A model generated the notes under the pieces. The model had not been told where the DNA came from and did no database searches. It saw nothing but the letters and a program-made list of their open reading frames with translations. Below are positions 1 through 32,837 of a stretch of DNA of 32,837 nucleotides, piece by piece (within the stretch, counting starts at the first letter, position 1; every line of letters starts with the position of its first letter). Source of the DNA: Ralstonia sp. ASV6. GTDB lineage: Bacteria > Pseudomonadota > Gammaproteobacteria > Burkholderiales > Burkholderiaceae. Where the stretch lies: the NCBI RefSeq assembly GCF_016429285.1, contig NZ_JAELUI010000059.1, forward strand, positions 1 through 32,837. The letters are read 5' to 3'. Both the position numbers and the translations under genes were made by a program.

Positions 1-231
1 CCCGATCCCAGACCGTATCGCATGGCGCTGGAACAGCTTGGTGTGGAGGCGGCAGATGCCGCGTTTGTGGCCGGTTCCAGCTATGACATGTTCGGCACGG
101 CAGCGATGGGTTTGCGCACCTACTGGCACAACCGCATCGGCCTCTCGCTGGTAGACGGCGCGCAGCCGCCGGAAATCGAATCGCCGACACTGGACGGGCT
201 TGTGCCCTGGGCCAGCCGCTTTACCGAATGA
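1..231 (+). CDS. HAD-family hydrolase (haloacid dehalogenase type II-like), C-terminal end only
   Basis: The reading frame is open from the first base and ends with TGA at 229-231, so only about 76 C-terminal residues are present. They include the segment VAGSSYDMFG followed by GLRTYWHNR, which resembles the motif-IV region of L-2-haloacid dehalogenase-type HAD hydrolases, where an aspartate in a loop after a short strand helps bind Mg2+. Such enzymes hydrolyse small organic halides or phosphates in the cytosol; the substrate cannot be told from this fragment. The stop lies 11 bases before the next ATG and overlaps that gene's Shine-Dalgarno, so the two genes are very probably co-transcribed and translationally coupled. 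Confidence 0.75.
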   Translation, partial: PDPRPYRMALEQLGVEAADAAFVAGSSYDMFGTAAMGLRTYWHNRIGLSLVDGAQPPEIESPTLDGLVPWASRFTE

Positions 232-242
232 GGAGCGCAACC

Positions 243-1391
243 ATGACCTCCAGCACGATCACCCTAGATGCACTCGACACGCCCGCTGCAGTCATCGACC
301 TGCCGCGCATGCAGCACAACATTGCGCGCATGCAGCAGCGCATGAACGCGCTGGGCGTGACATTCCGTCCGCACGTAAAGACCACCAAGTGCCTCGACGT
401 GGTGCGCGCGCAGGTGGCGGCCGGCGCGCAGGGCATTACCGTTTCGACATTGAAGGAGGCCGAGGCGTTCTTTGCCGCCGGCATTATCGACATTCTGTAT
501 GCCGTGGGCATCGTTGCCGCCAAGTTGCCGCGCGCGATGGCGTTGTATCGACAGGGCTGCCACCTCAAGCTCGTCGTGGACAACGTAGAGGCCGCCCAGG
601 CCGTGGTCGACCACTACCGCACCCATGGCGAGTGCAGCGAGGTGTGGATCGAAGTCGACACCGATGGCCACCGCTCCGGCATTACGCCCGAGCAGGATGC
701 GTTGCTGGAGGTCGGCCGCATCCTGCAGGACGGCGGCATCAAGGTGGGCGGCGTGATGACGCACGCTGGCTCCAGCTACGACTTGCATGACCAGGCCGCG
801 CTTGCTGCGCTGGCCGAGCAGGAGCGCGCCGGTTGCGTGCGCGCCGCGCAGCGCTTGCGCGAGGCGGGTATTCCGTGCACAGCAGTCAGCGTTGGCTCCA
901 CACCGACTGCTTTGGCTGCGGAGCATCTGGAAGGCGTGACCGAAGTGCGCGCGGGTGTCTACGTGTTCTTCGATCTGGTCATGCACAACGTGGGCGTGTG
1001 CAAGATCGATGAGATTGCCCTGAGCGTACTGACCACCGTGATCGGTCATCAAGCGGACAAGGGTTGGGTGATCGTCGATGCGGGCTGGATGGCCATGAGC
1101 CGTGACCGTGGTACGGCCAAGCAGTTGCACGACTTCGGCTACGGTCAACCCTGCGCGCTCGATGGCACGCTGTTCGACGGGCTCACGCTGATCGGCGCGA
1201 ACCAGGAACACGGCATCCTGGCCGCGAGCGACGGCTCGGTTCGCGATGATCTTGCCACACGCTTTCCCGTCGGGACAAAGCTGCGCATCCTGCCGAACCA
1301 CGCGTGCGCAACGGGTGCGCAGTTTCCCGAGTATCACGCGGTGTCGTCGCGCGGCGGAGTGGAAGTGTGGGGACGGTTTCACGGCTGGTGA
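243..1391 (+). CDS. DSD1-family PLP enzyme (D-threonine aldolase / D-serine dehydratase-like)
   Basis: A 382-residue fold-type III PLP enzyme. The N-terminal alanine-racemase-like barrel carries PHVKTTK, where K46 should form the Schiff base with PLP. The C-terminal beta domain carries NHACATG, whose H353 and C355 match the metal-binding His and Cys of D-serine dehydratase and D-threonine aldolase. The family cleaves or dehydrates beta-hydroxy D-amino acids in the cytosol using PLP and a divalent metal; which reaction applies here cannot be decided by eye. The ATG at 243 is chosen because AGGAG at 231-235 sits seven bases upstream; an in-frame ATG at 228 lacks such a site. It follows the HAD gene closely, suggesting one operon. 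A diverged copy of its 3' end lies about 410 bp downstream. Confidence 0.88.
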   Translation: MTSSTITLDALDTPAAVIDLPRMQHNIARMQQRMNALGVTFRPHVKTTKCLDVVRAQVAAGAQGITVSTLKEAEAFFAAGIIDILYAVGIVAAKLPRAMALYRQGCHLKLVVDNVEAAQAVVDHYRTHGECSEVWIEVDTDGHRSGITPEQDALLEVGRILQDGGIKVGGVMTHAGSSYDLHDQAALAALAEQERAGCVRAAQRLREAGIPCTAVSVGSTPTALAAEHLEGVTEVRAGVYVFFDLVMHNVGVCKIDEIALSVLTTVIGHQADKGWVIVDAGWMAMSRDRGTAKQLHDFGYGQPCALDGTLFDGLTLIGANQEHGILAASDGSVRDDLATRFPVGTKLRILPNHACATGAQFPEYHAVSSRGGVEVWGRFHGW

Positions 1392-1881
1392 GCACCGCCA
1401 GGTCGCCTGCGTTTCAGGACCGCGTTGGACAGCTGAGCGTTTCGCCGACGCATGGACTCCGCCTGTCCGCCTTGAACGGCATCATCCGGGGTCGGACACT
1501 CGCCAGGCGAATCATTGGAGGCGTGCGTCGCACGTACGCAAGGGGCGCATGCTTGCGGTGCACGTCCGCGGCCTCGCACCACAGCCGCCGGTCGTCGTCA
1601 GTGCGGCGAGGACCAGGTCGGCAAAGCCGATCGAGATGGTTCGCACAGGTGGGCTGCGCACCGTCGTGTTTCCATCAACCCTGTCGGGACGAACGGAGCA
1701 TCCTGCCGAACCACGCGTGTGCAACCGGCGCACAGTTTCCCGAGTATCGCGTGGTGTCACCGCGTTACGTACGCCAATGTTTCGAAATGATCTAAGTCGC
1801 GGGCATTCGGATCGTGTACCGTTTGGCGCCGGATGCCGAGCAAGAGAACGACAAAGATGACAACGACCGCAGGACATTGAC
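1392..1881. other. 490-bp intergenic region with decayed DNA
   Basis: Apart from the DSD1-like stump at 1682-1763, I see no convincing gene. Several frames stay open on both strands, but their translations are Arg/Cys/His-rich with no recognisable domain and no ribosome binding site. The promoter of the membrane-protein gene at 1882 should lie in the last 100 bases, but I cannot pick clear -35/-10 boxes. The region is most simply the debris of a replaced or deleted gene. Confidence 0.5.
1682..1763 (+). pseudogene. Remnant of a second DSD1-like gene 3' end
   Basis: This stretch aligns with 1268-1350 inside the intact PLP-enzyme gene. Over a 62-base core there are about nine mismatches, roughly 85% identity. 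In the matching frame it still reads ILPNHACATGAQFPEY, identical to the intact protein over these residues including the metal-binding His and Cys. Most differences are at third codon positions, so the copy diverged while under coding selection and broke later. Similarity fades upstream with indels, and the normal C-terminal residues are absent. It is best read as the stump of a paralogue or replaced allele, not a working gene. Confidence 0.7.
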
Positions 1882-3150
1882 ATGGGCGCACAGCAACCGC
1901 CAACCCGTGCGCAGGCAAACGCAACGCCCGCCATCGGGCGCTATTGGTTCGGCATGGTTCTTGGCATTGCGCTCGGACTGTGGTTAGGCGGCTTGAGTCT
2001 GGCAGCCGTGCTGACCCCGAACCTCGGCTATGGCGCCATCGGCCTAGTCATGCTGGCGATTTTCGTTGGTGGGCCGCTGGCCGCAGCGCTGGTGATTACC
2101 TGGATCGTCTATATGGCGAAGGCACGCGGCAGCCTGCCGGGCCGCATACATGCAGTGATGTTCGCGCCGCCACTGCTTGCCATGTGCATCGTGCCTGCCG
2201 CGATGGAGATGGAATCCGCCAACGCCCGGCGATTTTCAGATGCGCATCCGGCCATCCATGAAACCCACGTCAATCTGAGCGGCGGACCGCTATGGCTGGC
2301 GCCAGATGTCGACGGTAACAACGCTTCCGACGCACCGCCCAAAATGCCGATGGAGCCTGGTCCGAATGCCAGGTTCGTGAGCCTTACACGCTACCCGGAC
2401 AGGGCTGGCGTGGCTGCGGGCACGTTCCCTTACGATGGCGCCCATCTGCGTGCCAGTATTGATACCTACACCTACGGCAGCAGCAACCCAGAAGGGTGGA
2501 GCACCACGAACGGGCGTACCGTACCGCTGGTGCGTTTGCCTTATCCTGATCTTCACAAGGTCAGCCGCTTCGTGCCCGAGCCCTGGGTATTGGTGCATCA
2601 GTACTTCCACTACGGCGATCACGTGGAGATGGCCCCCAGCCTGAATCTGGGCGCCGCTTCCACCGAGGATGCGCTGATCGGCAAGGTCGGCAATCTGGTG
2701 CAGTTCCATCTGTCCAACCACGTTGCGCCCGTCATCGTGCGTCTCGAAGTGAATGGTCAGACCCTGGTGCTGGGTCGCAACGGCGCGATCGAGGCGAACA
2801 CCCACTGCACTTGGGCCTACACGCGCGCCGGCGAGGCGCTTGTGGACCTTGGCACGCCGTTGAAGCTGCGCTGGCAGACGCGGGATGATCCGGGGCACTG
2901 GCACGAGGCAAGCCTTAACATGCCAGCGCTGCGTGCTGCGCCCAGGGGCGCACCAGTTTCCCTGCCCAGCGTGCTGCTGTATTTCACGGGCAAGGGTTAC
3001 GTGGCCGCAGAACGCTTCCAACTGTTCGAGGCTGGTGGCGATCGTCGTGCACTGCTCGCGAGTGGCTTGCCCGCCAGTGTGCCGGCCGACGAAACATGCG
3101 GCAGCGCCATCGATGCATTTAATCCGGAGGTGGTGACGTTGCTGCGCTGA
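1882..3150 (+). CDS. Hypothetical membrane protein with large C-terminal domain
   Basis: A 422-residue protein I do not recognise. The N-terminal 110 residues hold three strongly hydrophobic segments (about 17-40, 49-78 and 87-107), followed by about 310 mostly soluble residues with many beta-prone stretches, probably exposed on one face of the inner membrane. Two cysteines near the C-terminal third could be structural. AGGA at 1871-1874 is seven bases before the chosen ATG. The gene stands alone: degenerate DNA lies upstream and a strong bidirectional terminator begins 43 bases after the stop. No catalytic motif is evident, so no function is proposed. Confidence 0.75.
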   Translation: MGAQQPPTRAQANATPAIGRYWFGMVLGIALGLWLGGLSLAAVLTPNLGYGAIGLVMLAIFVGGPLAAALVITWIVYMAKARGSLPGRIHAVMFAPPLLAMCIVPAAMEMESANARRFSDAHPAIHETHVNLSGGPLWLAPDVDGNNASDAPPKMPMEPGPNARFVSLTRYPDRAGVAAGTFPYDGAHLRASIDTYTYGSSNPEGWSTTNGRTVPLVRLPYPDLHKVSRFVPEPWVLVHQYFHYGDHVEMAPSLNLGAASTEDALIGKVGNLVQFHLSNHVAPVIVRLEVNGQTLVLGRNGAIEANTHCTWAYTRAGEALVDLGTPLKLRWQTRDDPGHWHEASLNMPALRAAPRGAPVSLPSVLLYFTGKGYVAAERFQLFEAGGDRRALLASGLPASVPADETCGSAIDAFNPEVVTLLR

Positions 3151-3193
3151 GTCTTGGTGATGTTTGCGAGGAGTTGGCTGGGCGCCAGAAAAG

Positions 3194-3230
3194 CAAAAAC
3201 CCGCGAAGCTTGTCGCCACGCGGGTTTTTG
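3194..3230. terminator. Bidirectional intrinsic terminator
   Basis: A perfect 12-bp stem (CAAAAACCCGCG at 3194-3205, its complement at 3219-3230) encloses a 13-nt loop. The A-run on the left arm and T-run on the right make it work from either direction: it can end the membrane-protein transcript going right and the tRNA-Leu transcript going left. Confidence 0.9.
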
Positions 3231-3259
3231 TTCGCCCTCGAACCGCTGAGGACTGTGTT

Positions 3260-3344
<85 letters not shown>

Positions 3345-3535
3345 TAGGTGAGCGGCGCATTTTACAGCCCCCCGCGAAATTTGCAAGCCTTTCTTGAACG
3401 AAGGGAATTTCGCCCCGCCAGGCGCACGAGCGTTACAGCCGTTACGCGTGTGGCGGTCCATGGAATGGTGGCCCCGCTGCTACGCTGCCGCGCAGTTTTC
3501 CGCAGTCCATTCTTTCCCGTTCTCGAGGTTGATCG
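3345..3535. other. Promoter region of the beta-lactamase gene
   Basis: These 191 bases separate the tRNA-Leu 5' end from the beta-lactamase and must hold the divergent promoters of both. I could not find a convincing -35/-10 pair by eye. The ribosome binding site GAGG is at 3525-3528. Confidence 0.4.
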
Positions 3536-4375
3536 ATGATGAAACTCCGCCACGCCGCGACCGGCGCCCTGCTGGCCGCGCTTGCCACCTTTGCCCATGC
3601 CGAGCGCACGATCTGCACGATCGTCGCCGATGCGGCCACCGGCAAGGTCGTTCTGCACGAAGGCCAGTGCGCCGAACGTGTCACGCCCGCGTCCACCTTC
3701 AAGCTGGCGCTGGCCGTCATGGGCTACGACCACGGCTTCCTGAAAGACGAGCATGCCCCCGTCGAGCACATGAAGGCTGGCGACCCCGATTGGGGTGGCG
3801 AGGCCTGGCACCAGCCCATCGACCCTACGCTGTGGCTCAAGTACTCGGTGGTCTGGTATTCGCAGCGCATCACGCATGCGATGGGTGCGCAGACGTTGCA
3901 GTCGTACCTGCGCAAGTTCGACTACGGCAACATGGACGCGAGCGGCGACCCGGGAAAAAACAACGGTCTGGATCGCTCGTGGATCACCTCGTCGCTGAAG
4001 ATCTCGCCGGAGGAGCAGGTGGCTTTCATGCGCAAGATCGTCAATCGCCAGTTGCCGGTGTCTGCGCATACGTACGAGATGGTCGAGCGCACGGTGCAGA
4101 CCTGGCCGGTGCCGGGTGGCTGGGCCGTGCAGGGCAAGACCGGCACCGCAGGGCCGGGCCCCGGCAACACGTCCCCCGACGGCACGTGGGACCAGGCGCA
4201 CGCCTACGGCTGGTTTGTCGGCTGGGCGAAGAAGGGCACGGGTGACGACAGTCGGACCTACGTGTTTGCAAACCTGATTCAGGACAACAAGCTTGAACCG
4301 ACATCAGGAGGCTTGCGCTCGCGCGATGCGCTACTGGCGCGTCTGCCAGAAGTATTGGCCTTTGCGGACCACTGA
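3536..4375 (+). CDS. Class D beta-lactamase, OXA-22-like
   Basis: A 279-residue periplasmic serine beta-lactamase that acylates and hydrolyses penicillins and related drugs. All class D signatures are present: S53-T-F-K56 with the nucleophilic serine and carboxylatable lysine, S104-V-V106, Y130-G-N132, W149 and K201-T-G203. The first 22 residues form a signal peptide ending in HA. Tandem ATG codons occur at 3536 and 3539; GAGG at 3525-3528 suits the first better (7 bases), though the second gives the shorter MKLRH form. Sequence and length (275 residues expected) recall OXA-22, the chromosomal enzyme of Ralstonia pickettii; I judge this from memory, so the exact allele is open. It lies in ordinary chromosomal surroundings without insertion sequences or an integron, consistent with an intrinsic gene. 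It converges with the arsR-type gene, leaving nine bases between stops. Confidence 0.93.
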   Translation: MMKLRHAATGALLAALATFAHAERTICTIVADAATGKVVLHEGQCAERVTPASTFKLALAVMGYDHGFLKDEHAPVEHMKAGDPDWGGEAWHQPIDPTLWLKYSVVWYSQRITHAMGAQTLQSYLRKFDYGNMDASGDPGKNNGLDRSWITSSLKISPEEQVAFMRKIVNRQLPVSAHTYEMVERTVQTWPVPGGWAVQGKTGTAGPGPGNTSPDGTWDQAHAYGWFVGWAKKGTGDDSRTYVFANLIQDNKLEPTSGGLRSRDALLARLPEVLAFADH

Positions 4376-4384
4376 ACCGCAGGG

Positions 4385-5110
4385 TCACGTATGACGGTGC
4401 TTTGCCTCGCTGCGCACCGTCGCTTCATCCACGCCCAGGCGCTGATGCAGTTCCTGCCAGCCCTTGGGCGTCACCAACACCGCGCGTGAGTTGCGCGAGC
4501 GCAGCATCCAGCCTGCGTCACACAGCCGATGCAGGAACTGCACGCCCAGCGGCCCCGCCAGGTGATGCGTGCGTTCGGTCCAATCCAGGCATTGCCGTGC
4601 CAGCCCACGCCGGGTTGGGCGGATGCCGCGCACGTCGAGCCCGATGTTGCCAAACCAGATGACGCCCGCCGCGCTGATCTCGTACTGCTTGTCGGGCATC
4701 GGCAGCAGATAGCCGTGCGATTGCAGCGCCTGCGTGACGGCCACGCCAACCTGCCCGGCAAGATGGTCGTAGCAGCAGCGGCAGAAGCCCAGTTCGCGCG
4801 CCTTGGGGCCCGGTGCCGTGCGCCGCACGGCTGCCGCTGGTGTGATGGCGGCAAGGTGTTCCAGCGCTTGCGCCACGTGCCCACCGGCCAGCCGGAAATA
4901 CCGGTGCCGTCCTTCCGTCTCCACTGCCAGCAGGCCGCCGTCGAGCAGCTTGGCCAGGTGCGTGCTTGCCGTCTGCGCAGTGACGCCGGCCGCATGTGCC
5001 AGCTCGCCCGCAGGTAGCGCGCGCCCGTCGAGCAGTGCTGTGAGCATGGCGGCACGTGCCGGGTCGGCGATCAGGAAGGCCGTGCCGGAAAAGCTGTTCA
5101 GATGGGACAT
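4385..5110 (-). CDS. ArsR-family winged-helix regulator
   Basis: A 241-residue regulator. Residues 10-75 form the ArsR winged-helix domain, with the recognition helix around TAQTASTHLAKL and the wing around EGRHRYFRLAGG. The C-terminal half is long for the family and contains CRCCYDHLAG (C110, C112, C113), a motif seen in the ArsR subfamily often paired with MFS or cysteine/metabolite genes; whether the cysteines sense metal or redox is unknown. AGGAG precedes the ATG. It is transcribed divergently from the MFS exporter with 126 bases between starts, so it most likely represses that exporter and itself, probably through the dyad at 5161-5176. Confidence 0.87.
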   Translation of the reverse strand: MSHLNSFSGTAFLIADPARAAMLTALLDGRALPAGELAHAAGVTAQTASTHLAKLLDGGLLAVETEGRHRYFRLAGGHVAQALEHLAAITPAAAVRRTAPGPKARELGFCRCCYDHLAGQVGVAVTQALQSHGYLLPMPDKQYEISAAGVIWFGNIGLDVRGIRPTRRGLARQCLDWTERTHHLAGPLGVQFLHRLCDAGWMLRSRNSRAVLVTPKGWQELHQRLGVDEATVRSEAKHRHT

Positions 5111-5160
5111 GTCGGACTCCTCGAGTTGTGTCCATTCTAGGGACGCCCGTGCCGCGATGC

Positions 5161-5176
5161 TTCGACACGCGTCGAA
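5161..5176. promoter_or_regulatory. Inverted repeat, candidate ArsR-type operator
   Basis: Perfect 6-bp arms TTCGAC and GTCGAA separated by ACGC, near the middle of the arsR-MFS divergent intergenic region. A dyad of this size between a winged-helix repressor and its likely target is where an autoregulatory operator is expected. The assignment is inferred from position and symmetry only. Confidence 0.5.
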
Positions 5177-5236
5177 ACGTCATCCGGGGTGCCGGCACTA
5201 CGCTCGGGTCATTGTTCCCTTGGGTGGAGTCCGAAG

Positions 5237-6613
5237 ATGGATGGCATGACGTTGCAACAGGCGCACACCGGCCCTGTGCCACACAAACGGCTGGTGCTGT
5301 GCGTGTTGTCGATGGCCGTGCTGGTCGCGCAGATCGACACCGCCGTGGTCAACCTGGCCGTGCGCCCGATCGGCCAGGTCTTTCATGCGGGCGTCGGTCC
5401 GCTGCAGTGGGTAATCGACGCCTACAACCTGGCCTACGCCACGCTGCTGCTCACCGGCGGCCTGCTGGTGGACCTATATGGGCGGCGGCGCGCGTTCGTA
5501 TCAGGGGCGGTGGTGTTTTCGGTGGCTTCCGTGCTGTGTGCGCTGGCGCCGTCCATCAATTGGTTGATTGGTGCGCGGGCGCTGGCCGGGTTAGGGGCGT
5601 CGCTGATGCTGCCGGCGTCATTGGCGATCCTGCGGGTGGTGTGGCGGGACCCGGTCGAACGCGGGCACGCATTGGGCGTCTGGGCGGCGTGCAACGGCTT
5701 GGCCATGACGATCGGCCCGACGGTAGGCGGTTTGCTCGTTACGCACTTCGGCTGGAGTGCGGTGTTCTGGGTGGTGGTGCCGGTGAGCATGGTTGCCATG
5801 GTGCTGGCCGTACGTGTGGTGCCGGAATCGTCGGATGCCACGCACCGCCGGTTCGATGCGTTGGCGCAGGTCCTGGGCGCCATCACGCTGGGTGGCTTGG
5901 CCTTTGCTGCCATTGAGGCGCATCAGGACTGGCGCTTGGCTATCAGCGTGCTGGCGGCGGCCCTTGGTGCGCTTGTGTGGTTCATCTATGTGGAAGCGCG
6001 TCACGGCAGTGCGGCGCTGGTACCGTTGGATCTCTTCCGCATCCGTGACTTCCGGGGTGCCGTTGTCGCGACGGCAGGCATGACCTTCGGCATGTACGGC
6101 GCGCTCTTCCTGCTGCCGCTCATGTGGCAAAGCACCGGGCGCTTCAGCGTGACCGGTGCAGGCATCGCACTGATGCCGATGGCGGTGGTGTTCATGGTGG
6201 TGTCGCCCACCTCGGGCGTGGTGTTACGTCGCTTTGGTGCGCGGCTGGCGATGGCCGGTGGCGTGGGCATCATCGCGCTGGGGTTGCTGACGCTGGGTGG
6301 GTTTGCCGGTGATGTGTCCATCGTGCCAACAGCGATTGGGCTGGCGCTGACCGGGCTCGGCATGGGCTTTGCCACCGGGCCGTTGATGAACACTGCCGTG
6401 GGTGCGGTGGGGCCCGAACGTTCGGGCACGGCCTCCGCGCTGGTCAACGTGGCGCGCATGAGCGGTGCGACGCTGGGCGTGGCGATCCTGGGCACGGTGT
6501 ACGCCGTGTATGGCGGAGGCGCGCAGGGCCTGCGCATGGCGATGCTGAGCGGGGGCATGGTGCAGCTTGTGTGCGCCGCCGTGGCCTGGCTGCACGGTGC
6601 CGCGCGCCGCTGA
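5237..6613 (+). CDS. MFS transporter, DHA2 (EmrB/QacA) family drug exporter
   Basis: A 458-residue inner-membrane protein with roughly 12-14 hydrophobic helices. Early residues IDTAVVNLAVRPIG and QWVIDAYNLAYA match the TM1-TM2 region of DHA2 proton-drug antiporters, DLYGRRRAF is the motif-A loop between TM2 and TM3, and GPTVGGLL is the antiporter motif C in TM5. The ATG at 5237 is chosen because GGAG at 5226-5229 is seven bases upstream; the frame extends to 5189 but that stretch overlaps the regulatory region. Its divergent ArsR neighbour is the likely regulator. The substrate is unknown; members export dyes, antiseptics or antibiotics. Confidence 0.9.
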   Translation: MDGMTLQQAHTGPVPHKRLVLCVLSMAVLVAQIDTAVVNLAVRPIGQVFHAGVGPLQWVIDAYNLAYATLLLTGGLLVDLYGRRRAFVSGAVVFSVASVLCALAPSINWLIGARALAGLGASLMLPASLAILRVVWRDPVERGHALGVWAACNGLAMTIGPTVGGLLVTHFGWSAVFWVVVPVSMVAMVLAVRVVPESSDATHRRFDALAQVLGAITLGGLAFAAIEAHQDWRLAISVLAAALGALVWFIYVEARHGSAALVPLDLFRIRDFRGAVVATAGMTFGMYGALFLLPLMWQSTGRFSVTGAGIALMPMAVVFMVVSPTSGVVLRRFGARLAMAGGVGIIALGLLTLGGFAGDVSIVPTAIGLALTGLGMGFATGPLMNTAVGAVGPERSGTASALVNVARMSGATLGVAILGTVYAVYGGGAQGLRMAMLSGGMVQLVCAAVAWLHGAARR

Positions 6614-6711
6614 GCATTGCGCTGGCGCATACACGCTTTGCAGCGTCGCGCATTCTCGCGGTGCGGGCGCGGCTCTACAGTCAAGCGGACATCCACACGC
6701 TGGAGCCGCCC

Positions 6712-7401
6712 GTGCCATTGCAACTCACCCTCGTCAGCCATCCGCTGTGCCCATACGTGCAGCGCGCCGCCATCGTCCTGCACGAGAAAGGCGTGCCGTT
6801 CACGCGCCGCGACATTGACCTCGCTGACAAGCCCGACTGGTTTCTGCGTATCTCGCCGCTGGGCAAGACGCCCGTGCTATTGGCGGGCGATACGCCCATC
6901 TTCGAATCCGCCGTCATCTGCGAATACCTGGATGAAGCCCAGATATGGCGCGAAGCACCACGCCTGCACCCCGAGGCGCCGCTGGCCCGCGCGCAGCATC
7001 GAGCATGGATGGAGTTCGGTTCCTCTGTGCTGAACGGCATTGCTGCGTTCTATACCGCGCCGGATGATGCAGCGCTTGCTGCGCGTGCCCAAGACCTGCG
7101 CCGGCGCTTTACGCAACTGGAGGCCGAGTTGGGCGACGGCCCCTATTTTGATGGCGCACGCTTTTGCATGGTCGATGCCGTGTTCGGACCCGTGTTCCGC
7201 TACTTCGACGTGTTCGACACGATCGATGCGTTCGGCGTGTTGGATGAACTGCCGAAAGTCGGTGCATGGCGCAGCGCACTGGCGGCTCGACCTTCTGTGC
7301 GCGATGCCGTAGATGTGGACTACGCAGCGCGTCTGCGGACATTCCTACTGACGCGAGGCTCAGCATTGTCGCGACGGACGGTCGCAGGTACGGTCAATTG
7401 A
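6712..7401 (+). CDS. Glutathione S-transferase family protein (cysteine-type active site)
   Basis: A 229-residue cytosolic GST. The N-terminal thioredoxin-like domain begins QLTLVSHPLCPYVQRAA; CPYVQR places a cysteine where omega-like and bacterial GSTs carry their catalytic residue, and GKTPVLL and FESAVICEYLDE are the cis-proline and glutathione gamma-glutamyl binding motifs. The C-terminal helical domain follows from about residue 85. The start is taken as GTG 6712 because GGAG at 6702-6705 sits six bases before it and the protein then has normal GST length; the open frame runs upstream to 6571 inside the MFS gene. The substrate is unknown. It may be read with the MFS gene 98 bases upstream. 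Confidence 0.87.
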   Translation: MPLQLTLVSHPLCPYVQRAAIVLHEKGVPFTRRDIDLADKPDWFLRISPLGKTPVLLAGDTPIFESAVICEYLDEAQIWREAPRLHPEAPLARAQHRAWMEFGSSVLNGIAAFYTAPDDAALAARAQDLRRRFTQLEAELGDGPYFDGARFCMVDAVFGPVFRYFDVFDTIDAFGVLDELPKVGAWRSALAARPSVRDAVDVDYAARLRTFLLTRGSALSRRTVAGTVN

Positions 7402-7409
7402 AGCCCACC

Positions 7410-7439
7410 AAAAAAATACCCGGCGAGGGGAATGCCGGG
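7410..7439 (-). terminator. Leftward intrinsic terminator
   Basis: Arms CCCGGC (7419-7424) and GCCGGG (7434-7439) enclose nine bases. On the minus strand the stem is followed by TA and seven T residues, a classic intrinsic terminator; on the plus strand no T-run follows. It would end a leftward transcript, yet no convincing leftward gene lies to its right. Confidence 0.7.
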
Positions 7440-7520
7440 CTAAGTGGGATGAGAAAGCTGGTTGATGCGGCGACATTACAAGGGTTCCTTTGAGGAGATT
7501 GAAAAAAATTTTAAAAAAGA

Positions 7521-7751
7521 GTGCGTTTTCGAAGGATTGCTCTAAGTAAACGAGTGCTTATAAATATTCAGTGGATTGGTGATGATCCTTTGCTGGTAAG
7601 GGTTTTCGAGGGGTCGCAAACGATTCGCGAAGAAAGCATCGGATTCAATTGTTTGGCGATGAAAATTAAAATAATGCGCTCGATGTTTCGTCGTAAATTG
7701 ATAAAACATCCGTCTGAATTTCGCCAAATAAAAATGCCTAAATTAAGTTAG
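7521..7751 (+). CDS. Possible small basic protein in AT-rich patch (doubtful)
   Basis: A 76-codon frame from GTG 7521 to TAG. The product is rich in Lys, Arg and Ile, lacks a signal peptide or transmembrane segment, and matches nothing I recognise. There is no good ribosome binding site at the proper distance. Codon and base use are unlike neighbouring genes, so it may be a foreign small gene, a decayed fragment or chance. An equally open 61-codon frame exists on the other strand (7542-7727), which weakens the case. Confidence 0.25.
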   Translation: MRFRRIALSKRVLINIQWIGDDPLLVRVFEGSQTIREESIGFNCLAMKIKIMRSMFRRKLIKHPSEFRQIKMPKLS

Positions 7752-8144
7752 GTGAGTGTGCGAGATGGCCAGCTTTTGCATCTCCGCAATCACTTATCTG
7801 CCTGAGCAGTAATTTTACATTTGTTGAATTTTGGTGCGCCGAGGGCGCCCACAATGCACTCCATTGACGAATCAGTGTCGCCTGCACACCCACCGGGACC
7901 GTGCAACTGAATCGTTTGCGGGCCTGACGGAGCCGCCGCCAATAGAGCGGCCCGTCCGCCCACCGGCCACGCCGCTGTCGTGCGCCGGATGCAAGGCGGC
8001 GACGAACGGGGAAGTTCGTTTTCCATTCATCCATCGATTGTTTCTCGGAGCGGTGTCTGCTCCGCTGGCGGAGCTTTGCGTGTCAGGTCCGGTAGGGCGT
8101 GGTGTGCGGGGTTCTTGCTGGCGGTGCGGGCACGGGAAATCAAT

Positions 8145-11100
8145 ATGCCTACATCGTCCAAACTGGTCTCTCGCCGTCGCGAGCGACAACGCATGCTGTC
8201 CATGGCGCTGGTTGCGTCGCCCCTGACACTGTTTGCCATCGCGGCCAAGGCGGCGTGTGTCACTTCTGGTGCGGTCACCACGTGCGATACCACCAACCCC
8301 AATCCGTGGACGCAAACCGTCGGTACCGGCAACAAGGCCGTTGAAGACAACCGCACGGTAACGGTCCAGACTGGCAGCACGATCAGCGTGGGCAGCGCCA
8401 ACGCTATCAGCCTGCGCGACAACGCCAACATCAACGTGCAGGGCGGTGCCACCGTCAGCAACAACGCGACCAGCGGTCCGGGCCTGTTCAACACCGGCAA
8501 CAACACGATCGAGTTCCGCAACAACGGCACCCTTACGGTTGCCGAGGGCGGCAGCGTGCTGTCCAACGGCCGGCAGAACAATGGCGAGGCCGTCAACGTG
8601 ATGGGCTCGGGCAACACCGTCATCAACAATGGGACGATCCGCTCGAACAACGCCGCCGCCATCTGGTTCGACAACCTGAGCGGCAGCAACACCATCGTCA
8701 ACAACGAGACGGGCGTGATCCAGGCGCCCGGCAACGTGATCGGCAGCGCCGGCAATGCCAGCGTGGATTTCACCAACAAGGGCATCGTGCGCGGCAACCT
8801 CGTGTTTGCGGGCGGCGACGACACGCTGCGCCTGTACACGGGCTCGACCATCACCGGCAATTTCGACGGCGGTGGCGGTTCCAACACGATTTACCTGAGT
8901 GGCACGGGTGACAGCGCATTGCCCGGCAACATCAGCAACTTCCAGACGCTCATCAAGAACGATACCGGCACCTGGACGCTGACCGGCACCGTGAGCGGCG
9001 TGCAGAGCGCCTCCGTGCAGCAGGGCACGCTCATTCTTACCGGCAACAACGCTGCTTACACCGGCAACATCACCGTGGATGCGGCGGGCACGCTGCAAGG
9101 GCGCGCGCAGAGTCTGATGCCGACCATCGTCAACAACGGCCTGGTGCGCTTTGACCAGCCGGACGCCGGCACCTACGCGGGGTTGATCTCCGGCACGGGC
9201 GCGGTCGAGAAGACCGGCGCCGGCACCCTCACGCTGGCGCCCACGGCTGCAGGCGGCAATACGTATACCGGCGGCACCAGCATCAATGGCGGCACCGTGG
9301 CCATTGGCGCAGACAACGCGCTGGGTGCAGCCACCGGTGGGCTGTCGTTCAACGGCGGCACGCTGCAGCTGAACCAGAATCTCGACTTGGCCGGCACGCG
9401 TGCTGTCACGCTCAATGCGGGCGGCGGCACGATCGATACGCAGGGCTTTGCGTCGATGCTGTCGCAGGGCATTACGGGCAGCGGCGCGCTCACCAAGCTT
9501 GGCAGCGGCGTGCTGACCCTCAACGGCAGCAACAGTGTTGGCGGCGGCACGACTGTCGCGGCCGGCACGCTGGTGGTGGGCGATGCCACGCACGGCAATG
9601 CATCGCTGGCGGGCTCGACGCTGGTCAACAGCGGCGCCACGCTGGGCGGCTTTGGCACGGTGACCGGTAGCGTGCGCAACGACGGCACGCTGGCGGTAGC
9701 CGATGCGGTACCGTCGCTGGCGGGTACCGGCGCAGGCACGGGCACATTCACCATCAACGGCGCGCTGTTCAATACGGGCCTGATGCAAGTTGGCGGCGCA
9801 GGCATGGGCAATCGTTTGGCTGTCAACGGCGGCTTCATGGGCGCGGGCGGCACGCTGGCGCTCAACACACAACTGGGCGCCGACAACTCGCCGACCGACC
9901 AGCTGGTGCTGTCGGGCGGTGGCGCTGCGGGCAACACGGCCGTGCGCATCACCAACGTGGGTGGCGCGGGTGCGCAGACCACGGGCAACGGTATTCCGGT
10001 CGTGGTGGCCATCAATGGCGCGACCACGCAGGCGGGTGCGTTTGCGCTGGGCGCACCGGTGGTTGCCGGGCCGTATGAGTACACGCTGCATCGCGGTGGC
10101 AATGGCTCGGCGGATAGCTGGTACCTGCGTTCGACGCGCCCGGCTCCGGACCCGGACCCCACGCCGAACGTGACCCCCGACCCGAACCCGCCCACACCAA
10201 ACGTGACCCCAGACCCGAACGGCGGCGGCACTGGCACCACGCCGACGCCTGAGGTGCCGAACTACCGACCCGAGGTGTCGCTGTACACCGCCGTGCCGTC
10301 GATGGTGCTCATGTACAGCCGCGCCATGCTCGACACGCTGCACGAGCGCGTGGGCGATGAAACCCTGCTGCGCACCGGTGTGCCGAACGGCGACAAGGCC
10401 TTCAACGGCGCCTGGGCCCGCGTGATCGGTCAGAAGGGCAGCCGCATGTCGGACGGCGGCATTTACGGCGTAGATGGCCCGGCGTTCGACTACAAGCTGG
10501 CCGCCGTGCAGCTCGGTGGCGATGTCTACCGCGCGCAGAACGCCGACAACAGCCGCGACCACGCGGGCGTGATGTTCTCCACCGGCCGCATCACCGGCGA
10601 CGTGACGCACGCTGATGGCACCGATGCCGGCAGCAACGCCATCAACGCCACCACGGTGGGTGTCTACTGGACGCACTTCAGCCCCAACGACTGGTACGTC
10701 GACGCGGTTGCGCAGGGCACGCGCTACGACGTGACGTCGTCGCCGACGCGCATGGCTGGGCTGACCTCGCATGGCCTGGGCTATGCGCTGTCGCTGGAAA
10801 CGGGTTACCCGATTGCGCTGGAGAACCGCTGGCGCGTCGAGCCGCAGGCGCAGTTGATCTATCAGCGCATCGGCCTGGCAGATGGCGCCGATCCGGCCGC
10901 ACAGGTGCACTTTGGCAACGCGCAATCGTTGCTGGGCCGCGTGGGCGTGCGGGTGGCGAAGGACTGGGGCGAGTCGCCTGAGCGTCCGCGTTCGACGTGG
11001 TTCCGGGCGAGCGTGTGGCAGGAGTTCCGCGGCACGACCACGACATCGTTCTCGTCGGCCAACGGTTGGGTGCCGTTCACCTCGAGTATGCCGGCTACCG

Positions 11101-11237
11101 TGGTGGACCTGCAGGCGGGTGTGACGGCGCAGTTCACGCGCACGGCATCGTTCTATGCCAGCGTGGGCTACCAGATCAGCACCGATGGCCGCCTGCATGG
11201 CTACGACGGCAAGCTCGGCCTGCGCTGGAACTGGTAA
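8145..11237 (+). CDS. Type Va autotransporter with beta-repeat passenger
   Basis: A 1030-residue cell-surface protein. Residues 1-36 are a signal peptide with a basic N-terminus (RRRERQR) and an AKA cleavage site. The passenger (about 37-660) is Gly/Asn/Thr-rich and contains autotransporter-associated beta-strand repeats such as GGTSINGGTVAIGADNALG, predicting a beta-helix. A Pro/Asp/Asn linker (about 665-705) leads to the C-terminal autotransporter beta-barrel (about 725-1030), which ends LGLRWNW with an aromatic last residue as required for BAM recognition. The frame is open to 7980, but ATG 8145 gives the signal peptide; its ribosome binding site is weak (GGGA). A terminator follows at 11318. 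Adhesion or biofilm roles are usual for the family; no protease or lipase motif is seen. The AT-rich upstream DNA hints at acquisition. Confidence 0.93.
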   Translation: MPTSSKLVSRRRERQRMLSMALVASPLTLFAIAAKAACVTSGAVTTCDTTNPNPWTQTVGTGNKAVEDNRTVTVQTGSTISVGSANAISLRDNANINVQGGATVSNNATSGPGLFNTGNNTIEFRNNGTLTVAEGGSVLSNGRQNNGEAVNVMGSGNTVINNGTIRSNNAAAIWFDNLSGSNTIVNNETGVIQAPGNVIGSAGNASVDFTNKGIVRGNLVFAGGDDTLRLYTGSTITGNFDGGGGSNTIYLSGTGDSALPGNISNFQTLIKNDTGTWTLTGTVSGVQSASVQQGTLILTGNNAAYTGNITVDAAGTLQGRAQSLMPTIVNNGLVRFDQPDAGTYAGLISGTGAVEKTGAGTLTLAPTAAGGNTYTGGTSINGGTVAIGADNALGAATGGLSFNGGTLQLNQNLDLAGTRAVTLNAGGGTIDTQGFASMLSQGITGSGALTKLGSGVLTLNGSNSVGGGTTVAAGTLVVGDATHGNASLAGSTLVNSGATLGGFGTVTGSVRNDGTLAVADAVPSLAGTGAGTGTFTINGALFNTGLMQVGGAGMGNRLAVNGGFMGAGGTLALNTQLGADNSPTDQLVLSGGGAAGNTAVRITNVGGAGAQTTGNGIPVVVAINGATTQAGAFALGAPVVAGPYEYTLHRGGNGSADSWYLRSTRPAPDPDPTPNVTPDPNPPTPNVTPDPNGGGTGTTPTPEVPNYRPEVSLYTAVPSMVLMYSRAMLDTLHERVGDETLLRTGVPNGDKAFNGAWARVIGQKGSRMSDGGIYGVDGPAFDYKLAAVQLGGDVYRAQNADNSRDHAGVMFSTGRITGDVTHADGTDAGSNAINATTVGVYWTHFSPNDWYVDAVAQGTRYDVTSSPTRMAGLTSHGLGYALSLETGYPIALENRWRVEPQAQLIYQRIGLADGADPAAQVHFGNAQSLLGRVGVRVAKDWGESPERPRSTWFRASVWQEFRGTTTTSFSSANGWVPFTSSMPATVVDLQAGVTAQFTRTASFYASVGYQISTDGRLHGYDGKLGLRWNW
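10161..10226 (+). repeat. Two 33-bp direct repeats coding for the autotransporter linker
   Basis: Two adjacent 33-bp units (10161-10193, 10194-10226) each encode TPNVTPDPN plus two residues (PP, then GG). They form the proline-rich spacer between passenger and barrel. Tandem in-frame units of this kind can expand or contract by slippage, changing spacer length between strains. Confidence 0.85.
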
Positions 11238-11317
11238 TGCGCTAGCGCCGCCGGCAACACGCGCCGCATGAATACCCCCGGCCACGCTGGGGGTTCTGCT
11301 GCAACGCGACAACCACA

Positions 11318-11355
11318 ACGGGGAGCCCCGGCCTATGCCGGTGGTTCCCCGTTTT
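11318..11355 (+). terminator. Intrinsic terminator of the autotransporter gene
   Basis: Outer arms ACGGGGA (11318-11324) and TCCCCGT (11346-11352) enclose an inner CCGGC/GCCGG stem, followed by a short T-run (GTTTTG). It lies 80 bases after the autotransporter stop; a smaller CCCCC/GGGGG hairpin precedes it. Confidence 0.75.
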
Positions 11356-11499
11356 GCTTGGTACCACGCGGTGTGATGGCCGGCTTGCAAGTTTTTCTCA
11401 TGCATCCCGTGTTCAAGTGGGGAGGCTGGAATTCGTGAAAACCCTAGGAAACCCGCGCCAACCTTAGCGATTGGTTATTTCACACGAAAAGCCTACGCT

Positions 11500-11519
11500 T
11501 ACTACGTAGTACTACGTGT
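11500..11519. promoter_or_regulatory. Palindrome and direct repeats, candidate operator of the symporter operon
   Basis: TACTACGTAG and TACTACGTGT are adjacent 10-bp direct repeats, and the first 12 bases (11500-11511) form a perfect palindrome, TACTACGTAGTA. The site is about 180 bases before the DUF3311 start. The TAC-containing half-sites are compatible with a LuxR/NarL-type response regulator, a class that can control MctP-like permeases, but this is inference from pattern and location. Confidence 0.5.
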
Positions 11520-11692
11520 GGTGAGTGCGTACAGGTGCGGATGGCATTGCGGGGATGGCGCGATCACAGTGCGCCGGATAACAAAAACGACGGAAAGCAC
11601 TTCCTCAGCATTCCGACCGATCACGCGGCGCGCGTGGCACCTCACCGCTTCACAACAACAACCGAAGTCCCTCGAGCATCAGGAGACAACCC

Positions 11693-11872
11693 ATGAAGTA
11701 CTTGCTCGCATTGCCATTCATCGGCCTGCTTTGGGTGCCGTTCTACAACCAGGAAACACCCACGCTCTTCGGCTTTCCGTTCTTCTACTGGTACCAGTTC
11801 CTGTGGGTGCCGATCACCTCGCTGCTGATCTGGATCGTCTTCAAGAACGGTCAGAGCAAAGGAGAAGAATGA
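11693..11872 (+). CDS. DUF3311 small membrane protein, symporter partner
   Basis: A 59-residue protein, short enough to be missed by length cut-offs. It consists almost wholly of two hydrophobic helices (about 2-17 and 33-50) joined by a loop with FGFPFFYWYQF, the hallmark of DUF3311 proteins encoded just before sodium:solute symporters. It probably sits in the inner membrane as an accessory subunit of the transporter. AGGAG at 11681-11685 is seven bases before the ATG. Its TGA (11870-11872) shares a base with the ATG of the next gene, so translation is coupled. Confidence 0.88.
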   Translation: MKYLLALPFIGLLWVPFYNQETPTLFGFPFFYWYQFLWVPITSLLIWIVFKNGQSKGEE

Positions 11873-13380
11873 TGGACGGACAGATCAACTGGACTGCGCT
11901 CGCGGTCTTTGTCTTCTTCTTCGCGCTGGTCACGGTGCTGGGCTTCATCGCTTCGCGCTGGCAGCGTGGGCAGTCCGACAAGGGCGCACACATTGACGAG
12001 TGGGGGCTGGGCGGCCGCAACTTCGGCACCTGGATCACGTGGTTCCTGGTGGGCGGCGATTTCTACACCGCCTATACCGTGATTGCCGTGCCGGCACTCG
12101 TGTACGCGGTGGGCGCGTATGGCTTTTTTGCGCTGCCGTACACGATCCTGGTGTACCCGATCGTCTTCCTGATCATGCCCAAGCTGTGGAAGGTGGCGCA
12201 TGCCAAAGGCCACGTTACGGCGGCTGATGCGGTGTACGGCCGCTACGGCTCGCGCCCGCTGGAGTTTGCGGTGGCGCTGACGGGCGTGGTGGCGACGATG
12301 CCCTACATCGCGCTGCAACTCATCGGCATGGAGGTCGTGATCAAGGCGCTGGGCCTGACGGGCGAGCTGCCGCTGGCCGCCGCGTTCGTGATCCTGGCGC
12401 TGTACACGTACTCCGCTGGTCTGCGCGCACCAGCGCTCATCGCCTTCGTCAAAGACATCATGATCTACATCGTGGTGCTGGTGGCGGTGGTGCTGGTGCC
12501 GGCCAAGCTGGGCGGCTATGGCGCGGTGTTTGCCTCGGCGCACGACGCATTCGCGCTTAAGGGTGGTGCCACGGGCCTGACGCTCAAGTCTGCACAGTTC
12601 CTGCCGTTCGCCACGCTGGCCATTGGCTCGGCACTGGCGGCGTTCATGTATCCGCACACGCTCACCGGCATCTTTGCGGCGCGCAGTGCAGACACCATCC
12701 GCAAGAACGCCGTGTTCCTGCCCGCCTATACGGTGCTGCTGGGTTTGATTGCGCTGCTGGGCTTCATGGCCTATGCCGCAGGCGTCAAGGTCACCAACAA
12801 CAACGACGTGGTGCCCGCGCTGTTCAACGCGCTGTTCCCGAGCTGGTTCACGGGCTTTGCGTTCTCGGCCATCGCCATCGGTGCGCTGGTACCGGCGGCG
12901 GTCATGTCGATTGGTGCAGCCAACCTGTTCACGCGCAACTTCTGGAAGCCCTACGTGACGCCCGATCTGACGCCGGCTGGCGAAGAGAAGGTGGCCAAGG
13001 TGATCTCGCTGATCGTCAAGGCGGGCGCGCTGGTGTTCATCCTGTTCCTGCCTACCAAGTTCGCGCTGGACCTGCAACTGCTGGGCGGTGTGTGGATCGT
13101 GCAGACCTTCCCGTCGGTGGTGTTCGGGCTGTTCAACCTGTCCAACCGCTTCCGCGCACCGGCGCTCCTGGCAGGCTGGGCGGCGGGCATGATCAGCGGC
13201 AGCTGGCTGGCGTTTTCTGACGGTATCAAGCCGGTGCACACGTTCGTGATTGGTGGCGACAAGTACACCATCTACACGGGCCTGGCGGCGCTGGTGTTCA
13301 ACATCGTGGTGGCCGTGGTGGTGCAGGTGATCTTTGGCAAGCGTGGGGAAGCAACGCACGCTGTGCGCCAGCCGAGTTGA
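11872..13380 (+). CDS. Sodium:solute symporter, MctP-like monocarboxylate permease
   Basis: A 502-residue inner-membrane protein with about 13 hydrophobic helices, of the SSS family (TC 2.A.21). The segment GGRNFGTWITWFLVGGD in the first loop and TM2, AKGHVTAADAVYGRYGS, and APALIAFVKDIMIYI match monocarboxylate permeases that take up lactate, pyruvate, acetate or alanine with a cation. The DUF3311 partner directly upstream is typical of that subgroup. ATG codons occur at 11869 and 11872; AGGAG at 11860-11864 fits 11872 better (7 bases). Older-style translation from 11518 would be wrong because the small partner gene occupies that stretch in another frame. An intrinsic terminator follows 31 bases after the stop. 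Confidence 0.88.
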   Translation: MDGQINWTALAVFVFFFALVTVLGFIASRWQRGQSDKGAHIDEWGLGGRNFGTWITWFLVGGDFYTAYTVIAVPALVYAVGAYGFFALPYTILVYPIVFLIMPKLWKVAHAKGHVTAADAVYGRYGSRPLEFAVALTGVVATMPYIALQLIGMEVVIKALGLTGELPLAAAFVILALYTYSAGLRAPALIAFVKDIMIYIVVLVAVVLVPAKLGGYGAVFASAHDAFALKGGATGLTLKSAQFLPFATLAIGSALAAFMYPHTLTGIFAARSADTIRKNAVFLPAYTVLLGLIALLGFMAYAAGVKVTNNNDVVPALFNALFPSWFTGFAFSAIAIGALVPAAVMSIGAANLFTRNFWKPYVTPDLTPAGEEKVAKVISLIVKAGALVFILFLPTKFALDLQLLGGVWIVQTFPSVVFGLFNLSNRFRAPALLAGWAAGMISGSWLAFSDGIKPVHTFVIGGDKYTIYTGLAALVFNIVVAVVVQVIFGKRGEATHAVRQPS

Positions 13381-13411
13381 TTGGTGCGCTAGCGCATCTG
13401 CGGTGACGAAG

Positions 13412-13442
13412 GGGCCGGTGCCGAGGGGTGCCGGCCCTTTTT
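13412..13442 (+). terminator. Intrinsic terminator of the symporter operon
   Basis: GGGCCGG (13412-13418) pairs with CCGGCCC (13431-13437), followed directly by five T residues and then GTTT. It lies 31 bases after the symporter stop. Confidence 0.88.
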
Positions 13443-13532
13443 GTTTGGTGTGCGATTGCAGTCCAAACGGCAGCAACGAGCCGGGAAGCGCTGCGTCATT
13501 TAAAATCGCGCACTTTGCCCGTACTCCCTGCC

Positions 13533-14456
13533 ATGTGGTTCAAGAATCTTCAGCTTCATCGTCTTCCGGCGCCTTGGGCCGTTTCCCCTGATCAGCTTGA
13601 ACAATGGCTGGCGCCCCACGCGTTTCAACCGGGCAACAGCGTCGAGAAGCAGAGCTTCGGATGGGCATCGCCCCGCGACGACGGCGCGCTCGTGTACTCG
13701 ATCAACCGGCAGATGCTGCTAGTGTTTCGCGCTGAGAAGAAGCTGCTCCCGGCGTCGGTCGTCAATCAGGTGACCAAGGCTCGCGCGCTTGAAATCGAAG
13801 AGCAGCAGGGCTTCAAGCCCGGGCGCAAGCAACTGCGCGAACTCAAGGAGCAGGTGACTGACGAATTGCTGCCGCGCGCGTTCAGCATCCGGCGCGATAC
13901 CCGCGTGTGGATCGACCCGGTCAACGGCTGGCTCGTCATCGATGCCGCTTCGCAGACGGTTGCCGACGAGGTTCGTGGTCTGCTCGTGAAATCGATCGAC
14001 CAGTTGCCGCTCACCAACGTGCACGTGGCGCACTCACCCGTTGCAGCAATGACGGAGTGGTTGCTATCCGGCGAGGCCCCGGGCGGATTCACCGTAGACC
14101 AGGACGCCGAGCTGCGCTCAACCGGTGAAGGCGGCGCCACGGTGCGATACGTCGGCCACGCGCTGGAGGCCGACGACATGCGGCGACACATCGAGGCTGG
14201 CAAACAATGCATGCGCCTCGCCATGACCTGGGATGACCGCGTCTCCTTTCTGCTGACGCCGTCGCTCACGATCAAACGTGTCACGCCGCTCGACGTGATC
14301 AAGGAGGCGGCAGACCCCACGGCGCAAAACGACGACGAACGCTTCGACTCGGATGTCGCGCTGATGACGGGTGAACTGGCGCGGATGCTGACCGATCTCG
14401 TCGATATTCTGGGCGGCGATCCGCAAGATGCGGTGCGTCAGGCTGCGGCAGCCTGA
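13533..14456 (+). CDS. rdgC: Recombination-associated protein RdgC
   Basis: A 307-residue nucleoid-associated DNA-binding protein (the E. coli protein has 303 residues). It begins [12 protein letters not shown], a conserved RdgC N-terminus, and has the conserved segments [28 protein letters not shown] and DGDEL-type acidic features near the C-terminus. RdgC forms a ring around double-stranded DNA and restrains RecA-mediated recombination. The ATG at 13533 matches the family start; no strong Shine-Dalgarno is visible. A TTAAAAT box at 13500-13506 could be the -10 of a promoter with a short leader. A hairpin with a T-rich tail follows the stop. Confidence 0.93.
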
Positions 14457-14516
14457 AGTTCGTCGGATTGCGGCGTTCAAGCCGTCGCACCGGCGCATTT
14501 GCAGCAAAGACAAGGA

Positions 14517-14548
14517 CTGGCGCCATGCGGTGCCGGCCCTTCTGCTTT
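14517..14548 (+). terminator. Probable terminator of rdgC
   Basis: CTGGCGCC (14517-14524) pairs with GGTGCCGG (14529-14536) through eight pairs including two G-T wobbles, with a four-base loop, followed by a pyrimidine- and T-rich tail. It is 60 bases past the rdgC stop. Confidence 0.5.
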
Positions 14549-14676
14549 GAGGGAATCGAGCGACGCCTGTTGACCTCAAGCAGACCAACAGCCCACCGTC
14601 GTGCGGTCATTCAAGGGTGGCCATTTCCATTTGGCTTCCAGAATGATCATCGCGTTACGTACCGAGCGTAGGTGGA

Positions 14677-15102
14677 CTACTCTCGTCTGAAACGAAGAAT
14701 GCCCCTTCCTACTGGATTTCCGGCAACCAACGGATTCGGCATCCAAGCTGTGCTGACGTCGAGCGTGTCTCCGTCAAGCTTGAAGAACCGTTCCTGCTCA
14801 GTGCCGTTCCAGGCTTCATTCCAAGAGGCATCAATCTTGGTGATGAACCGATCTCCATCGATCCGATACCGTCCCGTATAGGCCATCACCGTACGGAACA
14901 GTGCCACCTGTTTCTCCTCTGTATTTCCAGGATCTCGCGCCCCCGCGGTGACGAGCACCATCATTCGCCCATCGGCGCCGAAGATAAGGTAACCGTTGGG
15001 GTCGGCGCCCCACGGTTGCGTGCGCTCCTTGGAATCCTGAAGCTCCGTCTCAAAGGAGACCAACTGCCAGCTACCGTGGAGCTGTGTGTCGCGCTCAGAC
15101 AT
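14677..15102 (-). CDS. Lipocalin-like domain protein
   Basis: A 141-residue cytosolic protein resembling the lipocalin-like family (Lipocalin_5 type): HGSWQLVSFE near the N-terminus, PNGYLIFGADGRM in the middle and YTGRYRIDGDRFI towards the C-terminal half, predicting a small antiparallel beta-barrel. The role of this family is unknown. The start at 15102 (MSERDTQ) is preferred because AGGA lies eight bases upstream; the frame stays open to 15168. It is last in a run of three minus-strand genes, but 146 bases separate it from the YdeI-like gene, so co-transcription is uncertain. Confidence 0.75.
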   Translation of the reverse strand: MSERDTQLHGSWQLVSFETELQDSKERTQPWGADPNGYLIFGADGRMMVLVTAGARDPGNTEEKQVALFRTVMAYTGRYRIDGDRFITKIDASWNEAWNGTEQERFFKLDGDTLDVSTAWMPNPLVAGNPVGRGILRFRRE

Positions 15103-15248
15103 ATGCCGTCCTGTGGTCGTATGACTGGGTGTACCCGCTTGTCGGATGTTGGCTGCGTTGCCGTGCAAATTGCGCTAACACCGTCAAGGTCGATCAACGC
15201 GTGAATGCGCCTGCCTGCGCGGCTTACCTGTCCAGGCTCGGCGGGGTG

Positions 15249-15818
15249 TTATGGGTGGAGCTTTTCGCCATTGTTCAGCATCTCAATGAACTGAGCGATT
15301 TTCTTTGCGCGCGTTTCGGCCTTCTTCACGTTCTGGATTCTGAACAGAATGGCGTACCGGTTCTGACTGTTCAGTGTGGCGAAGAACTGCTTGGCCTTCG
15401 GGTTGGTATCGAGCGCTTGCTGCAGATCATCGGGCACGGTCGACGTACGCGGAGATGAATAGGCCGCCTCCCAACGCCCGTCGCGCTTGGCTTGATCGAT
15501 TGCGCGAAGCCCTGCGGGCTGCATCCTTCCGGCGGAGATCAATGCCTCGGCTTTTGCCTTGTTGATCTTGGACCAGATGCTTTTGGCGGTTCGAGGCGTA
15601 AATCGCTGTAGCCAGTAGTGCTCGCTTTCTGCCTGCTTTTGCCCGTCAATCCACCCGTAGCAAAGCGCGCTCTCAAGTGCCTGTGCGTAAGACACGGTGG
15701 GTTGGTCGGCAGATCGCTTGGCGATGCGGAGCCAGACACCGGGCACGGCCTCTGCGTTGATTTCGAGCCAGGCTTCCCAGGCTTCCTGATTGCTGAATGT
15801 GAATGTTGGACTGTGCAT
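15249..15818 (-). CDS. YdeI/OmpD-associated family protein
   Basis: A 189-residue protein with the YdeI-family signatures: WEAWLEINAEAVPGVWLRIAK near the start (residues about 13-33), SALCYGWIDGQKQ, YWLQRFTPRTAKSIWSKIN, and a Lys-rich helical C-terminus (ETRAKKIAQFIEMLNNGEK). Members have been linked to resistance to antimicrobial peptides in enterobacteria, but their biochemistry is not settled. GAGG about nine bases before ATG 15818 supports that start; a TTG at 15833 would overlap the upstream gene. It starts 11 bases after the LysR gene ends, on the same strand, so the regulator and this gene are probably one transcript. Confidence 0.85.
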   Translation of the reverse strand: MHSPTFTFSNQEAWEAWLEINAEAVPGVWLRIAKRSADQPTVSYAQALESALCYGWIDGQKQAESEHYWLQRFTPRTAKSIWSKINKAKAEALISAGRMQPAGLRAIDQAKRDGRWEAAYSSPRTSTVPDDLQQALDTNPKAKQFFATLNSQNRYAILFRIQNVKKAETRAKKIAQFIEMLNNGEKLHP

Positions 15819-15829
15819 TTCGTTGGGCC

Positions 15830-16678
15830 TCAACCCCGCAACTCCGCCAAAATCTGCTCAGCAAGAAAATCACAGGGCGGCCGTCCGGACCGAGCGCTGC
15901 GGGCGAGGACAACCTCCAGATCATCCAGCGACGGCAGCCCTTCATTCTGCGATAGCTGAACAAGGTGCGTCGGCACGCTGCATCTGGCAAGCGGTGCGAT
16001 GGCAAGCCCGGCTTCAACCATGCTAATCAGGCCTAGCAGGCTGGGGCTTTCGTAAGACATCCGGTACTTGATGTTCTCTCGCTGCAGCGCGCTGATGGCG
16101 TAGGCGCGCGCAGTACTGCCTTGCGCAAACACAGCGATCGGAAGCGGGCGCTCCTGCCACACCTTTCTTGCAGGTGACCCGGCCCACACCATCGGCTCGT
16201 ACCGGACGAATTCACCAGCAATGCCTTTCGTTTTCGTCATGCAGGCCAGATCCAGCGTGTTGTCCTTGAGCAAGGGGGCGAGCGCGCTGCTGGGCAGCCC
16301 GATGACCCGGATTTCGACACGCGGGTGCGCAACCGCAAACTTGCTCAACACCTGCGGTAGCAACGACGAGGCGTAGTCATCCGGAACGCCGATCGTGACC
16401 CGGCCCTTGATCTCCGGGCGGACGACTGATGCCCACGCCTCATCGCGCATCGCGAGCATGCGGCGGCCATAGTCCAACAGCGTCTTGCCTTCTGCGGTAA
16501 TCGCCACGCTGCGGGTGCTCCGCACGAAAAGCGGCTTGCCCAGCGCTTCTTCTAGCCCCTTGATCTGCATGCTCACTGCCGATGGCGACCGATGCACGGA
16601 TTCCGCCCCACGCACAAACGATCCTGTCTCGGCAACGGCCACCACCATCTCAAGTACATCCAGGTCGAGCTTCTTCAT
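15830..16678 (-). CDS. LysR-family transcriptional regulator
   Basis: A 282-residue LTTR. Residues 4-62 form the winged helix-turn-helix (VVAVAETGSFVRGAESVH, SPSAVSMQIKGLEEALGKPL, FVRSTRSVAITAEGKTLL); residues about 90-280 form the periplasmic-binding-protein-like effector domain beginning GRVTIGVPDDYA. It is transcribed divergently from the LysE/RhtB exporter gene with 103 bases between starts, the classic arrangement for an LTTR activating an amino-acid or metabolite exporter. A 7-bp-arm dyad lies between them at 16690-16712. The YdeI-like gene follows in the same direction and may share the promoter. Confidence 0.92.
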   Translation of the reverse strand: MKKLDLDVLEMVVAVAETGSFVRGAESVHRSPSAVSMQIKGLEEALGKPLFVRSTRSVAITAEGKTLLDYGRRMLAMRDEAWASVVRPEIKGRVTIGVPDDYASSLLPQVLSKFAVAHPRVEIRVIGLPSSALAPLLKDNTLDLACMTKTKGIAGEFVRYEPMVWAGSPARKVWQERPLPIAVFAQGSTARAYAISALQRENIKYRMSYESPSLLGLISMVEAGLAIAPLARCSVPTHLVQLSQNEGLPSLDDLEVVLARSARSGRPPCDFLAEQILAELRG

Positions 16679-16689
16679 GTTCGTCAGAA

Positions 16690-16712
16690 AAACTGAGGAA
16701 TAGGTTCAGTTT
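16690..16712. promoter_or_regulatory. Inverted repeat, candidate LysR binding site
   Basis: Perfect arms AAACTGA (16690-16696) and TCAGTTT (16706-16712) around nine bases, in the divergent region and close to the LysR start. The size and symmetry suit an LTTR autoregulatory site, although the strict T-N11-A core is not centred in it. Confidence 0.6.
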
Positions 16713-16781
16713 AATTCGTTTTACTGGGGCAAACGCGAATCCGATACTACGACCAACAAGCACTTGAAGGAGCCCACGAAC

Positions 16782-17429
16782 ATGCAGGGTGCGGGGTCGA
16801 TTTACGGATTTCTGGCAGTTGGCGGCATGCTTGCCGTGACACCGGGGCCGAACATGGTCTACGTGATGTCGCGCTCGATCGCGCAAGGACGCACGGCAGG
16901 GTTGATCTCGCTGGCGGGCGTCATGCTCGGCTACCTCTTCTATATGTTCGGGGCGGCGTTCGGCATCACGGCATTCTTCCTGAGCGTGCCCTATGCCGGC
17001 AGCGTTCTGGGTGCGGTGGGCGCGGCCTATCTGTTCTATCTGGCGTGGCAGGCAGTGCGGCCGGGTGGCCGCTCTCCTCTGGAGGTGCGCGATCTGCCGC
17101 GTGAACAGCCGCGCAGGCTGCTGGTGATGGGCGCAACCACAAGCCTGTTGAACCCCAAGCTCGCGATGATATTTCTGTCGCTCTTGCCGCAGTTCATCGA
17201 CTATCAGCACGGCAGCGTTCTTAAACAATCGCTCGCGCTTGGCTCGTCATTGATCGTCGCGTTCGCCACCGTCAATGGCTTGGTGGCAATCTGCTCCGGC
17301 AGCATGGCGACACTGCTATCCCGTCGCCCCGGGCTCCTGCTGGCGCAACGCTGGGCGATGGGCGCTGTCCTGGGGGTGCTGGGCGCACATATGTGCATCG
17401 ATGCGTTTAGGCTGGCGGGCGTGTATTGA
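16782..17429 (+). CDS. LysE/RhtB-family amino-acid or metabolite exporter
   Basis: A 215-residue inner-membrane protein with about six hydrophobic helices. The N-terminal AVTPGPNMVYVMSRSIAQGR is the diagnostic LysE/RhtB motif, and TSLLNPKLAMIFLSLLPQF is the second conserved block. Family members export amino acids such as lysine, homoserine or threonine, or related metabolites. AAGGAG at 16767-16772 supports ATG 16782. The divergent LysR gene is the likely effector-responsive activator. The substrate is not determinable from sequence. It converges with the GST gene across 51 bases. Confidence 0.92.
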   Translation: MQGAGSIYGFLAVGGMLAVTPGPNMVYVMSRSIAQGRTAGLISLAGVMLGYLFYMFGAAFGITAFFLSVPYAGSVLGAVGAAYLFYLAWQAVRPGGRSPLEVRDLPREQPRRLLVMGATTSLLNPKLAMIFLSLLPQFIDYQHGSVLKQSLALGSSLIVAFATVNGLVAICSGSMATLLSRRPGLLLAQRWAMGAVLGVLGAHMCIDAFRLAGVY

Positions 17430-17480
17430 GTGCCGCGCAGCAGCAGGTGCAGCGTGGCTGGAGCCCAGAACAGGCTTCTA

Positions 17481-18134
17481 TCAACCAGCCGATGACTTGC
17501 CGGTGAACACCGCCAACTGAGCCGCGAAAGCCCGCTGGTAAGCAGGCCGCGCTTCACCACGGGCGACATAGGCAACCAGCTTCGGAAATGCATCCAGCAA
17601 GCCCGACGGCCGTAGCCTGAGCAGCACCGACACCATCATCAGATCGCCCGCGCTGAACGCACCATCGAGCCAGTCCGCATCGCCCAGCCGGGCAGAAAGC
17701 TGGTCTAGCCGATGGCGGATGCGATCCATGATCAACGGCAGGCGCTCCTGGGTCCAGGGCTTGTCGCCCTCCTGAAACTTGGCGGTGGAGAGTTCGAGGA
17801 TCGGCGGCTCCACGGTGTTGAGCGCGGCAAACATCCACGTGATTGCCCGCGCCCGCGCATTGCCATCGTTCGGCAGTAGACCCGCATGGCGCTCGGCGAT
17901 ATGGAGAATGATCGCGCCTGTCTCGAACAAGACGAGATCGTCTTCCTCATACGTGGGAATCTGGCCGAACGGCTGAAGGCTCAGATGTGCGGGCGCCTTC
18001 ATCGCATGGAACGAGACAAGGCGAACCTCATAGGGTTGGCCCACTTCTTCGAGCGCCCAGCGAACGCGCGTGTCACGCGCCAGTCCCTTGCCGCCATCGG
18101 GCGACCGTTCAAAGGCAGTGATGATGGGGGTCAT
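17481..18134 (-). CDS. Glutathione S-transferase family protein
   Basis: A 217-residue GST. The N-terminal domain has ERSPDGGKGLARDTRVRWAL and GQIPTYEEDDLVLFETGAII, with the cis-proline of the QIPT motif and the glutathione-binding ET(G/S)AI motif. The C-terminal all-helical domain contains DWLDGAFSAGDLMMVSVL, the usual N-capping/hydrophobic-staple region. The start at 18134 is chosen because AAGGAG lies about nine bases upstream; the open frame reaches 18176. It differs clearly from the GST at 6712, which has a Cys-type motif, so they are not recent duplicates. The substrate is unknown. Confidence 0.87.
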   Translation of the reverse strand: MTPIITAFERSPDGGKGLARDTRVRWALEEVGQPYEVRLVSFHAMKAPAHLSLQPFGQIPTYEEDDLVLFETGAIILHIAERHAGLLPNDGNARARAITWMFAALNTVEPPILELSTAKFQEGDKPWTQERLPLIMDRIRHRLDQLSARLGDADWLDGAFSAGDLMMVSVLLRLRPSGLLDAFPKLVAYVARGEARPAYQRAFAAQLAVFTGKSSAG

Positions 18135-18288
18135 TGGCGTGCTCTCCTTGCCTTGTTTCACTTGCGACGAGTGCATTGCTGACGATTCGATGCGTTCCCG
18201 GTTTGGGGAGCTTGCAGGCCCTTTCTGTTTGATTCAAGAGGCTGTCTATTGGCCCGAGGTACCCGTCCCGTAACGGTGGCTGTGCTGA

Positions 18289-19038
18289 TTGGCACATGGT
18301 TTCACGCCGCGCGCGCATCTACTTTCTCTTCACGGCAACGATCACGACGGACGCGTGAATGTAACCACTGCGTTCAGTGGCACATGCGTCGTTCAGACCG
18401 ACGTTGCCGACCATCCAAACAACCTCGGGAACGCATCGACCATGGACATCACACAGGCTTCTGTCATTGGAGGCAACCTTGTTGCCATCATCAAGCGGGA
18501 CTTCTACAACGGCGGCGCATTCACCGCGATCGGCGGCTTCCCCGTGACCGGGGCGGTCAGGCTGGACAACGGGATCGGCAACGCCGTGCCCAACTCCACG
18601 CTTGGTACCTACGAGCACAACAACGTGACTGACGTGGTCATCGACGTGAACAGCCGCTTGCTCCAGCTTGGCGACAACGCTATCAAGTTCGCCCTGGCGC
18701 ACGAACTGGGCCATGCGTTCAGTGAAAAGCTGGCGTCGGACCTTGGCTATGGCCCCAAGAATCCGCTGGATGGACCGCGTACGGAAATCATTGCGGACCT
18801 GGGCGCCGCCTACCTTCTTAAGCAAGCCGGCGTCAGCTGGGACGATATCTGCAGCGTCGCCAACAACGGTGTTGCTACAGGCATCTTCAACGCAGGCTGG
18901 TCTGGCGACCACCCGCCCGGTGCCAAGCGCGCCGAGTGCGTGAAAAGCCTGGCCGAACTGATGAAGGCCGGCCATAGCTTCAAAGATGCGTTGAAGGGGT
19001 TGCTGCTCAGCCTGGAGGGGTATCGGCCGGGGCACTAG
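18289..19038 (+). CDS. HExxH zincin-like putative metalloprotease
   Basis: An open frame of up to 249 residues. The clear feature is ALAHELGHAF, a HExxH zinc-protease motif, followed about 24 residues later by TEIIADLGAAYLLKQAG, which can supply the third (Glu) ligand. This spacing and the AxLGxAxL helix recall gluzincin folds such as ArdC-type antirestriction or ImmA/IrrE-like domains, but I cannot name the family. No signal peptide or membrane helix is seen. The start is uncertain: TTG 18289 is the earliest, GTG 18355 and ATG 18442 (198 residues) are alternatives, none with a good ribosome binding site; the sequence before 18442 still looks coding. It sits alone between a divergent GST gene and a long intergenic region, so it may be an orphan accessory protein or effector. 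Confidence 0.6.
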   Translation: MAHGFTPRAHLLSLHGNDHDGRVNVTTAFSGTCVVQTDVADHPNNLGNASTMDITQASVIGGNLVAIIKRDFYNGGAFTAIGGFPVTGAVRLDNGIGNAVPNSTLGTYEHNNVTDVVIDVNSRLLQLGDNAIKFALAHELGHAFSEKLASDLGYGPKNPLDGPRTEIIADLGAAYLLKQAGVSWDDICSVANNGVATGIFNAGWSGDHPPGAKRAECVKSLAELMKAGHSFKDALKGLLLSLEGYRPGH

Positions 19039-19413
19039 TCCGCCCTGTCCACGCAGACTGAGCACACGATTGACCCCTTTTTGTATTGCAACGCCGTTGT
19101 GACTTTGGATGTGCAATTGCTGATGTCCAAGCGTGGAGAAGACGCACCCGTGGGCGAGCCGGCAGGTTTTGCTCCTTGCGTGCGTAGTGGAAAGGGCTGG
19201 TACCGAAGCGTGCCGGCCGCTTTCTGCTTGGTTTTGTGTCGGCGTTTGAGAGGCCGAACCCTGATGGCGCTTCCATTTGGCCGGATCAGCGCCGAATCCT
19301 CATCCGGTCATCACGTCGCCGCAGTCCTTATCGAGCCGCCGCCGTCACGCGACGAGGCCAGGGGATGCGGTTCATTCCGGCTCGCACCCCAGCGCCCGGA
19401 ACTATGTGAATTT

Positions 19414-19429
19414 TGTGATCTTCGTCACG
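19414..19429. promoter_or_regulatory. CRP/FNR-type binding-site candidate
   Basis: TGTGA-N6-TCACG at 19414-19429 differs from the canonical CRP consensus TGTGA-N6-TCACA by one base. It is about 195 bases before the predicted sigma-54 transcription start. A CRP-family regulator of an exopolysaccharide operon is plausible; in Burkholderia, c-di-GMP-binding CRP/FNR-type proteins control biofilm polysaccharides. Assignment is by motif only. Confidence 0.55.
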
Positions 19430-19453
19430 GCAGACATAGGCCGTTCGGGCGGA

Positions 19454-19465
19454 CGTTACGTAACG
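19454..19465. promoter_or_regulatory. 12-bp palindrome, candidate enhancer site
   Basis: CGTTACGTAACG is a perfect 12-bp palindrome about 120-130 bases upstream of the sigma-54 promoter, the usual distance for an upstream activating sequence bound by an AAA+ enhancer-binding protein. Confidence 0.5.
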
Positions 19466-19476
19466 CGAAACGTTTT

Positions 19477-19496
19477 AAGTGCTTTTAATTGCACTT
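19477..19496. promoter_or_regulatory. Inverted repeat, second candidate enhancer site
   Basis: Arms AAGTGC (19477-19482) and GCACTT (19491-19496) flank eight A/T bases. It lies about 90-105 bases upstream of the sigma-54 core, again within enhancer distance. Confidence 0.45.
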
Positions 19497-19583
19497 TTCC
19501 ATTGCAATCTCTACACGTTTGGCGGCCCGCTGTGCCTTATGTGACAACGTTTTCATCTGATCCGCAAAATGTTGCTATCGCCG

Positions 19584-19599
19584 TGGCACGCTCTTTGCA
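19584..19599 (+). promoter_or_regulatory. Sigma-54 (RpoN) -24/-12 promoter
   Basis: TGGCACGCTCTTTGCA matches the sigma-54 consensus TGGCACG-N4-TTGCA at every defined base. The -24 GG (19585-19586) and -12 GC (19597-19598) are separated by exactly ten bases. Transcription should begin near 19609-19611, about 105 bases before the first ATG of the polysaccharide operon. Sigma-54 use implies control by a dedicated enhancer-binding protein, which is not encoded in this window. Confidence 0.88.
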
Positions 19600-19714
19600 G
19601 ATTCTCACCTCATAAAAAATTGGTCGCCAGCCGCCGCCGGAAACGCGTCTGGGCGAACCATCACAACAGGTTGGCGCTCGGGTAGCCAGTCTGGACCGAT
19701 GAGGGGAGAGGACG

Positions 19715-21085
19715 ATGTCACTGACTGGCAAGTCGGCGTTTGGCGACAATGTGTTCATCAAGCCGGTGCCACGCTGGCCGGATTCGACCAGGCCGGTGGT
19801 TGAGCCCGCAACGATCAAGATTGCCGTGGTTGGCCTGGGTTATGTGGGCGCGCCGTTGGCGGTGGCATTTTCGCGGCACTTTGCCGTGTCCGGGCTCGAC
19901 ATTGACGCCACACGCGTGGCGGATCTGAGTGAAGGACACGACCGCACCAACGAGCTCACCAGCAACGAGTTGCTTGAAGCCGCCGCGCGTTTCACAACCG
20001 ATGCCACGGTGTTGGGGCAGGCCGACGTCATTGTCGTGACGGTGCCCACGCCGGTAGACCAGGCTCGCGTTCCCGACCTGAACCCGGTGATGCAGGCGTC
20101 CATCTCGGTGGGCAAGCATATGAGGCGCGGGGCGATCGTCGTGTACGAAAGCACGGTCTACCCCGGCGTGACCGAAGAGATCTGCATTCCGCTGCTTGAG
20201 CGCCACAGTGGCTTGAAACACCTGAAGGACTTCCACGTCGGATACTCACCCGAACGCATCAACCCGGGCGACCGCGTGCACACGCTTACCACGATGACCA
20301 AGATTGTGGCCGGCGACACGCCGGAGACGCTCGACGCACTGGTACGTCTGTATGGCGCCGTCACGCAGGTGCATCCGGCCAAGAGCATCAAGGTGGCCGA
20401 GGCGGCCAAGGTGCTAGAGAACACGCAGCGCGACGTGAATATCGCGCTCATGAACGAGGTATCTCAGTTGCTGGGCGCGCTGGGTGTGGACACGCACGAC
20501 GTACTGGCCGCTGCGCGTAGCAAGTGGAATTTTCTGGACTTCCGGCCGGGGTTGGTGGGCGGACACTGCATCTCGGTGGATCCGTACTACCTGACGCACA
20601 AGGCGGCCTCGTGCGGCTTCAATGCAAGCCTGATTCTGGCGGCGCGCGAGACCAACGACAGCATGTCGCAGTTTGTGGTGGATCAGCTCATGCGGCGCAT
20701 GACGCAGTGCTACCTGCTGAGCCCGCATACCGTCGTGACCATCCTTGGCATGACGTTCAAGGAAGACGTGCCCGACATCCGCAACTCCAAGGTGGCCGAC
20801 ATCGTGAAAAAGCTCGGTGCGCTGGGCATCCGTACGCAGGTTGTCGACCCACTGGCCGACAGCGGCGAGGTGACGCACGAATACGGCTTCTGCCTGACAC
20901 GCCTGGCCGATGCCAAACCGGCGGACGCGATCGTGCTGGCCGTGCCGCACACGGAATACCGCGAGGGCGGCTGGACGCTGGTGGAGTCGCTCGCCAAGCC
21001 AGGTGCGTCATTCGTGGTGAGTGATCTTAAGGCCGTGCTGGACCGGGATACCTGCCCGGACCGTGCAGTGCTGTGGCGGCCCTGA
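19715..21085 (+). CDS. Nucleotide-sugar 6-dehydrogenase (UDP-HexNAc / UDP-glucose type, TviB/WbpO-like)
   Basis: A 456-residue cytosolic NAD-dependent enzyme that oxidises the C6 hydroxyl of a UDP sugar to a carboxylate, giving a uronic acid donor. The Rossmann motif is G40-L-G-Y-V-G45, GYSPERINPGD is a substrate-binding block, and GGHCISVDPYYL carries catalytic C285. The PERINPGD and PYYLTHKA segments resemble UDP-N-acetylhexosamine dehydrogenases (TviB, WbpO, WecC) more than the short Ugd group, so UDP-GalNAcA or UDP-GlcNAcA is my best guess; UDP-glucose is not excluded. GGAGAGGACG precedes ATG 19715. It is the first gene of a five-gene operon behind a sigma-54 promoter and supplies the precursor for the synthase that follows 39 bases downstream. 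Confidence 0.88.
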   Translation: MSLTGKSAFGDNVFIKPVPRWPDSTRPVVEPATIKIAVVGLGYVGAPLAVAFSRHFAVSGLDIDATRVADLSEGHDRTNELTSNELLEAAARFTTDATVLGQADVIVVTVPTPVDQARVPDLNPVMQASISVGKHMRRGAIVVYESTVYPGVTEEICIPLLERHSGLKHLKDFHVGYSPERINPGDRVHTLTTMTKIVAGDTPETLDALVRLYGAVTQVHPAKSIKVAEAAKVLENTQRDVNIALMNEVSQLLGALGVDTHDVLAAARSKWNFLDFRPGLVGGHCISVDPYYLTHKAASCGFNASLILAARETNDSMSQFVVDQLMRRMTQCYLLSPHTVVTILGMTFKEDVPDIRNSKVADIVKKLGALGIRTQVVDPLADSGEVTHEYGFCLTRLADAKPADAIVLAVPHTEYREGGWTLVESLAKPGASFVVSDLKAVLDRDTCPDRAVLWRP

Positions 21086-21124
21086 GTTCTGTCTTTCGTC
21101 TTTCCCTCACGGTGTTCCCCTGCC

Positions 21125-22420
21125 ATGGAAGCCTATCTGCTGCTGACGCTCTCGCTCGGCTGGGTACTGTCGGCCCTGCTGTATCTGATCCCGCTGCTGT
21201 GCGTGATCTTCTGGCGCAAAGAAACCTTTCTGGCGAAGGACTTCTCTGTGCAGCGCCGCGTGTCGGTACTGCTGCCTTGCTTTAACGAGGGCCCGCACGC
21301 TTACGACACGATCAAGAGCATTAGCGAGTCGAACTATCCGGCCGGGCTGCTGGAGATCGTTGCCGTGGATGACCACTCCACTGACGACAGCTGGGAGTGG
21401 ATTCAGATGGCGCAGCATGACTTCTCGGGTGCGGTGCGTATCTCTGCCTATCGGCAGCCTGTGAACAAGGGCAAGTACGAAGCGCTGAACCGTGCGGCCA
21501 ACATCGCGACCGGTGCCGAGATCTTCATCTGTATCGACAGCGATTGCACGTTCCATCCGGATGCGGTGCGCGAGCTGGTGGCGTCGTTCACCTCGGAGAA
21601 GATCGCCGCGGTGGGCGGGCACGTGCGCGTGAGCAATGTCAACGAGAACCTCGTCACCAAAACACAGGCAACGGTGTACTTCTACGCCTACAAGGTGATG
21701 AAGATGTTCCAGAACCGCCTGCGCAATGTCACGTGCATCAGCGGTTGCTTGTTTGCCATCCGGCGTGACGCGTTCTTCGAGATTGAAGACGACGTGAAGA
21801 CGTGCAATTTCCTCGGTGCCAAGTTCTCGGCCGGTGAAGACCGCTACATGACGCACCTGCTGATGCTGCGTGGGTATCAGACGGCCGTGAACCTCGATGC
21901 CATCTGCTGGACCGAGGTGCCGACCACCTTCCGCAAGTTCTTTACGCAGCAGTGGCGCTGGCGCCGCAGCGGCACGCAGGACTACTTGCTCACGTTGCGC
22001 ACGCTGGGTCGCCACGCGCGCAACGTGCATCCGCTCTCGGCCATGAACCTGATCCTGCCCGAAACGGTGAATTACCTGATGTTGTTCACCTTCGTCTTTG
22101 CGATTGCCTCAGGCAATGCGCTGGAGTGGATCGTCTCGCACCAGGTGTTTACCTACACGGTGTTTGCGCCATTCCTGATTGGCGTGCACATCTGGGCAAA
22201 GCGGTGCGCACCGGATCAAGCCGTGGAGGGTGGCCCTCTGCCGCTGCTGCCGTTCATTGCGGCATGGGCACTGGCAGGCACCGTTACCTGCGCAATGATG
22301 GCCATCTTCACGATGGACTCAAGCAGTTGGGGCACACGTGTTGCCAAGAAGCAGGAGGAACCCACGGGTGCCGCTGAAGACGGCGCCGCAGTCGAAGGCA
22401 TGCAGCCGCAGCAGGGCTGA
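21125..22420 (+). CDS. Processive family 2 glycosyltransferase (polysaccharide synthase)
   Basis: A 431-residue inner-membrane glycosyltransferase of the hyaluronan/chitin/cellulose synthase type. An N-terminal helix (about 5-28) precedes the GT-A domain, with D82-D83 (VDDHS), D138-x-D140 (DSDCT), the catalytic-base aspartate in GEDRY (D239) and Q275-Q-W-R-W279 (QxxRW), the mark of processive synthases. Two or three more helices (about 315-335, 340-358, 372-395) follow, then a hydrophilic tail. It should polymerise a UDP sugar and push the chain across the membrane. No PilZ domain is present. Spacing after the dehydrogenase is 39 bases and no good Shine-Dalgarno is seen, so coupling to the upstream gene is likely. 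Confidence 0.9.
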   Translation: MEAYLLLTLSLGWVLSALLYLIPLLCVIFWRKETFLAKDFSVQRRVSVLLPCFNEGPHAYDTIKSISESNYPAGLLEIVAVDDHSTDDSWEWIQMAQHDFSGAVRISAYRQPVNKGKYEALNRAANIATGAEIFICIDSDCTFHPDAVRELVASFTSEKIAAVGGHVRVSNVNENLVTKTQATVYFYAYKVMKMFQNRLRNVTCISGCLFAIRRDAFFEIEDDVKTCNFLGAKFSAGEDRYMTHLLMLRGYQTAVNLDAICWTEVPTTFRKFFTQQWRWRRSGTQDYLLTLRTLGRHARNVHPLSAMNLILPETVNYLMLFTFVFAIASGNALEWIVSHQVFTYTVFAPFLIGVHIWAKRCAPDQAVEGGPLPLLPFIAAWALAGTVTCAMMAIFTMDSSSWGTRVAKKQEEPTGAAEDGAAVEGMQPQQG

Positions 22421-22483
22421 CGATCACAAAAACAAATCGAACGGACCGGCTCCATGCAGGAGACGGCCGGGGGAGCTCAGACA

Positions 22484-23548
22484 ATGTTTTATCGTTCCAT
22501 GCGCTGGAAGGGCGCGGTCTTTCTCACGTTGTCGGTGTTGCCAATGCTTGCTGTGGCCGGTGAGGCGGATCTGTTCTGCGAGCTGTCTGGCGTTCAGGCC
22601 GATGCGGAATCGACGGTGCTCGACGCACCGTATGCCTTCGTCAACGTGGGCAACCCGTCCATTTCCAACAAGGTTGTGTCAGCGGGCGTGAGCAAGAGCC
22701 TGTCGCAGGCGCGTCGCGCGGGCCTGGTGCAGGAGCGCGCGGCGGCTGAGTGCGAGGCGTATCGATCTGGCCTGGCGCTCAAGGCGTCGGTTGACGGTGT
22801 GCCCGCCAAGATTGAACTGCGCTCTCTGGAAGCGCGGCGGCAAGGTTTGGCGCAGGCGCTGGATTCCGCCGAGCGCAACCTCGCTACGGAACAGACCCTG
22901 CTGGCCAGCAACGACGCCACGCTGGCCGATCTCACGGCAGCACTGCGCTTGCGAGACGGCATTGCGATGGACTTGGCTGCGTTGCGCCAGCGTGAGGCAG
23001 AACTCTCCACCGCCGCAGAGCCAGCCCAGCAGCCGTTGGGCAATCTGGTGAGCCAGAACGCCGTTGCGCAGGCGCGTGCCGCCCAACTGGCTTCCCGCGT
23101 GAACGCCACGCTCGGCTGGGACGTGACGATCCTGGCTGGCATGCGTCACGACTTCACTTCCGGATCGCAGTCGCCATTCATCGGGCTGACGGCATCGCGC
23201 AGCTTTGGCTATGACGCCTCGGTACGTGCTTCTGACCGCGTGGGCGAACTCACCGCCAAGCTGGTCGCGGAGCAGCGCGACGGCGCGTATCAACAAATCC
23301 AGCGCATGCGCCAGTCGCTTGAAGGTGTGCTGAGCGCTGAGGCGCTGCGCCAGCACAGCCTTGAGCAGCGCAACGAGGTCATCCGCACGCTGATCGAGCG
23401 GGCGCAGGGTGTCGATACCAATGCCTCACGCCGCCTGTTGCGCAACATGTCTGTGGAGCGCCTGACTACGTCGGCAGAGCTGGCCGCCAGCAGTGCTCGC
23501 ATTCACGGTATCGACGCTTGGCTCAAGGCCAATCCCAACCTCAACTGA
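22484..23548 (+). CDS. Exported helical protein, possibly TolC-like outer-membrane component
   Basis: A 354-residue exported protein. A signal peptide (about 1-26, ending AVAG) is followed by long Ala/Arg/Gln/Glu-rich helices (mature residues about 60-200 and 230-330) that flank a short beta-prone section, GMRHDFTSGSQSPFIGLTAS. Two helical halves with a strand segment between them resemble the layout of TolC-family outer-membrane factors, but the protein is shorter and I see no direct family motif, so this is inference. Mature cysteines occur in LFCELSG and AECEAYR. ATG 22484 is preferred because GGGGAG at 22469-22474 is nine bases upstream; ATG 22454 is the alternative. It lies between the synthase and the HlyD-like gene in one operon and probably serves export of the polymer. 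Confidence 0.7.
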   Translation: MFYRSMRWKGAVFLTLSVLPMLAVAGEADLFCELSGVQADAESTVLDAPYAFVNVGNPSISNKVVSAGVSKSLSQARRAGLVQERAAAECEAYRSGLALKASVDGVPAKIELRSLEARRQGLAQALDSAERNLATEQTLLASNDATLADLTAALRLRDGIAMDLAALRQREAELSTAAEPAQQPLGNLVSQNAVAQARAAQLASRVNATLGWDVTILAGMRHDFTSGSQSPFIGLTASRSFGYDASVRASDRVGELTAKLVAEQRDGAYQQIQRMRQSLEGVLSAEALRQHSLEQRNEVIRTLIERAQGVDTNASRRLLRNMSVERLTTSAELAASSARIHGIDAWLKANPNLN

Positions 23549-23585
23549 TCTGATCTCAACTCCAACAACCTGCGGGGCACCTCTG

Positions 23586-24650
23586 ATGATTGCCGCCTTC
23601 TCGAACTACTTTCAGTCGAAGATGCTCGTTGTCTACCGGCTGGCCTCGTTTCTTGTGCTGATTGCCATCATCGGCGGCATCTTCGGCTACATCGCGCTGC
23701 TGTTCTTCTACCTGCAGAGCACGAGCTGGGGTGCGCCGCTGGTGATCTCGCCCGCGCAGGAGCGGGTGCTTTCGTATCAGCCGCAGGTGGCGCAGTTACG
23801 CGCCCAGCTCGACAAGCAGCGTGCGGACCTGGCAGACCTCAACGCACAACTGGCAGTCAAGCAGGAAGGGCTCCAGGCGCTTGACGCGTTGATCGCGCGT
23901 ACGACTGAAGCCCAGCAGCGCCAGATCCAGAACATGTCGCATGTGTCCAGGAATCTTGGGCACTTGGTGTCCCTCAAGTCCGTCGACATTGCGGACAGCG
24001 AGCGGGCGCACGCGCAACTCAAGAACATGATGGCGTCAACCGATGCGGAATTGCGTGCCGGCCTGATCTCCAAGGAAGACGCAGCGGCTCGCATGGTTAC
24101 GCTGCAGTCGTCGGCCAATGCCCTGACGGATTCGAAGATCGCCGCGGTGCAGGTGGGCGTGAACTCGACGCAGAGTCGGGCCGTGATGTCAACGCTGGGC
24201 GGTGCGGCGGACGACCTGCAGACCATGACCACGCTGGCGCAGACGCAGCAGATGATCTTCTCGCGCATGCAGCTCAAGGCCGACATCGATTCGGCGAAAA
24301 GCAATGTGGTCGTGCTGCAGGCGAGCATCAAAGAGTCAGAGCGCATTCTGATGGTGGCGATGCGCACGCCCTATTACAAGGCACTCACGCAGCCGGTGTC
24401 GGTGGCCTTCGTCCCCTACGAGAACATGGAACGCGCCAAGGCCGGTGAGCCCGTGTACGACTGCGTCCTGCAGATCTTTCTGTGCAGGCAAGTCGGCAAG
24501 GTGGCTGCCACTTACGATGCCGAGGAGTATGCCAAGCACCCGCTGTTCCGCTACGACCTCAAGGGCAAGCTGGTTGAGGTCAATTTCAGCGATCCGGCAT
24601 CGAGCACCAGCCGTGTTGTTTTCTTCGGCCGCAAGCCGCTGCTGCTGTGA
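23586..24650 (+). CDS. HlyD-like membrane fusion protein of polysaccharide export
   Basis: A 354-residue protein anchored by one N-terminal transmembrane helix (about 18-46), with a large periplasmic part. Residues about 60-105 and 200-285 are coiled-coil (QVAQLRAQLDKQRADLADLNAQ and later Gln/Ser-rich helices); the C-terminal 75 residues are beta-rich. This is the hairpin-plus-beta layout of periplasmic adaptor proteins of the HlyD/Alg44/EmrA kind, although a clear lipoyl half-motif is not obvious. Two cysteines six residues apart (CVLQIFLC) may form a periplasmic disulphide. The ATG at 23586 is chosen; the frame is open upstream into the preceding gene. It would bridge the synthase and the outer-membrane component. 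Confidence 0.72.
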   Translation: MIAAFSNYFQSKMLVVYRLASFLVLIAIIGGIFGYIALLFFYLQSTSWGAPLVISPAQERVLSYQPQVAQLRAQLDKQRADLADLNAQLAVKQEGLQALDALIARTTEAQQRQIQNMSHVSRNLGHLVSLKSVDIADSERAHAQLKNMMASTDAELRAGLISKEDAAARMVTLQSSANALTDSKIAAVQVGVNSTQSRAVMSTLGGAADDLQTMTTLAQTQQMIFSRMQLKADIDSAKSNVVVLQASIKESERILMVAMRTPYYKALTQPVSVAFVPYENMERAKAGEPVYDCVLQIFLCRQVGKVAATYDAEEYAKHPLFRYDLKGKLVEVNFSDPASSTSRVVFFGRKPLLL

Positions 24651-24658
24651 GGCCCGCC

Positions 24659-25411
24659 ATGCTGCGTCATCCATTCCATCTGCTGTGTTTGCTCGTAAGC
24701 ATTGCGGGCACCTGCACTGTGGCGATGGCCCGAGAGGTTGAGTTCTCTGGCCAGCGCTGGGTGGTCCGCTCATCCGGCGGGCAATTGAGCGGGCCAGGTC
24801 CCAACGTGTTTTCAGACGGCCTGGACGCTGTGCGTGTCGATGCCCAGGGGCGCTTGCGCATGGCCATCGCCAAGACCCCGCAGGGTTGGCATTCGGCTGA
24901 GGTGACGCTTTCCCGGCCGCTGGGCTACGGCACCTATGAGTTGGACGTTGAGACCAATCCGTTCGGCATGGACCGCCAAGCAGTCTTCGGCTTTTTCAGC
25001 TATAGCAGTGCACCGGAGCAGGCCCATCGCGAGCTTGATGTGGAACTGTCGTACTGGGGGCGGCCGGGTGAGGCCAACAATGCGCAGTTTGTCGTGCAGC
25101 CTTCGGGCGCTCCCGATACCTTGCGACGGTTCCAGGTCAATCACGGCCCGGTGACCTATCGCATCCGATGGGAACGCGGACTGGCGGAGTTCAGTGCCAC
25201 TACGGCAGATGGCGCGGTGCTGCAGCACTGGTCCCGCACGGTGGGCGTGCCCGAAGCGGGCGATGCCCGTATCCAACTGAACCTGTGGCTGTTCCAGGGC
25301 AAGCCGCCGCAGAACGGTCAGCCGGTGGAATTCGTGGTGCGGGGGTTCCGTTTTTCCCCGAGTGGCGCGGCGGGTGCCGGCCCCGTTCCCGTCAGTGGAC
25401 CACAGCGGTGA
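24659..25411 (+). CDS. Secreted glycoside hydrolase family 16 protein
   Basis: A 250-residue exported enzyme. A signal peptide (1-24, ending AMA) is followed by a GH16 jelly-roll domain: GYGTYELDVE on an inner strand, then the catalytic E125-L-D127-V-E129, the ExDxE form of the GH16 active site. GH16 enzymes cut beta-1,3 or beta-1,4 bonds in glucans and galactans; in polysaccharide operons they usually trim, release or clear the product. GAGG at 24649-24652 supports ATG 24659; GTG 24647 overlaps the previous stop. It is the last gene of the sigma-54 operon, eight bases after the adaptor gene. Its 3' end overlaps the convergent GH18 gene by 20 bases. Confidence 0.88.
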   Translation: MLRHPFHLLCLLVSIAGTCTVAMAREVEFSGQRWVVRSSGGQLSGPGPNVFSDGLDAVRVDAQGRLRMAIAKTPQGWHSAEVTLSRPLGYGTYELDVETNPFGMDRQAVFGFFSYSSAPEQAHRELDVELSYWGRPGEANNAQFVVQPSGAPDTLRRFQVNHGPVTYRIRWERGLAEFSATTADGAVLQHWSRTVGVPEAGDARIQLNLWLFQGKPPQNGQPVEFVVRGFRFSPSGAAGAGPVPVSGPQR

Positions 25412-26468
25412 TGGCGCTCCAGAAGCTGGCGTTTTCCGCGCCCAGCACCCACATCGATACGCCGGCCAGATTCAACGTGTTGGCCATGGCTGCCTTGGTT
25501 TGCAGGCCCTGTGCGGTTTCATACCAGACCTCATGCGCACTGCCATCGGTGGCCGTGTAGTTGAAGTGGCCCGATTGGGTGGTGGCGTCCCATTGGGCGG
25601 TTGCGCCCGTTGTGGTGATCAACGCAGGGATGTCTTTGAAGGCGACCGAGGTGCCGGTGTTCCGTGTGCGATTCCAGTCATAACCATACGCGGGCAGGCC
25701 AAGCAGCAGCTTGGCTGCAGGCACGACGCCTGCGGCGTATTGCAGCGAAGCGAGCATCCAGTCGCTGCCGGCAACCGGGCCGGGTTGACCGCTCGGCACG
25801 TGCTCGTCGTAGGTCATGACCTGGATGAGGTCAGCGCTTTGCCCCAGCGCGGCGTAGTCGTACGGCCACGTCCACGTGTTGCCGATCGCGTCTGCGGTCT
25901 TGGCAGGCAGGCTCAGCATGAGCGTGGATTGGTTGGCGTGCAGTTGCGTAGCTAGGTCGGCAACGAAGCTGGTGTAGGCGTCGCGATCGGACGTATACAG
26001 GCCTTCGAAATCGAGGTTGATGCCGGCCAGGTTCTGCGTTTTGGCCAGTGTGACGATGTTCTGCAGCGTCGTCGCACGGTTGGTGACGAGCGCACCGTGC
26101 GCGATGGCCGGATCGAAGTCCGTGCCAAAGTTCGTGATACAGGCGTATGAAAGTTTGCCTGCCGACTGGTTGTTTGACAGCAGCGCGGTCGACAGCGTGC
26201 CGTTCAAACTACCGTTTGCATCAACACGGACGACGTCGATGGAGATGGCATTGACTGGCGTAGTGGCACTCATGGCGGCAGCCATCGATGTTGTGCTGCC
26301 CAGTGCGTAGCCCAATAGCATCTTGGGCGTGGCCGTCGAGATCTTGGTGGTGGTTGGGGGTGTGGCGGCGGGGGCAACCGCTCCGGTGGCCGAGGCACCG
26401 TCGCCACCGCCGCAAGCGGACAGCAGCAGTGCAGCGTACGCCGCGCCGATTAGACCGATCACTTTCAT
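25392..26468 (-). CDS. GH18 lipoprotein, YaaH/SleL type
   Basis: A 358-residue predicted lipoprotein. The lipobox LSAC gives lipidated C19, followed by a low-complexity Gly/Ala/Pro/Thr linker to about residue 45. The GH18 barrel has NLDFEGL with D153 and the acid/base E155, and VMTYDEH and LLLGLPAYGYDWNR, the signature of YaaH/SleL-type enzymes acting on N-acetylglucosaminyl bonds of peptidoglycan or related glycans. No LysM domain is present. It is anchored in the envelope and faces the periplasm or surface. It converges on the polysaccharide operon, overlapping the GH16 3' end by 20 bases. A role in processing the same polymer is possible only if that polymer contains GlcNAc-type residues. 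Confidence 0.88.
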   Translation of the reverse strand: MKVIGLIGAAYAALLLSACGGGDGASATGAVAPAATPPTTTKISTATPKMLLGYALGSTTSMAAAMSATTPVNAISIDVVRVDANGSLNGTLSTALLSNNQSAGKLSYACITNFGTDFDPAIAHGALVTNRATTLQNIVTLAKTQNLAGINLDFEGLYTSDRDAYTSFVADLATQLHANQSTLMLSLPAKTADAIGNTWTWPYDYAALGQSADLIQVMTYDEHVPSGQPGPVAGSDWMLASLQYAAGVVPAAKLLLGLPAYGYDWNRTRNTGTSVAFKDIPALITTTGATAQWDATTQSGHFNYTATDGSAHEVWYETAQGLQTKAAMANTLNLAGVSMWVLGAENASFWSAITAVVH

Positions 26469-26567
26469 GTGAAACCCCGTTCGTGTTTGTGTTCTGTCGG
26501 GGTCTATCGGTCTCGTGCGCAGAACCTTGAGACGTCAACGCCTCATCCGTATGCCCTAGGGATGAAG

Positions 26568-26579
26568 CGTGATGTCACG
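26568..26579. promoter_or_regulatory. Small dyad upstream of the GH18 gene
   Basis: CGTGATGTCACG has 5-bp arms around TG, about 100 bases upstream of the GH18 start. CCCTAGGG lies just beyond it. Either could be an operator; no regulator can be assigned. Confidence 0.3.
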
Positions 26580-26608
26580 TGTTTGAAGCGGCTGTGAGAG
26601 CCATACAC

Positions 26609-26630
26609 AGCAGGCGGAAAGCCGCCCGCT
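26609..26630 (-). terminator. Hairpin after the DUF2076 gene, possible terminator
   Basis: AGCAGGCGG and CCGCCCGCT pair except for one position around AAAG. It lies 23 bases beyond the DUF2076 stop on the minus strand. No T-run follows, so it may be a weak or Rho-assisted terminator. Confidence 0.4.
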
Positions 26631-26652
26631 GGGGTGTCTGTGCGCTGTTTGC

Positions 26653-27348
26653 CTAGCTCAACAACGAATCATCATCCGAATAATCACCGCCACCCAGGTC
26701 GCTATCGTCGACCAGCCCAAGGCTGTCATCACGCGAGGCCGTGTTGTTGCTGTTGCCGCTGTCACCGTCGTAGTAATTGTTGATCACCGTTTCTGTGGTG
26801 CCGCCCATCAACGGCTGCTGACCAAAGAAGCCGCCTCCGCCGCCACTGTTGTGGTGGAACAGGTTCTCAATGCCCTGGAATAGGAGCGCGCCGCCTGCCA
26901 CGCCGGCTGCCGTGGTGGCCACGCTGCCGAGCGTGCTGCCCAGGCCGCCGCTCAAGAAGCCCGAGCGTACGGGTTGCACCGGGGCCTGTTGTACTGGTTG
27001 GGCCTGAGGCGGCATCTGCATGGGGGCCACCTGTTGGGGAGCGAACCCCGGGTTGGGTGCTGCGCTGTTGGCGTGGCTGCCCCAGTTGTTGGCCGAATCC
27101 ATGAACGACGCACTGCGGCCGGCTTGCGCTGCCTGCAACTGGTTTTGCAGGGTGGTGATCTGCGTCTGGGCCGATGCCAGCGCCTGGTCGAGCAGCATGG
27201 CGCGCTGCACGAGCAGGTAAGCGGCGTCCGGCTGGCGGGCGGCGGCTTCCAGAATGCGGGCTTCGGCCTGCGGGTCCTTGGCCCCCGCGCGCGCTTGCGT
27301 CAGTTGGGCCAGGAAGTTTTCCAGGGCTTGCAGTTCTTGCGGGGACAT
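26653..27348 (-). CDS. DUF2076 domain protein
   Basis: A 231-residue protein. The N-terminal 80 residues are helical (MSPQELQALENFLAQLTQAR, with a Gln-rich coiled coil ITTLQNQLQAAQAG), the middle is a Pro/Gln/Met-rich linker, then comes a small hydrophobic glycine-rich helix (about 140-163, ending GALLFQGIENLFH), and the acidic tail is Asp/Ser/Asn-rich. This order is that of DUF2076 proteins, described only as putative periplasmic sensor-like proteins; their function is unknown. There is no classical signal peptide. AGGA nine bases upstream supports the start at 27348. It stands alone with 107 bases separating it from the regulator gene upstream. Confidence 0.82.
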   Translation of the reverse strand: MSPQELQALENFLAQLTQARAGAKDPQAEARILEAAARQPDAAYLLVQRAMLLDQALASAQTQITTLQNQLQAAQAGRSASFMDSANNWGSHANSAAPNPGFAPQQVAPMQMPPQAQPVQQAPVQPVRSGFLSGGLGSTLGSVATTAAGVAGGALLFQGIENLFHHNSGGGGGFFGQQPLMGGTTETVINNYYDGDSGNSNNTASRDDSLGLVDDSDLGGGDYSDDDSLLS

Positions 27349-27455
27349 GGCGCTTGTTCCTATCTGGGTGGATGCGACGTGTCCAAGTTAGGGGCCAAGT
27401 CTTAAGCGAACATTAAAGCGGGGCCGGTTCTTGTGTAACGGCCTGTAACGCCGCC

Positions 27456-28427
27456 CTACGCTGCTGGCCGGTACTGGCTCGGATTGGCGCCCGTTACCTT
27501 GCGCATCAGGCGCCGCAGGGCGGTGGCGTCTTCGTAGCCCACGGCTTCGGCTACGCTGTCGATGGTCATGCGGCTGGATTCGATCAGCATGCGGGCGCGG
27601 TTCAGGCGCACGCTTTGTATCAGGGCGAGGGTGCTTCTGCCGGTGGCTTCCTGCACGTGCCGCGACAGCGTGCGTTGCGACATGGCAAATTCATCGGCCA
27701 GCGCCTGCACGCTGGGTGGGTTGGGCAAGGCGGCTTCAACGCGCGCCACCAGCCGCGCAATCAGCGCGTTGCCGTTGGCCAGCATGGCGGGCACCACAAA
27801 TGGCGCCTGCGCGTGGCGGCCATCGATCAGCAGCACGCGCCCCACGGCATCGGCCAGCGCCACGCCAAAGCGTGTGCGCAGCAGGTGCAGCATCAAATCG
27901 GTCTGCGCGAAGGCGGCGCCGGCGGTGCTGATGGGGCCATCGGCGCAGACCATGCGATTCGCATCGACCGTGCATGCGGGTTCCAACTGCTGCAGCGTGG
28001 CGGCCAGCCACCAAGAAGTTGTCACACGGCGCGCCGGCAGCAGCCCGGCCGCCTGCAGCAGAAACACGGCAGAACACGATGCCGCCACCTGGCCGCCTGC
28101 TGCCGCATGTGCGGCCAGGGTGCGTGCCGCCCGCTGCGCATCGTCACGCGCCAGGCGTGCGGCCAGGGCACCCGCGTCGTCGATGCCGAGCCCAGGCACG
28201 ACCCACGTGCTGCTATCGGGCCGGGGCCGTTTTGGCAAGGCTGCCGCGTCGATCTGCATGCCGCTGCTCAGCCGCACACTGGGCGCGTCTGCTGACAGTA
28301 CACGCCATGTCGGGCGCGCCGCCTTCACGCGCGGCGCGAGTGTTGACGCTGCCTGCAGAACGTCCAGTGTGGCCGCCACGCTGGTCGCATACGCGCCCGA
28401 GAGTACGAGGATGGTGAAATCCGCCAT
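27456..28427 (-). CDS. GlxA-family transcriptional regulator (DJ-1/PfpI-like plus AraC domains)
   Basis: A 323-residue regulator. Residues 1-170 form a DJ-1/PfpI-like domain starting MADFTILVLSG, with ASCSAVFLL as the nucleophile-elbow region. Residues about 215-320 form the AraC double helix-turn-helix (LADEFAMSQRTLSRHVQEA and DSVAEAVGYEDATALRRLM). The start at 28427 is chosen because the DJ-1 fold begins there; the frame is open far upstream (to 28904) across the divergent gene, which is a shadow. It is divergent from the tautomerase-like gene with 97 bases between starts, and so probably controls the tautomerase/dienelactone-hydrolase pair. Confidence 0.9.
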   Translation of the reverse strand: MADFTILVLSGAYATSVAATLDVLQAASTLAPRVKAARPTWRVLSADAPSVRLSSGMQIDAAALPKRPRPDSSTWVVPGLGIDDAGALAARLARDDAQRAARTLAAHAAAGGQVAASCSAVFLLQAAGLLPARRVTTSWWLAATLQQLEPACTVDANRMVCADGPISTAGAAFAQTDLMLHLLRTRFGVALADAVGRVLLIDGRHAQAPFVVPAMLANGNALIARLVARVEAALPNPPSVQALADEFAMSQRTLSRHVQEATGRSTLALIQSVRLNRARMLIESSRMTIDSVAEAVGYEDATALRRLMRKVTGANPSQYRPAA

Positions 28428-28524
28428 GACCAAAATTGCCTGAAAGATGTCGAAATCGACACTCCAAGTGTAGCGGCCGCTCGCGTTCAATGCAGGTATG
28501 CCCACCACACGCAAGGTTGCCCGC

Positions 28525-28983
28525 ATGCCGAACATCCTCGTCAAGATTCCCGCAGATACCTTTGATCGCACCGCACGCGCATCGCTTGCCCGTCGCATCA
28601 ATGAAGCCGCCGCGCAGGCAGAGCAGATTCCCGACGACCCACGCAGGCGTTTCTCGACTTGGGTCGTGATCGAAGAAGTGGCCGCGGCAATGTGGACTTG
28701 CGGCGGTATGGAGCTGCCTGCGCAGATCGTGCCGTGCATGGCGATCGTCTTCGTGCCAGCCGGTGTGCTCGATGCCGACGCGCGGGCGCTGTTCGTGCGG
28801 CTGATGCATGACGCGTTCGCGCAAGCCTTGCCTGCTGATGCGGGGCGACGCGTCATCACCTCCGTAATGCTGTACGACGTGGCAGACGGCACTTGGGGTG
28901 TCAACGGTGCGCTGTGGACACTGCCCGACTTTGCATCGGCATCCGGTTATACGCACCTTCAGCACCTTGCTACCAACGCTTGA
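28525..28983 (+). CDS. Tautomerase-superfamily-like protein
   Basis: A 152-residue protein starting MPNILVKIP; removal of Met would expose Pro1, the catalytic base of 4-oxalocrotonate-tautomerase-type enzymes. A second strand-helix unit (AIVFVPAGVLDADARALFVR) suggests a fused two-unit tautomerase fold. AAGG at 28513-28516, eight bases upstream, supports ATG 28525; ATG 28498 (MPTTRK) is also possible and would likewise expose a proline. The gene is followed after 21 bases by the dienelactone-hydrolase-like gene in the same direction, suggesting an operon handling a small unsaturated acid or lactone, controlled by the divergent GlxA-type regulator. The substrate is unknown. Confidence 0.7.
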   Translation: MPNILVKIPADTFDRTARASLARRINEAAAQAEQIPDDPRRRFSTWVVIEEVAAAMWTCGGMELPAQIVPCMAIVFVPAGVLDADARALFVRLMHDAFAQALPADAGRRVITSVMLYDVADGTWGVNGALWTLPDFASASGYTHLQHLATNA

Positions 28984-29004
28984 CCACCGCCAGGAGCCCA
29001 CGCA

Positions 29005-29820
29005 ATGACAAGCCGTCACCCGCAGGAAGATGATCGTCTTGAAGACTTCGCACGCCGTCAGATCACGCTCGATGGCGTGGTCAAGACGGTGTATGTGGCC
29101 GGCACGGGGCCTGCCGTGATCGTCATGGCCGAGATGCCCGGCATCAGCCCGCACGTGGCGCGGTTTGCGCGCTGGGTGCGCGATGCGGGCCTGACGGTCT
29201 ATATGCCGTCGCTATTCGGGCGTGACGGCGCGGTGCCCGAGGCCGACGCGGGTGCAGAGGTCTTCCGGCATGCGTGCGTGAGTGCAGAGTTCCGCGCGTT
29301 TGCGGCCAACCAGGCTAGCCCCGTCACGCAATGGCTGCGCGCGCTGGCGCGGCTGGCGCATGCGGAGTGCGGCGGCCCTGGCGTGGGCGCCATCGGCATG
29401 TGCTTCACCGGCAATTTTGCGCTGACGATGATGCTGGAACCGGCTATGTTGGCGCCGGTGTTGTGCCAGCCGTCTTTGCCGTTGAACGAGCCGGGCGGGA
29501 TCGAGATTGCCCCGGAGGATGCCGCCGCCGTACGCCAGCGGTTGGAACGTGAAGACCTGACCGTGCTGGCCTACCGGTTTGAGGGCGATCGCTTCTGTCG
29601 CGCCCAGCGCTTTACCGCGTATGCCGAAGCGCTGGGTGATCGCTTCGTGGCGCGTGTGCTGCCTGACAGCGCTGCGCACCCGAACCCACCACCGTTCTTT
29701 GCCCAGCATGTGCCGTGTCCGCACAGTGTGGTCACCGCGCACCTGATCGACGCAGCGGGGGAGCCTACCGCAGCCGCCCGCGATGAGATTCTGGCGTTTT
29801 TCCGGCAGCGCCTTGCCTGA
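29005..29820 (+). CDS. Dienelactone hydrolase family protein
   Basis: A 271-residue alpha/beta hydrolase. GAIGMCFTGNFAL is the nucleophile elbow with Cys133, the cysteine nucleophile typical of dienelactone hydrolases instead of serine; FEGDRFC supplies the acidic residue and PHSVVTAHL the histidine. The oxyanion region is VIVMAEMPGI, with the conserved EMPG motif of the family. It is a soluble cytosolic enzyme hydrolysing enol-lactones or other esters. AGGAG at 28991-28995 is nine bases before the ATG. It is paired with the tautomerase-like gene, a combination seen in chloroaromatic and modified ortho-cleavage pathways. Confidence 0.9.
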   Translation: MTSRHPQEDDRLEDFARRQITLDGVVKTVYVAGTGPAVIVMAEMPGISPHVARFARWVRDAGLTVYMPSLFGRDGAVPEADAGAEVFRHACVSAEFRAFAANQASPVTQWLRALARLAHAECGGPGVGAIGMCFTGNFALTMMLEPAMLAPVLCQPSLPLNEPGGIEIAPEDAAAVRQRLEREDLTVLAYRFEGDRFCRAQRFTAYAEALGDRFVARVLPDSAAHPNPPPFFAQHVPCPHSVVTAHLIDAAGEPTAAARDEILAFFRQRLA

Positions 29821-29897
29821 GTGGGGGCTCACATTCCGGTGTGCACCAGGAGGCGCCTGTTTGGTGTAAACCCAGGGGCGTCGCCGTCGCAAATTAC

Positions 29898-29926
29898 TTT
29901 ACAACTAAACTATTCATGACTAATGT
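29898..29926 (+). promoter_or_regulatory. Sigma-70 promoter of the CoA-thioester hydroxylase operon
   Basis: TTTACA (29898-29903) and TAATGT (29921-29926) are separated by exactly 17 bases in an otherwise rare AT-rich stretch. The predicted start of transcription is near 29933, giving a leader of about 23 bases with GGAG at 29944-29947 before ATG 29956. The AT-rich spacer could also hold a repressor site, such as one for MarR or TetR proteins that usually control these pathways, but no clean dyad is seen. Confidence 0.7.
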
Positions 29927-29955
29927 AATGCCGCATCGAACGCGGAGCCGTTGTC

Positions 29956-32319
29956 ATGAAGATCGTCTGTATTGGTGGTGGGCCAGCTGGCCTGTACTTT
30001 GCCCTGCTGATGAAGTTGCAGGACCCGTCACACGACATCACCGTTGTGGAACGCAATCGGCCGTATGACACCTTCGGCTGGGGCGTGGTCTTCTCGGATC
30101 AGACGCTGGGCAACCTGCAGCGGGCCGACGCCAAGAGCGCCGCGCAGATCCTCGACGCCTTCAACCATTGGGACGACATTGAAGTCCACATCCGCGGCCA
30201 GGTGGTGCGCTCGGGCGGCCACGGCTTCTGCGGCATCGGCCGCAAGCGCCTGCTGAACATCCTGCAGGCGCGCTGCGAGGAAGAGGGCGTCAAGCTCGTC
30301 TTTGAAACGGACGTGCAAGACGACACTGCTTATGCCGATGCCGACCTCATCATCGCCAGCGACGGCCTGAACAGCCGCATCCGCACCAAGTACGCCGCCA
30401 CTTATCAACCCGATATCGACACGCGCCGCTGCCGCTTTGTCTGGCTCGGCACGCACAAGCTGTTCGAGGCGTTCACCTTTGCGTTTGAAGAGACCGAGCA
30501 CGGCTGGTTTCAGGCGCATGCGTACCGCTTTGACGACGAGACCTCCACCTTCATCGTCGAGGCGCCAGAAGAGGTGTGGCGCAAGGCCGGGCTTGAGACG
30601 ATGGAGAAGGAAGATGCCATCGCCTACTGCGAGCGCCTGTTCGCCAAGTACCTCGATGGCAACAAGTTGATCTCCAACGCCACGCACCTGCGGGGCTCGG
30701 CGCAGTGGATTCGCTTTCCGCGCGTGGTGTGCGGGCACTGGGTGCACATCAACGAGAACAACACGCCCGTCGTGCTGATGGGCGACGCGGCGCATACGGC
30801 GCACTTCTCGATCGGCTCGGGCACCAAGCTGGCGTTGGAAGATTCGATTGAACTTGCACGCAGCATCGGCCAGCATCCGGGCGATCTGAAAAGTGCACTT
30901 GAACATTACGAAGCCGTGCGCAGCGTGGAAGTGCTGCGCATTCAGAACGCGGCGCGCAATTCGACCGAGTGGTTTGAAAACGTGTCGCGCTACGCCAGCC
31001 TGCCGACCGAGCAGTTTGCGTATTCGCTGCTTACGCGCAGCCAGCGCATCAGCCACGAAAACCTGCGCCAGCGCGACAAGGCCTATCTCGAATCATTCGA
31101 AGACTGGATTGCCGAGCAGGCCGGTGCACCACGCTCGCCCGAGCGCGCCCCGGTGCCGCCCATGTTTACGCCCTTTACCGTGCGCGGCGTCACGCTGAAA
31201 AACCGCGTGGTGGTGTCGCCCATGGCGCAGTACTCCTGCGAAGACGGCCAGCCCGCGGACTACCACCTTGTGCACCTGGGCGCGCGCGCCATGGGCGGTG
31301 CCGGGCTGGTGATGGTTGAGATGACCTGCGTGTCGCCCGACGCGCGCATCACCCCGGGCTGCCCGGGCTTGTGGAACACCGAACACCGCGACGGCTGGGC
31401 ACGCATCGTCCACTTCGTGCATGCCAATAGCGAGGCGAAGCTCGGCATCCAGCTTGGTCACGCAGGCGCCAAGGGCTCGACCCGCGCGGCGTGGGACGGT
31501 ATCGACCTGCCGCTGGAAGACGGCCACAACTGGCCGCTCATCTCCGCATCCCCACAGCAGTATCTCGATGGCGTGAGCCAGTGGTCCCACGCCATGACGC
31601 GCGACGACATGGACCGCGTGCGTGATGACTTCGTCCACTCGGCACGCCTGGCGGCTGAGGCCGGCTTCGATTGGCTGGAACTGCACTGCGCGCACGGCTA
31701 TCTGCTGTCGTCGTTCATCTCGCCGCTGACGAACCAGCGCAATGACGAATACGGCGGCTCGCTGGAAAACCGCCTGCGCTTTCCGCTGGAAGTCTTCCAC
31801 GCAGTGCGCGAGGTGTGGCCGAGCACCAAGCCGATGTCGGTGCGGATCTCTGCGCACGACTGGGTGGAAGGCGGCATCACGCCGGACGATGCGGTGGCGA
31901 TTGCGCGCATCTTCAAGGCAGCGGGCGCCGACATGATCGACTGCTCGTCGGGCCAGGTCAGCAAGAAGGAGCAGCCGGTGTTCGGCCGCATGTTCCAGAC
32001 GCCGTTTGCCGACCGCGTGCGCAACGAGGCGGGCATCGCCACGATTGCCGTGGGCGCGATCTCCGAGGCGGACCACGTCAACAGCATCATCGCCGCCGGC
32101 CGTGCGGACCTGTGCGCTGTGGCGCGCCCGCATCTGGCCAACCCGGCCTGGACGCTGAACGAAGCCGCGCGCATCGGCTACCTCGACATGCCCTGGCCCA
32201 AGCAGTACCGCGCGGGCAAGCTGCAACTCGAACGCAATCTCGAACGTGAGCGCGCGATGGCGACGCAGGCAGCGGGGCTCTCGCCGCTGGAGCAGGCCAA
32301 CCGCATGCAGGGAGTTTGA
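29956..32319 (+). CDS. Bifunctional salicylyl-CoA 5-hydroxylase / 2-aminobenzoyl-CoA monooxygenase-type oxidoreductase
   Basis: A 787-residue fusion of two flavoenzymes. Residues 1-390 are a class A FAD monooxygenase: [11 protein letters not shown] binds the ADP part of FAD and [18 protein letters not shown] is the second FAD motif. Residues about 400-780 are an Old Yellow Enzyme-type FMN oxidoreductase, starting [20 protein letters not shown], with LGHAGAKGS and [18 protein letters not shown]. The same architecture occurs in salicylyl-CoA 5-hydroxylases and the 2-aminobenzoyl-CoA monooxygenase/reductase of aerobic anthranilate degradation. Which aryl-CoA is used is not clear; the ligase and thioesterase genes should lie beyond the window. 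The start has GGAG eight bases upstream and a strong promoter. The SDR gene follows after one base. Confidence 0.92.
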
Positions 32320-32320
32320 C

Positions 32321-32837
32321 GTGACGACATCTGCGATGCTGGCAGGACATCATGCCGTCGTCACCGGAGCAGGCCGGGGGATTGGCGCTGCGATTGCCGT
32401 GCAACTCGCCGCGCAGGGCGCCACGCTCACGCTGATGGGCCGCAACGCGGCTGTGCTGGAGGCAACGGCCAAGACGCTGTCGGACAGTGCACGCGCGCAG
32501 GTCGTCACGTGCGACGTGACGGATGCGGCGAGTGTGTCGGCTGCGTTCGAATCCGCACGCGCTGGGCTTGGCCCTATCTCCATCCTCGTCAACAACGCGG
32601 GGCAGGCAGAGAGCGCCTCGTTTGCGAAGACCACGCTTGACCAGTGGCAGCGCATGCTGGCCGTCAACCTGACGGGCACGTTCCTCTGCACGCAAGCGGC
32701 GCTGGCGGATGTACAGGCCAGTGGCCGTGGTCGCATCGTCAACATTGCCAGCACGGCGGGGCAGCGCGGCTATGCGTATGTGTCGGCCTATGTGGCGGCC
32801 AAGCATGGCGTGATTGGCCTCACGCGCTCGCTGGCGC
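32321..32837 (+). CDS. Short-chain dehydrogenase/reductase (3-hydroxyacyl-CoA dehydrogenase-like), partial
   Basis: The gene starts at GTG 32321, six bases after AGGGAG, and runs off the window after about 172 codons. The NAD(P)-binding motif TGAGRGIGAAI, the structural NNAGQAES, the catalytic Ser region NIASTAGQRG and the active-site YVAAKHG (YxxxK) are all present, so the catalytic core is complete within the fragment. It begins one base after the fused hydroxylase gene and is clearly translated from the same message, so it probably reduces or oxidises an intermediate of the same aryl-CoA route. An internal ATG at 32336 is a weaker start. Confidence 0.9.
   Translation, partial: MTTSAMLAGHHAVVTGAGRGIGAAIAVQLAAQGATLTLMGRNAAVLEATAKTLSDSARAQVVTCDVTDAASVSAAFESARAGLGPISILVNNAGQAESASFAKTTLDQWQRMLAVNLTGTFLCTQAALADVQASGRGRIVNIASTAGQRGYAYVSAYVAAKHGVIGLTRSLA

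What the first reader, a model, noticed from the sequence alone, without database searches (positions are those of the whole stretch)
19715..25411. Five-gene exopolysaccharide synthesis and export operon with an unusual, possibly undescribed, secretion set
Seen: a nucleotide-sugar dehydrogenase, a processive GT2 synthase (DD, DxD, GED, QxxRW), a signal-peptide protein made of two helical halves around a strand segment, a single-helix HlyD-like coiled-coil protein and a GH16 with intact ExDxE, with gaps of 8-63 bases. Known: synthase-dependent systems (cellulose, PNAG, alginate, Pel) use a beta-barrel porin with TPR scaffold and c-di-GMP receptor; none is recognisable here. Inference: the synthase extrudes the chain and a TolC-like plus adaptor conduit carries it outward, without an ABC or MFS pump, giving a uronic-acid-containing polymer.
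Basis: partly seen in the sequence, partly recalled or inferred. Interest (0 to 1): 0.85.

Follow-up and report, generated by a model that had tools for sequence, protein, structure and literature searches.

The report
Sugar-polymer synthase with TolC-like export conduit
A compact gene set, found as a complete unit in scattered Burkholderiales, appears to make a charged amino-sugar polymer with one membrane enzyme and to pass it out of the cell through a TolC-like channel and adaptor, which would be an unusual route for such a polymer.

Summary
Dehydrogenase (DH), GT2 synthase, P3 (22484-23548) and P4 (23586-24650) occur together on one strand in 19 of 19 non-redundant loci, in several orders. 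In 398 Burkholderiaceae genomes P3 and P4 give strong hits in the same 11. P3's profile hit there, outside its own family, only three proteins, all TolC-family (at most five candidates scored per genome). P4 models as a membrane-anchored adaptor. The five proteins show no PilZ, TPR or porin domain. DH is TviB-like, GT2 NodC/PgaC-like, P5 a GH16. New: a GH18 lipoprotein gene (25392-26468, minus) adjoins the unit; in the genus, GH18 hits under 1e-25 lie in exactly the 4 of 16 genomes with the unit. One strain pairs the Ralstonia-type DH with a Paraburkholderia-type GT2-P3-P4, so those three look like an inseparable core. Likely product: an N-acetylated, uronic-acid-containing beta-polymer. Shown: unit, families, co-inheritance. 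Inferred: conduit and polymer. P3's structure could not be predicted.

The parts
19715..21085 (+). P0001 (DH): nucleotide-sugar 6-dehydrogenase, TviB-like (probably UDP-HexNAc type), GGHC catalytic motif
   Evidence: (TIGR03026 374.4 bits, over cut-off; TviB model 407.7 bits, under its cut-off of 592)
21125..22420 (+). P0002 (GT2): processive GT2-type synthase with TM segments, DD/DSD/GED/QQWRW, no PilZ hit
   Evidence: NodC 135.6 and PgaC 122.6 bits, both under cut-off; hyaluronan synthases best in PDB, 2.8e-20
22484..23548 (+). P0003 (P3): signal-peptide-like start, two strand pairs (by eye), helical stretches; very divergent TolC/OMF-like protein (alternative start 22454)
23586..24650 (+). 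P0004 (P4): inner-membrane-anchored periplasmic adaptor-like protein: TM helix, strand, long helical hairpin, beta domain with invariant C293 and C300
24659..25411 (+). P0005 (P5): secreted GH16 enzyme, lichenase-like, intact ExDxE; seen in 8 of 19 non-redundant loci
   Evidence: against: (no hit for the single protein)
25392..26468 (-). GH18 lipoprotein (LDFE motif), convergent, overlapping the end of P5 by 20 bases; homologue seen beside the unit in 5 of 19 non-redundant loci; the only GH18 found in this genome

Best explanation
A synthase-dependent exopolysaccharide system with its own exit built like that of a tripartite pump. DH makes a UDP-N-acetylhexosaminuronic acid (most likely UDP-GlcNAcA; inferred). 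GT2 polymerises it, probably with UDP-GlcNAc, and pushes the growing beta-linked chain through its own membrane channel, as hyaluronan and cellulose synthases do (inferred from family; recalled). P4, anchored in the inner membrane, sits round the synthase exit and holds a helical hairpin up to P3; P3, a shortened TolC relative in the outer membrane, meets it at the hairpin tips and forms the outer duct (inferred). GH16 and GH18 trim or clear the chain in the envelope or outside (inferred). Shown here: the four core genes recur as a unit; GT2, P3 and P4 diverge together; P3 is related in sequence to OMFs; P4 has adaptor topology in a predicted model.
For: 19 of 19 non-redundant loci hold DH+GT2+P3+P4, all on one strand, in the orders DG34H, 43DHG, DG43, D43G, G43D, 3DG4. 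Strong P3 hits (E under 1e-100) fall in the same 11 of 398 family genomes, 12 places, as P4; in the genus 4 of 16 for both. P3 profile over 398 genomes: three further hits (2.3e-5, 1.9e-4, 5.6e-4), all TolC-type, OEP at 3.5e-48 or better. In one search, 6 of 19 OMFs (the three above and 3 of 16 of this genome) outrank all 735 reversed or shuffled decoys, five of them with E under 0.02. Profile-profile P3 vs 16 OMFs of this genome: 81.6 percent, E 1.1e-5; reversed controls 2.4 and 0.5 percent; the second alignment (13.3 percent) falls in the other OMF repeat. P4 model: helix 2-44, strand 48-54, helix 59-157, turn, helices 163-259, beta domain 271-347, mean pLDDT 82, pTM 0.54; P4 tip [LM]-x-x-G-[LI]-x-[ST] in 14 of 14 aligned. 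Identity matrices: GT2-P3 r 0.88, GT2-P4 0.92, P3-P4 0.93, DH with the others 0.68-0.76. L038: DH 91-96 percent to the window type, but GT2 38, P3 15-17, P4 39 percent to it and 65-68, 43-48, 54-63 percent to the Paraburkholderia/Caballeronia/Cupriavidus type. GH18 hits under 1e-25 in exactly the 4 of 16 genus genomes with the unit.
Against: P3 is under Pfam's OEP cut-off in every member scanned (best 19.9 bits vs 22). 13 of 19 OMFs do not outrank the decoys. P3's second half alone gives 2.8 percent against the OMFs, and its halves do not match each other (3.0 percent). Adaptors score 67.4 percent against the same OMF profile, so hairpin likeness explains part of the P3 score; split into three subfamilies P3 falls to 1.8, 12.1 and 1.3 percent, though best alignments overlap on one OMF hairpin. 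P4's tip does not meet the RLS motif RxxxLxxxxxxS (PMC3391258 passages). P4 vs adaptor profile only 12.5 percent; its structure matches are mostly unrelated coiled coils, an MFP (LipC) at rank 46. Genome searches scored at most five candidates a genome, so weak relatives may be missed. Own-family hits of the profile are partly its own rows. MFS genes lie 2.8-13 kb from the unit in 3 of 19 loci. GH16 not seen in 11 of 19 loci and GH18 in 14 of 19. No P3 structure, no experiment.
Confidence: 0.6

Rival explanations
1. P3 and P4 are a periplasmic scaffold (as AlgK or Alg44 parts are, recalled) and the chain leaves through an outer-membrane porin encoded elsewhere in the genome.
For: P3 is short and has an invariant cysteine pair C32/C90, unusual for TolC proteins (recalled); OEP score below cut-off; no other porin was sought in the genomes.
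Against: P3's profile finds TolC proteins beyond its own family. In the fetched flanks no further family is shared by more than five of 19 loci, apart from GH16 and from ORFs that mostly overlap the core in other frames. A unit scattered over several genera would be stranded without its porin (inference).
Confidence: 0.2
2. The product is a short chito-oligosaccharide (Nod-factor-like signal), not a long polymer, sent out by the P4-P3 pair.
For: GT2's best NCBIfam model is NodC; a GH18 gene adjoins; a few sources are insect or leaf by record or name.
Against: Far below the NodC cut-off (135.6 vs 550); no NodB- or NodA-like family in the five proteins; a dehydrogenase in 19 of 19 loci and a lichenase-like GH16 fit a longer acidic chain (inference).
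Confidence: 0.1
3. A rearranged member of a described synthase-dependent type (alginate, cellulose, PNAG, Pel, mixed-linkage glucan).
For: GT2 synthase plus HlyD-like partner recalls BgsA/BgsB of rhizobia (PMC9495663 passages) and Alg8/Alg44 (recalled).
Against: No Bcs, Alg, Pga or Pel model over cut-off for the five proteins; no PilZ, TPR or porin domain; P3 and DH in 19 of 19 loci.
Confidence: 0.05
4. A small-molecule efflux pair (MFP plus OMF) that happens to lie beside sugar genes.
For: Such pairs are common: 36 OEP and 20 HlyD_3 matches in this genome; an MFS gene lies in the flanks of 3 of 19 loci.
Against: No transporter domain in the five proteins; GT2 present in 19 of 19, and its divergence tracks P3 and P4.
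Confidence: 0.03

Closest known systems
Synthase-dependent exopolysaccharide systems (Bcs, Alg, Pga, Pel)
   Same: One inner-membrane GT2 synthase, periplasmic partner, modifying enzymes, outer-membrane exit, in one operon (definition from passages of PMC7112194).
   Different: No c-di-GMP receptor domain, TPR or porin domain found in the unit's five proteins; instead a TolC-like P3 and an adaptor-like P4; a dehydrogenase in 19 of 19 loci.
Mixed-linkage beta-glucan system bgsBA of Sinorhizobium/Rhizobium
   Same: GT2 synthase with a partner holding a HlyD-like domain, thought to help form a channel (PMC9495663 passages); GH16 lichenases cut that kind of linkage (recalled).
   Different: A two-gene operon whose synthase binds c-di-GMP at its C-terminus; no OMF or dehydrogenase is named there in the passages seen. 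Homology of P4 to BgsB was not tested.
Tripartite efflux and type 1 secretion (HlyD/AcrA adaptors with TolC)
   Same: OMF-like plus adaptor-like pair, with turn motifs at the hairpin tips.
   Different: No ABC, RND or MFS domain in the unit; the synthase itself would be the motor; strict RLS motif absent.
NodC with NodIJ-NodT (recalled)
   Same: NodC-like synthase and an OMF (NodT) in one export path.
   Different: Nod export uses an ABC transporter and makes short lipo-oligosaccharides.

Membership tests
Synthase-dependent EPS system (Bcs/Alg/Pga/Pel type) | Inner-membrane processive GT2 synthase | tested here: met
   DSD, GED, QxxRW in 19 of 19; GT2 Pfam; hyaluronan synthases best in PDB. 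Processivity itself not shown.
Synthase-dependent EPS system (Bcs/Alg/Pga/Pel type) | c-di-GMP receptor domain or subunit | tested here: not met
   No PilZ, GGDEF or like Pfam hit in the five window proteins; unlinked receptors not tested
Synthase-dependent EPS system (Bcs/Alg/Pga/Pel type) | TPR scaffold with outer-membrane beta-barrel porin | tested here: not met
   No TPR-repeat or porin family in the five proteins; in 18 P3 and 18 P4 members none among the families listed (one search shows 25 of 29; TPR_MLP1_2 there is a coiled-coil family)
Synthase-dependent EPS system (Bcs/Alg/Pga/Pel type) | Periplasmic polymer-modifying enzyme | tested here: inconclusive
   GH16 seen in 8 of 19 loci, GH18 in 5 of 19; location and substrate not tested
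TolC-type outer membrane factor (P3) | Pfam OEP (PF02321) over its gathering score | tested here: not met
   Best 19.9 bits vs 22 in one member (L024), 7.6 bits in another (L022)
TolC-type outer membrane factor (P3) | Sequence relationship to OMFs beyond controls | tested here: met
   weak for the second half and for single subfamilies
TolC-type outer membrane factor (P3) | Barrel and helical-tunnel fold, trimer | not testable with these tools
Membrane fusion protein / HlyD-like adaptor (P4) | One TM helix, long periplasmic helical hairpin, beta domain after it | tested here: met
   AlphaFold model, mean pLDDT 82, pTM 0.54; single TM peak
Membrane fusion protein / HlyD-like adaptor (P4) | Strict RLS tip motif RxxxLxxxxxxS | tested here: not met
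   Tip is [LM]-x5-[ST], no R at that spacing, by eye in 14 aligned; motif
Membrane fusion protein / HlyD-like adaptor (P4) | Fold or profile match to MFPs | tested here: inconclusive
GH16 (P5) | ExDxE catalytic motif and family profile | tested here: met
   Invariant in 8 of 8; family profile vs PDB lichenases 2.2e-12; the single window protein has no Pfam hit
GH18 (25392-26468) | Pfam GH18 and catalytic acid in DxE | tested here: met
   108.5 bits vs 29.6; LDFE in 5 of 5
TviB-type UDP-GlcNAc 6-dehydrogenase (DH) | NCBIfam equivalog cut-off | tested here: not met
   407.7 bits vs 592; the best-scoring model all the same

The most novel reading that the evidence does not exclude
A distinct class of synthase-dependent secretion in which the polymer synthase itself takes the place of the pump in a tripartite machine: synthase, adaptor and a reduced TolC relative form one continuous duct for an acidic aminoglycan of the GlcNAc/GlcNAcA kind, spread as a swappable three-gene core through Burkholderiales.
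Probability: 0.5. Interest if true: 0.85.

Novelty: new variant of a known kind. Interest (0 to 1): 0.72.

Why it matters
The best-known synthase-dependent systems send the chain through a TPR-linked outer-membrane pore; a 2020 survey found alphaproteobacterial cellulose operons without the BcsC pore and suggested a novel export mechanism (PMC7112194 passages). A TolC-adaptor route would be one such mechanism, testable with four genes. It would also predict an acidic amino-sugar polymer in Burkholderiales, and the natural part-swap in L038 shows which parts must match.

Tried and rejected
P3 as acyl-CoA-binding, RNase Y or PilO related and P4 as SMC, ATG14 or the like: weak hits of coiled-coil kind. 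P3 and P4 profiles against PDB sequences gave no convincing match (best E 0.027 and 0.01, mostly coiled coils). The first OMF and HlyD sets held wrong-strand ORFs; they gave 36.2 percent for P3 and are replaced, built from 17 ORFs each, less one each (L072, L089) whose ORF length did not fit. The P4 profile over 398 genomes of the phylum gave two full-length hits (own and one of the same order) and five weak ones: by reading (no Pfam scan) one T1SS-type adaptor, three OMFs of one genus, one kinase; too unspecific to use. The fold comparison of P4 listed mainly coiled coils. No Rfam element at gathering score in 17000-28500; promoter- and terminator-like sites no more than in shuffles. The tip-motif pattern found the P4 tip in 11 of 19; in 7 it stopped first at the TM segment and in one (L034) found nothing, so the count of 14 of 14 rests on the alignment. 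The genome-contig scan used one short peptide pattern, so its 14 loci are no census; L039 is a 5.2 kb contig with little flank.

Papers: ten searches, of which 80 and 81 were for background, listed no paper whose title or abstract start describes this gene set; lists were capped and only open-licence PMC text is held. Seen as passages: PMC9495663, PMC3391258, PMC7112194 (12 of 42 places); all others as listing and start of abstract only.
Full report
Setting. The window is contig C521 of an unnamed 5.9 Mb genome. Genus-mates G003, G004 and G014 have contigs of the same lengths as those of Ralstonia sp. UNC404CL21Col, A12 and NFACC01, so the genus is most likely Ralstonia; the species is not known.

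Genes. and searches confirm five + strand ORFs at the stated places. DH: three UDPG_MGDP_dh domains, over cut-off for TIGR03026; best model TviB at 407.7 bits, under that model's cut-off; UDP-glucose dehydrogenase models score lower (AglM 135.2, TuaD 105.9, PRK15057 46.7). Solved relatives in order: CalS8, Cap5O, a hypothetical UDP-ManNAcA dehydrogenase, an NDP-GalNAcA dehydrogenase, then GDP-mannose and UDP-glucose enzymes. CalS8 acts on a nucleotide-glucose (recalled), so a UDP-HexNAc substrate is the best guess, not proven. GT2: glycosyltransferase family 2, NodC and PgaC models best but under cut-off, hyaluronan synthases best among solved structures; hydropathy peaks at 1-19, 309-327 and 372-390. 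P5: GH16 by family profile, not by its single sequence.

A recurring unit. P4 as bait: 11 of 398 family genomes, 12 places; 2 of 399 of the order including the window; 14 loci in named records from Ralstonia, Paraburkholderia, Caballeronia, Cupriavidus, Acidovorax, Xylophilus, Hydromonas and two MAGs; one Paraburkholderia plasmid. Every locus examined has DH, GT2, P3 and P4: 14 of 14 with the window, 14 of 14, 19 of 19 with overlaps removed, all on one strand. Because P4 was the bait, I also searched with the P3 profile: 11 genomes and 12 places with E under 1e-100, the same genomes as for P4, plus three weak ones. Rows of the profile match by construction; that no other genome has a strong P3 does not. 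At most five candidates a genome were scored. Within the genus both are in 4 of 16.

What P3 is. Members fail Pfam's OEP cut-off. The profile of 18 members, run in six frames over 398 genomes, found besides its own family three places, at E 2.3e-5, 1.9e-4 and 5.6e-4. All three are TolC-type proteins (OEP at 3.5e-48, 2.5e-51, 1.8e-50). The match lies on the first helical hairpin with the turn motif: P3 nATlaDv, TolC gEATiiDm. Against 19 OMFs, 16 adaptors and 735 decoys, the six best were OMFs; the other 13 OMFs did not stand out. Profile-profile: 81.6 percent, E 1.1e-5, reversed controls 2.4 and 0.5 percent; the first half of P3 alone 88.3 percent, the second half 2.8 percent. Adaptors vs OMFs reach 67.4 percent over 55 columns in the same call, so hairpin likeness counts for part. 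Subfamilies alone are weak (12.1, 1.8, 1.3 percent), although all three best alignments overlap on one OMF hairpin, and the reversed ones fall in three different places. I take OMF kinship as likely, about 0.75.

What P4 is. The model (mean pLDDT 82, pTM 0.54) gives a TM helix, a strand, helix 59-157, a turn at 158-162, helices back to 259, then a beta domain with two invariant cysteines. The turn carries [LM]-x-x-G-[LI]-x-[ST] in 14 of 14 aligned members. This resembles the adaptor tip that docks to TolC but does not satisfy the published RLS pattern. There is no second TM peak, unlike polysaccharide co-polymerases (recalled). About 0.8 for an adaptor role.

Core and periphery. Pairwise identity over 19 loci: P3-P4 r 0.93, GT2-P4 0.92, GT2-P3 0.88; DH with the others 0.68, 0.75, 0.76 (all p 0.001 by permutation, but rows are related, so these are not independent tests). 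In Ralstonia UNC404 (L038) DH is 91, 93 and 96 percent identical to the window, L033 and L034, while GT2, P3 and P4 are 38, 15 and 39 percent to the window and near the Paraburkholderia/Caballeronia/Cupriavidus type. So DH can be exchanged while the other three move together: what one expects if they touch each other and DH only feeds them (inference).

GH18. A minus-strand lipoprotein gene overlaps the end of P5 (25392-26468). It is GH18, the only one found in the genome. In the genus, hits under 1e-25 are in exactly the four genomes with the unit, at the unit; two weaker hits lie elsewhere, one in G004, which has the unit, and one in G011, which does not (1.1e-6, over cut-off with its neighbours). 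In Paraburkholderia solitsugae a GH18 lies on the other side of the unit (L035). GH18 enzymes use a 2-acetamido group (recalled), which fits an N-acetylated chain; GH16 of lichenase type fits beta-1,3/1,4 links (recalled). Neither shows the polymer's make-up.

Known systems. The passages read of a survey define synthase-dependent operons by synthase, c-di-GMP part, modifying enzymes and TPR-pore. The second and fourth were not found in the unit. The nearest layout in print that I saw is bgsBA, synthase plus a HlyD-like partner. Ten searches of one open-licence library listed no paper on this set. Verdict: it works like a synthase-dependent system, is not a member of the described types; a new variant, possibly a class of its own.

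Noticed in passing
L038 (Ralstonia sp. UNC404CL21Col) 6326-11557: Mosaic unit: Ralstonia-type dehydrogenase with a Paraburkholderia-type GT2-P3-P4.
   Followed up: yes
L027 and L028 (one genome, G111; its C11 has the contig length of a Hydromonas duriensis contig): Two copies of the unit from different subfamilies in a 2.4 Mb genome.
   Followed up: partly
L019 5943-7302, L023 5003-6190, L036 4995-6267, L044 4711-6110: Related resolvase-like ORFs (GYARVST read by eye, no family scan) upstream of the unit in four Paraburkholderia/Caballeronia loci, a hint of mobility.
   Followed up: no
window 5189-6613, L035 3534-5231, L038 16282-17035: Related MFS-type genes 13, 2.8 and 4.7 kb from the unit (the L038 one was not scanned with Pfam).
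   Followed up: partly
L026 3792-6255: Two RTX-repeat proteins directly downstream of the unit in a small-genome relative.
   Followed up: no
window 7872-11405: Overlapping long ORFs on both strands (1177 aa minus, 1085 aa plus); the minus one has no Pfam hit at 0.01, the plus one was not scanned.
   Followed up: partly
L045 9059-9934: 291-aa protein, perhaps secreted, without Pfam hit at 0.01, right behind the unit in Caballeronia calidae, where GH16 and GH18 were not seen.
   Followed up: no
window 22484-23548 and 23586-24650: Invariant cysteine pairs in P3 (C32, C90) and P4 (C293, C300), possible disulfides.
   Followed up: no
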